A stretch of DNA of 64,000 nucleotides from Streptacidiphilus sp. P02-A3a. Its GTDB lineage: Bacteria; Actinomycetota; Actinomycetes; Streptomycetales; Streptomycetaceae. Under the pieces are notes generated by a model. It saw nothing but the letters and a program-made list of their open reading frames with translations. It searched no databases and was not told where the DNA came from. The stretch spans positions 8,813,922 through 8,877,921 of the forward strand of contig NZ_CP048289.1 of NCBI RefSeq assembly GCF_014084105.1, written 5' to 3'. Of this stretch, positions 1-64,000 are shown one piece after another. Each line of letters begins with the position of its first letter. Position 1 is the stretch's first letter. A program made the translations under genes and the position numbers.

Positions 1-378
1 CCAAGAACGAGTGAACGTCTACTGCTTAGCCTCACTGAGATTCCGGGATATCTTCTATTCGTCGTCATGGCTGTGCTCGTGGTGAGGTTCACTCGAACCG
101 CTTCGCGAAGCGGTGTATACAGCGGGTCCAGTGCGCGGCAGATTCGGCTCATTGCCTGGACTCTCGTTCTAGGCGAGATTATCGCCACGGGTATTGAGGC
201 AACCGCAAGTCGCTCCCTCTTTGATGCAATGACCAGCTATCACAGTGGGGCTCAGGCGCTGCTAGATTTCTGGGACTTCCATCTGTCTCTTGTTTTCGTG
301 TCTCTTGGACTCCTCACCTTCGCCCGTATCGTCTCGCTCGGCGTGCGGATGCGTGAAGAGAATGAGGGGACCATCTAA
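1..378 (+). CDS. DUF2975-like membrane protein, 5' end outside window
   Basis: The reading frame is open from the first base, so the start lies upstream; the first visible ATG (67) sits inside a hydrophobic stretch and is not a convincing start. Three hydrophobic segments are visible (around the window edge, around codons 53-62 and near codons 93-107), followed by a short basic/acidic tail. Together with the small Xre regulator that overlaps its stop codon, this matches the usual DUF2975/YozG-type pair: an integral membrane protein of unknown role with a Cro-like partner. Function is not known; family assignment is from layout and hydrophobic pattern. Confidence 0.6.
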   Translation, partial: PRTSERLLLSLTEIPGYLLFVVMAVLVVRFTRTASRSGVYSGSSARQIRLIAWTLVLGEIIATGIEATASRSLFDAMTSYHSGAQALLDFWDFHLSLVFVSLGLLTFARIVSLGVRMREENEGTI

Positions 379-605
379 TGGCCGCTGGGGAGACCGAAGC
401 TCACGCAATCGCTGTCCATCTAGACAAGCTGCTCACCCAACGGGGAATGACCCTCACTGAGCTCTCGGAACTTGTCGGAGTGACTAACGTGAATCTGTCC
501 GTTCTGAAGAACGGGCATGCCCGGGCGATTAGGTTCACTACCTTGACAAAGCTGTGCGAAGTCCTGGAATGTCAGCCCGGAGACCTCCTCACGTTCGATG
601 GCTGA
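378..605 (+). CDS. small Xre-family helix-turn-helix regulator (YozG-like)
   Basis: A 75-residue protein that is almost entirely one Cro/C1-type HTH domain: residues 15-70 include MTLTELSELVGV (helix 2) and NVNLSVLKNGHARAIRF (recognition region), ending in ECQPGDLL, the usual close of this family. Its ATG overlaps the TAA of the DUF2975-like gene by one base, which implies translational coupling. In related pairs the HTH protein is thought to regulate the membrane partner's operon; that role is inferred here. Confidence 0.8.
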   Translation: MAAGETEAHAIAVHLDKLLTQRGMTLTELSELVGVTNVNLSVLKNGHARAIRFTTLTKLCEVLECQPGDLLTFDG

Positions 606-774
606 GTGAGCGCTCGCGACTGCCTCCTCAGCGCCGAGTGCGCCCCCATAAGCGGCCCTAGCCGTCTGGCCCCTCCCCGTGACGGATAGCTGGGGCGTTC
701 TCCTTGCTGGCTACGGCTACGGCTACGTCATAGTCGTTGCACATAGTCTGGATTGCGCGGGCGCAGGCCCTGTA

Positions 775-1425
775 TGCATGGAGGGCACTGTGAGCCTGCG
801 TGAGATCCGGCTCGACGCCTGGAGCTGGTTGAACTGCAAGCCGGTCATGGCCCACCCCGAGAGCCCGCAGGCTCGCCGCGTGTTTCCCGAACTGGCTCGT
901 ACGTGGGTGCCCGAGCAGGACAAGCGCCGGTTGGCCGTCTACAAGTTGCTGACCGCACAAGGGAACGGACAGGCCGGGCAGATCGCTGAGGTCGCAGGCG
1001 ACGAGGACGCTGCCGAGCGGCGCGAGCTGGACGACGCGGCCAAGTTGATCGATGCTGCGCTCAGCTACCTCCTCTGAGCAGCAGATCGCTGTGGATGACT
1101 TGGAGCACGCCGAGGACGAGGACCCGCCAGCCGGTGCGGCAAATGCCGCCGTGACGCGGGACAGGCTGCGGCCGCAGGTGCAGTCGGAGCTGCTGCGGAT
1201 GCAGCGGGCGGTGTGCCATTCGATCCGTCGATAGCGTCTACACGTTGGCATGGGAGCCGACGAGAAGTGGGTGCTGCTGAGAGCCATGGATTCCGGCTTC
1301 CACTTCCCGGAGCGGGATGAAGCTGAGCAGGATGGGATGGAGTGCCCGCAGCGGCCGCAATTCGCGTGGGAGCTGCCCGCGGACTCTCGGGGCGGCCTCA
1401 AGGCGACGCTCCGGCGGATCACCTA
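775..1425 (+). pseudogene. phage portal-like protein, frame-broken and truncated
   Basis: A once continuous coding sequence is spread over three frames. Frame 1 runs from ATG 775 to TGA 1077 (SLREIRLDAWSWLNCKPV to LIDAALSYLL). Frame 2 resumes near 1075 (SEQQIAVDDLEHAEDEDPPA), then frame 3 from about 1225 (DSVYTLAWEPT), then frame 2 again from 1259 (DEKWVLLRAMDSGFHFPE to LKATLRRIT). The order of these segments matches the N-terminal part of portal-like proteins seen in Streptomyces prophages, from memory. The sequence ends in a TAG that lies inside the CTAG next to the IS end, so the IS inserted into an already decayed or later decayed gene. Not functional. Confidence 0.6.
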
Positions 1426-1426
1426 G
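1423..1426. repeat. CTAG target duplication, left side of the IS
   Basis: The four bases CTAG lie directly outside the left terminal repeat and recur at 7091-7094 outside the right one. CTAG/YTAG-type targets with short duplications are usual for IS5-family (IS427-group) elements. Confidence 0.75.
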
Positions 1427-1446
1427 GACTTGTCCGGTCGATCACG
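1427..1446 (+). repeat. terminal inverted repeat of the IS, left end
   Basis: GACTTGTCCGGTCGATCACG; partner of 7071-7090 with 15/20 identity. It covers the last codons' downstream flank of the transposase 3' fragment (stop at 1442-1444). Confidence 0.8.
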
Positions 1447-1771
1447 TGCGGAGTCGGATGACGGGGGCGGCTGTGGTGGCCGTGCCGAGGTAGACGTAGC
1501 CGCGTTTGTCGTAGTGCGTGGCCGCCGCTCGGGCGTGTTTGAGCTTGTTGATGGCCCATTCGACGGTGTTGTGTTTCTTGTACCGCTCCTCGTCGAAGCC
1601 CGGTGGTCGCCCGCCGCGCGAGCCCTTGCGCAGGCGGGCGGCACGACTGTCCGTCTTCTGGGGGATCGCGTGCGGGATGCCGTGCCCGCGCGGGTAGTCG
1701 CGGCACGGGCCGTTGCTGTAGGCCTTGTCGGCGGCCAGGCTGTCGGGTGTCTTGCGGGGCCTGCCCGGACC
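1442..1771 (-). pseudogene. IS5-family transposase, 3' fragment (second D and E of DDE)
   Basis: Reading the minus strand from 1771: GPGRPRKTPDSLAADKAYSN, the second catalytic Asp in DKAYSN, then RGGRPPGFDEERYKKHNT, and the catalytic Glu in TVEWAINKLKHARA, ending APVIRLRT and a TGA at 1442-1444. This is the C-terminal third of an IS427-group DDE transposase. Upstream of the G the frame runs into unrelated DNA with a stop, which marks the junction with the inserted transposon. The missing N-terminal part is at 6436-7073. Confidence 0.88.
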
Positions 1772-1781
1772 GATCCGTTGA

Positions 1782-1789
1782 CCGGACTA
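1782..1789 (+). repeat. inverted end motif of the Tn554-like element, left
   Basis: CCGGACTA, preceded by TTGA and an outer hexamer GATCCG (1772-1777). The complementary octamer TAGTCCGG lies at 6424-6431. Proposed as part of the recombinase-recognised ends. Confidence 0.5.
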
Positions 1790-1876
1790 CGAGAGGACAC
1801 GCCGGGCCGGTGCGCATCCCCCAGCTGGCCTAGTCGGTAGACGTTGCGTATCTGATCGACAAGGGAGCGCAACGAG

Positions 1877-3112
1877 TTGAGCGAGTTCCGTGACATCCGT
1901 GCCATCGAGCTGCCCCGCTGGGGACGAGTCGCGCCAGAGCCGGGGGTCTTGCCCTGGCTGGTCCTTGACGAGGAGGGAAGAGCTGTGCCGCCGGTCCGTA
2001 CGTTCCTGATCGACTTCATTGCCCGGGACAACCGGACCGGCAGTGTCCGCAGCTACGCCTACGACCTGCTGCGATGGTGGCGATGGCTGCGCGTACTCGA
2101 CGTCGAGTGGGACAAGGCCACATCTGCTGAAGTCCGGGACTTCGTCCTGTGGCTCGGTGCCGCGACCAAGCCCCGGAGGGCAGCGCGGACGCACTCAGCG
2201 GCGACGGCCAGCACCACCAACCCGATCACCAAGAAGACCTACCTGGACGACCGGTACAAGCCGCGCACCATCCGGCACAGCAACGCCGTCATCCGGGCCT
2301 TCTACGACTTCTGGATCCAGTCCGGGGGTGGCCCGCTGATCAACCCAGTGCCACTGGCCCGGAGCGATCGGCGACGGGCACACGCCCACCACAATCCGCT
2401 GGAGCCGTTCCGCGGCGAGGCGCGCCTGCGCTACAACCCCCGGATCCCGCGCCGCCGACCCAGGCAGATGCCAGACGAGCAGTGGAACGAGCTGTTCGCA
2501 GCCCTGCGCTCCAATCGCGACCGTGCCATCTTGGCGACCGCGGTCAGCAACGGTGCCCGTGCCTCCGAACTGCTGGGGGTGCGCGGAGTGGACCTGGACT
2601 GGGGCGACCAGCTCGTGCGCGTCGTGCGCAAGGGCACGCTCGCCGAGCAGTGGCTGCCCACCAGCCCCGAGGCGATGATCTGGATCCGGCTCTACCTCGC
2701 CGAGGGGCCGCCGCTGGACCTCCAGGCACCGCTGTGGTGGACCCTTCGCCGCCGCAACCATGGTGAGCGACTGGCCTACCAGCCCATGAATTACGAGGCT
2801 CTGCGGGCGGTCTTCCGCCGGGTCAACGTGCTGCTGGGCACGAACTGGTCGATGCACGACCTTCGGCACACCGCAGCGCTTCGCATGTCGCGCGACGAGC
2901 GGCTCTCGCTGCGCGATGTGCAGACGATCCTCGGCCATGCCCACATGTCCACCACGGCCGACATCTACCTGGTCGAAGAGGATGAGCACGTCATCCGGCG
3001 AGTCGCCGAGCATCTGGCCGACATCAAGGAACGGGCTGCACGGCCCGCTCCACCCGTTGCCAACGGCTACTCGGCCGAGGATCTGCACGTGCTGTTCGGG
3101 GGTGGCCACTGA
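1877..3112 (+). CDS. tyrosine recombinase 1 (TnpA-like)
   Basis: A 411-residue site-specific recombinase. An N-terminal SAM-like arm (residues about 45-180: SVRSYAYDLLRWWRWLR) is followed by the catalytic domain with all expected residues: Arg in NGARASELLG, His-x-x-Arg in HDLRHTAALR, His in LGHAHMSTT and the Tyr nucleophile in TADIYLVEE. TTG at 1877 is taken as start because AAGGGAG lies nine bases upstream and no ATG or GTG is better placed. Its TGA overlaps the ATG of recombinase 2. Length and pairing fit TnpA of Tn554-type elements (about 360 residues in Tn554). It is expected to catalyse strand exchange together with the next protein. Confidence 0.9.
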   Translation: MSEFRDIRAIELPRWGRVAPEPGVLPWLVLDEEGRAVPPVRTFLIDFIARDNRTGSVRSYAYDLLRWWRWLRVLDVEWDKATSAEVRDFVLWLGAATKPRRAARTHSAATASTTNPITKKTYLDDRYKPRTIRHSNAVIRAFYDFWIQSGGGPLINPVPLARSDRRRAHAHHNPLEPFRGEARLRYNPRIPRRRPRQMPDEQWNELFAALRSNRDRAILATAVSNGARASELLGVRGVDLDWGDQLVRVVRKGTLAEQWLPTSPEAMIWIRLYLAEGPPLDLQAPLWWTLRRRNHGERLAYQPMNYEALRAVFRRVNVLLGTNWSMHDLRHTAALRMSRDERLSLRDVQTILGHAHMSTTADIYLVEEDEHVIRRVAEHLADIKERAARPAPPVANGYSAEDLHVLFGGGH

Positions 3113-5622
3113 TGGCCAGCAGGCCCTCCAAGACCCGCCGGGCCAACAGCGTGCGTCTGGCGGGCACCGCGCCGACGCCGCCGAGGTTGCTGTTCGTCGA
3201 ACACGACCTGGCCGTCGACGAGTTCCGCGTCGGTCCGCACGACAGCTGCACCCGTGAGGAGATCCTCGCGGTCCTGCCGGACCTGCCGACCTGGCCGTCT
3301 GGTTCCCCGGCAGGCGACGAGATCGCCCGGCACCGGCTGGTCGGCGCCGCCCGGATCCTGGACTGGCTGCTCACCTTCCCCGGCGACGGATGGCAGGCCA
3401 GGTGGAGGGCCGCCGACGCTGACCGGGGCAAGGAGTGGCTGGAGCCGCTGATCGCCGCCGATCCACGCACCAGCTACCAGGGCAAGCGCAGCGAGCTCAT
3501 GTCCGGGCTGGGGACGATGCTCCTGAGCCGGGTCGTGCTGCCCAGCTACGGGTTCCTGCGCGGTTACAAGGCAATGTCCCTGTTCAAGGAGTTGCAGCAG
3601 ACGTTCCCCGATGGGTCGGTGGAGGCGATGCGCGAGCACGGCGCCTCTATCGGCATGGTGCCACGCCACGTCGACGAAGGCCTGCGCCTGATTTCGACGA
3701 TCGTCCTGCATACCGGCCACGGCCTGCGAGAGCTCACCGCCGAGGACATCTTCCAAGTCCGGGCGGTCGGCCGCCGCTGGAACGGGGAGGCGCTGGTCGG
3801 CACCCATCCGGCCTGGGACCTGCTGCGGGGCATCGACGTCATCGTCTCCAAGGACTCCCTCAAGGACGCACTGCGGCACGGGCAGCGGCCCACGGCCGAG
3901 CTGGTCGACACCTACAACATCCAGAACACCGCGATCCGCAACGTGCTGGTGCGCTACCTGGAAGAACGGCGTCCTGCTCTGGACTACGGATCGTTCCGCG
4001 GCCTGGTGCGCGAGCTGGCCTTTGTCTTCTGGGCCGACATCGAGGCCCACCACCCCGGCATCGACACGCTGCGGCTGCCCCAGGACGTCATCGACGGCTG
4101 GAAGCAGCGATTGACCACCTACGTCGACGCCAAGACCGGTGAGGTCAAGGAACGCAACGACCGCATCAGGGTCATGATGCGGATCCGCGGCTTCTACCTG
4201 GACATCCAGGAATGGGCGCACGAGGACCCGTTCTGGGTGCCGTGGGCAGTTCCCAGCCCGATCAACCGCGGCGACGGCGCTGGCAACATGAAGATCCTCG
4301 CTGCGACCCAGTCCCGGATGCACCAGCGCGTCCGCGAACGCCTCCCCCACCTGCCGCTGCTGGTCGAGACCGCGGAGCGGGTCCACCAGCAGTCTGTGGA
4401 ATTGCTGGCGGCAGCCACCGCGACCGGCTTCGAGGAGCACTTCGAGTACGACGGGACCCACTACCGACGCGTCATGCCCAGCGCGCATCGGGTCACCAGC
4501 CGGCCCGAGCACGCCTCCAACCACGTGTTCGTTCACGTCGCCGGCAAGCCCAAGCCGTCGCAGCGACCTATCGACCTGACCACGGCCGAGGACGACGCGT
4601 TCTGGGCCTGGGCGGTCATCGAGGCGCTGCGGCACACCGGCGTCCGTGTTGAGGAGCTGACCGAGATCACGCACCTGGCGCTGGTCTCCTACCGGCTGGC
4701 CGACACCGCAGAGGTCGTTCCGCTGCTGCAGATCGTTCCCTCCAAGAGCAACGAGGAGCGACTGCTGCTGGTCAGCCCGGAACTGGCCAGCGTGCTCGCC
4801 ACCATCATCAAGCGGGTGCGCGACGCCAACAGCGGCACGATTCCGCTGGTCGCCCGCTACGACCACCACGAGCGCGTCACAGGACCAGCACTGCCCCACC
4901 TTTTCCAGCGCCGGCACTACTGGCAAGCCCAGGTCCTCAACGAGACCGCGGTCAAACGCCTGCTGGACAAGTCACTGGCACACACCGGCCTGCTCGACGC
5001 CGCAGGCAACCCACTGCGCTACACCCCGCACGACTTCCGCAGAATGTTTGCCACCGAGGCGGTCACCGGCGGGCTGCCCGTCCACATCGCCGCTCGCATC
5101 CTCGGTCACAAGACGCTCACCACTACCCAGGCCTACCTTGCGGTCTTCCAAGATGACCTGGTCAGGACCTACCGCGGTTTCCTCGACCGCCGACGCACCT
5201 TCCGGCCGACCGAGGAATACCGCAAACCCACCGACGACGAGTGGCGCGAGTTCCAAGACCATTTCGAGCTGCGCAAAGTCTCTCTGGGTACCTGTGGGCG
5301 CCCCTACGGCACACCGTGCCAGCACGAGCACGCCTGCATCCGATGCCCGGTCCTTCGGCTGGACCCAGCCCAGCGGCCCCGTCTTATCGAGATCATCGCC
5401 AACCTGCGCGATCGGATCGCCGAAGCCCGCACCAACGGCTGGCACGGCGAGGTCGAAGGACTCCAGGTCAGCCACAACGCGGCAACCGCCAAGCTCAACA
5501 GTCTCAACCGGACCCCCACCGACGGCCGCCGACGCCTTGTCGAACTCGGCATGCCGCTCTTCGCCGATCAACCCGCACAACCCCAAGAGAACGAGGGCAC
5601 GTCATGCGACCCCTCCGCTTGA
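3112..5622 (+). CDS. tyrosine recombinase 2 (TnpB-like, large)
   Basis: An 836-residue recombinase whose ATG overlaps the preceding TGA (TGATG). The catalytic domain lies at about residues 470-690 with Arg in RHTGVRVEELTE, His-x-x-Arg in HDFRRMFATEAV, His in ILGHKTLTTT and Tyr in TQAYLAVF. After it comes a Cys/His cluster, GTCGRPYGTPCQHEHACIRC, which looks like a zinc-binding knuckle, and a basic helical tail. The long N-terminal region (about 450 residues) has no motif I recognise but is usual for large TnpB-type integrases. Probably co-translated with recombinase 1 and required with it for transposition. Confidence 0.88.
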   Translation: MASRPSKTRRANSVRLAGTAPTPPRLLFVEHDLAVDEFRVGPHDSCTREEILAVLPDLPTWPSGSPAGDEIARHRLVGAARILDWLLTFPGDGWQARWRAADADRGKEWLEPLIAADPRTSYQGKRSELMSGLGTMLLSRVVLPSYGFLRGYKAMSLFKELQQTFPDGSVEAMREHGASIGMVPRHVDEGLRLISTIVLHTGHGLRELTAEDIFQVRAVGRRWNGEALVGTHPAWDLLRGIDVIVSKDSLKDALRHGQRPTAELVDTYNIQNTAIRNVLVRYLEERRPALDYGSFRGLVRELAFVFWADIEAHHPGIDTLRLPQDVIDGWKQRLTTYVDAKTGEVKERNDRIRVMMRIRGFYLDIQEWAHEDPFWVPWAVPSPINRGDGAGNMKILAATQSRMHQRVRERLPHLPLLVETAERVHQQSVELLAAATATGFEEHFEYDGTHYRRVMPSAHRVTSRPEHASNHVFVHVAGKPKPSQRPIDLTTAEDDAFWAWAVIEALRHTGVRVEELTEITHLALVSYRLADTAEVVPLLQIVPSKSNEERLLLVSPELASVLATIIKRVRDANSGTIPLVARYDHHERVTGPALPHLFQRRHYWQAQVLNETAVKRLLDKSLAHTGLLDAAGNPLRYTPHDFRRMFATEAVTGGLPVHIAARILGHKTLTTTQAYLAVFQDDLVRTYRGFLDRRRTFRPTEEYRKPTDDEWREFQDHFELRKVSLGTCGRPYGTPCQHEHACIRCPVLRLDPAQRPRLIEIIANLRDRIAEARTNGWHGEVEGLQVSHNAATAKLNSLNRTPTDGRRRLVELGMPLFADQPAQPQENEGTSCDPSA

Positions 5623-5792
5623 TCTTGTTCGGCGACCTCCGCCTGAACGGCGCACACCTGCCGAAGGTCGACCGCACCGAAGACGTCCGTGACCCCGCTG
5701 CCGCTGCCAGGGGCATCGACGGCTTAGAGGAACGACACCCCGACGACTCAACTGCGGCTGAGCCACCGCGGCCCGGCGCACTCGTCGACTTG

Positions 5793-6329
5793 CTAGGCCA
5801 GCGACTTCGCCAGGCGACGGTAGGTGAGCTCCTGTGCGCCCAGAACCTGACGGAGCTCGGAGACGCCGCCGGCCTCCAGCGCACGACGAGCGTCGATCTG
5901 AGATGCCCGCTCATAGGTAACGAGGCTGCCGCCCGGGTCAATCTCAGGGTCGACCATGTCCGGCCACAGGACCGCAGCGTCTCCCGCAAGGGCGAGAACC
6001 TCAGGCAGGCCGTATTGCTCGTCGGGTTGCTCCAGCGCCTGCAGGACTCGCCCTATCACCGCGAATCCAGCCTGGGTGAACGCGATGGCATGCCCCATCG
6101 AGTAGCTGCCCCGGACGACACTCAGACCCGACCGAGCCTGTTGCAAGAGACCCTGATTCAGCGTCCGGCCCGCTGCTGCCCGCAGGCCGGCTCGAAGACC
6201 CGCGTCAGCAAGGTAGTAAGGCTCAGCAAGACCTGCCCGCTCGGCGAGCACGTAGAGAGCCCCTCCAAGCCGCAGGGCGGTCGAGCACGCCAACGCCAGC
6301 GCCGACGTGCTGTCCAAGTCGTCGTGCAT
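5793..6329 (-). CDS. unknown cargo protein of the Tn554-like element
   Basis: A 178-residue protein read opposite to the recombinases, rich in Ala, Leu and Gly and probably all-helical (LALACSTALRLGGALYVL, ALEAGGVSELRQVLGAQE). No family was recognised and no signal peptide or clear membrane span is present. ATG 6329 is the first conventional start, but the frame stays open and protein-like for another 26 codons upstream (for example YGLRWQYGEASWIYCAYE) to a TGA about 25 bases inside the element end, with no ATG, GTG or TTG. Either a CTG is used or the gene lost its true 5' end at the transposon boundary. Confidence 0.6.
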   Translation of the reverse strand: MHDDLDSTSALALACSTALRLGGALYVLAERAGLAEPYYLADAGLRAGLRAAAGRTLNQGLLQQARSGLSVVRGSYSMGHAIAFTQAGFAVIGRVLQALEQPDEQYGLPEVLALAGDAAVLWPDMVDPEIDPGGSLVTYERASQIDARRALEAGGVSELRQVLGAQELTYRRLAKSLA

Positions 6330-6423
6330 GTTCGGGCCAACCTCGTAGGCGCAGTAGATCCAGGACGCCTCACCGTACTGCCACCGCAGCCCGTATCGGT
6401 CACGTCCTCAGGAGGCAACTTCT

Positions 6424-6431
6424 TAGTCCGG
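6424..6431 (-). repeat. inverted end motif of the Tn554-like element, right
   Basis: TAGTCCGG on the plus strand, the complement of CCGGACTA at 1782-1789. Four A residues (6432-6435) separate it from the IS flank GGTCCGCGGG. Confidence 0.5.
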
Positions 6432-6435
6432 AAAA

Positions 6436-7073
6436 GGTCCGCGGGACGCGGATCTTCTCCAGCACGGGCTCGAACTGCGTGCGGTCCGCCCGCTGTCCCG
6501 GGGTGAGGACCAGGGACAGCGGGCGGCAGCGGCTGTCCGCGCTCAGGTGGACCTTGGTGGTGGACCCGCCGCGCGAGCGGCCCAGGTCCTCGCCTCCAGC
6601 ACCACCTCCACCAGACGGGCGACGAGGCTCTGCCACGGCGTCTGGTCCTGGTGTTCCCCTGGCCCAGCCCCCTTTGAGGCCAGGGCCGGTGGCCGGTCGG
6701 TGCGGGCGCCGGCCGCGTGCTGGTGGGCCCGCACGATGGTCGAGTCGACCGAGACGTCCCAGTCGATGTCGCCGACCGCGTCCGCTTCGGCCTGCACCTG
6801 CTGGAGCAGCCGTTCCCAGGTCCCGTCGGCCGACCACGGCCGATGGCGTTCGTAGACCGTCTTCCACGGCGCGAAGCGCTCGGGCAGGTCACGCCAGTGC
6901 ACTGCGGTCCGCACCCGGTGCACAATCCCGTCGATCACCGGCCGATGGTCCCGCCACCGGCCACAACGCCTGTCGCTGACCGGCAGGAACGGCCGCAGCC
7001 GTTCCCACTCGGCATCCGTCAGATCTCCCCGCCCCATGCCCGAACCAACGAGCAAGTCAGGCGATAGCCACAT
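6436..7073 (-). pseudogene. IS5-family transposase, 5' fragment with frameshift overlap
   Basis: From ATG 7073 the minus strand encodes MWLSPDLL, then the DUF4096-type N-terminal domain (LTDAEWERLRPFLP, WRDLPERFAPWKTVYERH) and the first catalytic Asp in VSVDSTIVRAHQHAAG, ending out of frame at 6543. A second frame takes over near 6560 (GRSRGGSTTKVHLSADSR, GQRADRTQFEPVLEKIRVPR), as in IS427-group elements that fuse two frames by programmed frameshifting. It is cut at RVPRT by the Tn554-like element; the rest of the protein is at 1442-1771. Confidence 0.85.
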
Positions 7074-7090
7074 GATCGGGCGGACAGGCC
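7071..7090 (-). repeat. terminal inverted repeat of the IS, right end
   Basis: Read on the minus strand: GGCCTGTCCGCCCGATCATG, matching the left end at 15 of 20 positions. Flanked by CTAG at 7091-7094. Confidence 0.8.
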
Positions 7091-7094
7091 CTAG
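7091..7094. repeat. CTAG target duplication, right side of the IS
   Basis: Partner of CTAG at 1423-1426. It supplies the stop codon of the neighbouring phosphatase gene. Confidence 0.75.
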
Positions 7095-7717
7095 CCGCGC
7101 AGGGTGGCGGTGAGCGGGCGGGTGGTGGCCAGGTGGCTGGTGTCGTTGTAGGTGAGGAGGGTGGGCGGCAGGCCCGGGGTGTAGCGGATGACGGTGAGCG
7201 CGGTGTTGGCGTGGTTGAGGGTCAGCCAGCGCCAGTTCGGCGCGTCCAGGGCCTGCCGGACCAGCCAGGCGGCCAGGTAGTTGTGGGTGACCAGCAGTTC
7301 GTGGCGCTCCTGGCCGCCCGCGACCGGTCCGGTGAACCGGGCCACGGCCTCGCGGGCGAGCGCGGCGCCCTGCTCCACCTCCTCGGCGCTGACAGCAGTG
7401 AAGCGGTCGAGCACGCCCAGCAGGAACTCCGCGTACTCCAGGGGCAGTTCGTCGGCCTGCGGCAGGTAGGGCAGGTAGTCCCCGGCGGCCGGGTCGGCCG
7501 TGCGGGGGACGCCGTCCAGCTGCTCGGCGATCAGCTGCGCGGTCTGCGCGGCGCGGGTCAGCGGGCCGTGGTTCAGCGCCGAGAGCGGGCAACCGCGCAG
7601 TCGCCGCCCGAGCAGCTCCGCCTGGCGGCGGCCGTTCGCGCTCAGTCCGCCGCCGTCGCCGGGCAGGGCCTCGGCGTGCCGGACGAGATACAGGTAGCGG
7701 GTGGCGGTTCCGCCCAT
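7091..7717 (-). CDS. histidine phosphatase (phosphoglycerate mutase-like)
   Basis: A 208-residue protein of the histidine phosphatase superfamily. The catalytic RHG-type motif is LVRHAEALPG near residue 11, with the supporting arginine in LTRAAQTAQ (about residue 55) and the second histidine in LLVTHNYLAAWLV (about residue 145). Substrate is unknown; these cytosolic enzymes remove phosphate from small molecules or phosphoproteins. The stop codon TAG is formed by the CTAG next to the IS end, so the last few residues may differ from the ancestral protein. Upstream are four tandem copies of CTGATCG (7731-7759). Confidence 0.85.
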   Translation of the reverse strand: MGGTATRYLYLVRHAEALPGDGGGLSANGRRQAELLGRRLRGCPLSALNHGPLTRAAQTAQLIAEQLDGVPRTADPAAGDYLPYLPQADELPLEYAEFLLGVLDRFTAVSAEEVEQGAALAREAVARFTGPVAGGQERHELLVTHNYLAAWLVRQALDAPNWRWLTLNHANTALTVIRYTPGLPPTLLTYNDTSHLATTRPLTATLRG

Positions 7718-7860
7718 GCTCGGCCTCCTGCTGATCGGCTGATCGCTGATCGCTGATCGATACGCGCTGCTGCGTCAGACGGACGCCACCGGCCCGCGCC
7801 CCGGTTCCCGCGCGGCTGCCGACGGCGCGGGACCGGACGCGCGGGGGCAGGGCGCGAAGG

Positions 7861-8580
7861 TCAGGGCTTGTACGCCAGCAGGTACGCCTGCGGACCGGCC
7901 TCCCGCTGGTCCGGCTCGCGCAGCAGGCGGGCTTCGACCACCAGGCCCGCCTCGGACAGCAGCTGTTCGACCCGCTCCGGGGGCGTCCAGTAGACGTCCA
8001 GCGCGAGCTCGTGCCCGTAGCCGCTGGTCAGTCGGCGCAGTTCGTCCCCGGCCTTGAAGGCGGTCAGCAGCCGGCCGCCCGGGGCGAGCACCCGGTGGAA
8101 CTCGGCGAACACCACCGGCAGCAGCTCCGGCGGGGTGTGCACGGTCGAGTACCAGGCCAGGACGCCGCCGAGGGAGCCGTCAGCGAGGTCCAGGGCGGTC
8201 ATCGACCCCTCGTCGAACCGCAGCTCGGGATAGCCGGCGCGGGCGACCGCGACCATCTCCGGCGACAGGTCGACGCCGAAGGCGGTCAGCCCGAGCGCGT
8301 GCAGATGCGCCGTCACCCGCCCCGGCCCGCAGCCGAGATCGGCCACCGGACCGGCGTCCGCCGCGCGCACCTGTTCGGCGAACGCGGCGAGCATCGCCCG
8401 GTCCAGCGGCTTGGCGTCCAACTCGCCGCGCAGCAGCCTGGCGTAGTCGGCGGCGACGGTGTCGTAGGCCGTTCGGGTGGCCCGCAGATGGTCGGCGGGC
8501 GGGTGGGTGGCGGGCGGGTGGGTGGCGGGCGGGTGGGCGTTGTGCGGTTGGTCGGCGGGCGGGTGGGTGGCTTCGGTCAT
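7861..8580 (-). CDS. class I SAM-dependent methyltransferase
   Basis: A 239-residue methyltransferase. The SAM-binding motif I is VADLGCGPGRVTAHL; later parts are FGVDLSPEMVAVAR (motif II acidic residue) and LAPGGRLLTAF (post-motif). The N-terminus is a low-complexity run of PPATH/PPADH units encoded by a near-exact GGCGGGTGGGTG repeat on the plus strand, absent from most relatives and probably disordered. Acceptor substrate unknown. ATG 8580 is the first in frame upstream of the repeat. Confidence 0.88.
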   Translation of the reverse strand: MTEATHPPADQPHNAHPPATHPPATHPPADHLRATRTAYDTVAADYARLLRGELDAKPLDRAMLAAFAEQVRAADAGPVADLGCGPGRVTAHLHALGLTAFGVDLSPEMVAVARAGYPELRFDEGSMTALDLADGSLGGVLAWYSTVHTPPELLPVVFAEFHRVLAPGGRLLTAFKAGDELRRLTSGYGHELALDVYWTPPERVEQLLSEAGLVVEARLLREPDQREAGPQAYLLAYKP

Positions 8581-8618
8581 GGCCGAGGACCCTAGCCGCA
8601 GTCCGCAGGGGGGCGGCG

Positions 8619-10232
8619 TCAGATGGCCGGATCGCGGTGGGTCGGTCGGCCGTCGACGACGGTGAGCAGCACCGGCAGCTCCGCCAGGTCGGTGTCGGGG
8701 ACGGTCAGCGGATCGTCGGCGAGGACGGTGAGGTCGGCCCGGTAGCCGACGGCCAGCCGCCCCGCGATCCCCTCCTCGCCCGCGGCCCAGGCCGGGTTGA
8801 CGGTCATCCCCTGGAGCGCCCGCAGCGGCGAGAGCGCCTGGTCGATGCCGTGCGGCGGCTCGGTCAGGTCGCGGCTGGGACGCCGGTGGCGGGCCCCGGC
8901 CATCACGCCCAGCGGCGGGTAGGGGGCGATCGGCCAGTCGGAGCCGAGGACGACCCGGGCCCCGGACTCCCACAGGTCCCGGCAGCGCCACGCCCGCGCG
9001 GCCCGCTCCTCGCCGAGGCGGCGGGACCAGTTGTCGGTGTGGTCCGCCCGGGTGTACTCGCAGCAGTGGGTGGGCTGCATCGAGGCGGTGACGCCGAGCC
9101 GCGCGAAGCGGTGCACGGTGTCGTCCGGCACGGTCTCGATGTGCTCGACCCGGTGCCGGACCGGGGCGCCGTCGGCGGCGGCCTTCTCGATGGAGTCGAG
9201 GACGTGCCGGACCGCCGCGTCACCGATGGCGTGGGTGGCCGTGGGTACGCCCGCGCGGTGCAGTTCGCCGATCACGCGGGTGTAGGCGTCCGGGTCGGGC
9301 CAGAAGGCGTGGGTGGACTCGCCGTGGCAGTCGGCGTGCTCCAGCCACGCGGTGCCGTTGTCGATGGTGCCGTCCATGAACAGCTTGACGCCCGCGACCT
9401 GCCACAGCCTGCCGCCGGTGCCCTGGAGCCGGATCAGTTCGGCCACCGCGTCCGCGTCGGCGCCGGGCTGGCAGCGCGGGGCGATCCGGAAGCGGAGGCC
9501 GAGCGCGTCGTCGGCCTCCAGGGCGGCGTAACCGGCGAGCCCCTCGCCGTCCATGGCGTGGCCGCCGGTCAGGCCGGAGGCGGCCATGGCCCGCAGCAGC
9601 GCGGCGCTGCGCTGGTGCAGTTCGGCGGCGGTGGGCTTGGGGGCGACGGCTTCCACGAGTTCGCAGGCGGCGTCCTCCAGCAGCAGCCCGGTGGGGCGGC
9701 CCCCGGCGTCGCAGACGATCTCCGCCGCCTGCTCGAAGCGGCGCGGTCCGTCGATGCCCGCCAGCTCCAGCGCCCGGGGGCTCACCAGCATGGAGTGCCC
9801 GTCGAACAGGTCGAGCGCGGCCGGGACCTGCGCCAGTACCGGTCCCAGTGCCGCCGCGCCGACCGGTCCGCCGCCGAAGACGTTGGGGTCCAGGCCCCAG
9901 CCGCGGAGCCAGTCGCCCGGGGCCAGGGTGCGGAGCTCCTGGGCGAGGGCCTCGCGCACGGCGGTCAGCTCGGTACAGCCGGACAGGTCCACGCCGCCGG
10001 TGCGCTCGGCGCCGGAGACGGGGTGCAGGTGGCCGTCGACGAGGCCGGGGGTGACCACCGCGCCCCTGAGGTCGATCACGGTGGTGGCCGGTCCCGCGAG
10101 CGCGCGGATCTCCCGGTCGTCGCCGAGCCGGGTGATCCGGCCGCCCGCCGCGGCGAGCGCGGTCTGCGGCAGGAACCGGCCGCTGACCGGGTCGAGCAAC
10201 CGGCCGGAGAACAGGACGAGATCGGCGGACAC
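8619..10232 (-). CDS. YtcJ-like amidohydrolase
   Basis: A 537-residue metal-dependent hydrolase of the amidohydrolase superfamily, YtcJ/exoenzyme-regulatory branch. Seen: the HxH metal motif in PGLVDGHLHPVSG (near residue 68), GVKLFMDGTIDNGTAW mid-protein, TATHAIGDAAVRHVLD and RHRVEHIETVPDD (metal histidines), and the C-terminal Asp in VVLGSDWPIAPYPP. The C-terminal beta-sandwich carries GRLAVGYRADLTVLADDPL. Probably cytosolic; hydrolyses an unknown amide or N-acyl compound. Separated by only 22 bases from the upstream TetR gene's stop, so the two are likely one transcript. Confidence 0.9.
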   Translation of the reverse strand: MSADLVLFSGRLLDPVSGRFLPQTALAAAGGRITRLGDDREIRALAGPATTVIDLRGAVVTPGLVDGHLHPVSGAERTGGVDLSGCTELTAVREALAQELRTLAPGDWLRGWGLDPNVFGGGPVGAAALGPVLAQVPAALDLFDGHSMLVSPRALELAGIDGPRRFEQAAEIVCDAGGRPTGLLLEDAACELVEAVAPKPTAAELHQRSAALLRAMAASGLTGGHAMDGEGLAGYAALEADDALGLRFRIAPRCQPGADADAVAELIRLQGTGGRLWQVAGVKLFMDGTIDNGTAWLEHADCHGESTHAFWPDPDAYTRVIGELHRAGVPTATHAIGDAAVRHVLDSIEKAAADGAPVRHRVEHIETVPDDTVHRFARLGVTASMQPTHCCEYTRADHTDNWSRRLGEERAARAWRCRDLWESGARVVLGSDWPIAPYPPLGVMAGARHRRPSRDLTEPPHGIDQALSPLRALQGMTVNPAWAAGEEGIAGRLAVGYRADLTVLADDPLTVPDTDLAELPVLLTVVDGRPTHRDPAI

Positions 10233-10254
10233 GGGCGACTCCTTCGTTGGTCTC

Positions 10255-10953
10255 TTACTGCGTCGGCGCGGCCTGCGTCGGCGCGGCCTGCGTCGATGGC
10301 GCCTGCGTCGGCGCCGGGGTGGCGGCGAGCTCGGTGAGCGCGCCGACGGGGAGCCTCAGCTCCCGTTCGGCGGTGAGCACCGCCATGTTCGTCACCGCCG
10401 GGGGGCGGTCGCTCCGGTCGGTGTTGGCGTGGGCGCCGAGGCCGTCCAGCACCACCAGGATCTGGATCGCGGCCACCCCGGGGTCGTCCGGGCGGAAGAC
10501 CCCGCTGTCGGCGCCCTCCTGGATCAGCCGGGTCAGCCGCTCGCGCCAGAGCGCCTCCTGGGCGCCGACCCGGTCCCGCAGGATCGCGCGGTGTCGGCTC
10601 AGGTACCTGGCGTTGAGCCACAACCGGCTCACCGCGTCGTACCGCTCGCCGGAGGTCAGCGAGAAGAAGCGGCCGAGGTGGCCGAGCGCCTGGCCCGCGG
10701 GCCGGTCGGCGGGGATCAGCTCGTCCAGCTCGGCGGTCGCCGCGACGCCGAAGGCCTCCGCGACCAGATCCTCCGCCACCGGGAAGTAGTGGCTGATCAG
10801 GCCGGGTCGGACGGTCAGCGCGTCGGCGATCCGGCGCATCGTGACGCATTCGAGCCCCTCCTCCAGCGCGACCGCGGCGGCGGCCGCCACGATCTCGGCC
10901 CGGCGGGCCTCCGGGGCTTTGCGCACCCGCTTCGGCTGGACGCTCGACGTCAT
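10255..10953 (-). CDS. TetR-family repressor
   Basis: A 232-residue regulator. The N-terminal HTH is clear: ARRAEIVAAAAAVALEEG, then CVTMRRIADALTVRPGLISH and YFPVAEDLVAEAF, typical of TetR and close to the BetI/YcdC type. The C-terminal ligand domain ends in a low-complexity tail of APTQA units encoded by 15-base repeats at 10258-10315. ATG 10953 is chosen because MTSSVQPKRVRK is a usual short arm. A perfect 7+7 inverted repeat lies 11 bases upstream and is the likely operator. It probably controls itself and the amidohydrolase downstream. Confidence 0.9.
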   Translation of the reverse strand: MTSSVQPKRVRKAPEARRAEIVAAAAAVALEEGLECVTMRRIADALTVRPGLISHYFPVAEDLVAEAFGVAATAELDELIPADRPAGQALGHLGRFFSLTSGERYDAVSRLWLNARYLSRHRAILRDRVGAQEALWRERLTRLIQEGADSGVFRPDDPGVAAIQILVVLDGLGAHANTDRSDRPPAVTNMAVLTAERELRLPVGALTELAATPAPTQAPSTQAAPTQAAPTQ

Positions 10954-10963
10954 GCCGTGCACG

Positions 10964-10985
10964 CTATTGGATGTGCGACCAATAG
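10964..10985. promoter_or_regulatory. probable TetR operator
   Basis: CTATTGG - eight bases - CCAATAG, a perfect 7+7 inverted repeat directly upstream of the TetR-family gene, whose start is at 10953. Position and symmetry fit autorepression; binding is inferred. Confidence 0.65.
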
Positions 10986-11063
10986 ACAAGCCGACCTCAT
11001 TGCCCTTGCTCGCTCGTTCGGAGGACTCCATGACCTCCACGATTCCAGACCCCGCAGCGGCCG

Positions 11064-12332
11064 CTAACCGGCGTCCGGTACCGGCGTCGCCGGGGGCAGC
11101 GGCACCGCGACGACCTGGCGGGTGCGCTCGGCCCACCGGGCCACCGGCGGACCGGCCAGCCCCAGCGCCGCCAGGAAGGCGCCGAGCAGCAGCCATCCGG
11201 CCTGCCCCAGTCCCAGGCAGACGCCGGTGAGCAGCAGCGGCGCCAGCGCCTGCCCGGTGTCGAAGCCGACGCCGAGCAGGCCCTGGTACTGCCCCTGGGC
11301 GTGGTCCGGCGCCAGGCCGAAGCCGAGCGCGGACTCGGCCGAGGACTGCCACACCTCGGCGACGCTGTGCACCGCGATCGCCAGGACCAGCAGCCCCGGC
11401 GCGACCCAGACCGGGACGTCCGCGCTCAGCGCCATCAGCGGGCAGGCGCCCAGGAACAGCAGCCCGGCCCGGCGGAACGCCCGCCCGGCCTGGCGCGGGG
11501 TCTCCACCGCCGTCCCGATCCGGGTCTGCACCAGCACGCACACCACCGAGTTGACCGCGTAGACGGCCGCGACCGTCCAGCGCGGGGCGTGGGTGTGGGC
11601 GGAGATCCAGATCGGCAGCAGCAGCGAGACCACCTGGTACTGGACGCCCATGGCGCCGTCGAGCGCGGCGAAGGCCACGAAGGCCCGGTCGGCGAGGACC
11701 GTCCAGTGGTGGTGCGTCTCCGGCCCGGGCAGCGCCGGGTAGTCGGGCAGCCGCAGCTGGAACAGCGCGCAGAGCAGGAAGCTGGCGGCGTTGGCGACGA
11801 TCAGCGCGGTGTACGCGGCCCGGCTCCCGGCCTGGATGGCGAGGGCCGCGCCGAGGGTGCCCAGGACCACGGCGACGTTGTTGAGGTTCCGCAGCTTCGC
11901 CCGGAACCTGGCCGGGTGCTCGCCGCCGGTCCGGGCCACGAGCGTGCCGCGCGCGGCGTTGTACGCGGAGGAGGCCAGCCGGTCCACGGTGGCGATCAGG
12001 GTGAAGACCGGCCAGCCGTGGACGAACAGGAACGCGGCCATGCTGACCGCCTGTAGCAGCAGCGCGGCCAGCGCGACCCCGCGTGGGCCGCGCCGGTCGG
12101 CGAGGTTCCCGGCCGGGAACCCGGCCAGCAGCCCGATCAGCCCGGCGACGGTGAGCCCGAGCCCGACCTGGGTCGCGGGCAGGTGCGCCACCAGCGTGAA
12201 GTACAGCACCGCGGCGGTGTTGAACAGGCCGTTGCCGAGCCGGTTGACGAAGCTCGCCAGCGCCAGCGCCCGCTGCGGCCCGCGCTCCGGCAGCACGTCG
12301 GCCAGGCGCCGTACCACTCCCCCGTGAGCCAT
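11064..12332 (-). CDS. MFS transporter
   Basis: A 422-residue membrane protein with about twelve hydrophobic helices. The major facilitator loop signature appears as GNLADRRGPRG after helix 2, and charged loops separate the six-helix halves (a long loop near residue 200). It resembles drug:proton antiporter-type MFS proteins. Substrate unknown. Its 3' end lies about 110 bases upstream of the TetR gene on the same strand, so it could be read into that operon; the operator is between them. Confidence 0.88.
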   Translation of the reverse strand: MAHGGVVRRLADVLPERGPQRALALASFVNRLGNGLFNTAAVLYFTLVAHLPATQVGLGLTVAGLIGLLAGFPAGNLADRRGPRGVALAALLLQAVSMAAFLFVHGWPVFTLIATVDRLASSAYNAARGTLVARTGGEHPARFRAKLRNLNNVAVVLGTLGAALAIQAGSRAAYTALIVANAASFLLCALFQLRLPDYPALPGPETHHHWTVLADRAFVAFAALDGAMGVQYQVVSLLLPIWISAHTHAPRWTVAAVYAVNSVVCVLVQTRIGTAVETPRQAGRAFRRAGLLFLGACPLMALSADVPVWVAPGLLVLAIAVHSVAEVWQSSAESALGFGLAPDHAQGQYQGLLGVGFDTGQALAPLLLTGVCLGLGQAGWLLLGAFLAALGLAGPPVARWAERTRQVVAVPLPPATPVPDAG

Positions 12333-12396
12333 GGGCGCAGGCTAACGAACGCCCGCCCCGGCAGCGGCGGCGGGATCGGCGGCGGGATGCGGGAAC

Positions 12397-12432
12397 GGGA
12401 TCGGGATCGGGATCGGGATCGGGATCGGGATC
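12397..12432. repeat. six tandem GGGATC hexamers
   Basis: Six exact copies of GGGATC, with degenerate copies further left (from about 12372), fill the gap between the MFS start and the peptidase stop at 12435. A simple sequence tract with slippage potential; no function visible. Confidence 0.9.
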
Positions 12433-12434
12433 GG

Positions 12435-14474
12435 CTACAGCATCCCGGGGCGCCGCCACCGCAGCCCGAGCACGTGCTGGTCCAGGAAGTTCAGCACCGT
12501 CTCGTGCCAGACCAGGGAGTTGTTCAGCGACCTGACCACATGGCCCTCGTCCGGGAAGTACAGGAAGCTGACCTGCTTCCGGTACCGGCGCAGGCTCTGG
12601 ACCTGGCCGATCACCTGCCCCGGCGGCACCCGGGAGTCCTGGCCGCCGTGGACCACCAGCATCGGCGTCCGCACCCGCGCCGCGTCCAGGTGCGGCGAGT
12701 CGGCGTCGTAGCGCTCGCGCTGGAGCAGCGGGTCGCCGTGCCTGCGCTGGGTGGAGGCGGCCAGCTCGCTCCCGGCCAGGGACTCCGCCAGGTTCCACGG
12801 ACCGGCGTGGGCGACCACCGCCCGGAACCGGTCGGTGCGGGTCGCGATCCGGTTGGCCAGGTAGCCGCCGAAGGACCAGCCCACCACGCCGGTCCGGTCG
12901 GCGTCGAGGTCCGGCCGGGCCAGGGCCGCGTCGGTCAGCGCCAGCACGTCCCGGTACGGACGGCCGCCCCACCCGTCCTGGCCGCGCTCCTGCATGCGCC
13001 GTCCGTAGCCGGTCGAGAGCGCCGGGTCGGGCAGCAGCACCGCGTAGCCCCGGGCCGCGAACGGCCACGGGTTGCACGACCACAGCCAGGTGTTCCAGGA
13101 CCCCTGCGGGCCGCCGTGCAGGGCCACCAGCAGCGGCGCGGGCCGCTCGGCGCGGGCGCCCTCCGGCAGCACCAGCCAGGCCCGCAGCGGGAAGCCGTCG
13201 TCCCCCTGGCAGCGGACCTCGGTGACGGTGCCGGGCAGCGGTCCCGGGTCGCCGAGGGCGTCCAGTACGACCGGCCGCTGGTCCGGCGCGGCGGCGTCCA
13301 GCCGGACCACCCGGAGCGGGCTGTCGATCGCGCCGCGCAGCGCGTACAGGGTGGCGCCGTCGGGTGCCACGCACAGCGCGGAGTAGGCGCCGGAGGCGGT
13401 CAGCCGGGTCACCGTGCCGTCCTCGGCCCGGCGGAAGACCGGGCAGTGCCCGCGCTCGTCCCCGGTGAACCACAGCGTGCCGTCGCCCGGGACCGGTGAG
13501 AGCACCGGCCCGCCGGGCCACGGCCAGTTGTCGAACTCCGGCAGCAGATCCGTTTCCTGACCTGTCGTCAGGTCGAACCGGACCAGGGTGACCGCCCACG
13601 GGTGGTCCGGCGTCTGCTCCCGCTGCCGCTGGCAGACCAGGGCGGTGGCGTCGGCGGTGAAAGCCGGACGGTAGTAGAGGTGGCCGGGGCGCGCGAGGAC
13701 CCGCGTCTCCTCGCCGGTGACCGCGTCGGCGACCACCACCACGTTGTCGACCTCACCGGGCGTCTCGCCGGGCACCGTCCGGGTGTAGGCCACCAGCGCG
13801 CCGTCGGCCGAGAGCGTGGTCGCCCCCGGGTCGCCCGGGCCCTGGCCACCGGCGTCCACCGGGCTGCCGTCCGGGCGCAGCACGAAGGTGTGCGGCTCCT
13901 CGGCGCCGGACTCCTGGTACGTCAGCCGGGCCAGGCTGCTGTCGTCGTCCTCGTAGAGCACGGCGGTGACCCGGGCCCGCTGCCGCTCGCGGCGGAGCGC
14001 CGCGTGCTCCCGGGCGTCGGCCGCACCGGGGCGCAGCGCGGCGGTGAAGCAGACGGTGCCGGAGCCACCGGCGACGGCGAAGCCGGAGAGGCCGCCGCCC
14101 GGATGCCGGGCGATCACCCGGGCCTCGCCGTCCCCGGGCAGCGCCCACAGCCGCAGGCCCGCGTCCGCCGCGTCGGACGGGTCCGGCTCGGACGGGTCCG
14201 GGCGGGCGGAGAGCAGCAGGAGCGTGCCGTCGGGCGCGAAGTCGGGGGCGCGGTCGCCGTCGACCGCCCCGGCCGGCGGCCGGGCGCCGGTTCGGCCGGT
14301 CGGATCCAGCTCCCACAGCCCGGCGGTGTAGCCGTTCCCCTCGTCGTTGACCCTCTGCACGGAGGCGATCAGGCGGCTGCCGTCGGGCGCCGACACCAGT
14401 CCGCCCAGGCGCGGCAGGCCCAGGAACCCGAGCAGGTCGTGGGAGCCCTGTGTACCAGGCGAGTTGAGGGTCAT
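12435..14474 (-). CDS. S9-family serine peptidase (prolyl oligopeptidase-like)
   Basis: A 679-residue protein with an N-terminal beta-propeller (WD/TolB-like repeats such as SAPDGSRLIA, APDGTLLLLSA, SADGALVAYTR) and a C-terminal alpha/beta hydrolase. Catalytic Ser is in VVGWSFGGYLAN (near residue 531), Asp in HGGQDSRVPP (near 611) and His in PDEGHVVRS (near 643). No signal peptide, so cytosolic. It hydrolyses short peptides or acyl-peptides. Start 14474 is preferred over ATG 14528 because the protein-like sequence starts at MTLNSPGTQ; no Shine-Dalgarno precedes it but CAGAAT lies seven bases before, suggesting leaderless translation. Confidence 0.88.
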   Translation of the reverse strand: MTLNSPGTQGSHDLLGFLGLPRLGGLVSAPDGSRLIASVQRVNDEGNGYTAGLWELDPTGRTGARPPAGAVDGDRAPDFAPDGTLLLLSARPDPSEPDPSDAADAGLRLWALPGDGEARVIARHPGGGLSGFAVAGGSGTVCFTAALRPGAADAREHAALRRERQRARVTAVLYEDDDSSLARLTYQESGAEEPHTFVLRPDGSPVDAGGQGPGDPGATTLSADGALVAYTRTVPGETPGEVDNVVVVADAVTGEETRVLARPGHLYYRPAFTADATALVCQRQREQTPDHPWAVTLVRFDLTTGQETDLLPEFDNWPWPGGPVLSPVPGDGTLWFTGDERGHCPVFRRAEDGTVTRLTASGAYSALCVAPDGATLYALRGAIDSPLRVVRLDAAAPDQRPVVLDALGDPGPLPGTVTEVRCQGDDGFPLRAWLVLPEGARAERPAPLLVALHGGPQGSWNTWLWSCNPWPFAARGYAVLLPDPALSTGYGRRMQERGQDGWGGRPYRDVLALTDAALARPDLDADRTGVVGWSFGGYLANRIATRTDRFRAVVAHAGPWNLAESLAGSELAASTQRRHGDPLLQRERYDADSPHLDAARVRTPMLVVHGGQDSRVPPGQVIGQVQSLRRYRKQVSFLYFPDEGHVVRSLNNSLVWHETVLNFLDQHVLGLRWRRPGML

Positions 14475-14590
14475 ACCGACAATTCTGCGGGGCGCCCTAT
14501 GATCACCTCCCATCGGGGCCTCCGGCACACCGGAGGGCGGCAGTCGGTCGGCCCGGCACCCAGGGCCGACCGGGGGGAGCGGAGAGAGCT

Positions 14591-15535
14591 GTGAAGGCCA
14601 TAGTCGTCAGCGAGTTCGGCGGACCGGAGCAGTTGGTCCTCGGTGAGGTGAGTGAACCCCGCCCGGGGCCGGGCCAGGTACGGATCGCCGTGGCGGTGGC
14701 GGCGACCAATCCGGTCGACGCCGGACTGCGGACCGACGGCCGCTGGGCGGGCGTGACCGTGCCGTTCGTCCCCGGCTACGACGTCGCGGGGGTGGTCGAC
14801 GCGGTCGGCGCCGACGTCCGGGAACCGGCCGTCGGCGACCGGGTGATGGCGATGACGCCCTTCCCCCGGGGCGGGGGCGGCTACGCCGAGTCGGTCGTCG
14901 TCGAGGCCTCGGCGGTGGCGGTGATCGCGCCGGAGGTGGGCTTCCAGGACGCGGCGGCGACCCCGCTCGCCGGTGGCACCGCCCTGGAGGTGCTGGACCG
15001 CCTGTCCTGCGCCCCCGGCAGTCGGCTGCTGGTGCTCGGCGCCAGCGGCGGCGTCGGCCTGTTCCTGCTGCAACTGGCCAGGGCGCGGGGGATCAGCACG
15101 ATCGCCGTCGGCCGGTCGGCCCGGCACCCGCAGATGTCGGAGCTGGGGGCGGCGGCCTGTGTCGACTACACCCGCGAGGACATCGCCGAGCGCGCCCTCG
15201 CCCTCGCCGACGGACCGGTCGACGCGATCGCCGACCTGGTCGGCGGGCCCACCCTGAACCGCGCGCTGCCCGCGCTGCGCCCGGGCGGGGCGATCGCCGC
15301 CATCCAGACCCCGGAGCTGGATCTCGACCTGCTGCTGGACAACAACTGGACGCTGCACGGGGTGCTGGTCCACGACGACGGCCCCCGGCTGCGGCGGCTG
15401 GCCGCCCTGCTGGCGGACGGCAGCCTGCGGGCGGTGGTCAGCCACCTGTTCCCGCTGGCCGATGCCGCCCGGGCGCACGAGCTGCTGCAACGCGGCGGCA
15501 GCGGGGGCAAGATCCTGCTGGAGACCGGCCGGTAG
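14591..15535 (+). CDS. NAD(P)H-dependent quinone oxidoreductase-like protein (zinc-less MDR)
   Basis: A 314-residue medium-chain dehydrogenase/reductase. N-terminal GroES-like fold (PGQVRIAVAVAATNPVDAGL, PGYDVAGVVDAVGADV) and a Rossmann domain with LLVLGASGGVGLFLLQLARA. Zinc ligands of true alcohol dehydrogenases are missing, which places it with quinone oxidoreductases. Start GTG 14591 follows a long purine-rich Shine-Dalgarno (GGGGGGAGCGGAGAGAG). It is divergent from the S9 peptidase with 116 bases between starts. Confidence 0.9.
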   Translation: MKAIVVSEFGGPEQLVLGEVSEPRPGPGQVRIAVAVAATNPVDAGLRTDGRWAGVTVPFVPGYDVAGVVDAVGADVREPAVGDRVMAMTPFPRGGGGYAESVVVEASAVAVIAPEVGFQDAAATPLAGGTALEVLDRLSCAPGSRLLVLGASGGVGLFLLQLARARGISTIAVGRSARHPQMSELGAAACVDYTREDIAERALALADGPVDAIADLVGGPTLNRALPALRPGGAIAAIQTPELDLDLLLDNNWTLHGVLVHDDGPRLRRLAALLADGSLRAVVSHLFPLADAARAHELLQRGGSGGKILLETGR

Positions 15536-15633
15536 CGGTGCGCGGCCCGGCCCGGCGGACGGTGACGGGCCCTTCGACGGCGGACGCCGCTGCCAGGGCC
15601 CCTTCGGCTCCGGCCGCCGTTCGCGGGCGGACC

Positions 15634-16155
15634 TCAGCCCGTCACGGACTCCGCGATCCGCTCGGCGGCCTGCGCGGGCGTGAGGTGCGTGGTGTCGACC
15701 ACCTCGGCCTCGGCGTGCAGCCAGGTGCGGGCCGCCTCGGCGTAGGGCTCCAGGTACTTCAACCGGAAGGCGGAGGGGCCGAGCACGGTGTCCCCCTCGA
15801 TCCGCGCGCGGAGCGTCCGCTGGTCCGTGTGGAGGACGAAGTGCCGTACCGGGATCGCATGGTGGGCGAGGCCCGCGCTGATCTCCCGCCAGTACGGCTC
15901 GACCAGGACGGTCATCGGCACCACCAGCGTGCCGCCGGTGTAGTCGAGCACCCGGCGGGCCGTCTCGACGACCAGTTGCCGCCACGGCGGCCAGTGCTGG
16001 AAGTTGTCCGTCCGGGGCAGCCCCGGCTTGATGTCCATGAGCGTCTCGCCGACCTTCTCGGCGTCGAACACGCGTGAATCCGGGATCAGTTGCTGGACGA
16101 GCGGACTGGTCGTGGTCTTGCCCGCGCCATGGGTGCCGTTGAGCCATACGATCAT
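15634..16155 (-). CDS. TmrB-like P-loop kinase/ATPase
   Basis: A 173-residue P-loop protein. Walker A is at the very start: MIVWLNGTHGAGKTTTSPLV. Later motifs VVPMTVLVEPYWREI and HFVLHTDQRTLRARI follow the order seen in the TmrB tunicamycin-resistance and AAA_33-type nucleotide kinase families. Start ATG 16155 is chosen because the P-loop begins within five residues, as in relatives; in-frame upstream codons read as low-quality sequence. Whether it gives drug resistance cannot be told. Confidence 0.8.
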   Translation of the reverse strand: MIVWLNGTHGAGKTTTSPLVQQLIPDSRVFDAEKVGETLMDIKPGLPRTDNFQHWPPWRQLVVETARRVLDYTGGTLVVPMTVLVEPYWREISAGLAHHAIPVRHFVLHTDQRTLRARIEGDTVLGPSAFRLKYLEPYAEAARTWLHAEAEVVDTTHLTPAQAAERIAESVTG

Positions 16156-16321
16156 GGATCCCCACGCTAGCCCCGCGCGCGCCGCAGCCGTGGGCACATC
16201 GGAAATCCGCCCGCCGATCCGTGCCGCGGGCCGCCGGTCGGCGCGCACGGCGTCGGCGGCGTGGCGACCCGGCCGAGGCCCTGATGCGCGGGATGTCGGC
16301 CGGACAGGCTAGTTTGCTCGA

Positions 16322-16762
16322 ATGAGTCTCCTCGATGATGTGGCCGAGCGTGACAGCTGGCGGTGCTGGGTGTGCGACGAACCGGTCGATCCCGACAAGT
16401 CGGTGAACGACCCGCGGGGGCCCAGCGTCGACAGCCGGACCGCCGACCGGAAGGCCAAGGTCGCCGAGCGGCTCGCGCACCGCGGGTGCAACACCCGCAA
16501 GGGCGCGGTCAAGGTGGTCATCGCCTGGCCGGACCACCTGTACGTGGTCGAACCCGCGCCGCTGATCACCGTTGCCGGGCGGCTGGAGCGCAAGGGTGGC
16601 CGCGAGATCGTGGGCCGCTGTCCGACCAGGAAGGACGCCCAGGAGGCGGCCGACTGGCTGGTGGACCGGTTCTCCCGGCTGGTACCGGACCTGCCGGTGA
16701 CCGCCGACGTCGAGACGGGCGGCGGCCAGTTCCTCGTCGTCCTGTCCACCGGCCGCCGCTGA
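16322..16762 (+). CDS. conserved HNH-like zinc-motif protein
   Basis: A 146-residue protein with CWVCDEPVDPD near residue 15 and ERLAHRGCNTRKGA near residue 55. The CxxC pair and the H-x-x-CN-x-RKG segment resemble the zinc-binding and active-site ends of HNH nucleases, but the catalytic HH pair is not evident. The rest (ITVAGRLERKGGREIVGRCP) looks like a small alpha/beta domain. A conserved streptomycete protein of unknown role; nuclease activity is doubtful. Confidence 0.75.
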   Translation: MSLLDDVAERDSWRCWVCDEPVDPDKSVNDPRGPSVDSRTADRKAKVAERLAHRGCNTRKGAVKVVIAWPDHLYVVEPAPLITVAGRLERKGGREIVGRCPTRKDAQEAADWLVDRFSRLVPDLPVTADVETGGGQFLVVLSTGRR

Positions 16763-16835
16763 CCGGAGGCCCGGTTGTCGGACCCGTTGCCTAGGCTGTG
16801 CCACCGATCGAATGTCTCCGGAGGAGGTCACAGCC

Positions 16836-17261
16836 ATGGGCGGTAACGGATGGGCGGACACCGGTCCCTACCAGCAGGATCTCGCGGCCGCGTTCCGCCA
16901 GGCCCAGGACCGGGAGCTGGCGGGGGACGACCACGGCTTCGCCGGACGCACCGTCGTCGAGCTGTGGGAGGACCCGGAGTGGCACGAGTACATCTTCACC
17001 GGCGGCACCGGCTCGGTCCTGGACTTCTTCGAGTTCCGGGCCGGTGAAGGTGAGCAGGACGGGGGCGGCACGATGCGGCTGCTGGCCGACGCCGAGGTGA
17101 GGGTGTGGGCGCCCGGCGGCCAACCCACCCACGCCGAGTGGCAGGACGCTCTCCACTCCGGAAAGCTGTTCGCCCTCGGCCGTGCCTGCGGAAACTGCAC
17201 CGTGCTCTACCGCGACGGCCGACCCTCGGAAATCGGCTACTGGGGAATCACGGCGGACTAG
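16836..17261 (+). CDS. conserved hypothetical protein
   Basis: A 141-residue, acidic, soluble protein (MGGNGWADTGPYQQDLAAAF at the start; ELWEDPEWHEYIFTGGTGS; GRACGNCTVLYRDGRPSEIG). It contains one CGNC pair. ATG 16836 is preceded by GGAGGAGG, nine bases upstream, which decides the start over the ATG at 16812. No function is known to me. Its stop overlaps the stop of the convergent APH-like gene by a few bases. Confidence 0.8.
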   Translation: MGGNGWADTGPYQQDLAAAFRQAQDRELAGDDHGFAGRTVVELWEDPEWHEYIFTGGTGSVLDFFEFRAGEGEQDGGGTMRLLADAEVRVWAPGGQPTHAEWQDALHSGKLFALGRACGNCTVLYRDGRPSEIGYWGITAD

Positions 17262-18151
17262 GGGCGGCGTATCGCCCTACTGACCGCCCGGTCGCCCGGT
17301 CGCCCGAGCAGCGCGTCCAGTGTCGGCCACGGAGGACCCGCGCGCAGCAGGCGCAGGAATTCCTCCCCGAGCCGCCGCCCGTTCGGGTACTCGTCGCCAA
17401 GGGCCCAACGCCACGCCGCGACCATCGCGAGGACGAGCTGTCGGCACTCGTCCAGCAGTCCTTGGTCAACGCTCGGGTAGTGCTCGCAGACCGCCTCGGC
17501 GACATGGGCGAGGTCGAACTCGACGGGTCCACGGCAGCACGTCTCAAGGTCGACGAACAACGGGCCGTTCCTCGTGCTGAGCACATTGCCCGACCACGGC
17601 TCGCCGTGGAGCAGCTGCTCCACGGCGCCGCGGTCCTCGATCGCGCGTCGCAGGCTTCCCAGCCTGCTGCCGAGGAACACGCGGTCCGCGTCGGCGAGCT
17701 CCGGCGAGAGGTCCGGGTTGGCGACGATCTCCTCCGCCTCCGCGACGCGATCCGTGAACCGTGGGCCCGGCACGTCGACCTCGCGCATGCCGGCGTGCAG
17801 CCGCTCCAGCGCCCTGGCGTAGTCGACCGGTGAGACCTGAGGTGTCACCGGCTCGTAGTGGGTCCACAGCGTCACGGTGAAGCCGTCGCGCTGGTACACC
17901 CGCGGGTCCACCCGGGGCTCGACGAGGCCCACCGGGCATCCGGCCCCGGCGAGTCGTTGCGCGAGCTCGACTTCGAGCTGTGCGGCCTCGTGCCCCGCAG
18001 GGGCGACCCGGGCAAGGACGTCACACGGCGTCAGCCGCAGCGCCAGCCTGTTCGAGTTGTGGAGGACGACCGCGTCGTCGGTCGGCAGGTCGAGCGACGC
18101 GGCAACCGAGGTCGCAGCCGCGATCGCGCGCGTGACGTCGGTCATCTCCAT
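17258..18151 (-). CDS. aminoglycoside phosphotransferase-family kinase
   Basis: A 297-residue APH/choline kinase-fold protein. The catalytic loop is LLHGEPWSGNVLSTRNG (usual form HGD-x4-N; here Glu replaces the catalytic Asp position) and the metal-binding Asp is in LFVDLETCCRGPVEFDLAHV. The N-lobe is visible as NSNRLALRLTPCDVLARV. Substrate unknown; many such proteins phosphorylate sugars, antibiotics or small amines. HGE instead of HGD is unusual and may lower or change activity. Start ATG 18151 or ATG 18145. Confidence 0.82.
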   Translation of the reverse strand: MEMTDVTRAIAAATSVAASLDLPTDDAVVLHNSNRLALRLTPCDVLARVAPAGHEAAQLEVELAQRLAGAGCPVGLVEPRVDPRVYQRDGFTVTLWTHYEPVTPQVSPVDYARALERLHAGMREVDVPGPRFTDRVAEAEEIVANPDLSPELADADRVFLGSRLGSLRRAIEDRGAVEQLLHGEPWSGNVLSTRNGPLFVDLETCCRGPVEFDLAHVAEAVCEHYPSVDQGLLDECRQLVLAMVAAWRWALGDEYPNGRRLGEEFLRLLRAGPPWPTLDALLGRPGDRAVSRAIRRP

Positions 18152-18264
18152 CCCCGTACCTTGGCACAGTCCCCGGACCTCGGTACAGACGAGCGACGAC
18201 GCATGACGGCTGCGGCTCGTCGATCGAGCCGCAGCCGCCGCTGTCGGAGGCGGAGGCGGGTCTG

Positions 18265-19299
18265 TCATTCGATGCCCGACGCCTTGGTGAACCGAGTCAC
18301 CAGGGAGACGAACCGGTCGGAGTCCTGGACGAGCATCGCGTGGCCGGCGTCAGGGAACATGACCAGCTTGGCGTGCTCGGCCCGCCGCGTGATGATGCTC
18401 GCGTTTCCGGGCGGGGTGATCTCGTCGAGGGAGCCGTTGGTGATCAGCATCGGGATGGTGCTGTCGGGCAGCTTGTTCCAGGTGCCCTCGAAGGACCCGT
18501 ACGCCTGTCCGGCCTGGTACTGACGCAGCAGCGTCTCGTTGCCGACCTTCTCCGGCGGGATCAGACCGAGCTGTTCGATGTACGCGGTCCGCGCGGCGGT
18601 GGCGTCGGCGGGGAAGAGCAGGTCCAGCATCTGCGGCCCCGTGGTCTTGGGGCTGTTGAGCTCCTCGGCCACGGCGGGCGGCGTGTTGATGGCCTGGCTG
18701 CCGCCGAGGTCGCCGCCGGTGCTCACGAGCGCGCTGATCGCACCCGGGTGGAGCGCGGCGACGGTCAGGCCGATCTCGCCGCCCATCGACCAGCCGAGCA
18801 GCGCGGGGTGCCGCAGACCCAGCGCCTTGATCAGACCGACGGTGTCGTCCGCCATGAGCGGAACGGTGTCGGGGACCGAGGTGTCGTCGGTCGTGTAGCC
18901 GACGCCGCGGTTGTCGAAGATCGTGACGTGGTAGTGCCGGCCGAGCCGGCTCAGCAGGTTGACCGTCCAGTCGCTCATGGTGCCGGTGTCGCCCATGACC
19001 ATGATGAGGTCGGGGCCGGAGCCGAACTGGCGGTAGCCGATCCTGATGCCGTCCGCCGGGATCTGGCGCACCGGCCCGAGGAACGCGCCCGGCCCGCTCG
19101 GGGCGGAGTTCGGGACCAGGGTCGACGCCGCCGTGGTAGCGGTCACTGCCGTGGCCCGCGTGCTCGGCTCGCTGCTCGGAGCGCTGGCCGGGTGCCCGCC
19201 GCCGGACGAACAGGCGACCGCTCCGAGGGCCACCGTGGCGACGGCCACGGCCAGCCGAGGCAGGGTGCGGGCACGCGAGGCGCGCTGCGCTGCGGACAT
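18265..19299 (-). CDS. alpha/beta hydrolase lipoprotein
   Basis: A 344-residue exported hydrolase. The N-terminus is a lipoprotein signal: basic start, hydrophobic LAVAVATVALGAVAC with the lipobox Cys near residue 30, then a Ser/Thr/Ala-rich linker to about residue 70. The hydrolase domain has DLIMVMGDTGTMSDW (oxyanion strand region), nucleophile LLGWSMGGEIGL, acid LITNGSLDEITPPGN and His in FPDAGHAMLV. Expected to be anchored outside the cell membrane. Substrate unknown. Confidence 0.88.
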   Translation of the reverse strand: MSAAQRASRARTLPRLAVAVATVALGAVACSSGGGHPASAPSSEPSTRATAVTATTAASTLVPNSAPSGPGAFLGPVRQIPADGIRIGYRQFGSGPDLIMVMGDTGTMSDWTVNLLSRLGRHYHVTIFDNRGVGYTTDDTSVPDTVPLMADDTVGLIKALGLRHPALLGWSMGGEIGLTVAALHPGAISALVSTGGDLGGSQAINTPPAVAEELNSPKTTGPQMLDLLFPADATAARTAYIEQLGLIPPEKVGNETLLRQYQAGQAYGSFEGTWNKLPDSTIPMLITNGSLDEITPPGNASIITRRAEHAKLVMFPDAGHAMLVQDSDRFVSLVTRFTKASGIE

Positions 19300-19400
19300 G
19301 GGGGACCTCCGTGCTGATCAGGTGCGGGTGGGGTGTCGGGCAAGCTGAGCTGGGGGTTCGGTGCGCGGGTCGAGCGCCGTGCCGGGGGCTGTCTCGCGGC

Positions 19401-19943
19401 TCAGACGTAGACGCGCGGGCGGTGGGCCGGCTTGTTCGCGGTGCGGTCGACCCGTGCCTGAAGCAGCTGGCCGCGGATGATGATCGTGCCCAGGCGGACG
19501 ACGACCTCGCCGACCGCCATCAGGAGCAGCGCGACGACCCAGGCCTGGCCGCTGGTGATGGTGTGCGCGGCGGAGAAGCTGGTCAGGTGCGCGGCGCCGG
19601 AGGGATGCGTGGACCACACCGCGAAGCACAGGCGGAAGCCCATGCTGATGATCCAGAGTGCGGCCGCACCGCCGGAGGCCTTGATCAGCACGTGTCCGTC
19701 GGCGTGCCGGACGCGGGTGAGCAGGCCGCCGGCGAGGCCGAAGAGGACCCCGGTGGCCGCGAAGATCACGGCCAGCGGCACGTCGTTGCCGGCGGTCGGG
19801 ATGTTGCTCAGGTAGTTGCTGGCGGCCCAGGCGATCATGCCGAGCGGGAGCAGGATGGTGCGGGTGGTCAGCCGCTCCTCGCGCATCTGGCGAAGGACGA
19901 TGAGCAGGAGCGCGATGTCGATGAACCAGTCGGTCGTTGTCAT
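19401..19943 (-). CDS. DUF1453/CcdC-like membrane protein
   Basis: A 180-residue integral membrane protein with about five hydrophobic helices (FIDIALLLIVL, ILLPLGMIAWAAS, LAVIFAATGVLFGLAGGLL, AAALWIISMGF, AWVVALLLMAVGEV) and a short basic tail. The pattern fits CcdC/DUF1453-type proteins of unknown role. It lies downstream of a two-component pair on the same strand, and the gap between them carries symmetric repeats that could be regulator sites. Confidence 0.75.
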   Translation of the reverse strand: MTTTDWFIDIALLLIVLRQMREERLTTRTILLPLGMIAWAASNYLSNIPTAGNDVPLAVIFAATGVLFGLAGGLLTRVRHADGHVLIKASGGAAALWIISMGFRLCFAVWSTHPSGAAHLTSFSAAHTITSGQAWVVALLLMAVGEVVVRLGTIIIRGQLLQARVDRTANKPAHRPRVYV

Positions 19944-19976
19944 GTCTAAGAGCATCCGCCGACGCGCTCCGAACTC

Positions 19977-20019
19977 CTTCAACCCAGAGTTGCAACCCGG
20001 GTTGAAGTCCGGGTTGAAG
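19977..20019. promoter_or_regulatory. repeated inverted motif upstream of the DUF1453-like gene
   Basis: CTTCAACCC (19977-19985) is repeated in inverted form as GGGTTGAAG at 19999-20007 and again at 20011-20019; a perfect 12-bp palindrome CAACCCGGGTTG sits at 19993-20004. On the minus strand this gives two direct copies of GACTTCAACCCG. It lies 34-76 bases before the DUF1453-like start, where an operator or activator site would be expected. Confidence 0.55.
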
Positions 20020-20028
20020 TCCGCGCCG

Positions 20029-20727
20029 CTACTGCTCGGTGGTGTCGACGGTGTTGTCGACCAGGCCGAAGCGCCAGGCCCAGGCGATCAGCGCGCCGCG
20101 GTCCTCCAGCGCCAGCTTGGCCAGGATGTGGTTGAGGTGCGTTTTCACCGTCGCCTGGCTGACGACCATCTCGCGCGCCACGTGCCGGTTGTTCAGCCCC
20201 TGCGCCAGGAGCCGGACGACGTCGACCTCCCGCCTGGTCAGCCCCTCGGCCTCGGGAGGAAGCGTCGCCGACGAGGACGCGGGCGCGGCGGCGGGCGCCT
20301 TGGGCTCCGTCACGACGAGCTGCACGAGCCGCCGCTGCACGGCCGGGTCGAGGACGGTCCGACCAGCCGCCACGTCCCGGACCGCGGCCAGCACCGCCTC
20401 GCCGGTTGCGTCCTTGGTCAGGTAGCCGAGTGCCCCGGCCCGCAGCGCGGGCATCACCGCGTCGTCGTCGGCGAACGTCGTCAGGATCAGCACCCGTGTC
20501 CCGATGCCCGCTGCCAGTACCTCGGCCGTCACCTGCGCGCCGTCGAGCCCGGGCATCCGCAGGTCGACGAGGGCGACGTCGGGCCGCTCCGCCACGGCGA
20601 GCCGCACCGCCTCGTTCCCGTCGCCGGCCTGCCCGACGACCTCGATGTCCTCCGCCGAGGTCAGCAGCAGCACCACCCCGTCCCGCACCACCGCCTGGTC
20701 GTCCGCGACCAGCACCCGAATTGTCAC
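20029..20727 (-). CDS. NarL/FixJ-type response regulator
   Basis: A 232-residue response regulator. Receiver: VLVADDQAVVRDG acidic pocket, phospho-acceptor Asp55 in VALVDLRMPGLDG, Thr in LILTTFADDD and Lys in LGYLTKDATGE. C-terminal LuxR HTH: EGLTRREVDVVRLLAQGLNN and SQATVKTHLNHILAKLA. A linker rich in Ala/Pro (about residues 133-155) joins them. GTG 20727 is the start; it overlaps the TGA of the histidine kinase gene (GTGA), so the pair is translationally coupled. Confidence 0.93.
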   Translation of the reverse strand: MTIRVLVADDQAVVRDGVVLLLTSAEDIEVVGQAGDGNEAVRLAVAERPDVALVDLRMPGLDGAQVTAEVLAAGIGTRVLILTTFADDDAVMPALRAGALGYLTKDATGEAVLAAVRDVAAGRTVLDPAVQRRLVQLVVTEPKAPAAAPASSSATLPPEAEGLTRREVDVVRLLAQGLNNRHVAREMVVSQATVKTHLNHILAKLALEDRGALIAWAWRFGLVDNTVDTTEQ

Positions 20728-21971
20728 GCGTCTGCCTTCCCGTCTGCTGCGCTGCCACCGGCGTTGCTGCCAGGTGCGTTGCTGCCGCCCGCGACAGCGC
20801 CATCGTCCTCCACGACCGGCACCCGGAGCGCGATCCGCCAGCCCGGCCCCTCGGGCGCGGGTCCGGCGGTCACCGAGCCGCCGACGGCCCCGATCCGCTC
20901 GGCCATGCCGCGCAGCCCCGTGCCGCTGCCCTGTACTCCCGACGGGCCGCGACCGACCGGCAGCCCACGGTCCCGCACGACGGCGCGCAGCTCGGAGCCC
21001 TCCCACACCAGGTCCACCTCGATGGCACTACCGGTCGCGTACCGTGCCGCGTTCGTCATGGCCTCCTGCACCGCCCGGTACACCGCGTGCCCGGCCTCGG
21101 GGCTGAGCCGACCGGCCCGGCCGCTGACGCGCAGCCGCGCCTCGCCCGGAAAACCACTGGTCAGCCCGTCGATATCGGCCACCCCCCGGAGCGGTACGGA
21201 ACGCAGCGCGCTCACCGCCGCGCGGGCCTCCTGTACTCCGTCGCGCGCGAGCTCGGCGGCGCGGTCCAGCGGCTCGGTCAGCGTCGCCGGAGCGGCGTCA
21301 CGCCGCGCGATCGCCCTGATCGCCTGCAACTGCATGGACAGTCCGGCGAGGCTGTGCGCGAGCACGTCGTGCATCTCGTGGGCGATCCGCCGCCGCTCCT
21401 CCAGGGCTGCCGCCTCCTGCTGGGACGCGCGGGACGCCTCCACTTCGGCCAGCAGCGCGACCGCGCGGTCCCGCTCGGCCTGGAGCGCGGCGTGCTCGAT
21501 CGAACGGTCGGCGAGCAGCCACACGCCGACGGCCGACAGCAGTCCGGCCACGCTGTCGAAGATCAGCATGACCGCGACGCCGAAGCCGACGGCCAGCAGC
21601 GCGACGCAGGCGTTGCGCACCGGCCCGGCCGGGACGCACATCGGCAGCACGGCGGCGGCGGCCAGCACGGGAACCTCGCCGAGCCCGTTGTGCACGAGAG
21701 CCATGACGGCGAAGCCGGTCCCGATGGTCAGCGCGACGCCGAACCAGGTCAGCGGCGTCGGCAGGGCCCGGCCACTGAGCACCATGCCCAGCTCCGCGCC
21801 GAGCCCGAGCACGGCGACGACGACCTTCAGCGCCGCCCCGTCGGCCACGACCACCGAGACCGCCATGCAGGCGATCAGCGCGCCCGCGCCGATCACGTCA
21901 CCACGCTCGAAGATCCGGCGGCGGCCGGGATCGGCCGCGGGCCGGATCACGTCGGGCCACGTACTCACCAT
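20724..21971 (-). CDS. NarL-type sensor histidine kinase
   Basis: A 415-residue kinase. The first half has about six hydrophobic segments (residues 25-165: GALIACMAVSVVVADGA, VAVLGLGAELGMV, PVLAAAAVLPMCV, AVMLIFDSVAGLL), followed by a coiled linker and the HisKA_3 box EERRRIAHEMHDVLAHSLAG with the phospho-His. The ATPase domain has AVQEAMTNAARYA (N box) and GTGLRGMAERIGAVGG (G2). The tail is Gly/Ala/Ser-rich. It probably senses something in or near the membrane and phosphorylates the regulator encoded next. Confidence 0.92.
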   Translation of the reverse strand: MVSTWPDVIRPAADPGRRRIFERGDVIGAGALIACMAVSVVVADGAALKVVVAVLGLGAELGMVLSGRALPTPLTWFGVALTIGTGFAVMALVHNGLGEVPVLAAAAVLPMCVPAGPVRNACVALLAVGFGVAVMLIFDSVAGLLSAVGVWLLADRSIEHAALQAERDRAVALLAEVEASRASQQEAAALEERRRIAHEMHDVLAHSLAGLSMQLQAIRAIARRDAAPATLTEPLDRAAELARDGVQEARAAVSALRSVPLRGVADIDGLTSGFPGEARLRVSGRAGRLSPEAGHAVYRAVQEAMTNAARYATGSAIEVDLVWEGSELRAVVRDRGLPVGRGPSGVQGSGTGLRGMAERIGAVGGSVTAGPAPEGPGWRIALRVPVVEDDGAVAGGSNAPGSNAGGSAADGKADA

Positions 21972-22111
21972 TCCCGCGCTCCGTTCGCCATCGGTCGGCT
22001 CCCGCCGTCCGCGCACGGCGGCGAGCATATACGTGGCGTCGGCACGCCTCGCCGCGCTCGGTCGCGGAGCCCACCGGCGTGGCCAGGTCCCCACTGACGT
22101 GTCCCGGCTCC

Positions 22112-23011
22112 TCAGTCCGTGCGGGGCTCGACGACGGTCTGCGGCGAGGCGAGAAACGGTTCCAGCAGGCTGAGCAGCCTCTCGGGGCGGTGCAGCGGGA
22201 TGATGTGGCCGCAGTCGTCGATGATGTGGCCGACGAGATGATCGGTGATCGGCCGCAGTTGCTGTTCGAGGGCTCTGCCCACGGGGCGGGCCCCGATGGC
22301 CATGGTGGGTACGGTCAACCGGCCGGTACCGGCCGCTTCCTGGATCTGCTCGGTGGTCGTGGGCATGGCCCGGTAGAACGAGCAGGCGCAGCGCAGGGCC
22401 TCGGCTCCGGTGTACGCGTGGACGAAGGCGTCTCGGATGAGGGGATCCACGCCCTCTCCGAGGGAGCCCGTGCGCAGGAACCACTCGATGTACTGGGCTT
22501 CGTGTCCGGTGAGTACGGTTTCCGCGAGGCCGGGCACCGAGTGGAAGCCGAACCACCACGGTGCCCCATGGGCGAGGAAGTCCTCGGCGCCCGGCAGTCC
22601 GCCCAGAAGTGCCTCCATGACCACGAGTTGTCGGACGAGGTCGGGGCGGCGCATGGCAAGGAGGAAGGCCGGTGGGGTTCCGGCGTCGATGCCGACCACG
22701 GCCGCCGAACTCTCGCCGAGGGCGTCGAGGAGGGCTTCGGCGTCGGTGGCGAGCGTTCCGGCGTCGTAGCCGTCCTTGGCGTGCGTGCTCGTGCCCGTTC
22801 CCCGCAGGTCCGGCGCGATCACCCGGTACTGCCCGGCGAGGCCGTCCAGGAGGTGGGTCCACAGTTGCCAGGTGTGCGGAAAGCCGTGCAGCAGCAGCAC
22901 GGCCGGTCCCTCGCCGGCCAGAGCCACGTTGAGATCGACGCCGTTGGCCGTGACCCGCCGTAGTTCGATGCCTGACGGTCGAGTGGGTACGCGGCGCGGT
23001 GCGGCAGGCAC
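22112..23011 (-). CDS. alpha/beta hydrolase, epoxide hydrolase/dehalogenase type
   Basis: A 299-residue hydrolase. HGFPHTWQLWTHLLDGL is the oxyanion-hole motif (HGxP) of epoxide hydrolases and haloalkane dehalogenases. The nucleophile elbow reads VVGIDAGTPPAFLLA, with Asp rather than Ser, supporting the same branch. The cap domain is rich in aromatic residues (HGAPWWFGFHSVPG), and the final His is in DDCGHIIPLHRP. Cytosolic. Divergently transcribed from the HxlR gene with 100 bases between starts; regulation by HxlR is likely. Confidence 0.87.
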   Translation of the reverse strand: MPAAPRRVPTRPSGIELRRVTANGVDLNVALAGEGPAVLLLHGFPHTWQLWTHLLDGLAGQYRVIAPDLRGTGTSTHAKDGYDAGTLATDAEALLDALGESSAAVVGIDAGTPPAFLLAMRRPDLVRQLVVMEALLGGLPGAEDFLAHGAPWWFGFHSVPGLAETVLTGHEAQYIEWFLRTGSLGEGVDPLIRDAFVHAYTGAEALRCACSFYRAMPTTTEQIQEAAGTGRLTVPTMAIGARPVGRALEQQLRPITDHLVGHIIDDCGHIIPLHRPERLLSLLEPFLASPQTVVEPRTD

Positions 23012-23052
23012 GGTGCTCTCCCTCTGTGGTTACCAATGGTGACAACAGAACG

Positions 23053-23064
23053 ATAGGTACCTAT
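23053..23064. promoter_or_regulatory. palindrome in the hydrolase/HxlR divergent promoter region
   Basis: ATAGGTACCTAT, a perfect 12-bp palindrome midway between the two divergent starts (23011 and 23112). Flanking GGTTACCAATGGTGAC is a looser copy (GGTNACC/ATGGTGA). HxlR-family dimers bind such sites; this assignment is inference. Confidence 0.55.
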
Positions 23065-23111
23065 GGTGAGGGGGCCAAGACCGCACTTTTGACCCAGGTG
23101 GTGAGCTCCAG

Positions 23112-23522
23112 GTGACCTCCTCGACGCGGCGACCCCCTCACGGGAATCGTGGAGATCTGTTCGATCCGCAGTGCCCGACCCGTCGTCTGCTTGACCGGAT
23201 CGGCACGAAGTGGACGTCCATGGCCATCAAAGTGCTGGCGGAAGCGTCCCCGCAGGAGGTGCGCTTCGCGGAACTGCAACGCAGGATGACCGGCGTCTCG
23301 CAGAAGATGCTGTCGGTCACCCTTCAGGGGCTGGCCCGTGACGGCCTGGTCAGCCGTCGGGTGGAAGCGTCGGTGCCACCACGCGTGTACTACGGGCTCA
23401 CCCCGCTCGGCCTGACCCTGGAAGAACCACTGGCCAGGCTTCGCACGTGGGCCGAGGAACACATGGCCGAGGTCGACCGGGCGAACCAGCTGTGCCTGGA
23501 CTCGGTAGATGGCCAAAGGTGA
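23112..23522 (+). CDS. HxlR-family transcriptional regulator
   Basis: A 136-residue winged-helix protein. CPTRRLLDRIGTKWTSMAIK is the diagnostic N-terminal motif with the redox-type Cys; RFAELQRRMTGVSQKMLSVT is the recognition helix; the wing is SRRVEASVPPRVYYGLTPLG. GTG 23112 is the start. The last codons (DGQR, stop) lie in a repeat that recurs 1.08 kb downstream, so the native C-terminus may have been replaced when that DNA inserted. Probably regulates the divergent hydrolase. Confidence 0.88.
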   Translation: MTSSTRRPPHGNRGDLFDPQCPTRRLLDRIGTKWTSMAIKVLAEASPQEVRFAELQRRMTGVSQKMLSVTLQGLARDGLVSRRVEASVPPRVYYGLTPLGLTLEEPLARLRTWAEEHMAEVDRANQLCLDSVDGQR

Positions 23523-23540
23523 CAGCACGGTTGGCCAACC
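23510..23540 (+). repeat. 31-bp repeat, copy 1, with internal TTGGCCAA units
   Basis: It begins TGGCCAAAGGTGACAGCACG and ends GTTGGCCAACC. A close copy in the same orientation is at 24588-24619 (begins TTGGCCAAAGATGACAGGGT, ends AGTTGGCCAAGG). Internal repetition and the TGTCAC-type inward edge recall the multiple terminal repeats of IS21-family elements, but no istA or istB is present. Copy 1 contains the HxlR stop codon. Confidence 0.65.
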
Positions 23541-23572
23541 ACTGGGCTGGTCCGCCGTGGCACGGGTAGGTG

Positions 23573-24166
23573 TCAAAGTCCCTGTGGGTGCTTGGACAGC
23601 CAGTCGCTGCGGCGTTCGCGCATGGCGTCCCGCCTGGCGCTGTTCGCGAGGATCACGTCTGCGCCGCCGTCATAGGGGTGGTAGAGCTGATCAAGGTTTG
23701 TGTCGGTGATGATCACACCTGCTGATACGTCGTCTGCGACCGAGCGAAGCAGCAGGTCAAGGCATGCGGGCTGCCATCGGATGCGGCTGATGTAGGAGTG
23801 CCGGTGAAGCCGGTATTCCGGATCGGGCTCGTTGGTGGGAGAGGATGTCCACAGCTCGCTGCCGGGGTGGAGTCGAAGCTGGTCGTCTGACCGTACTGCG
23901 GGATCGCCCGGATAGGACCACCCGTTGGTGATCACGCAGACGTCCTGCCCCGTGAACAGTTCGTCCAGCACCGTGTTGTGCCGCTCCAGGATGACCCTGT
24001 AATCGGCCTCGTCCTGTGCGTAGCGCTTGGAGTCCGGCAGGCTGTGGAACCGGACCCAGCGTTCAGCGTGCTTTGCGCGGAGCTCGTGCGCGTCGGGTGG
24101 CTTCGCCTGCCACCTCTCCTCCCAGCGCGCCAGTAGGTCGCTGAACAACTCGCCGTCCTCGCTCAT
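23573..24166 (-). CDS. DUF3885-like protein
   Basis: A 197-residue soluble protein: LFSDLLARWEERWQAKPP near the start, RYAQDEADYRVILERHNTVL, DVCVITNGWSYPG, ADVILANSARRDAMRERR and the final WLSKHPQGL. The Asp/Tyr-rich body and the W-L-S-K-H-P-x-G-L ending match DUF3885 proteins as I remember them. Function unknown; such proteins often sit in immunity-like or accessory loci. Its ATG overlaps the TGA of the upstream gene (ATGA), so the two are coupled. Confidence 0.75.
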   Translation of the reverse strand: MSEDGELFSDLLARWEERWQAKPPDAHELRAKHAERWVRFHSLPDSKRYAQDEADYRVILERHNTVLDELFTGQDVCVITNGWSYPGDPAVRSDDQLRLHPGSELWTSSPTNEPDPEYRLHRHSYISRIRWQPACLDLLLRSVADDVSAGVIITDTNLDQLYHPYDGGADVILANSARRDAMRERRSDWLSKHPQGL

Positions 24167-24513
24167 TCGTCGGTCTTCGCGTCGTTGGCCGTGCAGGCCA
24201 TGCGGTTGTGCATGGGTGCCCGATCGAGGACTTCGATGAACATGATGCGGCCGTCCAGTACGTCCAGGTTAAGCATGCCCTCCGCAGGTATGAGCGGCAC
24301 GCACCGATGTCCTGGGCCGTAGGGCTGTCCTTGCGGGTGATCCGCTGTTCGGATGCTCTGGCAGAAGTCATCAGTGCATGCGCATTTGCCGACCAGGCGG
24401 ACATCGCGCACGCTGATGGCCAGCCAACGCTCTCCTTCCGCCTCCAGGAGAGCGGTCAGCTCGGTGACGAGGTCGGGGAAGACGTCGCGAACGAGGGGTT
24501 GGTCCTGCTCCAT
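24163..24513 (-). CDS. small conserved protein with Cys cluster, partner of DUF3885
   Basis: A 116-residue protein. VTELTALLEAEGERWLAISV at the start, then GKCACTDDFCQSI (three Cys, zinc-like spacing), PYGPGHRCVPLIPAEG, LNLDVLDGRIMFIEVLDR. Small hypothetical proteins of this layout are common in Streptomyces; function unknown. It is the first gene of a two-gene unit with the DUF3885-like gene, and the unit lies between the two 31-bp repeats. Confidence 0.75.
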   Translation of the reverse strand: MEQDQPLVRDVFPDLVTELTALLEAEGERWLAISVRDVRLVGKCACTDDFCQSIRTADHPQGQPYGPGHRCVPLIPAEGMLNLDVLDGRIMFIEVLDRAPMHNRMACTANDAKTDE

Positions 24514-24587
24514 AGCGGGAGGGTGACACGGCCTGACCTCGTCTGACAATCGGTTTGGGGAGCCTTCAGGTCCCGGCGCACTTGTGG

Positions 24588-24619
24588 TTGGCCAAAGATG
24601 ACAGGGTAGTTGGCCAAGG
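24588..24619 (+). repeat. 31-bp repeat, copy 2
   Basis: Direct copy of 23510-23540, about 75 bases upstream of the two-gene unit's start. Between here and 24856 I see no gene on either strand; the stretch 24514-24855 holds only this repeat and probably the promoter for the leftward gene pair. Confidence 0.65.
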
Positions 24620-24855
24620 CGGACGAGGACGGTGATTCCGGACATAGTTCCCTCTATGTGCTGAACTGGGGCACGGGGCATCGTCCCAGCCGTTGCCGGA
24701 GGGCTGTCATGGAGTCATGAGCCTTCGCGGTCAGGTCGGCAGTGGTCTGGAGTCTGGACTTTACCGACCGGGGGTAGTGCCGCCCGTGATGTCCGTCTGG
24801 GCCTGTGACCAGGGCGTCGCGGGCTCGTTTGCCGACCGTGTCCGGAGCGCCCGTC

Positions 24856-25590
24856 ATGTTCCGGAGTCGGTACGGAGGGCAAGTGGCACGGCGAGTGGTG
24901 GTCGGGGACCTGAGGGTCCAGCAGATCGAGCGGAAGGACGGGCGGCGGTCGTGGACGATCGTGTGGCCCGAGGGCAGTATCCACAGTGAGGCGGACCGCT
25001 TCCTGCGCCTGCACGACGGGTCGGGCACGCAGAAGACCTACGCGTACTACCTGGTGGACCACCTGCGGTGGCTGGAGCGCGAGTGCCTGGCCTTCGACAA
25101 GGTCGTGCTGCGGGACCTTGAGCGCCACATGGGCATCGTCGGCGCCGAGGTCCGCATGCCGCTCGGTGAGCCGTGGCGGATCGGCAAGCGCCCTTACGGC
25201 CGCTCCGCACTCTCGACGGCGGCGGCCTGCCTGAAGGGCTTCTACCTGCACCAGTCCTCGCTCGGCGTGAACGGCGAGCTCGGCAAGCAACTCGACACCT
25301 CCCGGCTGCCCACGCGGGCGGACCGCCGCCGTGCGTTCCTGGGGCAGGTGAAGTCGACGCTGCCCACCAACCCGCTCGCGCCGACGGGGCCGCACCGCCG
25401 GCACCCGAAGATGCTCCCCGACGGCGCGCGGGACAAGCTACTGGGGTGGTGAACTCGGCCCGGAACCGGCTGCTGGTGACCTGGTTGGCCGACGGCGGGC
25501 TGCGGATCGGCGAGCTCTGCGGGCTGCACCTGGTGGACCTGCACCTGCGCGAGAACGCGGCCTGCGGCGAGGGGCGGGACCGGCTGGAGA
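24856..25590 (+). pseudogene. TnpA-like tyrosine recombinase, N-terminal part, frameshifted
   Basis: ATG 24856 opens a frame with an N-terminal arm domain (GSGTQKTYAYYLVDHLRWLE, GRSALSTAAACLKGFYLHQS) that ends at 25452 (MLPDGARDKLLGW). The catalytic domain start follows one frame over: VVNSARNRLLVTWLADGGLR and IGELCGLHLVDLHLRENAACGE, including the first catalytic Arg in DGGLRIGEL. It then fuses in frame to sequence belonging to a TnpB-like protein, so the HxxR, His and Tyr of this enzyme are missing. A broken first gene of a second Tn554-like trio. Confidence 0.8.
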
Positions 25591-27157
25591 TCCTCACCGC
25601 GCTGATCGGCGCCCCGGCCTTCGACCCGATCTTCCGCGACGTCATCATCCGTGTCCCGCAGGGCCACCGTGTCTACCAGTGGGCCTGTGTGGTCGACGCG
25701 TGCGAGCGGGCCCGGCACAGCGGATTGGATCTGTGCTCGACTCACTTCCAGGAGTGGGGAACGGCCCGGGAGTCCGGGACGACTCGGGCGGAGTTCCTCA
25801 CCACCGCCGGGCCGCTGCCGCGCCGAGTACGACCGGGCAGGGTCCTGCCTGATTTGCCCCGCCCGGCCCACCTCGCCGCGCACCGGGCTGCGGTTGTGCA
25901 TCCGTCACTACGGCGCGTGGAAGTATTCGGTCTCCGTCGGGGACGCGTCGGTGGACTTCGACCAGTGGGTGGCAGATCAGGAGCCGTGCGAGGGCTATGG
26001 GAACTGCCAGGCCACTGTCTGTCCCGGGCTGGCGTTGTCCCCGCTGGGGCTGTGCTGCTGGCATCGGCACCGCTACATGCGCGACCGCCGTCCGGGAGGG
26101 GCGGCCCTCCCGTCGAGCTGGTGGCAGCGCTACGAGAAGCAGGGGCAGCCGGTTCGCGTCTGCTACGCGGACCAGAACGCGTTCCGTGCCTGGTGCGCGG
26201 CTGTTGACCCGGCGCTGCGGCCGGAGCAGGTCAACCTGCGCCGGCCTGCGGCCCCTGCTGCGGGCCGAGATCCTGCTCGCCGAGCGCCAGCGCAAGACGC
26301 TGGACCGCTTCGTCGCCCGGCACGGCCGTCGACCGACGGGCAGCGAGCGGGCCCGGCTGGCGCTGTTCGCGACCAAGGTCCGCAACCCCGCCGGCACCAC
26401 CGCGCTGTCCTACACCTGGTTCAACCGCGGCTTCCGGGACTGGGTGAACGAACTCGACCTGGGACACATCGTCCCCCATCAGGCTCGCCACACGCTGGCC
26501 ATGAATCTGCTGCGGGCCGGTGCTTCACTGACCCACATCCGACGTTACCTCGGGCAGGTTTCGGACCGCATGGCCGAGCATTATGTGCATCTGACCAGTA
26601 CTGATCTGGAGGACGTGCTCCAGCATATCTGGGTCGCCGGCCCCGACACCGCCCAACCGGACGAACTCCTTGCCGGGGATGCCACCCCGCTCACCCGCGC
26701 GCAGGCCCAGGCCCTGGCGATCGACCTGTCGCGCCGCAGCACCCCGGCCGAGGGCGAGTTCTGCAACTTCCAGCCCGTCGTCGAGGGCGGCACATGCCCC
26801 TGGAACCTGGACTGCCACAACTGCGACAAGTTCGTACTCTCCGGCGCCGATCTCCTCTACTGGCGGCGCAAGCGCGAACAGTGGCGGCTCTTGGCTGAGG
26901 GTGCACCCGATGACGCCACCGCCGACTACCTCCACCGCTACTTCGAACCCACCGCCCGCGCCATCGACGGCCTGGAGAGCGCCCTGGCCGGCCTCGGCCT
27001 GCTCGACGACGCCCTTGCCCTGGACCTGCGCAAGCCCCAGGACTACTTCCACCGGGTGTGGTCCACCGCCTTCCGCGCGGCCGACCTCGCCCAGGCCACC
27101 GGCGACGAGCAGGGCCGGGCCGACGACACCATCGACGAGCAGGAGCAACGCGCGTGA
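25580..27157 (+). pseudogene. TnpB-like tyrosine recombinase, frameshifted and internally deleted
   Basis: Three frames are needed. First GRDRLEILTALIGAPAFDP to RAEFLTTAGPL (to about 25810), with a Cys-rich N-terminus (WACVVDACERARHSGLDLC). Second CLICPARPTSPRTGLRLCI to YADQNAFRAWCAAVDPALRP (to about 26240). Third LRAEILLAERQRKTLDRFVA to the stop at 27157. The third part retains HQARHTLAMNLL (HxxR), IRRYLGQVSDRMAEHYVHLT (with Tyr) and a Cys cluster ending CPWNLDCHNCDKFVLS. The first catalytic Arg region is missing. Not functional, but it keeps the overlap with the downstream TnpC-like gene. Confidence 0.8.
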
Positions 27158-27741
27158 CCACGACCGTCCCCGACCCGCGCACGGCCGCCGCCCTGGCCGC
27201 TCGCCACCGCAGCACCGACGCCGCCCTCGGACGTGTCCGCGACGCCATCGCCCGGCTCCGCCGCGAGAAGACCCAGGTCAGCGTCGCCGCGGTCACCCGC
27301 CGCGCGAACGTCTCCCGCACCTTCCTCTACGACCACCCCGACGCCAGAGCCGCGGTCGCCACCGCGATGGCCGAAGCCGACGAACGCCGGACCCAGGTGC
27401 TCACCGACCAGGACGAGGCACGCGAGGCGACCTGGCGCGAGCGGGCCCTGAACGCCGAGGACGCCCTCAAGGCCGCCCACACCGAGATCCTCACCCAGCA
27501 CACCAGCATCGGCGAACTCCTCGGACAGGACCGAGACTTGGAAGCCGAGTGGACCCAGGAGGCCATCCAGCGGATCACCACCGAGAACACCGCCCTCAAG
27601 CAGCGCGTCCGCCAGCTCGCCGCCGACAACCGGTCCTTCGACGAGCGGCTGAAGGCCGCCCGCTCCAACCTGCGGTTTCAGGACCGCCGCGTCGCCGACC
27701 TCGAAGCCCAGATCGCTGAACCAGGGCGACCTACGTCCTGA
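27154..27741 (+). CDS. TnpC-like accessory protein (DUF6262-type)
   Basis: A 195-residue protein with GTG at 27154 overlapping the TGA of the TnpB-like relic (GTGA). N-terminal HTH-like part: VSVAAVTRRANVSRTFLYDH, followed by a long Glu/Ala/Arg-rich coiled coil (residues about 75-190: LNAEDALKAAHTEILTQHT, ENTALKQRVRQLAADNRSFD). This is the third member of the TnpA-TnpB-TnpC set of Tn554-like transposons, where it assists DNA recognition. It looks intact although both recombinases are broken. Confidence 0.8.
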   Translation: MTTTVPDPRTAAALAARHRSTDAALGRVRDAIARLRREKTQVSVAAVTRRANVSRTFLYDHPDARAAVATAMAEADERRTQVLTDQDEAREATWRERALNAEDALKAAHTEILTQHTSIGELLGQDRDLEAEWTQEAIQRITTENTALKQRVRQLAADNRSFDERLKAARSNLRFQDRRVADLEAQIAEPGRPTS

Positions 27742-28141
27742 TCTCGCGGGGACCGCTCACCCGTACTTCGCCGCCGGGCCGGACGTGGAGAAACTCATGG
27801 AATCGGACTGACACACTCCATGCGGAACGCTCGTCGTCGGGCGGAACCGTCAGGCACCAGCCACTGGCGAACAGGATCCGAAGGACGCCCTGATCGGAAG
27901 CGCTGACCTCGGCAATGACCTGGCCCAACAGTTCGGTCGCCTTGCCGAGGTTGGTCTGGGGCCATGCGGCCAGTCTGTATGTCTGTCCGTCCGCCGCGAG
28001 TTCTGACCATGAGTGCAGCTCGATCTGGTGCGATCCGAAGCGGAGCCTCATCTCGCGGGAGATGGCCAGCTCGCTGACGCCCAGTCCGCGAAACGTAGGT
28101 ACGCGCCAACCATCATCGACGCGCATGATCTCCCGGCTCAT
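27731..28141 (-). CDS. DUF6188-like small protein
   Basis: A 136-residue beta-rich protein: RVPTFRGLGVSELAISREMR, LRFGSHQIELHSWSELA, GVLRILFASGWCLTVPPDDE, AWSVSVRFHEFLHVRPGGE. The layout (a FGSH-type strand, then 'G-x-L-x-I-x-F-x-x-G-x-x-L-x-V-x-P-D', then a W) matches DUF6188 as I recall it, a group often found in immunity-like loci. Its ATG overlaps the stop of the ankyrin gene. The 3' end overlaps the TnpC-like gene by 11 bases in opposite orientation. Confidence 0.6.
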   Translation of the reverse strand: MSREIMRVDDGWRVPTFRGLGVSELAISREMRLRFGSHQIELHSWSELAADGQTYRLAAWPQTNLGKATELLGQVIAEVSASDQGVLRILFASGWCLTVPPDDERSAWSVSVRFHEFLHVRPGGEVRVSGPREIRT

Positions 28142-28551
28142 GCTTTGCCACCGGGCAGGTGGACCGCAACGTCATAGTTGGCGATCTTGTCGGCCAGACC
28201 ACGCGGGCTCACACCGTGCGCGTTCTCCTGGTCGGGATCGGCTCCGGCCGCCAGCAGCACGCGAAGCGTCGCGCCCTCGCCCCGGAAGGTGAACACCGCC
28301 CGCCAGAGCGCGGTATTGCCATGGCGATCAGCCACGTCCACCGACGCGCCGACCGATAGGAGGACCTCGGCGGCCAGCGCGTCCTGGGCCTGTGCGGCGA
28401 AGTGCATCGGCGTCCACCCTGCCTTGTCCACGGCATTCGGATCCGCCCCGCGCTCAAGCATCGCCCTCAACCCAGCGACATCGCCATCCACGACGGCATT
28501 GTGCGCCGCCGTGCGGCCGAACAGGTCCCGCCCCTGATCCTCTCGCATCAT
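28138..28551 (-). CDS. ankyrin-repeat protein
   Basis: A 137-residue protein of about four ankyrin repeats: RTAAHNAVVDGDVAGLRAML, GWTPMHFAAQAQDALAAEVL, GNTALWRAVFTFRGEGATLR, then a degenerate capping repeat (ANYDVAVHLPGG). ATG 28551 (MMREDQGRDLF) follows GGAGAGGA eight bases upstream, which decides the start over ATG 28599. Such small ankyrin proteins act as protein-binding modules and often as immunity proteins. Its TGA overlaps the ATG of the DUF6188-like gene, so they are one unit. The 313 bases upstream (28552-28864) hold no gene I can support. Confidence 0.8.
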   Translation of the reverse strand: MMREDQGRDLFGRTAAHNAVVDGDVAGLRAMLERGADPNAVDKAGWTPMHFAAQAQDALAAEVLLSVGASVDVADRHGNTALWRAVFTFRGEGATLRVLLAAGADPDQENAHGVSPRGLADKIANYDVAVHLPGGKA

Positions 28552-28864
28552 GGCACCCGTCCTCTCCGGGTCTGACGGGAGAAACTGCGGCACCCCCATA
28601 GCCAGAGCCACCCTAGGCGACGCGGTCGAGACCTCCGCTTCCAAGGCCGCCGCGTCGCGGACCTCGAAGCCCGGATCCCGGGCACTCGACAACTTAAGCA
28701 TTGCCGCTGTCGGCGTATACGTGAACGGCCCCAGCCATGTACGGAGGAGTCCTGTTGCCCGGCACGGCGGATGTCCGTCTCGGACCCGGGTCGGGCTCTG
28801 GGAATGTATCACCGGCGCCTGGTCGTGGCACTGAAGTGATGCTGTGGAAGCCGTGCGTGGCCGC

Positions 28865-29362
28865 TCAGGGCTCAACCCACCGCTTCTCGTAGGCGAGCCT
28901 GTTCGGCCCGTCGCCGTCCACCTCGTTGCCGTAGAGGTCCACGGTGGCATCCATGTAGCCCATGGCGTAGAGGATCGCTTCGGCTACCGCCTGGGCATCG
29001 ACGTCGTCTATCTCATGGACGGTGTAGCGGATCGAGTTCTGGACGCGGCCGGAGAGGTTGGCGGCGACGGCGAGGGCAGAGAAGCTCGACTTGGTCAGAC
29101 CGGAGGCTTCCAGCGCGATGCTTCCGCCGCGCAGGATCTCGACTACAGCCGCGAATGCCTCAGCGAAGTAGGTGGCGGCGTACGGGCCGGTCTCGCTCAT
29201 GTGCATACGGAGGTAGTTGTTCTTGATCAGCCATTCCCGCAGGTTGTCCACCTTCAAGACCAGCCGCTCGGCCGCCTCCACCTGCCGGATCGTGGAGGCA
29301 CCTTGCATGAGCAGTATCTCGAGTTCATTCAGATCCTCGGGGACGGGTCTGGCATGGTCCAT
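28865..29362 (-). CDS. hypothetical protein
   Basis: A 165-residue, mostly helical soluble protein (PEDLNELEILLMQGASTI, VEAAERLVLKVDNLREWLIK, YAATYFAEAFAAVVEILRGG, DAQAVAEAILYAMGYMDATV). No motif is recognised. It follows the 75-residue gene by 24 bases on the same strand and probably shares its transcript. Codon use is less GC-extreme than the core genes to the right, in keeping with accessory DNA. Confidence 0.7.
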   Translation of the reverse strand: MDHARPVPEDLNELEILLMQGASTIRQVEAAERLVLKVDNLREWLIKNNYLRMHMSETGPYAATYFAEAFAAVVEILRGGSIALEASGLTKSSFSALAVAANLSGRVQNSIRYTVHEIDDVDAQAVAEAILYAMGYMDATVDLYGNEVDGDGPNRLAYEKRWVEP

Positions 29363-29386
29363 CAGCAGCAGCCTCTCTGTCAGGTG

Positions 29387-29614
29387 TCAGCCTCGGGGCT
29401 GAGGACGCGTGGCACCCTGATCATTCTGCGGATCGATACCGTTGTAGACGGCCCCGGGATCGTCGGGTGCCGACCACGAACCGACAGTCCAGATCTCGGA
29501 GGCCGGCGGGCCGGGAACGCACCGGCCGACATCATCTCCGTAAGGCCCGCCCCCGAAAACGGCATGCATCCAGCCTTGCGGCGGTGTCCCACTCAGATCG
29601 AACACATCGTCCAT
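29387..29614 (-). CDS. hypothetical small protein
   Basis: A 75-residue protein starting MDDVFDLSGTPPQGWMHAVF and containing GGGPYGDDVGRCVPGPPASE. The 'GGGPYGDDVGRCxPGPP' segment looks like conserved sequence and supports coding. First gene of a probable two-gene unit with 28865-29362. No function known. Confidence 0.55.
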   Translation of the reverse strand: MDDVFDLSGTPPQGWMHAVFGGGPYGDDVGRCVPGPPASEIWTVGSWSAPDDPGAVYNGIDPQNDQGATRPQPRG

Positions 29615-29784
29615 CGCCCGCTGCCTCCCGGTCGCGAAGCATCGTAGTGCAGACCGTGAAGGCGTCCCGCTGCGATGGCCCCACCTCGGGACGTTCAAAC
29701 GTACGTACCTGAGGAGCTAAGGCCGTACGACGACAGCCGCTCGATCAGGTCCGTTGAACAGGGGAAACCCTTGGTCAACGGACC

Positions 29785-30234
29785 GTGCGGTATGTCAGGC
29801 TCCGGGATATGGAGCCCCACAACGAGCAGGCGGCGGGCGAGATCTTGCACCAGCGCGGCTGGCGCAAGGCGTTCACCGTCCAGGAGATGGTCGACAAATG
29901 GGCCCGAATCGTGGGCAAGGTCGAGAACGGCTACGACGACATGGCCGAGGAGTACACCAACGACCTCTACAGCCGAAACTGGCTCCACGAGGCGTGGCCG
30001 ATCCTCACTGAACGCGTCATCGTCATCTGGACTCCGCGGATCAAAGCCCTGGACGACCGATTCCGGGCCGCCACCGTCTTCGACGACGGCATCGCCATGT
30101 CGCAGTTCCACCGGATCAGCGGATTCGACCCCATCGACATGTGGTGGTGGCGACGCCATCCCCGCCTACTCGTCGGTGACCTCGGTCGTGATCTCCGCTT
30201 GGCCGGAGCGGTAGACGCGTCGTCAAACCCTTGA
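29785..30234 (+). CDS. hypothetical protein
   Basis: A 149-residue soluble protein rich in aromatic residues: GEILHQRGWRKAFTVQEMVD, YDDMAEEYTNDLYSRNWLHE, DPIDMWWWRRHPRLLVG. No family was recognised, though the composition and the WWWRRHP box suggest a conserved fold. GTG 29785 is the first plausible start; ATG 29809 is an alternative. Stands alone between accessory remnants. Confidence 0.65.
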   Translation: MRYVRLRDMEPHNEQAAGEILHQRGWRKAFTVQEMVDKWARIVGKVENGYDDMAEEYTNDLYSRNWLHEAWPILTERVIVIWTPRIKALDDRFRAATVFDDGIAMSQFHRISGFDPIDMWWWRRHPRLLVGDLGRDLRLAGAVDASSNP

Positions 30235-30303
30235 CCAGCTCCTGAAAGCGGCACCCGCGGAGTCGGATCAGCCCTTGTCGCAGGCGAGACCTATCGTGGT
30301 CGG

Positions 30304-30595
30304 GTGACGAAGTGGCTCCGCTGTTACTGGGATGAAGAAGGCATTTGGTTCCACTTCGAACTCGACGCTGACGGACAAGTGACCCGACAGGTCGAGCTCC
30401 AGGAGCCCGACCAGAATCCTCTGGCTGCGGGCATCACTCGATGAGTGGCTGCGCGCGCAGGAGACCGGCCGTCTCGCGGAGTACGAAGCCAAGTACGAGC
30501 TGACCGCAGAGCTGCCCTTCCAGGAATGGTGCGGACCCGGGTCGGACTGGATACTGGACCGGCACGGGCTCCAGGAGCATCTCAGGCGACGAAGT
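30304..30595 (+). pseudogene. conserved hypothetical gene, frameshifted
   Basis: GTG 30304 opens MTKWLRCYWDEEGIWFHFEL and runs to a TGA at 30442-30444 (NPLAAGITR). One frame over the same protein continues: ASLDEWLRAQETGRLAEYEA and LPFQEWCGPGSDW. The joined sequence matches a small family I remember from Streptomyces. A single-base change near 30435 breaks it; its 3' end is replaced by the TniB relic. Confidence 0.6.
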
Positions 30596-30704
30596 CGAGA
30601 ACCACCCCATCGGTCGACACCAGAAGTGGGCGAGGCACCGTCACGGACATGTAGCCTATGAATCGTCGCAGTTCAGAGCCGGTGTCCGAGCTCCTGCGGT
30701 CGGT

Positions 30705-31361
30705 GAAATCGACGACATCACACGGCTCAAGATGCATCGCGAAGACGACCAGGACACCCTCGACCTCATCCGCGATCTCATGAGCCTGAACGTCACCCTC
30801 GTCCTCATCGGCGTCAACATCCCCGGCTCCGGTCTCCTGCGCGAAGGCCGCCACGACCCTCGCAGCGGTCAATTGGTCTTCCCTCCTGTCAAACGGGGCA
30901 GGAGCTACAACGATGAGGCGGCGACCCAGACCGAGCGCCGCTTCGACATGGTCAACCTGGACCCGTTCCACTACGACACCCCGGCAGGCATCACCGCCTG
31001 GATCGCCCATCTCAACGGCATCGAGAAGCAGTTGAGGCTGTTCCGCTCCACCCCCCGCCTGCTCACCCGAAACACGATGCCCGAGTACCTGTTCCGCCGC
31101 ACCGGAGGCATTGTCGGGCTACTGAAGCGGCTCATCGAGGACGGCTGCACGAAGGCCGTCGAGAGCGGCAAGGAGAACCTGACGATCGGCCTACTCGATG
31201 AGCTCACCATCAACCTGGGCAACGTGCCGGATCGGGACGCGGCCGCTGGAGAGGTCCCAGCGCTCAAGAGCGAGGCGGACAGCGCCCAAGGCCAGCAGCG
31301 CAAGCGAGGGAGGAACACCGTCTTCGATGACCGGGGCGGCCGACCGGCCGCCGACGCCTGA
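30705..31361 (+). pseudogene. TniB-like AAA ATPase, 5'-truncated
   Basis: From EIDDITRLKMHREDDQDTLD (Walker B region) through LNVTLVLIGVNIPGSGLL (sensor 1), AATQTERRFDMVNLDPFHYD, MPEYLFRRTGGIVGLLKRLI (winged-helix-like part) to the stop at 31361. Walker A and the N-terminal third are absent; the sequence before 30705 is not recognisably TniB. This is the ATP-binding target-selection partner of TniA-type DDE transposases (Tn5053/Tn7-related). Its TGA overlaps the ATG of the TniQ relic (TGATG). Confidence 0.75.
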
Positions 31362-32556
31362 TGCCGTCCGCGATCCTTCGCCCGCTGCCCCGCGGCCTTG
31401 ACCCTCTCCCGCCCTGGAGCCAGATCGGGCTGAGAGCTTTGCTCGCACCACCCAGCTCTCTCGAAGCGAGGTCGGCAATCTGCTCACCTCAGCAATGGGC
31501 ACACGCTACGGACCGCTGAACACAGAGCTCACCCCACGCGGCAGCGCTGCCACGATGGCCTACGGCAACCCCTGGCTTCTTACCCGCACCCCCCGCTACT
31601 GCCCGCAGTGCCTGGCGGGAGACGGAAGCGAGATCCAAGAGCTGCACGGCGGAGCCTGGCGGCGGAACTGGATGCTGCCGCCCGTCTTTGCCTGTCCCCG
31701 CCACCGGCGCCTGCTGCGGGTTAACTGTCCGTCCTGTCTCCAGCCCGTCAACGGCGCCCAGAAGGGCAGCATCATCGCCAGGCTCTGGGATGACGATCTC
31801 CACCCCACCCAGTGCCGAACAACCAGAACCCCTCTGACAATTGGCCGTCTCCAACCGGCCTGCGGCACGGAGCTCTCCGAGTCGGCCGAGCTCATCGCGG
31901 GCAGCCCCTGCGATGAACACACATTGAAGTACCTGCTCGGCCTCCAAGAGCGGCTCCTGCACCTGCTCGATCCCACCGGCCCCGACATGACGCCGAGCGT
32001 CGGCTGGCTGGTCCCCGTCGCCCACTACTTCGCCGACCTACGAGCCCTGCTCGGCCTGGTGTTCCTCACCTGGCCGGCAGCCCGCCACCTCGCCGGGACT
32101 CCCGCGCTTACGACAGTCCTCGACGAAGAAGCCCAACAACGCCGTGCCCGCGCCGAAGACCTCCACACTCGCCCGGGGAAGAAGTACAGTTCGCGGCCCT
32201 ACACCGACCCGCCCGTGAACCCACTGCTCATGGGAGCTGTCCTAGGCATCGCCATGAGCCTTCTCGATGCCGACGACGAAGTCCTGGCCATCGAACTCCT
32301 GACGCCGCTGGTCAGACAGGCATACGCCGAAAATCAGGCCCTGGCGAACTACCTCCGCCGTGAATCATGGATCTCATACCCCTTGAGGATCGTCATCATG
32401 AACCGCTCGCGGGGAACGGCTCCACCGGACAAGCTGATCGGATGGGGCCCGAGTCCGGCTGTGAGCTACAGCGCGCCCTGTCCAAACGTCTACCTCCGCC
32501 GCTCTCCGAGACCCAGCAGCGACGCGGCCAGCACGGCAGGATGGTCCCCGACATGA
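31361..32556 (+). pseudogene. TniQ-like zinc-finger protein, frameshifted
   Basis: ATG 31361 starts ILRPLPRGLDPLPP, the usual TniQ opening, then a frameshift near 31420 moves to the frame of 31495-32556 (GNLLTSAMGTRYGPLN). Zinc-binding CPQCLAGDG, VFACPRHRRLLRVNCPSC and a long helical C-terminus follow (LLGLQERLLHLLDPTGPD, GLVFLTWPAARHLAGTPA). TniQ acts with TniA and TniB in transposition. No TniA is present, so this is an orphan remnant. Confidence 0.72.
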
Positions 32557-32595
32557 TCGAGACGAGTCAGGACTCCAGCTCCGGAAAGGTGGGAA

Positions 32596-33179
32596 GTGTC
32601 GCGCAGTGACGCCGACCTCGCAGCGGAGATCGCACCAGCCGGTCTTCGCTTCATAGAACGCGACCGAGCGGAAGGCAGACTTCCCGCCGAGGCTGGGAAC
32701 ATCGCGACATCATGTCGGCGTGAGGATGGACGCATCGATGCCGAACCTCACGAGGTCCTCGATGTCGACGACCCCGAACGCGCCCTCAAGCTCGATGCCG
32801 TATGGCTCCGCCTCGCCAACGAACACGGACTTCTCAACCCCGAGCGCGAGTTCCTCCTCCAAGTCGACTACGCCGACGAAGGCGACGACTGGCCGCAGCT
32901 CGCATGGATCAGGGTCCAACTCCAGGACGACTGGAGCATCGCAGGGGGCATCGTCCCCGCGCTCGGAGGCTTCGGCGTTCCCGAGTTCACCGCGATGGCC
33001 ATCCATGGAGACGCACTCATGCGCACGACCGTCTGGGGCAACGGCCAGATCAGCTCCCTGCCATCCCGCAGCCGTCAACAGCGCAGCCGATCCGCAAGTG
33101 GGCCGAGTACATGGCCCACGACCCCAGCTACCCAGTAGATGTCCAGGCCGCTGCCCAAGCCTGGCTGGCGAAGCACTGA
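32596..33179 (+). pseudogene. hypothetical protein gene with a late frameshift
   Basis: The first frame (GTG 32596) reads protein-like sequence: RALKLDAVWLRLANEHGLLN, EREFLLQVDYADEGDDWPQL, VPALGGFGVPEFTAMAIHG, MRTTVWGNGQISSLP. Near 33062 coding shifts to another frame: IPQPSTAQPIRKWAEYMAHD, PVDVQAAAQAWLAKH, ending at 33179. The joined protein (about 190 residues) is not recognised. The N-terminal 40 residues are less protein-like, so the true start may be later. Confidence 0.5.
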
Positions 33180-33208
33180 CAAGACGCGGCACTCCCGCAA
33201 GCCAGCCT

Positions 33209-33940
33209 TCAGAGTGCCCCCTGGGCTGGTTGCGGATAGCCGATCTCGGCGATGTCCTGAGCCAGGTCCGCCAGGCAGACCTCGGGGTTCAGCGACGACA
33301 CGAGTTCGTTGCTCAGCGGCCGCAGGGCATACACCTGACTCACCGCCGCCAGGTCCACCGAGACCTCGTAGTAGTCCTCGGCGAAACGCTGGAATGCTTT
33401 CGGAGTCTGTTCGACCAGGAGCTCGAACAGACTCGTGGACCCGTCAGGGTCGACAGCGCCCTTGGGGAAGTCGATCGTCCCGTGGTTCCACCGATCGTCC
33501 GTCGCTCCCCGCCACAGACAAGCTGTCACGACGGGCATCCCGTTCTCATCGGTGAACGCCGGCTCCTCAACGAAGGACTTGAAGAGGTCGGGGACCTCGT
33601 CGATCACCCCCGGCCATGGCTCGCCGTCGTTGCCATACGGGCTCATCGGCGATTCGTGGCCGAAGCCGCGCACATAGACTCCGGGCGCCGAGAACACGAT
33701 GGAGTACTCGTCTCCTGACCCATTGCGCATCGAAGCCATCTCCTCGCCGTCGGCCCAGCTGGCGTTGAAGGAGTAGTACCGGCCTTCCCAGTCCGGGCTC
33801 AGGATCGCATCGAGCATCGCCAGCGAACGGCACAGGTCCCGCAGGTCATCGACGGCGGGGAGCCGGCGGGCCACGTCATAGACAGTCACGTGCTCATCCA
33901 ACCCGATGCCAGTGACACCCCGCGCCCGCCCGAACCTCAT
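33209..33940 (-). CDS. conserved hypothetical protein, possible immunity-like
   Basis: A 243-residue acidic soluble protein. Typical stretches: EHVTVYDVARRLPAVDDLRD, LAMLDAILSPDWEGRYYSFN, EEMASMRNGSGDEYSIVFSA, SPMSPYGNDGEPWPGVIDEV, QRFAEDYYEVSVDLAAV. It appears intact and well conserved in character, with many Asp/Glu/Tyr, as seen for immunity-type proteins, but no toxin gene is next to it. Start could be ATG 33940 or 33958; neither has a clear Shine-Dalgarno. Confidence 0.7.
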   Translation of the reverse strand: MRFGRARGVTGIGLDEHVTVYDVARRLPAVDDLRDLCRSLAMLDAILSPDWEGRYYSFNASWADGEEMASMRNGSGDEYSIVFSAPGVYVRGFGHESPMSPYGNDGEPWPGVIDEVPDLFKSFVEEPAFTDENGMPVVTACLWRGATDDRWNHGTIDFPKGAVDPDGSTSLFELLVEQTPKAFQRFAEDYYEVSVDLAAVSQVYALRPLSNELVSSLNPEVCLADLAQDIAEIGYPQPAQGAL

Positions 33941-34020
33941 GAGCCCTGGTTCCAACATGCGTGGCCAGGTTCCATCTATCGTGTCCCGGCTCAACGTCTG
34001 GGACCGGGCGGGCGACACAG

Positions 34021-34041
34021 TTGCAAGCGATGTGCTTGCAA
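34021..34041. promoter_or_regulatory. inverted repeat upstream of the Xre gene
   Basis: TTGCAAGC - five bases - GCTTGCAA, a perfect 8+8 palindrome, ending 29 bases before the start of the Xre regulator. Probably its own operator. Confidence 0.6.
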
Positions 34042-34070
34042 TAGTTAGCACGGCGGGGCAGAGTGGGGGC

Positions 34071-34460
34071 ATGGCCTCACTGAACGTCGGCTCGCTCGGC
34101 GAGTACATCCGTGAGCAGCGACGGCATGCGCAGTACTCGCTGCGGCAGCTCGCGGATGCCGCCGGCGTGTCCAACCCGTACCTCAGCCAGATCGAGCGCG
34201 GGCTGCGCAAGCCGAGCGCGGAGATCCTGCAGCAGATCGCGAAGGCGCTGCGGATCTCCGCGGAGACGCTGTACGTGCAGGCGGGGATCCTCGATGAGCG
34301 CGAGGAGGCGGGCCTGGAGTTCCGGGCGGCCGTCTTCGCGGACTCGTTGATCAACGAGCGGCAGAAGCAGGTGCTGCTCGCCGTCTACGACTCCTTCCTC
34401 AAGGAGAACGAGAGGGAGCACGGGACCAGTGACCGTACAGACCAGGTAGATCCCGTCTAG
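34071..34460 (+). CDS. Xre-family HTH regulator
   Basis: A 129-residue regulator with an N-terminal Cro/C1 HTH: LGEYIREQRRHAQYSLRQLA, DAAGVSNPYLSQIERGLRKP, SAEILQQIAKALRISAETLY, then a C-terminal helical tail (NERQKQVLLAVYDSFLKENE). It marks the left edge of the conserved core region; in Streptomyces an Xre gene of this type commonly precedes an HBHA-like gene, as here (13 bases to the next start). An inverted repeat sits in its promoter region. Confidence 0.88.
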   Translation: MASLNVGSLGEYIREQRRHAQYSLRQLADAAGVSNPYLSQIERGLRKPSAEILQQIAKALRISAETLYVQAGILDEREEAGLEFRAAVFADSLINERQKQVLLAVYDSFLKENEREHGTSDRTDQVDPV

Positions 34461-34473
34461 GGGAGGAATTCCC

Positions 34474-35043
34474 ATGCCCATCAGCGATGACCTGCGCAAG
34501 ACCCTGGCCGACCCGACCCCGCTCTACGCCCTCGCCGGGGCCGGGGATCTGGCGGTGGAGAAGCTGCGTGAGGTGCCCGAGCTGGCCGCCTCCATCGCCG
34601 CCGACCGCAAGGGCGCGCAGGAGAAGGCCACGGCCCGGCTGCAGGAGGCCGGGGCGCGGCTGACCGAGGCGCAGGCCAAGGTCGCCGAGACGGTCAGCAC
34701 GCTGCCGACCGATCTCAAGGCGCTCCAGGAGCGGGCCCAGGGCCTGGCCCTGCAGTCGGTCGGCCGGGCGGCCGAGCTCGCGGTCAAGGCGCGCGAGGTG
34801 TACGACGAGTTGGCCGAGCGCGGCAAGGTCGTGGTGGACCGCCAGCGCAAGGACAGCGCCGAGGAGCTGAACGTGATCGCGGCCAGGGCCGAGTCGAAGG
34901 CCGACGCCTTCGCGGCCGAGGTGGACGTAGTCGAGGTGGACGTGGTGGAGGTCGACGTGGTGGAGGTCGAGGTCGACGAGGACGAGTCGGCCAAGCCCGC
35001 CGCCAAGCGCCCGACGCCTCGGAAGAACACGCCGAAGCCGTAG
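34474..35043 (+). CDS. heparin-binding hemagglutinin-like helical protein
   Basis: A 189-residue helical protein (LRKTLADPTPLYALAGAGDL, ATARLQEAGARLTEAQAKVA, RAAELAVKAREVYDELAERG) with a C-terminal tail in two parts: acidic valine-rich units VDVVEVDVVEV and a Lys/Pro end (KPAAKRPTPRKNTPKP). This matches HBHA-like proteins of actinobacteria, which bind surfaces or membranes; the role in streptomycetes is unclear. The acidic repeat is encoded by 15-base tandem units at 34920-34976. Strong Shine-Dalgarno GGGGAGGAA. Confidence 0.8.
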   Translation: MPISDDLRKTLADPTPLYALAGAGDLAVEKLREVPELAASIAADRKGAQEKATARLQEAGARLTEAQAKVAETVSTLPTDLKALQERAQGLALQSVGRAAELAVKAREVYDELAERGKVVVDRQRKDSAEELNVIAARAESKADAFAAEVDVVEVDVVEVDVVEVEVDEDESAKPAAKRPTPRKNTPKP

Positions 35044-35065
35044 TCGGTCGGACCGGACGTACTCG

Positions 35066-35099
35066 CTGGGGCACGCCGGGCACGCCCGGCGTGCCCCAG
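35066..35099 (+). terminator. hairpin terminator after the HBHA-like gene
   Basis: A perfect 15-bp stem (35066-35080 with 35085-35099) and a CACG loop, with no U-tract, as is common in streptomycetes. It lies 23 bases after the HBHA-like stop. Confidence 0.85.
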
Positions 35100-35167
35100 G
35101 CGTTTCACCCGCCAGGGAGCCGGTCCGTGGGACGATCGTCCCGAGGGTTCCGGGCGAAGGAGTGACG

Positions 35168-35530
35168 ATGTTCCAGCAATATGCCCTGAGCGGCATCCTG
35201 ATCAACGGGTTCAGCAACATCCTGTCGTGGATCACGCTCGCCGTGCTGGTGTTCGAGGTCTTCGCCTTCGTGGACGTGCTGTTCCGGCGCACCGACGCCT
35301 TCCCGGCCGTGGACAAGCAGACCAAGCCGTTCTGGATGATCATCCTGGGCCTGGCCGTCGCCGTGTCGATCATTCCGATCGGCGGCTTCCTGAGTTCGAT
35401 GCTGGTGCTGCTCGGCCTGGTGGCCGCGATCGTCTACGTGGTGGACGTGCGTCCCCGAGTGCGGGCGGTCACGCCGTCCCGCAAGAACAAGAAGGACAAC
35501 ACCCACATGGGCCCGTACGGACCCTGGTGA
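35168..35530 (+). CDS. DUF2516 membrane protein
   Basis: A 120-residue protein with three hydrophobic helices (SWITLAVLVFEVFAFVDVLF, MIILGLAVAVSIIPIGGFL, VLLGLVAAIVYVVDV) and a basic C-terminal tail ending NTHMGPYGPW. The pattern and context match DUF2516. Start ATG 35168 has GAAGGAG five bases upstream; GTG 35162 overlaps that site and is less likely. Function unknown. Confidence 0.85.
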   Translation: MFQQYALSGILINGFSNILSWITLAVLVFEVFAFVDVLFRRTDAFPAVDKQTKPFWMIILGLAVAVSIIPIGGFLSSMLVLLGLVAAIVYVVDVRPRVRAVTPSRKNKKDNTHMGPYGPW

Positions 35531-35534
35531 CCGG

Positions 35535-35568
35535 CCGGGCCCCGGCGGCGAACGCGGCCGGGGCCCGG
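35535..35568. terminator. hairpin between convergent DUF2516 and PP2C genes
   Basis: 12-bp GC stem, 35535-35546 with 35557-35568, loop of ten bases. It can stop transcription from both sides. Confidence 0.75.
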
Positions 35569-35580
35569 GACCGGCCGCGT

Positions 35581-36984
35581 TCAGCCGTGGACGACCGCGG
35601 GCGGGCGGCTGAGCAGCAGCACCGCGACGTCGTCCGCCAGCGCGCCGCCGTTGAGGTCCTCGACCTCGGACATCGCGGTGTCGATCAGCAGCTCGTCACG
35701 GAGCCCGCTCTGCTGGTGGTCGGCGATCATGCCGATCAGCCCCTCCTGCCCGAGCCGCCGCGTGCCCGCGCCTATCCGGCCCTCGATCAGCCCGTCGGTG
35801 TAGAGCATCAGGCTCCACTCCTCGCCGAGCCGGACCTTGGTCGGCGGCCACTGCTCGACCTCGGCCGGGCCGTCCAGCGGCAGCAGGCCGAGCGCCGGGC
35901 CGCCGTTGTCGTACGGCAGCAGCTCCGGCGGGCGGAACTCGCGGAGCAGCAGCGGCGCCGGGTGCCCGGCGAGGTGCAGCTCGGCGTACTCGCCGTCGGG
36001 GTCGATCGCGAGCATGCACAGGGTCGCGAAGATCTCCTCGCTGCGGCGCTCGTGTTCGAGCACCCGCTGCAGGGTGCCCAGCAGCGCCTCACCGGTCAGG
36101 CCCGCGAAGACCAGGGTGCGCCAGGCGATCCGCAGCGCGACGCCGAGGGCGGCCTCGTCCGGGCCGTGGCCGCAGACGTCGCCGATCACCACGTGGACGC
36201 TGCCGTCCGAGGTGCGGACGGCGTCGTAGAAGTCGCCGCCGAGCAGCGCGCGGCGGCGGCCGGGCCGGTAGCGGGCGTGGAAGGTGAACCCGGAGCCTTC
36301 GAGCAGCGGGGTGGGCAGCAGGTGCCGCTGCAACCGGGCGTTCTCCTGGCCGCGCAGCTCGGCCTCGACCAGGCGGCGCTGGGACTCGTCGGCGCGCTTG
36401 CGTTCCACCGCGTAGCGGACCGCGCGGCTGAGCAGTCGACCGTCCATCTCCTGCTTCACCAGGAAGTCCTGGGCTCCGGCAGCGACCGCGGCGGCGCCCA
36501 GGTAGACGTCGGCGGTGCCGGTGACGGCGAGGACCGCCGTGCGCGGGGCCCGGCGCAGCAGCCTGCGCAGGCCCTCCAGGCCGCCGCCGTCGGGGAGTTC
36601 GAGGTCGAGCAGGATGCAGGCGGTGTCGACGGTGAGCATCGCCGACGCCTGGTCGAGGTTGCGCGCCCAGCGGACCCGGACGTCCGAGGCGACCTCGGCG
36701 AGCAGGTTGCGGACGCTCTCGGCGTCCTCCGGGTCGTCGTCGATGACCAGGACCGACAGCGGCGCAGCGGGCGCGCCGACGAAGACCGAGTCGACGCCGA
36801 AGACCGGCCCGGACGCGGACGCGGTCGACTCCGCGGGGGCGGCCGGTACCGGGCGCACGGCCTGGACGGCGAGGGCGGGCTCGCCGGTGAGAACGGCCGG
36901 TACCGGGGCGAGACGCGGGCGCGGTATGGGCGTGCCGGTGGGCGCGCTCGGATGCGGCTCGTGCGCGCTCTCGATGGCGGGCAT
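35581..36984 (-). CDS. receiver-PP2C (RsbU/SpoIIE-type) phosphatase
   Basis: A 467-residue protein. A Pro/Ala-rich disordered N-terminus (about 75 residues) is followed by a receiver domain (LSVLVIDDDPEDAESVRNLL, phospho-acceptor in CILLDLELPDGGG, Lys in DFLVKQEMD), a short coiled linker, and a PP2C domain with GGDFYDAVRTSDGSVHVVIG, DVCGHGPDEAALG and LADDVAVLLLSRP at the metal-binding ends. Such proteins dephosphorylate anti-anti-sigma factors in partner-switching pathways. No HATPase anti-sigma gene is adjacent, so the partner is elsewhere. Confidence 0.9.
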   Translation of the reverse strand: MPAIESAHEPHPSAPTGTPIPRPRLAPVPAVLTGEPALAVQAVRPVPAAPAESTASASGPVFGVDSVFVGAPAAPLSVLVIDDDPEDAESVRNLLAEVASDVRVRWARNLDQASAMLTVDTACILLDLELPDGGGLEGLRRLLRRAPRTAVLAVTGTADVYLGAAAVAAGAQDFLVKQEMDGRLLSRAVRYAVERKRADESQRRLVEAELRGQENARLQRHLLPTPLLEGSGFTFHARYRPGRRRALLGGDFYDAVRTSDGSVHVVIGDVCGHGPDEAALGVALRIAWRTLVFAGLTGEALLGTLQRVLEHERRSEEIFATLCMLAIDPDGEYAELHLAGHPAPLLLREFRPPELLPYDNGGPALGLLPLDGPAEVEQWPPTKVRLGEEWSLMLYTDGLIEGRIGAGTRRLGQEGLIGMIADHQQSGLRDELLIDTAMSEVEDLNGGALADDVAVLLLSRPPAVVHG

Positions 36985-37235
36985 CAGCGGTACCTCCCTC
37001 TCCCCGGCTGTGGAACGGTTGGGCGACAGATGCAGTGCCCATCAAACACCGCGATCCTTGGACTTTCCCGTGACCCTAACGTGATCTCCACAGCTCCTCC
37101 GCACGGCACGTCACACCGGCGGCGTGATTCCACCCACTGGTTGTGAGCTGCGGCGGACCGGTCGCGACCGGAGAAAGCCCAGGGCAAAGGCGGTATCCGG
37201 GGCACCGGCCCCGGCCACAACGGAAGGAGCAAGTG

Positions 37236-37838
37236 ATGGAGATCACCTTGATCGAGGGTGACATCACCGAGCAGCGGGTGGACGCCGTGGTGAACGCCGC
37301 GAACTCCTCGCTGCTGGGCGGCGGCGGGGTGGACGGCGCGATCCACCGCCGGGGCGGCCCGGAGGTGCTGGCGGCCTGCCGCGCGCTGCGTGCCTCGCAC
37401 TACGGCAAGGGCCTGCCGACCGGCCGCGCGGTGGCCACCACCGCCGGGCGGCTGCCGGCCCGCTGGGTGATCCACACCGTCGGCCCGGTCTACGCCCCGG
37501 GCGACCCGGACCGGGCGGATCTGCTGGCCTCCTGCTACCGGGAGTCGCTGCGGGTCGCCGCCGGTCTGGACGTGCGCACGCTGGCTCTGCCCGCCGTCTC
37601 GACCGGGGTCTACGGCTGGCCCATGGCCGACGCCGCGCGCATCGCACTGACCACCGTCCGCGCCTGGGCCGAGGCTGCGGCGGCGGCCGGGACAGCCGGG
37701 ACAGGCGAGGCGGGCGGCGGGTTGGTCGAGGCGCGCTTCGTGCTGTTCGACGACGCGGCGTACCGGGTGTTCGAGCGGATCCGGGCGGAACTGGGTGACC
37801 TGGGTGAGGGGGCGGGCCATGGGTCCATGGTGGACTGA
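37236..37838 (+). CDS. macrodomain protein (O-acetyl-ADP-ribose deacetylase-like)
   Basis: A 200-residue protein. ITLIEGDITEQRVDAVVNAA, the GGGGVDGAIHRRGG loop and PAVSTGVYGWPMADAARIAL are the diagnostic parts of MacroD-type macrodomains, which remove ADP-ribose or deacetylate O-acetyl-ADP-ribose. ATG 37236 follows GGAAGGAG. Cytosolic. Free-standing between the PP2C gene and a methyltransferase. Confidence 0.93.
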   Translation: MEITLIEGDITEQRVDAVVNAANSSLLGGGGVDGAIHRRGGPEVLAACRALRASHYGKGLPTGRAVATTAGRLPARWVIHTVGPVYAPGDPDRADLLASCYRESLRVAAGLDVRTLALPAVSTGVYGWPMADAARIALTTVRAWAEAAAAAGTAGTGEAGGGLVEARFVLFDDAAYRVFERIRAELGDLGEGAGHGSMVD

Positions 37839-37951
37839 GGGGACGTCAATTCTCCATAAGATTCGATAACTCGTTCGAGTGAAGTTGGCTGACACATCCG
37901 CTGATTCCGGGTAAACCACCCATATGGCGGGTACTTCCCGCCTCGCCCCAC

Positions 37952-38000
37952 ATGCCCCGAAGACACATGCACCGAAGACACATCCCCCGAAGACGCCTGC
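37952..38000. repeat. tandem 15-base repeats with core CCGAAGAC
   Basis: Four consecutive units beginning CCGAAG (CCGAAGACACATGCA, CCGAAGACACATCCC, CCGAAGACGCCTGCC, CCGAAGCTC) lie just beyond the 3' end of the methyltransferase gene (38009). The surrounding 170 bases (37839-38008) contain no gene. Confidence 0.8.
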
Positions 38001-38008
38001 CCCGAAGC

Positions 38009-38863
38009 TCAGCCGCCCGGCGCCACCGCGTCCCAGCGGACGGTGAGCTCGCCCAGCCGCCACCGGCGCGGACCGCCGACCACCGGCCAGTCCGTGGCGA
38101 CCGTCCGCGCCATCGCGATCCAGCGCTGCCGGGCACCGAAGTCCCCGTACGGCGCGGCCGAGGCCCAGGCCCGGTCCAGGTCGCGCAGGAAGGCGTGCAC
38201 CGGCTCGCCCGGCACGTTCCGGTGGATCAGCGCCTTCGGCAGCCGCTCGGCCAGGTCGGACGGGCGGTCGAGCCCGCCCAGCCGGGCCGCGAAGGTCACC
38301 GTGCGCGGACCCGAACGGTCCAGCGCCACCCAGACCTGGCGGCGGCCGATCTCGTCGCAGGTGCCCTCGACCAGCAGCCCGCCCGGCGCCAGCCGCCCGC
38401 ACAGCAGCGCCCAGGCGTCCGCGACCTGGGCCTCCTCGTACTGCCTGAGCACGTTCGCGGCCCGGATCAGCAGCGCGCCCCCGGCCGCCGCCGCGCCGTC
38501 CAGCGGCACCTCGAAGCCGCCCCGGCGGAAGGTCAGCCCCGGCGGCCGGGCGTAGCGCTGGGCGACCGCCACCCGCTCCGGCTCGATCTCGATGCCGACC
38601 ACCCGGACGTCGGCCCGCTCCGCCGCCAGCCGCTGGTACAGCTCCACCGCGGTCCACGGCGCCGCGCCGTAGCCGAGGTCCACCGCGACCGGCGCGGACC
38701 GCGCCCGGCGCAGCGCCGGGGCCAGCTCGGCCGCGATCCAGCGGTCCATCCGGCGCAACCGGTTCGGATTGGTGGTACCCCGGGTCACCGCGCCGACCGG
38801 ACGCCCCGCCGAACCGGACCGGCGGCCGGTCACCGACGCTCCCCGACCGCTGGTACTGGACAC
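38009..38863 (-). CDS. SAM-dependent methyltransferase-like protein
   Basis: A 284-residue protein. PVAVDLGYGAAPWTAVELYQ is SAM motif I; VRVVGIEIEPERVAVAQRYA is motif II; AANVLRQYEEAQVADAWALL and LAPGGLLVEGTCDEIGRRQV follow as usual. The N-terminal 35 residues are low-complexity and Arg/Gly-rich. Found upstream of mshA in many streptomycetes as I recall. Acceptor unknown. Confidence 0.85.
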   Translation of the reverse strand: MSSTSGRGASVTGRRSGSAGRPVGAVTRGTTNPNRLRRMDRWIAAELAPALRRARSAPVAVDLGYGAAPWTAVELYQRLAAERADVRVVGIEIEPERVAVAQRYARPPGLTFRRGGFEVPLDGAAAAGGALLIRAANVLRQYEEAQVADAWALLCGRLAPGGLLVEGTCDEIGRRQVWVALDRSGPRTVTFAARLGGLDRPSDLAERLPKALIHRNVPGEPVHAFLRDLDRAWASAAPYGDFGARQRWIAMARTVATDWPVVGGPRRWRLGELTVRWDAVAPGG

Positions 38864-39005
38864 CAGCGCAGCCTACGCGGCGGCTCGGCCGCGCCGGGAA
38901 TCGATGCGCGATCGTCCGTGTTGTCGCAGTGTTGAAGGGTCGCTGAGCGGCCACGGACAGGGACAGCCCAGGACACGTTCCCAACCCCGTTAGTGAGGAC
39001 GAGCG

Positions 39006-40364
39006 GTGCCCCAGCAGCCTTCCCGGATCGCCATGCTCAGCGTGCACACCTCCCCGCTGCACCAGCCGGGGACGGGTGACGCGGGCGGCATGAACGTCTA
39101 CATCGTCGAGCTCTCCAAACGCCTCGCCGAGCAGGGCATCGAGGTGGAGATCTTCACCCGCACCACCTCCTCGGACCTCGCGCCGACGGTGGAGCTGGCG
39201 CCCGGAGTACTGGTCCGGCACATCACCGCCGGACCGTTCGAGGGCCTGGTCAAGGAGGACCTGCCGGCCCAGCTCTGCGCCTTCACCCACGGCGTGCTGC
39301 GGACCGAGGCCGGGCACCGGCCCGGCCACTACGACCTGGTGCACTCCCACTACTGGCTGTCCGGGCAGGTCGGCTGGCTGGCCTCGGAGCGCTGGGGGGT
39401 GCCGCTGATCCACACCATGCACACCATGGCGAAGGTCAAGAACGCCGCCCTGGCCGTGGACGACACGCCCGAGCCCGCCGCCCGGATCATCGGCGAGACG
39501 CAGGTGGTGTCCGCCGCCGACCGGCTGATCGCCAACACCACCGAGGAGGCCGACCAGCTGGCGCTGCACTACGAGGCCCGGCCCGACCAGCTGGCCGTGG
39601 TCCACCCCGGCGTCAACCTGGAGGTCTTCCGGCCCGCCAGCGCCGCCCCCACCGGCGTCGTCGGCGACGCGGTCAGCCATCCGGTCGGCGTTCGCGAGGC
39701 CTGCGCCCGCGAAGCCGGTGCCCGCGCGGCGATCCGCGCCCGGCTCGGGCTGCCGCTGGACGCCACGGTGCTGCTCTTCGCCGGACGCATACAACCGCTG
39801 AAGGCCCCGGACGTGCTGGTGCGCGCCGTCGCCGAGATGCTGCGCCGCGATCCCACGCTGCGCGACCGGCTGGTGGTGCCGGTCGTCGGCGGACCCAGCG
39901 GCAGCGGCCTGGCCCGCCCCGAGAGCCTGCACAAACTCGCCGCCCAGCTCGGCGTCTCCGACGTGGTGCGCTTCCATCCCCCGGTCGGGCAGACCGAGCT
40001 CGCGGACTGGTACCGGGCCGCGACCGCGCTGGTGATGCCCTCCCACAGCGAGTCCTTCGGCCTGGTCGCGCTGGAGGCCCAGGCCTGCGGCACGCCGGTG
40101 GTCGCGGCGGCCGTCGGCGGCCTGCCGGTGGCGGTCCGGGACGGCGAGACCGGCCTGCTGGTCAAGGGACACGACCCGCGCGACTGGGCGGTCACGCTGC
40201 GCCGCCTGATCGACGACCCGGGCCTGGCCCCCCGGCTGGGCGAGGCCGCCGCCCGGCACGCCAAGGCCTTCGGCTGGGCCGGGGCCGCCGCCGACACCGC
40301 CGAGGTGTACACCCGGGCACTGTCCGACCCGGCACGGCGCGAGGCCGAGCAGGCACGGCGGTAG
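39006..40364 (+). CDS. mshA: D-inositol-3-phosphate glycosyltransferase MshA
   Basis: A 452-residue GT-B glycosyltransferase that starts mycothiol synthesis, joining GlcNAc from UDP-GlcNAc to inositol-3-phosphate. Diagnostic parts: [91 protein letters not shown] and the nucleotide-binding [23 protein letters not shown] 39006 is the start. It works with MshB, MshC and MshD (the last is in this window). Confidence 0.95.
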
Positions 40365-40419
40365 GCGGCGCGGCGCACCGACGCGGACCACGGGCGGCCC
40401 GAGCGGTAGCGTCAGCTCC

Positions 40420-40971
40420 ATGGACCGTGCCATGGACAGTGAAGACCCCCGGGCCGCCGCCCTCGCCGTGCTCCAGGCCGCGCTGGAGGATTCGGGCCTG
40501 GGCTGGGAGCAGCCCGACCCGCACACCCTGGTGGTGACCCTGCCCGGCACCCGGAAGCTGTCCACCACCTGCTCGCTGCGGGTGGGCGAGCACACCCTGA
40601 GCGTGAACGCGTTCGTGGTGCGCCGCCCGGACGAGAACCACGAGAGCTTCTACCGCTGGCTGCTGGAGCGCAACACCCGGGCGTACGGGCTGGCGTACGC
40701 GATCGACCGGCTCGGCGACGTGTACCTGGTCGGGCGGCTGCCGCTGGCGGCGGTGACCGCGCCGGAGGTGGACCGGCTGCTCGGCGCGGTGCTGACCAAC
40801 GCCGACGAGCCCTTCAACACCCTGCTGGAGCTGGGCTTCGCCTCGGCGATCAAGCGGGAGTGGGAGTGGCGGACCAAGCGCGGGGAGTCCACCCGCAACC
40901 TGGCCGCGTTCACCCGGCTGACCGGCGCGAGCGAGCCCTCGGCCCCGGCCGCCGAGCCCCCGGAGGGCTGA
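40420..40971 (+). CDS. YbjN-domain protein (T3SS chaperone-like fold)
   Basis: A 183-residue soluble protein: AVLQAALEDSGLGWEQPDPH, LSTTCSLRVGEHTLSVNAFV, HESFYRWLLERNTRAYGLAY, LGDVYLVGRLPLAAVTAPEV. The order is that of YbjN/type III chaperone-like proteins of actinobacteria (often next to mshA). Proposed protein-binding role; no enzyme motif. Confidence 0.85.
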   Translation: MDRAMDSEDPRAAALAVLQAALEDSGLGWEQPDPHTLVVTLPGTRKLSTTCSLRVGEHTLSVNAFVVRRPDENHESFYRWLLERNTRAYGLAYAIDRLGDVYLVGRLPLAAVTAPEVDRLLGAVLTNADEPFNTLLELGFASAIKREWEWRTKRGESTRNLAAFTRLTGASEPSAPAAEPPEG

Positions 40972-41024
40972 CCACGACGGCTCGCCCCGCTCACCCCGTC
41001 GCCCCGCTCAGCCCGTCGCCCCGC

Positions 41025-42014
41025 TCACACCGTCGCGCGGATCTCGCCGACCGGTCGGCCGCCGCCGAACAGCGGGGCGCAGCCGATCCGGCCCAGGGCG
41101 TCGCCGGTCGCGGTGACGCCGAGGCGGCGCAGCAGGGCGGCGAGCACCGGTCCGACGGCCCGGTCGGCGCCGTCCTCGATCTTGAAGGCCAGGGCCCGGC
41201 CGTCCGGCAGGGCGACCACCTGGACCGCCTCCGCGCCCATCTTGGACAGCGCGCCGGGGACGCCGCGCATCAGCCAGGTGTCGATCCGGCGGGTGCCGCC
41301 GACGTACTCCGGGTGGGCGCGCATGGCGTCGGCGACCCGGCGTTCGGGGGTGCCCGGGTCGGCCAGCAGCAGCGCCCGGAAGGCGCGGGCCAGGCCGATC
41401 AGGCTGACCGCCAGCAGCGGGGCGCCGCAGCCGTCGGTGCCGACCGTCCCCACGGTCTCGCCGGTGAGCCGCTGAACGCTCTCCAGCACCTGCCGCTGGA
41501 GCGGGTGGGCCGGGTCGAGGTAGCTCGCGGTGTCCCAGTCGTTGGCGACGCAGGCCGCGAGCATCGCGGCGTGCTTGCCCGAGCAGTCCATCAGGATCGG
41601 CTCCGGGTGGCCGCCGGAGCGTATCCAGGCCTCCTGCTCGGCCTCGTCCAGCGGCCAGGAGGCGGGGGTCTGCAGGGCGCCGACGCCCAGCCCGGCCCCG
41701 GCCAGGATCCGCCGGACGCCGTCCAGCTGAAAGCTTTCCGCTGAGTGGCTGGCGGCGGCCAGCGCCAGCAGCTCGCCGTCCAGCTCCAGGCCGGTCCGCA
41801 GGATCCCGGCGGCCTGCATCGGCTTGTTGCTGGACCGGGGGAAGACCGGCTGCTCCGGGGAGCCGAGCGAGAGCTCGACCGAGCCGTCGGCGGCCAGGAC
41901 CACCAGCGAGCCCCGGTGCCGCCCCTCGGTGAACCCGGAGCGGACCACCTCCGCCAGCACGGCGGTCGGGGCGGCGGCCAGGCCGGCGGCCTGGTGCGTG
42001 CTGGGGGTGGTCAT
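41025..42014 (-). CDS. L-asparaginase (thermolabile type II-like family)
   Basis: A 329-residue protein with LAEVVRSGFTEGRHRGSLVV, FPRSSNKPMQAAGIL, LAAASHSAESFQLDGVRRIL, ILMDCSGKHAAMLAACVAND, GTDGCGAPLLAVSL, the invariant segments of the asparaginase family of Rhizobium ReAV type. It hydrolyses asparagine to aspartate. No signal peptide. It starts four bases after the rsiG stop, so both are likely in one transcript. Confidence 0.9.
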   Translation of the reverse strand: MTTPSTHQAAGLAAAPTAVLAEVVRSGFTEGRHRGSLVVLAADGSVELSLGSPEQPVFPRSSNKPMQAAGILRTGLELDGELLALAAASHSAESFQLDGVRRILAGAGLGVGALQTPASWPLDEAEQEAWIRSGGHPEPILMDCSGKHAAMLAACVANDWDTASYLDPAHPLQRQVLESVQRLTGETVGTVGTDGCGAPLLAVSLIGLARAFRALLLADPGTPERRVADAMRAHPEYVGGTRRIDTWLMRGVPGALSKMGAEAVQVVALPDGRALAFKIEDGADRAVGPVLAALLRRLGVTATGDALGRIGCAPLFGGGRPVGEIRATV

Positions 42015-42018
42015 GGCT

Positions 42019-42564
42019 TCAGCCTCCGAGGAGCAGGTCGTCTACGCGCGCTTCCCCCTCACGGTACCTGCGGGTGATCTCAGCGCTGCACTCGTCCGCT
42101 GTCCGCTGTAGCCCCTGGCGGCGCAGCGAGATCGCCCGCTCGTGCGTGGTCAGCCGGATGCAGGCGGCCTGGAGCGCGGCGGCGGTCTGCGCCTGCGGGT
42201 CGGCGAAGGCGATGTCGTCCATCAGCTCGTCCGCGAGCGAGCGGAACTCGGCGCTGCGCGGGGTGCCCAGGGTGACGTGCCGGGCGGAGCTGCGGACCCG
42301 CGACGGGAGGTCCGCCAGGATCTCCGGCAGCCGGTCGACCAGGGTGTCCGGCAGCGCCTGCCGACCCGTGCGCCGCGCCAGCTCGGCGCAGAGGATGTCC
42401 ACCCGCCCCTGGAGCAGGCGGCGCAGGTAGGAGAGGTCGGCCTCGTCCTCCTGGGCCTGGCGGCGCCGGGAGCGCAGTTCGTCCATGCCCAGGTGCCCGA
42501 GCGCCGTCGCGTCGTCCCGTTGCCTGTACCCGTCGCCCACCACGCGTGCCGTCCCCTGGTCCAT
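42019..42564 (-). CDS. rsiG: RsiG-type anti-sigma factor binding c-di-GMP
   Basis: A 181-residue helical protein. The c-di-GMP signature E-x3-S-x2-R-x3-Q-x3-D occurs twice: [16 protein letters not shown] in the first long helix and [16 protein letters not shown] in the second. Two such motifs on an antiparallel coiled coil are the hallmark of RsiG, which when armed by c-di-GMP holds the sporulation sigma factor WhiG. ATG 42564 is the chosen start; the next Met (MDELRSRRR) is an alternative. Upstream of the asparaginase gene and divergent from dtd. Confidence 0.9.
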
Positions 42565-42780
42565 GACCGCTTCGACGCCGTCCCGGCTGCATCGTGCCAC
42601 CGGTCGGCACCCGCGCGCAGGAAAGCTGCACCCAATCGGCCCCCTGGCGAATGCGGGTGGCTCATACGACCGGTGCATATGCCCAGTCCAGAGCCGAGAC
42701 CGGAAGCCACGCAGGGGCGCGGGGGCAGGACCCCACGCCCCCTGTACTCGCTCCCGAGCGCCCCGGGCACAATGGCACCC

Positions 42781-43206
42781 ATGCGCGCAGTGGCTCAGGT
42801 AGTGACCGAGGCGAAGGTGACCGTCGGCGGCGAGGTGGTGGGCTCGATCCTCGGCCCCGGGCTCTGTGTCCTGGTGGGCGTCACCCACGAGGACACCCCG
42901 GAGCAGGCCGCGCTGCTGGCCCGCAAGCTGTGGTCGGTCCGGGTGCTGGAGGGCGAGAAGTCCTGTTCCGACCTGGACGCGCCGCTGCTGGTGATCAGCC
43001 AGTTCACCCTCTACGGCGACGCCAGGAAGGGACGCCGTCCCACCTGGAACGCCGCCGCGCCCGGCGCCGTCGCCGAGCCGCTGGTGGACGAGGTGGTGGC
43101 GCAGCTGCGGGCGCTCGGGGCGACCGTGGAGACCGGCCGCTTCGGCGCGGACATGAAGGTGTCCCTGGTCAACGACGGCCCGTTCACGCTGGTCCTGGAG
43201 TTCTGA
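42781..43206 (+). CDS. dtd: D-aminoacyl-tRNA deacylase
   Basis: A 141-residue protein that removes D-amino acids from tRNA. Diagnostic: [20 protein letters not shown], the catalytic SQFTLYGD and the gatekeeper loop near the end, here NDGPFTLVL where GPVT is usual. Cytosolic homodimer. Convergent with ygfZ, 19 bases apart. Confidence 0.94.
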
Positions 43207-43225
43207 CCGGCGCCCGCCGGGGCGG

Positions 43226-44200
43226 CTACCGCGGGACGATGACCTCCTGCGTCGCCGGCACGGCGCCGGCCAGCAGCGGGAGGTCCACCTCGGTGTTGCG
43301 CTTGACCAGCGCCAGCGCCACCGGCCCCAGCTCGTGGTGCCGGGCGGCGGAGGTCACGAAGCCGACCGGGCGGCCGTCGGCGCCGTCCGCGGCGCCCCGG
43401 ACCGGCGCGCCGTGCTCCGGCAGCGCCTCCATGCTGCCGTCCAGGTGCAGGAACACCAGGCGGCGCGGCGGGCGGCCGAGGTTGTTGACCCGGGCGACCG
43501 TCTCCTGTCCCCGGTAGCAGCCCTTGTTCAGGTGCACCGCCGTCTCCAGCCAGCCCAGCTCGTGCGGGATGGTCCGGTGGTCGGTCTCGAAGCCCAGCCG
43601 CGGCCGGTAGGCCTCGATCCGCAGCGCCTCGTAGGCCCACAGCCCGGCCGGGGCGCCGTACCCGGCGGTCGCGGCGGCCAGCTCGGCCCGGGGCAGGAAC
43701 AGGTCCCGCCCGTACGGCAGCTCGCGGACGGCCGCGGCGGCGGAGGCGTCGGCGGTGGACCCGGCCGGCAGGTGCACCACCGCGTAGGCGTCGGTGGCGG
43801 CGGTGATCTCGACGTCGTTGAAGAACTTCATCTTCTCCAGGTACGCCACCAGCTCCGGCTCGGTGCCCGGCTCGACGTGCGCCCAGGTGGTGGCGCCGTC
43901 GTCGACCAGGTACAGCGCGTGCTCGATGTGGCCGTTCGGGGAGAGGATCAGCGCCTCGGTGGCCTGCCCCGGCGGCAGCTCGCTGACGTGCTGGGTCAGC
44001 AGCAGGTGCAGCCAGCTCAGCCGGTCCGGGCCGGAGACGGTGACCACGCCCCGGTGGGAGAGGTCGACGAAGCCGCGCCCGGCCGCCAGCTCCCGCTGCT
44101 CGCGGAACAGCTCGCCGTAGTGCGCGGCCACGGGGGCGTCCACGCCGTCGGCGGCGACGGCGCCGGGCAGGGAGAGCAGCGGGCTGGAGGGCCTGGTCAC
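43226..44200 (-). CDS. ygfZ: YgfZ/GcvT-like folate-binding protein
   Basis: A 324-residue GcvT-fold protein. The signature KGCYRGQETVARV is present; other parts are FVDLSHRGVVTVSGPDRLSW and LSPNGHIEHALYLVDD. It is thought to use tetrahydrofolate in maintaining iron-sulfur enzymes. GTG 44200 overlaps the TGA of the Fur-family gene (GTGA), so the two are coupled. Confidence 0.92.
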   Translation of the reverse strand: MTRPSSPLLSLPGAVAADGVDAPVAAHYGELFREQRELAAGRGFVDLSHRGVVTVSGPDRLSWLHLLLTQHVSELPPGQATEALILSPNGHIEHALYLVDDGATTWAHVEPGTEPELVAYLEKMKFFNDVEITAATDAYAVVHLPAGSTADASAAAAVRELPYGRDLFLPRAELAAATAGYGAPAGLWAYEALRIEAYRPRLGFETDHRTIPHELGWLETAVHLNKGCYRGQETVARVNNLGRPPRRLVFLHLDGSMEALPEHGAPVRGAADGADGRPVGFVTSAARHHELGPVALALVKRNTEVDLPLLAGAVPATQEVIVPR

Positions 44201-44658
44201 GTGTCGGCGTCCTTCGGGGAGCTGGGGTCGGGGGTCTTCCGCTTGCCGGTGCAGTCGGCACAGCGCCCGAAGATGGCGAAGTGCTTCATGTCAGTCTCAA
44301 AACCATGGGCGGCCCGCAGGGATTCCACGAACGGCGCGGCGATCGCCATGTCGGTCTCGGTGACCTGCTCGCAGTCCCGGCACACCAGGTGCAGATGCTG
44401 GTCATGGTCCGCCAGGTGGTACGTCGGCGCGCCGTGGCCGAGGTGGGCGTGCGAGACCAGGTCCAGCTCCTCCAGCAGGTCCAGCGTCCGGTAGACCGTG
44501 GAGATGTTCACGCCGGTGGCGGTGCGCCGCACCTCGTTCAGGATGTCGTCCGGGGTGGCGTGCTCCAGCGCGCCCACGGCTTGCAGCACCAGTTGGCGCT
44601 GCGGCGTGAGCCGGTAGCCCCGCGCCCGGAGGTCGCTCTGCCAGTCGATGCCACTCAC
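44197..44658 (-). CDS. nur: Fur-family regulator, probably nickel-responsive Nur
   Basis: A 153-residue metalloregulator. Winged helix: LRARGYRLTPQRQLVLQAV, HATPDDILNEVRRTATGVNI, STVYRTLDLLEELDLVSHA. Metal ligands in HLGHGAPTYHLADHDQHLHL and the structural zinc pairs VCRDC and GRCADC. Sequence and context (upstream of ygfZ) match S. coelicolor Nur, which represses nickel uptake and sodF when nickel is bound. GTG 44658 (VSGIDWQSDL) is preferred as in relatives; ATG 44700 is in frame. Confidence 0.82.
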   Translation of the reverse strand: MSGIDWQSDLRARGYRLTPQRQLVLQAVGALEHATPDDILNEVRRTATGVNISTVYRTLDLLEELDLVSHAHLGHGAPTYHLADHDQHLHLVCRDCEQVTETDMAIAAPFVESLRAAHGFETDMKHFAIFGRCADCTGKRKTPDPSSPKDADT

Positions 44659-44698
44659 TCCCGTGCCCCTCAGCCCTCGGTTCAGCGCTCGGTACGAC

Positions 44699-44738
44699 AA
44701 CGTCCCGCACCCCCGAGTCTAGGGGGGTACGGGACGTT
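44699..44738 (-). terminator. hairpin after the nitrobindin-like gene
   Basis: A 16-bp stem (44699-44714 with 44723-44738) with one mismatch, 48 bases after the nitrobindin-like stop and before the nur start. It separates the two transcripts. Confidence 0.8.
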
Positions 44739-44785
44739 GCCTGAAGGGACGAACAGGCCCGGTTCGGGGCCCGGCGGGTTCGGGT

Positions 44786-45388
44786 TCAGCGGAAGAAGGC
44801 GATGCCGTCGTCCGGGAGGTCGGCGATGTCCTCGACCAGGCGCGCGGGGTTCAGCACCTTCTTGAGCTGGCCCGACATGTACGGCTGCAACGGCACCTCG
44901 GGCGCGGACTTCTCGCCCACCCACATCAGCTCGCCGTTGACCAGCCCGTACAGCCGCTTGCCACCGGAGTACGGAGCGCTGTCGGCCACCCGTGCCACCG
45001 CGTCGGTGACCAGCTCGATCTGCGGCTTGCCGTCCGCCAGCTCGCCGTACCAGATCTCCACGGTGCCGTCGTCGCGCACCAGCGAGCACTCGATCTCGCG
45101 GGCGCCGGTGGTGCCCTGCTGGTTGCTGGTGACCCGCCAGAAGCCGCTCTCGGTCTCCAGCGGCCGGACCTTCGCGCCCTCGGCGTCCAGCACCCAGCTG
45201 CGGGAGCGGAACTCCAGGAACGGACGGCCGTCGTGCCGGAAGACGAGCTCCTGGCCGAAGTTGCACTTGGCGGTCTCCGGGTCGCCCTGCCCGGGGAGCG
45301 CGGCGTACACCCCGGCGCCCTCCCAGGTGCCCAGCAGGAAGGCCAGGGAGACGACGTCCCGGTGCAGGCCGGACGGGATCTCGATCAT
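44786..45388 (-). CDS. nitrobindin-like (FABP-fold, DUF1794) heme-binding protein
   Basis: A 200-residue beta-barrel protein. FLLGTWEGAGVYAALPG has the GxWxGxG motif of nitrobindins; FLEFRSRSWVLDAEG, SGFWRVTSNQQGTTG, REIECSLVRDDGTVEIWYG follow. The family binds heme and handles peroxynitrite; heme-ligand His is expected near the end, but here HPYM-type His is replaced (LQPYMSGQLKK), so heme binding is uncertain. Directly downstream of the 33-residue membrane peptide. Confidence 0.85.
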   Translation of the reverse strand: MIEIPSGLHRDVVSLAFLLGTWEGAGVYAALPGQGDPETAKCNFGQELVFRHDGRPFLEFRSRSWVLDAEGAKVRPLETESGFWRVTSNQQGTTGAREIECSLVRDDGTVEIWYGELADGKPQIELVTDAVARVADSAPYSGGKRLYGLVNGELMWVGEKSAPEVPLQPYMSGQLKKVLNPARLVEDIADLPDDGIAFFR

Positions 45389-45389
45389 G

Positions 45390-45491
45390 TCAGCGCTGGC
45401 CCTGGTAGAGCTTCTTCACCGCGTAGACGGCGAACCAGACGATGACGACGGCCATGACGGCCAGCAGGGTGTCGTAGCTATCCACGAGCAT
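45390..45491 (-). CDS. 33-residue single-span membrane peptide
   Basis: MLVDSYDTLLAVMAVVIVWF followed by AVYAVKKLYQGQR: a single hydrophobic helix with a positive C-terminal end. GAGGAG lies eight to thirteen bases before the ATG, and the stop is one base from the nitrobindin-like start, so they are likely one operon. The good ribosome site and clean membrane pattern support a real small protein. Role unknown. Confidence 0.7.
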   Translation of the reverse strand: MLVDSYDTLLAVMAVVIVWFAVYAVKKLYQGQR

Positions 45492-45588
45492 GGCTGTCTG
45501 CTCCTCTTGCGGTGACGGACGGTGGGCGCCCCCTGAGTCTAATCGCCCCGCACCGGTCACTCGCGGCGGCCCTGCATAGGGTTGGGCC

Positions 45589-45951
45589 ATGTCGAAGAAA
45601 CTGGTCATCAAGGTCACCGCCGGGGCCGACGCGCCGGAGCGCTGCTCACAGGCGTTCACGGTGGCGGCGGTCGCCGTCGCCAGCGGGGTGGAGGTGTCGC
45701 TCTGGCTGACCGGGGAGTCCAGCTGGTTCGCGCTGCCGGGGCGGGCCGCCGAGTTCGAGCTGCCGCACGCGGCACCGCTGCCGGAGCTGCTGGAGTCGCT
45801 GCTGGCCGCCGGGCGGGTGACGCTGTGCACCCAGTGCGCGGCGCGGCGCGGGATCACCCAGGCGGAGGTGCTGGACGGGGTGCGGATCGCGGGCGCCCAG
45901 GTGTTCGTCAGCGAGGTGATGGCGGACGACGTGCAGGCGCTGGTCTACTGA
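45589..45951 (+). CDS. DsrE-family protein
   Basis: A 120-residue protein: LVIKVTAGADAPERCSQAFT, VASGVEVSLWLTGESSW, LCTQCAARRGITQAEVLDGV, AQVFVSEVMADDVQALV. The fold and the CTQC pair fit DsrE-like sulfur relay proteins; the sulfurtransferase gene nearby is consistent with sulfur trafficking. Sulfur transfer is not shown. Confidence 0.85.
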   Translation: MSKKLVIKVTAGADAPERCSQAFTVAAVAVASGVEVSLWLTGESSWFALPGRAAEFELPHAAPLPELLESLLAAGRVTLCTQCAARRGITQAEVLDGVRIAGAQVFVSEVMADDVQALVY

Positions 45952-46019
45952 CGCCGCGTCCGGCGTCGGTACCGGTCCGCGTCGTCGCTGGTTCGCGTCG
46001 TCACTGGTACCTGTCGTTG

Positions 46020-46271
46020 CTAGTCCTTGTCGTCCCACTGGTCCCACCAGTTCTGGTCCTGCGGGTCGTCCTCCTCGTCCCACCAGTGGAAGTCCGGGCC
46101 CCGGCTGTTGGCGATGATGGCGGCGACCGGCGGGATCACCATGGCCACCCCGCTCATCACCACGGCGGCCGTCACCGACCAGAAGCGCACCAGGTTCCAG
46201 GCCAGCAGGATGATCACCAGGCAGGTGCCCATCAGGGCGAAGTAGACGTGCCGACGGCGCAACGACTTCAT
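46020..46271 (-). CDS. DUF3099 membrane protein
   Basis: An 83-residue protein with two hydrophobic helices (VYFALMGTCLVIILLAWNLV, TAAVVMSGVAMVIPPVAAII), an RRRH basic start and an acidic Trp-rich tail (DFHWWDEEDDPQDQNWWDQW). Matches DUF3099. Function unknown. Confidence 0.85.
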   Translation of the reverse strand: MKSLRRRHVYFALMGTCLVIILLAWNLVRFWSVTAAVVMSGVAMVIPPVAAIIANSRGPDFHWWDEEDDPQDQNWWDQWDDKD

Positions 46272-46289
46272 GCCTCCAGCGTAGAACCG

Positions 46290-46326
46290 CGACGCCCCGC
46301 ACCGGGGGTTCCGGTGCGGGGCGTCG
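46290..46326 (-). terminator. hairpin after the sulfurtransferase/DUF1416 operon
   Basis: A perfect 16-bp stem (46290-46305 with 46311-46326) and a five-base loop, 36 bases after the DUF1416 stop. Confidence 0.85.
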
Positions 46327-46361
46327 AAAGAGCGCTGAAGGCGCGGGGAGCAGCGCGGTAC

Positions 46362-46652
46362 TCAGACCGCGATCGCGACCTCGGCCACGGCGCCGCGGGT
46401 CGCGGCGACGACGCGGTCCACGGTCGCGCCGGGAACCAGGGCGCGCAGCGTCCAGGTTCCCGGGGCCGCGAAGAAGCGGAACTGTCCGGTCGCGGAGGTC
46501 GGGACCTCGGCGGTGAACTCGCCGCCCTCGTCCAGCAGCCGCACGTAGCCGCTGACCGGCTCACCGTCCCGGGTCACCGAGCCCTGGATGATCGTCTCAC
46601 TCGCCACGTCAACTCCTGCCAGTTCGGGGCCGCCGGCCTTCGCACCACACAT
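46362..46652 (-). CDS. DUF1416 protein
   Basis: A 96-residue beta-sandwich protein: MCGAKAGGPELAGVDVASET, IIQGSVTRDGEPVSGYVRLL, GQFRFFAAPGTWTLRALVPG. DUF1416 always follows a sulfurtransferase gene in this group of bacteria (33 bases here). The N-terminal MCGA cysteine is conserved; function unknown, probably linked to sulfur metabolism. Confidence 0.88.
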   Translation of the reverse strand: MCGAKAGGPELAGVDVASETIIQGSVTRDGEPVSGYVRLLDEGGEFTAEVPTSATGQFRFFAAPGTWTLRALVPGATVDRVVAATRGAVAEVAIAV

Positions 46653-46685
46653 GTTCTTGACTCTCCTTCGGGGTGGGGCCGGTAC

Positions 46686-47528
46686 TCAGTTGGAGCCGAG
46701 CTCGATCGGCACGCCGACGAGGCTGCCGTACTCGGTCCAGGAACCGTCGTAGTTCTTGACGTTGGTCTGGCCGAGCAGCTGGTGCAGCACGAACCAGGTG
46801 AGCGCGGAGCGCTCACCGATGCGGCAGTAGGCGATGGTGTCCTGCGCCAGGTCGACGTTCTCGGCCTCGTACAGCGCCTTCAGTTCCTCGTCCGACTTGA
46901 AGGTGCCGTCGTCGTTGGCGTTCTTCGACCACGGGATGTTGCGGGCGCTGGGCACGTGGCCGGGGCGCTGCGACTGCTCCTGCGGGAGGTGGGCCGGGGC
47001 GAGCAGGCGGCCGGAGAACTCGTCGGGCGAGCGCACGTCGACCAGGTTCTTGTTGCCGATCGCGGCGACCACGTCGTCCCGGAAGGCACGGATGGAGGTG
47101 TCCTGGGCCTGCGCCTGGTACTCGGTCGCCGGGCGGTTGGGCACGTCCTCGCCCTTGACCAGCTCGCGGGAGTCGAGCTCCCACTTCTTGCGGCCGCCGT
47201 CCAGCAGTCGCACGTCGCCGTGGCCGTAGAGCTTGAAGTACCAGAACGCGTAGGAGGCGAACCAGTTGTTGTTGCCGCCGTAGAGCACCACGGTGTCGTC
47301 GTTGGCGATGCCCTTGGCCGACAGCAGCGCCTCGAAACCGGCCTGGTCGACGAAGTCGCGGCGGACCGGGTCCTGGAGGTCCTTCTTCCAGTCGATCCGG
47401 ACGGCGTTGCGGATGTGGTTCTTGTCGTAGGCGGCGGTGTCCTCGTCGACCTCGACGATGACCACCTTCGGCGTGTCCAGGTTCTCCTGGACCCACTCGG
47501 CGCTTACGAGTACGTCACTGCGGCTCAT
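46686..47528 (-). CDS. thiosulfate/3-mercaptopyruvate sulfurtransferase
   Basis: A 280-residue tandem rhodanese-domain protein. The first half has VIVEVDEDTAAYDKNHIRNA and RIDWKKDLQDPVRRDF; the second has LVDVRSPDEFSGRLLAP, RPGHVPSARNIPWSKNAN and the active-site loop TIAYCRIGERSALTWF with the catalytic Cys. ATG 47528 with GGAG 8-12 bases upstream is chosen over ATG 47543. The gene is preceded by a cysteine-rich leader peptide, so expression is likely tuned to cysteine supply. Confidence 0.92.
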   Translation of the reverse strand: MSRSDVLVSAEWVQENLDTPKVVIVEVDEDTAAYDKNHIRNAVRIDWKKDLQDPVRRDFVDQAGFEALLSAKGIANDDTVVLYGGNNNWFASYAFWYFKLYGHGDVRLLDGGRKKWELDSRELVKGEDVPNRPATEYQAQAQDTSIRAFRDDVVAAIGNKNLVDVRSPDEFSGRLLAPAHLPQEQSQRPGHVPSARNIPWSKNANDDGTFKSDEELKALYEAENVDLAQDTIAYCRIGERSALTWFVLHQLLGQTNVKNYDGSWTEYGSLVGVPIELGSN

Positions 47529-47659
47529 CGGGGGATTCTCCATCCGGGGCAGTTGCGGAAGGGGGCGCCGCGCACAGGCTTGTCCGAAGGGGAGGCTCGG
47601 ATGGTGAGACGGCGCGGCAGTGGATCAGGTCTGCGGACGTGTCGGGAGCAAGGGCCCCG

Positions 47660-47740
47660 TCAGCGCATTCGACACAGGCAGGCAGACACGCGGCACAGGT
47701 CGACCGCCCGCCGCTTCGTGAGATCCGCCTGTCGCTTCAT
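47660..47740 (-). CDS. cysteine-rich leader peptide upstream of the sulfurtransferase
   Basis: A 26-residue reading frame: MKRQADLTKRRAVDLCRVSA then CLCRMR. Three of the last eleven residues are Cys. Similar short leaders before sulfur genes are known in actinobacteria and act by cysteine-dependent attenuation of coupled translation. It ends 131 bases before the sulfurtransferase start. Confidence 0.7.
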   Translation of the reverse strand: MKRQADLTKRRAVDLCRVSACLCRMR

Positions 47741-47951
47741 GCTGTCGATGCTAGGCAACCCGAGAGCCGCTGTCATCGATGTCTTGAATAGTGAGAAATA
47801 ATGCTCCACATGTTGATACGCTGATTCAAAACCGCCACTTCCGCTCAGCCCCACCGGTTCACCCGGCTGCCATCCGGACCGTCTCAGCCGATCGGCGGAA
47901 CAACAGTGGACACTCTGTCTCGCTGGTCGGACAGACCCATTCTGGGTGCGG

Positions 47952-48680
47952 TCAGGCCTCGCCGCCGTTGAGCGACACGCCGGAGCCGCCGACGGTGATG
48001 CTCACCCCGTCCGGACCGGGGACGACCTGGGACACGGTGAGCCCCTGCGGCAGCCCGTCGAGGCTGAGCTGGAGCCCCAGCGACTCCCCGACCAGCCCGG
48101 ACACCAACTGGCCGGCGACGCCGGGGATGCCGGACAGGCCGGTGATGCCGCTGATGTCGGCCAGGCCGATGCCGGTGCCGTTCCCGGCCGGAACCAGCTT
48201 CGCGGTCGCGCCGAAGTGCTTCGACCCCAGCCCCGGGACGTCCGCGGTCGCGGCCACGGTCACCCGCCCGTTCCCGGCGTAGCCGAAGGTGGGGTGGCTC
48301 GGGATGGCGATGGACAGCTCCGCGTACGACACCGTGGCGGTACCGGTGGCGGTGTCGGCCACGGCGGTGGAGTAGTCGTTCTCCAGCTTCACGCCCTTCA
48401 GGTCGGCGTCGAAGGTCTGCAGGATGACCGAGTTCCCGCTGGAGCCGCGCACCACCATGTTGACGGCGTGGACCCGGACGTCGTCCAGCTTCCCGCCCGC
48501 CAACTGGGTCAGGAACGGGAATCCCTTGATGTCGACCCCGGGCTTCTGGGCCAGCCCGCGCTGGGTCTGGAGCTTCCCGGCGACCTGCGATTCGGCGACC
48601 GTGACCGCGACCCGGTCAGCCGCGACGAACAGGCCGAAGAGGACGATCAGTGTGATCAGCAGACGTCGTGCGGCACGCAT
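47952..48680 (-). CDS. DUF2993 (LmeA-like) lipid-binding protein
   Basis: A 242-residue exported protein. An N-terminal hydrophobic anchor or signal (RRLLITLIVLFGLFVAAD) is followed by QVAGKLQTQRGLAQKPGVDI and GFPFLTQLAGGKLDDVRVHA, the conserved opening of DUF2993, then beta-rich sequence with Gly-rich loops near the end. LmeA-type proteins bind phospholipids in the envelope. Confidence 0.87.
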   Translation of the reverse strand: MRAARRLLITLIVLFGLFVAADRVAVTVAESQVAGKLQTQRGLAQKPGVDIKGFPFLTQLAGGKLDDVRVHAVNMVVRGSSGNSVILQTFDADLKGVKLENDYSTAVADTATGTATVSYAELSIAIPSHPTFGYAGNGRVTVAATADVPGLGSKHFGATAKLVPAGNGTGIGLADISGITGLSGIPGVAGQLVSGLVGESLGLQLSLDGLPQGLTVSQVVPGPDGVSITVGGSGVSLNGGEA

Positions 48681-48791
48681 ACGTGGTCCCCCATGGTGGT
48701 TTCTGTCCGAAGACGTCGGGCCAGGCCACTTCGGTTGCCTGGCCCTGACCCGACGCCGCGGATCGATCGCATCTACGGATCGTATGTTCGC

Positions 48792-50795
48792 TCAGCCCGC
48801 GAGCAACCGCCCGACGATGTAGACCGCGGGTGCGGCGCAGGCCAGCGGCAGCGCGATGCCCGCCGTGAAGTGCACGAAGCGCGACGGGAAGTCGTACGCC
48901 GCGACCCGGCGGCCGACCAGCGCGCAGGCGCCCGCGGCCAGGCCGAGCAGCGCGCCGTCCAGGCCGAGGCCGGTCGCCGCGCCCACGGCCGCGCCGCAGG
49001 CCAGCCCGGCCACCGCGCCCGCGGCGAACCCGGCCGACGCGGGCAGCTTCGGCAGCGCGGACACCAGCGTCGCCGCACCGGCCGCGAGCGCGCCCGCGGT
49101 GACCACCGCGCCACCGGTCCAGCCGTGGTGCGTACTTGTCACCGCCGCCGTGAAGCAGGCCGCCAGCACGGTCATCAGCGTCGCCGAGGCACTGACCGTG
49201 AGCGCGTAGAAGCGCTCGTCGGGGTTGCTCGGACGGAAGATCTGCAGGATCAGCACCAGCAGGAAGAACCCGCCGAGGGTGCCCGCCAGCACCGCCGGGG
49301 CGGTGCCGCCGGCCGCCGCGAGCATCGCGGCGTCGGCGGTGACGCCACCCAGCGCGGCCAGGGCGATGCCCTGCCGGGCGGGCCACATGCCGTTCAAGCG
49401 GAACCAGCCGGCGGCGGTGACCGCCTGGAGCAGCAGCACTGGCAGCACCAGCGCGAACCGGCCGAGCAGCGCGGCCAGCGCGATCAGCAGCGCCAGTCCC
49501 AGGGTCGCGGCGGCGGGCTGGAGCCCGGGGTCGCGGATCGGCGAGCCCTGGCGGGCCGCCGGAGCGGCGGGCGCGGCGGTCGGCGCGACCGCGACGCCAC
49601 CGGGGACGCCCGGCGCGGTGGGCGCCACCGGCGCCGGACCGGTGGGCTGCGCGGCGGCGAAGGCCTCCCGGATCGAACCGCCGGGCTGGTCGGTGAGCGA
49701 CTGCGGGGGCGGCGGCGCGAGGGGACCGGCCGGGCCGGTCGGCTGCGCGGAGGTGAACGCCTCGCGGAACGACGCCGGCGGGGCGTACCCGACCGGCGCG
49801 TCCGCCCACCCCCCGGCGGGCGCGCCCTGCGGCGCGGGGGCCTGCGGGGCCTGGGCCTGCGGCGCGGGGTACGGAGGTGTGGGGTACGGAGGTGTGGGGT
49901 ACGGCGGCGCGGACTGCTGCGGATAGGCCGCCGGGGCGGCGCTCTGCGGCTGCCAGCCGGGCGGCGGCCCGGAAACCGCGGCCGACTGCCGCGGGTCCGG
50001 CACGGCGGACTGCTCCCACCCCTCCGGCCAGCCGGTACCGGCCGGGGCCTGCGCGGCGAGCTGCGGCGGCACATGCACCTCGGCGGTGGCGTACTTCTCG
50101 TGGATCTGCCCGAACCGCGAGTTCGCGGGCGGCTGCACCGGATCGCCGGACGTCCCGTCCGCGAAGGCGGCCTGCGGGCCGCCGGGCATCGGGGCGTGGT
50201 CGCTCACGGGCGGAAGGAAGGCCGTGGCCTCGGCGTCGTGATTCGGGTACCCGCTACCGCCGACCGGACCGGCCTGCCCGGAGTACGCGGGCTGAGCGGG
50301 ATAACCGGGATAGCCCGGCTGGCCCGGCTGGTACTGCTGAGCAGCGTAATTGGGCTGAGCAGGATAGTTGGGCTGACCGGGGTGATTGGGCTGACCGGGG
50401 AACCCCTGCGGTCCGGGGCCGCCCTGCTGGGCGCCGGGCCCGGGGTACCCCGGCTGCCCATGGCCGCTGAAGTCGGCCTGGTTCGGGTACTGCGGTTGCC
50501 CGCCGTAGCCCTGCTGGCCGGGGTAACCCGACTGCCCCGGCTGACCAACCGCCCCGGGCTGCCCCGGGTACCCCTGCTGCCCGCCGGGGCCGGGCTGGCC
50601 CGGGTAGCCGGAGTCGCCAGCGGGCCCGGGCTGGCCCGGGTAGCCCTGCTGCCCTGCGGGGTCCGGCTGGGGCGGGTAGCCGGAGTGACCGGCGGGGGCC
50701 GGGTAGCCCTGCTGTCCTGCGGGGTCCGGCTGGGGCGGGTAGCCGGGGTGCTGCTGGGTGGGGTAGTGGTCGGGGTCGGGCACGGGGGCGCTCAC
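48792..50795 (-). CDS. proline/glutamine-rich membrane protein
   Basis: A 667-residue protein. The first 430 residues are low-complexity Gly/Pro/Gln/Tyr repeats (units like [17 protein letters not shown] and GYPGQPGP), with a later set of [16 protein letters not shown]. The last 240 residues hold about eight hydrophobic helices ([57 protein letters not shown]). Probably an integral membrane protein with a long disordered cytoplasmic arm. GTG 50795 overlaps the TGA of the MoaD-like gene. Function unknown. Confidence 0.75.
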
Positions 50796-51097
50796 CCGCC
50801 CGCGAAGGGGGGGAGGACCTCGACCACGCCGCCGTCGGCGAGGTGCACCGAGGCGTGGTCGCGGGTGCCGACCGGACTGCCGTCGACCAGGAACGAGCAC
50901 AGGCTGAGCACCCGCGCGAACCGCGGCTGGTCCGCGTGCTGGAGCCGGGCCGCATCCAGGGCCTCCTGGAGCGTCGCCGCACGGTAGGGCTCCTCGCCGG
51001 TGCCGGCCTCGGCCTTGGCGGCGGCCCAGTAGCGGATCACCCCGCTCGGGGCAGGGGCAGCCGGTCCGGTGTCGGTGACCGCCGTCGTCCCGGTCAT
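50792..51097 (-). CDS. MoaD/ThiS-like ubiquitin-fold protein
   Basis: A 101-residue protein: [60 protein letters not shown] and the C-terminal [11 protein letters not shown]. The terminal GG is the activation site used for sulfur transfer or ligation in this fold. ATG 51097 follows GAGGAGGGTGAG. Coupled (GTGA) to the long membrane protein, an arrangement also seen in other streptomycetes. Confidence 0.85.
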
Positions 51098-51156
51098 CTC
51101 ACCCTCCTCAGTCGAAACTCGCATCGGGCCATCATGTCTCGTCCGCCGGGCCGCCG

Positions 51157-51978
51157 TCACCGCACACCCGTCAACCACTCGCCCACCCGTTCGACGAGAT
51201 CGTCCGTCGCGGAGTTCTCGGCGTGGCCGAATCCGGGCTCGATCCACAGCTCACAGTGGTCGGGACCGGCCGCCTGGTACAGCGAGCGCGGGTGGTCCAG
51301 CGGGAAGTACGCGTCCCGGTCGCCGTGCACCACCAGCAGCGGGATGTCCAGCGACGCCAGCCGCGCGGCGGCGTCCACCGGCGGCAGCGGGACCGTCCGC
51401 CACTCGTGCGGGTCGATCCTGGTGCGCAGCCCCACCCGGCCGACCACTCGGCCCAGCGGGCGCATCACCACCCAGTGCAGCCGCCGCATCGGCACCGTCC
51501 CCCGGTAGTACCAGCGGGCCGGGGCGCTGACCGCGGCGACCGCGGCCACGCCCGGGTACAGCGCGGCGTGCCGCAGCACCACCGCGCCGCCCATCGAGAA
51601 GCCGAGGGTGACCACCCGCCGGTAGCCCAGCGAGCGGGCCCACTCGACGGCCGCCTGTACGTCCAGCACCTCCAGGTCGCCGACGGTGGAGCGGCCCCGC
51701 GAGCGCCCGTGGCCCCGGAAGGAGAAGGACACCACTCCCGCGCGCCGGGTCAGCCGGGTGACGACGCGGCGCACCGCCGGACGCTCGACCGCGCCCGAGA
51801 ATCCATGGGCGAGCACGATGACCAGACTGTCCGCCGAGGGCCGCAGCGGTGCCTGCGGCGGGGCGTACGCGGCATGCAGCCCGACCCCGTCGGCGGTGGT
51901 GATCAGCGCTTCAGCAGGCGCGTCCCACGGGCGTGCACCCTCCTTTTTACTGGTCAGACTCTTCGCGCTCACGTCCAT
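51157..51978 (-). CDS. alpha/beta hydrolase
   Basis: A 273-residue hydrolase. [20 protein letters not shown] and [20 protein letters not shown] are the oxyanion strands, [20 protein letters not shown] the nucleophile elbow, [18 protein letters not shown] the acid and [12 protein letters not shown] the final His. ATG 51978 has GGAGAAGGAGAA upstream. Divergent from glnR with 188 bases between starts. Substrate unknown. Confidence 0.88.
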
Positions 51979-52166
51979 GTGGGCTATTCTCCTTCTCCAA
52001 GGGATCCGGGCAGAGTCGCCCCCGGGTCCTTTTGTGCATTCAGCGCTTGAATCCACATCGTGTCGCGCGGCTCAACGCATGGCCGGTGGCGCGCACAGTG
52101 CGGTGTGCCCGCCGGCAGTCTCGGAGCATCCGACCCTCCGTCACCCGGAAAGGGGACTACCCGGGT

Positions 52167-52910
52167 ATGAGTTCTCTGTTGCTGCTGACCAACGCCCTCC
52201 AGCCCTCCGCCGAAGTCCTCCCCGCGCTCGGCCTGCTGCTGCACAGCGTGCGGGTGGCGCCGGCCGAGGGGTCCGCCCTGGTGGACACGCCGAGCGCCGA
52301 TGTGATCCTGGTCGACGGCCGGAGAGACCTCCCACACATCCGCAGCCTGTGCCAGCTGCTGCGGTCCACCGGCCCCGGCGCGCCGGTGGTGCTGGTGGTC
52401 ACCGAGGGCGGCCTGGCCGCCGTGACCGCCGACTGGGGCATCGACGACGTCCTGCTCGACACGGCCGGACCGGCCGAGGTCGAGGCCCGGCTGCGGCTGG
52501 CCATGGGCCGGACCCAGGTGGCCCAGGACGACGGCCCGATGGAGATCCGCAACGGCGACCTCTCGGTGGACGAGGCGACCTACAGCGCCAGGCTCAAGGG
52601 CCGGGTGCTCGACCTCACCTTCAAGGAGTTCGAGCTGATCAAGTACCTCGCGCAGCACCCCGGCCGGGTCTTCACCCGGGCGCAGCTGCTGCAAGAGGTC
52701 TGGGGCTACGACTACTTCGGCGGCACCCGCACCGTCGACGTGCACGTACGGCGGCTGCGCGCCAAGCTCGGGGTCGAGCACGAGCAGCTGATCGGTACCG
52801 TCCGCAACGTCGGCTACCGCTTCGTGATCCCGGAGAAGTCCGCCGAGAAGAGCGCTCTGGCGGGCCCGGCGGAGGCCGAGGACAGCGCCGACGTGGAGCT
52901 GGAGGTCTGA
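52167..52910 (+). CDS. glnR: global nitrogen regulator GlnR
   Basis: A 247-residue OmpR-type regulator, nearly identical in character to S. coelicolor Gln[21 protein letters not shown] at the start, [40 protein letters not shown] and the winged helix [20 protein letters not shown] with [20 protein letters not shown]. The receiver lacks the full acidic pocket, so it works without phosphorylation. It controls glnA, amtB, nirB and related nitrogen genes. Confidence 0.95.
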
Positions 52911-52920
52911 CCGGTCCGGT

Positions 52921-52961
52921 CCGGTCCGGCGCGGGTCGGGGAACGCCCCGCGCCGGACCGG
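52921..52961 (+). terminator. hairpin terminator after glnR
   Basis: A perfect 15-bp stem (52921-52935 with 52947-52961) and an 11-base loop, ten bases after the glnR stop. Confidence 0.85.
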
Positions 52962-53040
52962 GGAACGACGCCCGGCGGCCCGGTGTCCGCTCGGCGAACT
53001 GCGGCCGCGCGGCGTTCACAAGGGCGCGTAGGATGCCCCC

Positions 53041-54087
53041 GTGCCCAAGGTGACGCGCGACGATGTGGCCAAGCTGGCAGGGACCTCGACCGCGGTCGTG
53101 AGCTATGTCATCAACAACGGCCCCCGGCCGGTCGCCCCGGCGACCAGGGAACGGGTGCTCGCGGCGATAGCGGAACTCGGCTACCGCCCCAACAGCGTCG
53201 CCCAGGCCATGGCCAGTCGGCGGACCAACCTGATCGGCATGGTGGTGCCGGACGCCCGGCAGCCGTTCTTCGCCGAGCTGTCCCACGCGGTGGAGCGGGT
53301 CGCCTCCGAGCGCGGCAAGATCGTGCTGCTCGGCAACTCCGACTACACCGGCGACCGTGAGATCCACTACGTCCGGGCCTTCCTCGGGATGCGCGTGGCC
53401 GGGCTGATCCTGATCAGCCAGGGCCCCTCCGAGCAGACCACGGCCGAGTTCGCGGCGTACGACGACTCCCGGGTGGTGCTGCTGCACCGGCGTCCGGCCA
53501 GCTCCGACGACGTCGCCGTGGTCACCGACGACGTCGGCGGCGCGGAGAAGGCCGTGCAGCACCTGCTCGGGCACGGCCACCCGTACGTGGCCTGCTTCGG
53601 CGGCCCGGTCACCGCCCCGGCGCCGGGCGACCCGGTGATCGACCACATCGAGGGCTGGCGGCGGGCCATGGCCCAGGCCGGGCTGCCGACCGAGGGGCGG
53701 CTGATCGACGCGCCCTTCGACCGGTACGGCGCCTACCAGGTCGCGGTGGAGCTGCTGCGCTCCCCCGGCCGCCCGACCGCGATCTTCTGCTCCACCGACG
53801 ACCAGGCCATCGGCGTGCTCCGGGCGGCCCGCGAGGTCGGCCTGACCGTCCCGACGGACCTCGCCGTCGCCGGGTTCGACGACCTGCCCGAGGCCGCCTT
53901 CAGCGACCCGCCGCTGACCACCATCGCCTCCGACCGGGACGCCATGGCCCGCGCCGCGGTGGACCTGGTTCTGGACGACTCGCTGCTGGTGCCCGGATCG
54001 GACACCCCCCGGGTCCGCCGATTCCCCAGCAGACTGGTCGTCCGCCGCTCCTGCGGCTGCTCCGGACCTGCGGAAACGCGGCCATGA
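53041..54087 (+). CDS. LacI-family transcriptional regulator
   Basis: A 348-residue regulator. N-terminal [43 protein letters not shown] (hinge helix), followed by a periplasmic-binding-like ligand domain ([80 protein letters not shown]). GTG 53041. The gene next to glnR in S. coelicolor is of the same type. Ligand unknown. Confidence 0.92.
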
Positions 54088-54175
54088 GCGGGCCCTCATC
54101 CGGCATAGTGAATCTTTGGTCGGCTTATGAGCTGACTCTCAGCGGGCTTTCATCTTCCCACTGGACCTTGTTCTC

Positions 54176-55552
54176 ATGACCGACACGCACCCGAACCCTG
54201 CCAGCGCCCCCGAGCCGGGAGCGTCCCGCTACGAGACCGGTGACCAGTCCGGCAACGAGGCCCGCCACAGCGGGTACCGGACCGGTGGCGCCTGGGCCGC
54301 CGGTACCGAGGCCACCACCCCGCTGCCGCCGGTGCCGGGCTACCAGCCCTCCGCGCACGAGCCGATCGACGGCACCGTGCTCCCGGGCTTCGCCCCGCCG
54401 CCCGCCCCCGCCTACGGCGGCGCGCCGCAGTACCAGCCCGCCCCGATCCACCCCGTGCAGCCGGCCTACCCGGCCGCCCCCGGCTACCCCGTGCCGAACG
54501 GCGGCGACACCGGCGGCTGGCCCGCCACCGCCGAGGTCGCCTTCGGCGCCGAGGGCGGCCAGGGCGGCGACGGCGGTACCGGCGGCGAGGACGTCAGCCC
54601 GGTCGAGGGCGGCGAGCCGAAGAAGCGCCGGATGCGTCGGCCGATGGCGCTGGTCGCGGCCGTGGCCCTGATCTCCGCCCTCGCGGGTGGCGTGGCCGGC
54701 GGCTACATCAGCACCACCACCCAGAAGTCCGGCAACTACAGCACCTCCGCCGTGGTCACCTCGGACTCCAAGGGCACCAGCAACATCGCCGCGATCGCCG
54801 CCGCCGTCTCCCCGGCCACCGTGCAGATCACCGTCGACACCAGCAACAGCGAGGACATCGGCACCGGCATAGTGCTGACGTCCACCGGTCAGATCCTCAC
54901 CAACTACCACGTGATCTCCTCCTCGGTCGGCGACAGCAGCGCCACCATCAAGATCACTTTCAGCAACGGCAAGACCACCAGCGCCACCGTCCTCGGCACC
55001 GACGCCGGCAGCGACATCGCCGTGATCAAGGCGGCCAACGTCAGCGGCCTGGCCACGGCCTCGCTGGGCAACTCCGCCCAGGTCGCCATCGGCGACTCGG
55101 TGGTCGCCATCGGCAACCCGGACGGCCTCACCGGCACCGTCACCGCGGGCATCGTCAGCGCGCTGAACCGCAAGGTCACCGTGGACGTCAGCGAGGCGAC
55201 CACGCAGAGCAACGGCGGCTTCGGCTTCCCGAGCTGGTCCGGCGAGAACGGCTTCGGCAGCGGGAGCGGGAGCGGCAGCTCCGGTTCCAGCGGCTCCGGC
55301 AGCCAGACCGCGACCTACAACGCCATCCAGACCGACGCCTCGCTCAACCCCGGCAACTCCGGCGGTCCGCTGCTGAACAGCTCCGGGCAGGTCATCGGCA
55401 TCAACGCCTCCATGTACAACTCCTCGTCCTCCTCCGGCCAGCAGAGCTCCGGGACCCAGGCGGGCAGCGTCGGCCTCGGCTTCGCGATCCCGATCAACGC
55501 CGTGAAGGCGGTCCTCGGCCAGCTCCAGGCCGGGCAGAGCATCACCAGCTGA
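54176..55552 (+). CDS. HtrA-like membrane serine protease without PDZ domain
   Basis: A 458-residue trypsin-like S1C protease. The first 145 residues are Pro/Gly/Tyr-rich and cytoplasmic, followed by a KKRRMRR anchor and one membrane helix (MALVAAVALISALAGGVAGG). The protease has His245 in ILTNYHVISSS, Asp280 in AGSDIAVIKAA and Ser395 in LNPGNSGGPLLNS. A Gly/Ser-rich linker (SGSGSGSSGSSGSGS) interrupts it before the Ser motif. The C-terminus ends soon after the barrel, so the usual PDZ domain is missing. Located before a two-component pair, possibly its target or regulator. Confidence 0.9.
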   Translation: MTDTHPNPASAPEPGASRYETGDQSGNEARHSGYRTGGAWAAGTEATTPLPPVPGYQPSAHEPIDGTVLPGFAPPPAPAYGGAPQYQPAPIHPVQPAYPAAPGYPVPNGGDTGGWPATAEVAFGAEGGQGGDGGTGGEDVSPVEGGEPKKRRMRRPMALVAAVALISALAGGVAGGYISTTTQKSGNYSTSAVVTSDSKGTSNIAAIAAAVSPATVQITVDTSNSEDIGTGIVLTSTGQILTNYHVISSSVGDSSATIKITFSNGKTTSATVLGTDAGSDIAVIKAANVSGLATASLGNSAQVAIGDSVVAIGNPDGLTGTVTAGIVSALNRKVTVDVSEATTQSNGGFGFPSWSGENGFGSGSGSGSSGSSGSGSQTATYNAIQTDASLNPGNSGGPLLNSSGQVIGINASMYNSSSSSGQQSSGTQAGSVGLGFAIPINAVKAVLGQLQAGQSITS

Positions 55553-55560
55553 GCGCTGAC

Positions 55561-55599
55561 GGGACGGGCCGGGCGGCTTCGATCCGCCCGGCCTGTCCC
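55561..55599 (+). terminator. hairpin after the protease gene
   Basis: A 16-bp stem (55561-55576 with 55584-55599) with one G-U pair, loop CTTCGAT; eight bases past the stop codon. Confidence 0.8.
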
Positions 55600-55699
55600 C
55601 ATGGCGCTGTCCGCGGGGCGCGTCACTGAAGGACAATACGGACACATGTCACCGTGTCCGCAGTAGCGCAGTTAGCGAAGAACCTGAGGAGCAGTCCGA

Positions 55700-56473
55700 A
55701 TGCCTGCCGCCAACGCCTCTCCCAGCGAACCAACCGCCCCCGAGGCGGAGCCGCTGGCCCGTGTCCTGGTCGTCGACGACGAGCCGGCCCTGCGGGACGC
55801 CCTCGAAAGCAGCCTCGCCTTCGAGGGCTACGAGGTGGCCACCGCCTCCGACGGCGTCGAGGCGCTGGACGCGATCGCCGAGAACAAGCCCGACCTGGTG
55901 CTGCTGGACATCATGATGCCGCGGATGGACGGCCTCACCGCCGTCCGGCGGCTGCGGTCCCGGGGCGACACCGTGCCGGTGCTGATGCTGACCGCGCGGG
56001 ACGCCGTCGGCGACCGGGTCACCGGGCTCGACGTCGGCGCGGACGACTACCTCGCGAAGCCGTTCGAGCTGGACGAGCTGCTGGCACGGGTGCGGGCGCT
56101 GCTGCGCCGCAACACCATCGTCCAGGCGGCCGGGTTGGGGGACGGCCCGTCCAACGACGAGATCCTGGCGTTCGAGGACCTGCGGATGAACACGACCACC
56201 CGCGAGGTCACCCGCGCGGGCCACCCGGTCGAGCTCACCCGGACGGAGTACATGCTGCTGGAGATGTTCCTGGCGCACCCGCGCCAGGTGCTGACCCGGG
56301 AGCAGATCCTGAAGGCGGTCTGGGGCTTCGACTTCGAGCCGTCGTCGAACTCCCTGGACGTGTACGTGATGTACCTGCGCCGCAAGACCGAGGCCGGCGG
56401 GATGCCGCGCCTGGTGCACACCGTACGCGGCGTGGGATACGCGCTGCGGGCGGTCGAGCGCAGCAGCAGCTGA
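55700..56473 (+). CDS. OmpR-type response regulator
   Basis: A 257-residue regulator. Receiver: [20 protein letters not shown], Asp70 in [18 protein letters not shown], Thr in [10 protein letters not shown], Lys in [19 protein letters not shown]-terminal winged helix: [52 protein letters not shown]. Close to MprA/SCO4156 types that respond to envelope stress. It precedes its kinase by nine bases. Confidence 0.93.
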
Positions 56474-56482
56474 CGCCGCGAG

Positions 56483-58129
56483 ATGGCGACGACGATTCCG
56501 ACGGGGACCAGCACAGTGAGCGACACGCAGACACCAGCGGAGCAGCTGGAGCCGGAGCACCCGGAGGAGCCGGAGCAGGGCCGCCACCGCTGGTCCGACT
56601 GGTTCCAACGGATGTCGCTGCGCGGCCGACTGTCCGTGCTGACCGCCGCGGCCGTGGCGGTCGCCATCGCGGTCTGCGCGGTCACCTGCTGGTTCGTGGT
56701 CAAGGACCAGTTGAACAGCCAGGCCAGGAACAGCCTCCTCGCCGCCAATGTGAACTCCCTGCTGCTGGGGGGGACCAACCTGCAGCCGTACTGCGGCGAC
56801 ACCGCTGCCTCGGCCGCCGCCACCGCCAAGTCCAATGCCGAGCTCGCTGGCCTGCCGGTCACCGACCACGACCAGACGACCAACATGAGCGCCGAATTCC
56901 TGCTGCCGTCCAGCAACGGCGTGAAGGTCTGCCTGCCGATCACCGCCACACGCGGGATCAACTACGTGAGTTCGGACTTCAGTGTGGTGCAGGGGCAGGA
57001 CCACGTCCGGCACGGCAGCTACACCGACGGCAGCGCCGCGCTGGTCCGGGTGACCACCACGACCATCACCTACGAGGGGCAGCGGTTGGCGGTGCCTGTC
57101 CTGGTCGCCTACCCGCTGTCAGCCACGCAGGACTCCCTGCAGGAGCTGCTGCTCGTGCTGGTCGGCGTCGCCGCCGTGGGCGCGCTCGGGGCGGCCGGGA
57201 TCGGGCTGGTGGTCGCTCGCGCGGCGCTGAAGCCGGTGGATCGGCTGACCGACGCGGTCGAGCACATCGCTCGGACCGAGGAGCTGGGGACCACGATCGA
57301 GGTCAACGGGAGCGACGAGATCGCGCGGCTGAGCGAGTCGTTCAACTCGATGAGCACCGCGCTCGCCAGCTCCCGGGACCGGCAGTCGCAGCTGATCGCG
57401 GATGCCGGGCACGAGCTCCGCACCCCGCTGACCTCGCTGCGGACCAACGTGGACCTGCTGGTGCGCAGCGAGGAGACCGGCCGGGCGCTGCCGGAGGAGA
57501 CCCGGACCCGGATGATGCGCAACATGAAGGCGCAGATGGTCGAGCTGTCGACGCTCATCGGCGACCTGCTGGAGCTCTCCCGGCCGACCCGGCCGAAGGG
57601 CGCCAAGCCGCTGGAGGTGCTGCCGCTGCACGACATCGCCGCCCGCGCGCTGGACCGCGCCCGGCTGCGCGGTCCCGGGCTGACCTTCAACGTCGACGTG
57701 CACCCCTGGTACGTCCGGGCCGACGCGCACACCATGGAGCGCGCGGTGATCAACCTGCTGGACAACGCGGTGAAGTTCAGCCCGCCGGGCGGGGTGATCG
57801 ATGTCGGGCTGCGCTTCGGCACGCTGACGGTGCGCGACCACGGCCCGGGCATCCCGGCCGAGGACCTGCCGCACGTGTTCGACCGCTTCTGGCGGTCGCC
57901 CTCGGCGCGGCAGATGCCGGGCTCGGGCCTGGGGCTGGCGATCGTCGCGCAGACGATCCGGGACGCGGGCGGCGAGGTCTCGCTGGCCGCCGCCGATCCC
58001 GGACCGGGCGGGGTGACCGGCGGCGCGCTGGCCACCGTACGGCTGCCCGGGGCGCCGACGCCGCCGCCCACGACACCCCCGGCGACGCCGCCGGGGGTGT
58101 CCGGAACGGCCGGGAGCGAAGGCCGATAG
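56483..58129 (+). CDS. EnvZ/MprB-like sensor histidine kinase
   Basis: A 548-residue kinase. Transmembrane helix 1 near residues 52-75 (LSVLTAAAVAVAIAVCAVTC), an extracytoplasmic sensor of about 130 residues with two Cys (LQPYCGDTAA, GVKVCLPITA) that may pair, helix 2 near 213-245 (LVLVGVAAVGALGAAGIGLV), HAMP, His about 310 in DAGHELRTPLTSLRTN, N box NLLDNAVKFSPPGG, G1 DHGPGIPAED and G2 GSGLGLAIV. ATG 56483 is chosen; GTG 56516 (VSDTQTP) is an alternative. The Pro-rich tail is disordered. Partners with the regulator encoded just upstream. Confidence 0.92.
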   Translation: MATTIPTGTSTVSDTQTPAEQLEPEHPEEPEQGRHRWSDWFQRMSLRGRLSVLTAAAVAVAIAVCAVTCWFVVKDQLNSQARNSLLAANVNSLLLGGTNLQPYCGDTAASAAATAKSNAELAGLPVTDHDQTTNMSAEFLLPSSNGVKVCLPITATRGINYVSSDFSVVQGQDHVRHGSYTDGSAALVRVTTTTITYEGQRLAVPVLVAYPLSATQDSLQELLLVLVGVAAVGALGAAGIGLVVARAALKPVDRLTDAVEHIARTEELGTTIEVNGSDEIARLSESFNSMSTALASSRDRQSQLIADAGHELRTPLTSLRTNVDLLVRSEETGRALPEETRTRMMRNMKAQMVELSTLIGDLLELSRPTRPKGAKPLEVLPLHDIAARALDRARLRGPGLTFNVDVHPWYVRADAHTMERAVINLLDNAVKFSPPGGVIDVGLRFGTLTVRDHGPGIPAEDLPHVFDRFWRSPSARQMPGSGLGLAIVAQTIRDAGGEVSLAAADPGPGGVTGGALATVRLPGAPTPPPTTPPATPPGVSGTAGSEGR

Positions 58130-58226
58130 GCCACAGCTGTCCATCATATGAAACTAAACATCCCACCTGGTGGATGGCCGCCATGATGAACCCGCACCGT
58201 TCGAACGGATCTGCGGGGAGAGAGCC

Positions 58227-59456
58227 ATGGCGAGTCAGCGAACGTCCGGCGCGCGCGAGAGCATCGTGCGGGAGGCGCCCGAGGACCGGGGGGCGAACCT
58301 CCGCTGGGTGATGCTGGCGCTGGGCACCGCCGCCCAGGCGGGCGCCTTCGCCTTCGCCTACGGGCTGCCCTACCTGATCCCGACGCTGCGCCACACCGAG
58401 CGGCTGGGGCTGACCGGGGCCGGGGTGCTGGTGGCCTGCCCGACGGTGGGCATGCTGCTGGCCCTGTACGCCTGGGGCTCGGCGGCCGACCGCTTCGGCG
58501 AGCGGGTGGTGCTGGCCTCCGGCCTGGGGCTGTCGACGGCGGCGCTGACCGGGGCGATGCTGGTGCACGGCCTGGTCCCGCTGGGGCTGATGTTCGCGCT
58601 GGCGGGGGCGGCCGGGGCCTCGGTGTCGGCGGCCAGCGGCCGGGTGGTGCTGGGCTGGTTCGCGCCGGAGCAGCGCGGCCTGGCGATGGGCATCCGGCAG
58701 ACCGCGACACCGCTGGGGATGCTGGTCGCGGCGGTGGCGATGCCGCCGCTGGCGGCGGCGTACGGGCTGCGCGGCGCGCTGCTGTTCGTGACCGCGCTGA
58801 GCGCGGTGATGACGGTACTGACGGCGCTGCTGGTGGTGGATCCGCCGCGACCGCCGCAGCCCGCGCCGGGCGCGGAGCGGCCCGCCTCCCCCTACTCCGG
58901 CTCCTGGGCGCTGTGGCGGATCCACGGCGCGAGCGCGCTGCTGGTCTGGCCGCAGTTCACCGTGGGGGCGTTCGGGCTGGTCTTCCTGACCCAGGTCCGG
59001 CACTGGTCGGCGGTGGAGGCCGGACAGCTGATGGCGGTCGGCCAGGCGCTGGCGGCGGCCTCCAGGATCGGCGCCGGCCGCTGGTCGGACGCGGTGAGCA
59101 GCAGGCTGCGGCCGATGCGGACGCTGGCGGCGCTGGTCGGCACGCTGACGCTGCTGCTGGCGGCCTGCGCGCAGTGGTGGCCGTCCTGGGCGGCGGTGCT
59201 GCTGCTGGTCGTGCTGTGCGGACTGTCGGCGAGCACCAACGGGCTGTCCTTCACCTCCGTGGCCGAACTGGCGGGCCCCCGGTGGGCGGGCCGGGCGCTG
59301 GGGGTGCAGAACATCGGCCAGAACCTGACCGCCTCGCTGACCCCGCCGCTGGCGGGCGCGATCATCACCTCGGCGGGCTTCGGCACGGCCTTCGCCTGCG
59401 CGGCCGGGTGCGCGCTGGCGGCCATCGCCGTCATCCCGGTCCCCCGGCGTCAGTAG
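58227..59456 (+). CDS. MFS transporter
   Basis: A 409-residue protein with about twelve hydrophobic helices. Helix 1 is VMLALGTAAQAGAFAFAYGL; the MFS loop motif is visible as GSAADRFGERVV after helix 2 and RIGAGRWSDAVSSRLRPM in the second half. It resembles organic-acid or nitrate-type antiporters and is close to a family next to mshD in Streptomyces. ATG 58227 follows GGGGAGAGA. Substrate unknown. Confidence 0.88.
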   Translation: MASQRTSGARESIVREAPEDRGANLRWVMLALGTAAQAGAFAFAYGLPYLIPTLRHTERLGLTGAGVLVACPTVGMLLALYAWGSAADRFGERVVLASGLGLSTAALTGAMLVHGLVPLGLMFALAGAAGASVSAASGRVVLGWFAPEQRGLAMGIRQTATPLGMLVAAVAMPPLAAAYGLRGALLFVTALSAVMTVLTALLVVDPPRPPQPAPGAERPASPYSGSWALWRIHGASALLVWPQFTVGAFGLVFLTQVRHWSAVEAGQLMAVGQALAAASRIGAGRWSDAVSSRLRPMRTLAALVGTLTLLLAACAQWWPSWAAVLLLVVLCGLSASTNGLSFTSVAELAGPRWAGRALGVQNIGQNLTASLTPPLAGAIITSAGFGTAFACAAGCALAAIAVIPVPRRQ

Positions 59457-59581
59457 GGCATGAGCGCCGAGGTGTCCAGGGTGAAGGAGAAGGGCGCCGG
59501 AATGTGCACGTCCTCGCCGAACCCGGCGTCCTCGCGCAGCCGGTAGCGGCCGTTGGACAGCTCGCTGAACAAGGTGACCGA
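59450..59581 (-). pseudogene. Uma2-family nuclease, 3' remnant
   Basis: The minus strand encodes VTLFSELSNGRYRLREDAGF and GEDVHIPAPFSFTLDTSALM, ending PY. This is the C-terminal end of Uma2-type (PD-(D/E)XK fold) proteins, whose closing pattern is 'G-x-x-x-x-x-P-x-P-F-x-x-x-L-D-T-S-x-L'. The catalytic core is absent. Overlaps the 3' end of the MFS gene by seven bases. Confidence 0.6.
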
Positions 59582-59716
59582 TGGGCTCGCCGGTCCCCGC
59601 CGGTCCGCGCCTGACGCCCTCGCCGCCCTCCGTTCCATGTTTCACCCGTTCGGCGGGTCCGTGTCGGGATCATGGACGCAGGCACCCGGACCGGCGCCCG
59701 GACGTAAAGTCGGGCC

Positions 59717-60577
59717 ATGAACGCAGTCGAGGTCATATCAACGGTCGACGCCGAGCAGCGGGCGGCGATCACGGCGGTGCTGGAGCGGGCGGCCGGGGTG
59801 GACGGCAAGCAGCCCGTCTCGGAGCAGGGGCGGCTGGCGCTGCGCGGCCCGCGCGAGGGCGTCCGGCACCTGCTCCAGCACGACGCCGACGGCGCCCTGG
59901 TCGGCTACGGGCAGGTGGACGGCGAGGGCACCGCCGAGCTGGTGGTCGACCCGGCCCGGCGCGGGCACGGGTACGGCAGGGCGCTGGCGACGGCGGTGTC
60001 CGGGACCGGTGCCGCCCGGGTCTGGGCACACGGCGGGCACCCGGGCGCGCGCCGCCTCGCCGAGGGCTTCGGCCTGGAGCTCTCCCGCGAGCTGCGGCAG
60101 CTGCGACGGAGCCTGCTGACCGACGTCGAGCCGGTGCTGCCGCCCGGAGTGGTGCTGCGCACCTTCGTCCCGGGACAGGACGAGGAGGCCTGGCTGGCGC
60201 TGAACGCCGCCGCCTTCGCCCACCACCCGGAGCAGGGCAGCTGGACCCGCCGCGACCTGGACGAGCGGATCGCCGAGCCCTGGTTCGACCCGGAGGGCTT
60301 CTTCCTGGCCGAGCGCGACGGCAGGCTGGTCGGCTTCCACTGGACCAAGGTCGAGGGGGGCATCGGAGAGGTCTACGTGGTGGGGGTGGCGCCGCAGGAG
60401 CAGGGCAGCGGGCTCGGCCGGGCACTGACCGCGACCGGGCTGCGGTACCTCGGCGAGGTGCGCCGCCTGGACACCGTGCTGCTGTACGTGGACGCCGATA
60501 ATCCCGCCGCGCTGCGGGTATACGAGAAACTGGGTTTCACCGTGCACGAGGTCGACCTGATGTACCGCAGGCCGTAA
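59717..60577 (+). CDS. mshD: mycothiol synthase MshD
   Basis: A 286-residue double GNAT acetyltransferase. The C-terminal active GNAT domain has [20 protein letters not shown] and [20 protein letters not shown]; the N-terminal inactive domain has [25 protein letters not shown] and the mid-protein [20 protein letters not shown] are typical of MshD. It acetylates Cys-GlcN-inositol to give mycothiol. With mshA, this window holds two of the four mycothiol genes. Confidence 0.94.
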
Positions 60578-60758
60578 CCGGAACACGTGCCCCGCGCTGA
60601 GCCGACCTCCCCAGCTTTCCTGCGGGACATCCCCTATTTACCTTGAGTTCAATCGCCGTTGCAAAGATCACGAAATGCAATCCGTACTGTCTCCGCCCCG
60701 TCACTCACGCCACGCGCAGACCCGTACGGTTGACAGTCCGCAGGAGGAGCCGCCCACC

Positions 60759-63116
60759 ATGACCGCCCGCCCTGCTACACCGCCCACGCCGCAGCCCGCT
60801 TCGGCAGCCGCCGCCGTCGAGCCGAAGCCCGCCGCCGCACAGTCCGCCGCCGCCAAGCCCGCTGCCGCCAAGCCCGCAGCCCGCCGGACCGCCGCCCGGA
60901 AGACCACCGCCGCCAGGCCCGAGCCGCAGGCCCAGCCCCAGGCTCAGCCGCAGCCCCAGCCGGAGCCCGGTGGCAACGTGCTGCGGCTGCCGGACAGCCG
61001 GGAGCTGGCCGAGCTGGTCGAGGAGGAGCTGCCGAAGGGCCGCTTCCTGGACCGCGAGCGCAGCTGGCTGGCGTTCAACGAGCGGGTGCTCGAACTCGCC
61101 GAGGACCCGGAGACGCCGCTGCTGGAGCGCGCCAAGTTCCTGGCGATCTTCGGCAGCAACCTGGACGAGTTCTTCATGGTCCGGGTCGCCGGCCTGAAGC
61201 GCCGGATCGCGACCGGCGTCGCCACCCGTTCGGCCGCCGGGCTACAGCCGCGCGAGGTGCTGGAGCAGATCTGGCGGCGCTCGCGCGAGCTCATGGCCCG
61301 CCACGCCGCCTGCTTCCAGCAGGACGTCCAGCCCGCCCTCGCCGCCCAGGGCATAGACCTGGTGCGCTGGAACGAGCTCACCGACCAGGAGCAGGCCCGC
61401 CTGCTCACCCTGTTCCGGCAGCAGATCTTCCCGGTGCTGACCCCACTGGCGGTGGACCCCGCGCACCCCTTCCCCTACATCTCCGGCCTCTCGCTGAACC
61501 TCGCGGTGGTCGTCCGCAACCCGGTCAGCGGCCACAAGCACTTCGCCAGAGTGAAGGTCCCGCAGTCACTGAACCGCTTCCTGGAGGCCTCCCCGCAGCG
61601 CTACGTGCCGCTGGAGGACGTCATGGGCGCGCACCTGGAGGCGCTGTTCCCGGGCATGGAGGTGCTGGACCACCACGCCTTCCGGGTCACCCGAAACGAG
61701 GACCTGGAGGTCGAGGAGGACGACACCGAGAACATCCTCAAGGCCCTGGAGAAGGAGCTGATGCGGCGCCGCTTCGGGCCGCCGGTCCGGCTGGAGGTCG
61801 AGGAGTCGATCGACCCGTACGTGCTGGACCTGCTGGTGCGCGAGCTGAACATCAGCGAGTCCGAGGTGTACCCGCTGCCCGGCCCGCTGGACCTGACCGG
61901 CCTGTTCGCCATCGCCGGCCTGGACCACCCGGAGCTGAAGTACCCGGCCTTCGTCGCCAGCACCGCCCGTGGCCTGTCCGACGTCGAGTCCGCCTCGCAG
62001 CCGGACATCTTCGCCGCCGTGCGCGAGCGCGACGTGCTGCTGCACCACCCCTACGACAGCTTCTCCACCTCGGTCACCGCCTTCCTGGAGCAGGCCGCCA
62101 ACGACCCGCAGGTCCTGGCGATCAAGCAGACCCTGTACCGGACCAGCGGCGACTCGCCGATCGTGGACGCGCTGATCGACGCCGCCGAGTCCGGCAAGCA
62201 GGTGCTGGTGCTGGTCGAGATCAAGGCCAGGTTCGACGAGCAGGCCAACATCAAGTGGGCCCGCAAGCTGGAGGAGGCCGGCTGCCACGTGGTCTACGGC
62301 CTGGTCGGGCTGAAGACCCACTCCAAGCTGTCCCTGGTGGTCCGCCAGGAGGGCGAGACGCTGCGCCGCTACGCCCACGTCGGCACCGGCAACTACCACC
62401 CGAAGACCGCCCGGCTGTACGAGGACCTCGGCATCATCACCGCCGACCCGCAGGTCGGCGCGGACCTCTCGGACCTGTTCAACCGGCTCTCCGGCTACTC
62501 CCGCCGGGAGACCTACGGACGGCTGCTGGTCGCCCCGCGCTCGCTGCGGCAGGGCCTGGTCACCCGGATCCAGGAGGAGATCGCCCACCACCTGGCCGGG
62601 CGCCCGGCCCGGATCCAGTTCAAGCTGAACTCCATCGTCGACGAGGCCATCATCGACGCGCTCTACCGGGCCTCCCAGGCGGGGGTGCGGGTGGACGTGT
62701 GGGTGCGCGGGATCTGCGCGATCCGTCCGGGCGTCCCCGGGCTGTCCGAGAACATCCGGGTCCGCAGCATCCTCGGCCGCTTCCTGGAGCACTCGCGGAT
62801 CTTCCTGTTCGGCAACGGCGGCGACCCCGAGGTGTGGATCGGCAGCGCCGACATGATGCACCGCAACCTCGACCGCCGGATCGAGGCGCTGCTCCGGGTC
62901 ACCGACGCCGGGCACCGCGCCGAGCTGGCCGGGCTGCTGGAGCTCGGCATCGCCGACGAGACCTCCTCCTGGCACCTGGGTCCCGACGGGACCTGGACCC
63001 GGCACGCCCACGCCGAGGACGGCAGCCCGCTGCGCAACGTCCAGGAACTGCTCATCGAGTCCCGGCGGCGCACACGCCGAACCGACGGCTGGGGGCAGGG
63101 TGGCCCCCGGAGCTGA
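60759..63116 (+). CDS. ppk: polyphosphate kinase 1
   Basis: A 785-residue PPK1. A 70-residue Ala/Lys/Pro-rich extension ([35 protein letters not shown]) precedes the conserved body: [60 protein letters not shown], the phospho-His540 in [20 protein letters not shown] and His678 in [20 protein letters not shown]. It makes polyphosphate from ATP reversibly. ATG 60759 follows GGAGGAG. The CHAD-domain gene follows, as usual. Confidence 0.95.
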
Positions 63117-63159
63117 GCGCCCGCCCACCGACCGAGACGACAACGGGGACTTACGCACG

Positions 63160-64000
63160 ATGACCGACGCACCCGGGGTGCTCGCCATGCCCGCCACAGC
63201 GGCGGGCGACGGCACCGACGCCGCGCCGGAGGCCGCCGACAGCGCGGCCGCCGAGGGGATCACCGGCACCGCAGGCGAGACCCTGGCCGCGCATCTGGCC
63301 GCCCACGCGGGCAGCTTCCTGCGCGGCCTGCCGGCCATCGACCCGCGCACCCTGCGCCGGGTCGCCGGGGCGCTGCACACCTTCGACCCGCTGCTGGACC
63401 CGGCCTGGGCCCGGGAGCTGCACGACGAGCTGACCCGGCTCGGCACCCTGCTCGGCCAGGAGCTGGCGTACACCCGGCGGCTGGCCCGGCTGACCGCCGC
63501 GCTGGACACGCTGGCCTGCGTCGACGCCGAGGCCGCCCCCGGCGCGCCCAAGGCCAGGGCGCTGCTGGAACGCCAGCTCACGCTGGCCCGCTCCCGCGCG
63601 CACAGCCTCGCCCTGCAGGAGCTCGGCTCGGCCCGCTTCCACGCGATCGCGGACCGGATGACGCTGCTGGTCTCCGATCTGCCGCTGCGCGGCACGGTCG
63701 GCGACGACCCGGCCCGGGCGCTGCTGCCGTTCGCCGCCACCGCCCGGCTCCGGCTGACCGAGGCGGTGGCGGCGCTGCCGCTGCACCGCAGCGCCCGGCC
63801 GTACAACGGCGACGCGCTGCACGAATCCGGCGAGGACCTGCCCTGGCGGCAGGTCCGGCTGCTGGCGCTGCGGGCCCGCTACGCGCTGGAGGTCTGCGCC
63901 CCGCTGCTGGGCACGGCCGTCGGCGGCCCGACGGCCGGGCTGGCGGAGCTGGCCCGGCTGCTCGGGCAGCACCAGGAGGCCACCGACGCCGCCGGGGCCG
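63160..64000 (+). CDS. CHAD-domain protein, 3' end outside window
   Basis: The frame is open from ATG 63160 to the right edge (280 codons visible). FLRGLPAIDPRTLRRVAGAL, HDELTRLGTLLGQELAYTR, LALQELGSARFHAIADRMTL and LPWRQVRLLALRARYALEVC are the helices of CHAD domains, which bind polyphosphate with basic residues. Lying directly after ppk supports a role in polyphosphate metabolism. The first 40 residues are low-complexity. Confidence 0.85.
   Translation, partial: MTDAPGVLAMPATAAGDGTDAAPEAADSAAAEGITGTAGETLAAHLAAHAGSFLRGLPAIDPRTLRRVAGALHTFDPLLDPAWARELHDELTRLGTLLGQELAYTRRLARLTAALDTLACVDAEAAPGAPKARALLERQLTLARSRAHSLALQELGSARFHAIADRMTLLVSDLPLRGTVGDDPARALLPFAATARLRLTEAVAALPLHRSARPYNGDALHESGEDLPWRQVRLLALRARYALEVCAPLLGTAVGGPTAGLAELARLLGQHQEATDAAGA

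Follow-up and report, generated by a model that had tools for sequence, protein, structure and literature searches.

Next to an hxlR gene, the DNA of Streptacidiphilus sp. P02-A3a analysed here (hereafter the window, the whole stretch of 64,000 nucleotides) carries a DUF3885 gene pair bracketed by two similar direct repeats, raising the question of what these repeats are and how the gene pair came to lie between them. The first-pass annotation had read positions 23510-24619 as a mobile or recombined cassette, possibly using IS21-type terminal repeats without the transposase. Here, we propose that the repeats are left-end sites of a Tn7-like transposon, that a decayed element of this kind sits in the tail of hxlR, and that a second left end lies behind its cargo, a reading in which we place high confidence (Table 1).

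Table 1. Coordinates of the features under discussion (window positions unless a locus in a relative is named)
Feature	Position	Strand	Description
hxlR gene	23112..23522	+	ORF; HxlR PF01638, 1.7e-20
Candidate target duplication CCAGC	23486..23490	.	directly outside the tip; 5-bp duplications in 7/16 relatives' loci
Outer left end (left repeat)	23491..23538	+	TGTGCC tip and two boxes at 22-bp spacing; fits the tip pattern with 1 mismatch
DUF3885 cargo gene	23573..24166	-	PF13021, 1.3e-44
116-aa partner gene	24163..24513	-	ORF; 4-bp overlap with the DUF3885 gene
Inner end (right repeat)	24588..24617	+	two TTGGCCAA boxes 22 bp apart, tipless, 129 bp ahead of the tnsA start codon
tnsA remnant, first 14 codons	24717..24759	+	DNA homology to G152 up to 24748; TnsA frame continues in G152
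Tn554-like element	24760..30707	+	between tnsA and tnsC; inverted ends TTTACCGACCG / CGGTCGGTGAA
tnsC remnant, starting at codons IDDITRL	30708..31361	+	58.5% identity to L063 TnsC
tniQ remnant without the first ~106 residues	31414..32412	+	44.6% identity to L063 TniQ 107-432; PF06527, 5.5e-11
Abutting tips in relatives	L056:10677-10683; L063:451-456; L132:13192-13198; L062:9984-9999		
Relatives' loci with tips and 5-bp duplication	L129, L130, L132, L135, L136, L137, L144		

The repeat pair and its junction with hxlR

The two direct repeats (23505-23538 and 24584-24617) are each 34 bp long, 79% identical and similarly oriented around the gene pair, with 1079 bp from start to start. Within the window, the 29-letter pattern TGGCCAAAGRTGACAGNNNNGTTGGCCAA matches 23510-23538 and 24589-24617 only, and no match to it arose in 100 shuffles; the genome-wide repeat search suggested with the first-pass annotation found no third copy in the 9.33-Mb genome at up to three mismatches, thus confirming the pair. 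The internal units described in that annotation are present in both copies at a spacing of 22 bp, but one of them is imperfect, since the right copy consists of two perfect TTGGCCAA boxes and the left copy of ATGGCCAA followed by TTGGCCAA. The left copy does overlap the hxlR stop, as had been noted.

The position of the junction follows from two relatives. G031 shares 92% DNA identity with the hxlR region, ending at window position 23490, and its HxlR terminates in RSQERTADD where that of the window reads LCLDSVDGQR; it carries no element at hxlR, and we therefore treat this site as unoccupied. Another copy of the element stands at a different place in G152, with 98% identity over 23491-23540 and 93% over 23541-24748. 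As the match to G031 is lost after 23490 and that to G152 sets in at 23491, the junction between hxlR and the element falls between these two positions. The first letters of the element are TGTGCCTGGACTCGGTAG, followed by the boxes, so that transposon DNA from 23491 supplies the last hxlR codons and the stop, in agreement with the earlier proposal that the left copy provides the end of the HxlR gene.

These observations suggest a first step in which a Tn7-like element would have entered hxlR at its 3' end, with the TGTGCC tip joined after CCAGC, such that the tip and the first box would now encode the last HxlR residues and the stop. The repeats would thereby represent paired TnsB-binding-type sites of a Tn7-like left end; both the binding of TnsB to the boxes and the candidate 5-bp duplication are inferred here from the relatives described below. 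A right-hand copy of CCAGC was not found, and a single-box scan of both strands between 22 and 36 kb, allowing up to two mismatches, returned nothing convincing as a right end, which counts against the proposal. As long as the window shows no recognisable right end, the span of the element and the CCAGC duplication are unproven.

The combination of tip and boxes recurs in G152, G198 and G180. A scan of genome contigs for the exact tip pattern, from which records near the window may have been left out, returned one record, from Kitasatospora phosalacinea; no match to the pattern was found in viral sequences, and 13 plasmid records match part of 23491-24757, none of them covering 80% of it. The hxlR gene as a recurring attachment site was considered and rejected, given that no HxlR homologue (E up to 1e-3) was detected in the 25 other loci. 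The same count bears on a different explanation, namely that the repeats form a fixed regulatory operator, bound for example by HxlR, beside hxlR and the DUF3885 operon, a possibility suggested by the palindromic TTGGCCAA boxes with their spacing of two helical turns and by the regulator gene next to them. Of 297 genomes, 46 contain a DUF3885 relative (E up to 1e-30), yet the repeat, at up to three mismatches, is found in two of these (G000 and G152) and absent from the remaining 44; it also occurs without this cargo in G180, in G198 and at a third place in G152. The first-pass annotation had named a fixed regulatory site next to the same genes as the observation that would refute its reading, and these genomes do not show such a site; an operator is, in our estimation, very improbable.

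Tn7-like gene remnants and their relatives

Past 24619, the element continues with tnsA, a nested element, tnsC and tniQ, and its remnants reach at least 32412. The interval 23510-24619 delimited at first therefore holds the repeats but is too short at both sides, the tip starting at 23491. Among the Tn7-like features, the window retains TnsC and TniQ as remnants and 14 codons of TnsA, TnsB being absent; of the clustered terminal repeats, it shows the left end. The tnsC remnant, which by itself gave no Pfam match, starts at codons that we take to be Walker-B-like. No match to TnsB was obtained in the window, and elsewhere in the genome there are four distant TnsB relatives (28-33% identical). 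Since the window lacks tnsB, the link from the boxes to a transposase rests on relatives. The initial view of mobile or recombined DNA with terminal repeats and without its transposase is supported.

Among the relatives, G180 (locus L063) contains open tnsA-tnsB-tnsC-tniQ frames between ends of this type. Its TnsA matches NF033179 at 126 bits (cut-off 110), with Pfam TnsA below its cut-off; its TnsB matches a solved TnsB over ~97 residues (E 2e-10), with Pfam rve below its cut-off; its TnsC matches AAA_22 and TniB above their cut-offs, and its TniQ was recognised at 2e-25. IS21 elements belong to the same broad DDE transposase superfamily and likewise possess multiple terminal binding sites, but to our knowledge they encode istA-istB only, without TnsA and TniQ. 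Because the relatives sharing the end plan of the window carry tnsA, tnsB, tnsC and tniQ, and are on this gene content Tn7-like, the IS21 assignment is not supported.

TnsC relatives (E up to 1e-30) were found in 33 of 297 Streptomycetaceae genomes. The locus set comprised 20 regions around TnsC or DUF3885 hits together with G180 (21 loci), and tnsA, tnsB and tnsC occur together in 17 of them; 16 were used, G216 being left out as its contig does not reach past the ends of the element. Matching tips (17-22 of 22 letters) with an exact 5-bp duplication were identified in 7 of the 16 loci with a tnsABC-tniQ core. L136 and L137 hold one element that occupies two separate sites in G095 (duplications AAGGA and GACTC), and the seven loci therefore represent six distinct elements. 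As a control, tips matching at 16 or more of 22 letters were obtained in 1 of 320 mononucleotide shuffles, and pairing the left flank of one locus with the right flank of another gave 4 of 240 at this threshold and 2 of 240 at 17 or more. In the remaining nine loci, G180 included, no acceptable pair of tip and duplication was found, which counts against our reading; weak tip pairs in L141 (14/22) and L142 (13/22) were not counted, and the paired tips of L062 and L133 had no matching 5-bp flanks.

Using a box string of 8-10 letters taken from each element's own ends in the seven loci, perfect copies were found only within ~130 bp of the tip, with one-mismatch copies also inside some elements. 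The box sequence differs between relatives, and whereas boxes at one end lie 20-23 bp apart, those at the opposite end are often separated by 54-55 bp; both points count against our reading. Clustered end repeats together with a target duplication have also served to set the ends of a Tn6022 element, according to excerpts of a published analysis (PMC10293859).

Two further loci were noted in other genomes. In G198, a 545-bp stretch (L062:9440-9984) lies between two opposed tips without matching 5-bp flanks, and no TnsABC-TniQ match was obtained in the 19-kb region around it; it is a possible non-autonomous derivative. In G164 (L143), a tnsC-tniQ relic stands beside the same HTH-gene block as is found to the right of the window element (window 30763-34410), possibly marking an old shared insertion site.

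The DUF3885 pair and its flanking ends

The two genes between the repeats form the coupled unit that had been described, both on the minus strand with a 4-bp overlap. The 116-aa partner gave no Pfam match, and it adjoins DUF3885 in 3 of 30 places in which it was sought, among 47 DUF3885 places found. These three are in the window, G152 and G005, and the DUF3885 proteins of the latter two share at least 87% identity with that of the window. DUF3885 had no sequence match in the PDB, neither protein matched NCBIfam or PADLOC models, and single-sequence structure models of the two (mean pLDDT 41.8 and 41.4) were too poor for searching. We read the pair as passenger DNA.

A stand-alone DUF3885 cassette, recombining at the 30-bp repeats through a site-specific recombinase that might belong to the Tn554-like neighbour, would make sense of the tyrosine-recombinase locus just right of the repeat and of the pair's presence elsewhere in G005. 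Against this, the ends of the Tn554-like element are its own and differ from the repeats, and the G005 pair, which has a stop in DUF3885, carries no TAGTTGG box, its homology ending inside the repeats. Moreover, the DNA common to the window and G152 spans 23491-24748, beyond both repeats, with no homology boundaries at them. Only the left copy bears a tip, the right copy occupies tnsA's own left-end place, and remnants extend to at least 32412; the idea of a self-contained cassette between the repeats is thus not supported, and we regard it as very improbable.

The place of the right copy becomes clear from its distance to tnsA. The first box lies 129 bp from the tnsA ATG both in the inner copy of the window and in G152; the corresponding distance is 130 bp at the inner end of G180 and 128 bp in G216, where the contig starts within the left end. 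The right copy therefore stands where a left end belongs, and no tip precedes it in the window or in G152. In G180, the order is tip and boxes at 456, a gene of 534 aa that is unrelated cargo, tip and boxes at 2275, and tnsA; with the same plan and another cargo, there are thus two lineages in which cargo lies between two such ends. We accordingly read the inner copy as the older left end, to the outside of which the DUF3885 pair and a second left end were added. In the second step of the proposed mechanism, then, two left ends of the same orientation would bracket the pair, the inner one being the older and having lost its tip, and the outer, tipped copy would be a second left end acquired along with the cargo. 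Most simply, we infer a second insertion beside the first, followed by a deletion that fused the cargo to the inner boxes. Three observations count against this step: the double left end is found in two lineages only (G000/G152 and G180), the two tips of G180, outer and inner, differ in sequence type, and neither 456-8019 nor 2275-8019 in G180 (right tip at 8019) has matching 5-bp flanks.

The arrangement could alternatively derive from a single left end whose array was split by DUF3885 cargo inserted between its boxes, no second end ever having existed. Such a split would accommodate the limited identity of the copies (only 79%), the ability of intact elements to carry three boxes per end, some 54-55 bp apart, and the tipless inner copy of both the window and G152. 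It accords poorly with the full two-box, 22-bp arrangement in each copy, with the confinement of perfect boxes to ~130 bp from the tip in the seven loci with defined ends, with the complete tip that the inner copy of G180 still has, and with the normal left-end distance between the inner copy and tnsA. We consider a split array unlikely and favour two left ends, the outer element or its end having, we would suggest, been added beside an existing left end.

Among 25 loci scanned with a pattern allowing three mismatches, outward-facing tips abut in four: L056 and L132 (5 bp), L063 (4 bp) and L062 (14 bp). In L132, the 5 bp between the tips are GCCAC, the duplication of the intact element, and the other flank of the neighbour is GCCGC. 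Abutting tips of this kind suggest repeated insertion at one point, and recurrent insertion at one target point would explain them without any new mechanism. Tentatively, and at less than even chances, we put forward the stacking of ends as a route of cargo capture: in actinobacterial Tn7-like transposons, a second element would insert at the point used by the first and abut it, with one 5-bp target between the tips, and loss of the inner tip would lock the genes of the outer element between two left ends of the same orientation. If so, the tnsA-proximal machinery would carry the locked genes along as newly gained cargo.

The nested Tn554-like element and comparison with known transposons

Between the tnsA and tnsC remnants lies a Tn554-like element with broken tnpA and tnpB, tnpC (DUF6262) and further genes. 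PF00589 was detected in its tnpB, and its tnpA fragment shows as much as 93% identity to relatives in which the frame stays open for longer; DUF6262 corresponds to TnpC. Compared with the copy in G157, which has both tyrosine recombinases and DUF6262, that of the window lacks ~540 bp. Its recombinase was considered as the owner of the repeats and rejected, as the tnp locus starts at 24757-24761 in five copies (three of them in one genome) and has its own inverted ends; the Tn554-like element is separate from the repeat-bearing element. An ankyrin-repeat protein encoded within it (28141-28950) matches the PADLOC candidate model PDC-M72A (4.4e-14) over its ankyrin part.

In three different tnsC genes, a Tn554-like end lies directly before I/L-D-D codons (window 30694-30720; L065:3828 in G157; L140:9329 in G001), which are presumably Walker-B-like in each, and G157 keeps both tnsC halves around the insertion. 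The Tn554-like element may thus be a transposon targeting the ATPase gene of another transposon. Three further copies in G012 (L059, L060 and L061) appear to lie in a VVIEFK/VEFK-type coding motif, and the target may therefore be a stretch of hydrophobic-strand and D/E codons.

In the third step of the proposed history, the Tn554-like element would have landed directly before the IDD codons of tnsC, and the remainder of tnsA, the complete tnsB gene and half of tnsC, on its 5' side, would have been lost. In its present state the element is immobile by itself, since tnsB is missing, a right end is not recognisable and the TnsB relatives elsewhere in the genome are all distant; should a cognate TnsABC-TniQ enter, the outer tip would offer the sole usable left end. 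On our reading, what was an odd repeat pair becomes a defined end sequence, a TGTGCC tip followed by TAGTTGGCCA-type boxes at 22-bp spacing.

Prototypic Tn7, as described in excerpts of a 2024 review (PMC11406308), has TnsB sites of 22 bp that overlap in its right end but lie apart in its left end, and generates a 5-bp duplication. The logic of transposase-site arrays at both ends is the same here, and several relatives are likewise asymmetric, combining an end of 20-23 bp spacing with one of 54-55 bp. Differences from Tn7 as these excerpts present it are the box sequence, the single core TniQ of G180 and the target, which is the 3' end of hxlR and not attTn7. Similarly, the nested element resembles the actinobacterial Tn554-related transposons in the available passages of PMC3414803 in having a shorter and an abnormally long (869 aa, G157) tyrosine recombinase and a TnpC-like gene; relative to those passages, its short inverted ends TTTACCGACCGCAGG and its insertion before the tnsC IDD codons stand apart.

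The closest comparison is with an Actinobacteria-dominated clade of Tn7-like elements, none of which had been experimentally characterised as of 2021 according to excerpts of Benler et al. 2021 (PMC8649781). As far as these excerpts describe the clade, it shares with our elements the genes tnsA-tnsB-tnsC-tniQ (in the relatives), clustered short end repeats, 5-bp duplications and cargo, whereas the window copy is decayed, without tnsB or a detected right end, and has a duplicated left end around its cargo. In all likelihood, the window carries a decayed member of this clade, and the end sequence defined here would accordingly belong to a group most likely within that uncharacterised clade (PMC8649781). 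With its ends, its fusion to hxlR and its double left end, the element extends a known kind and does not represent a new one. According to excerpts of the 2024 review, Tn7-like elements probably capture cargo by further mechanisms that have yet to be discovered (PMC11406308); cargo between two left ends, in the window and in the Kitasatospora element of G180, together with abutting ends in 4 of 25 loci, suggests one testable route.
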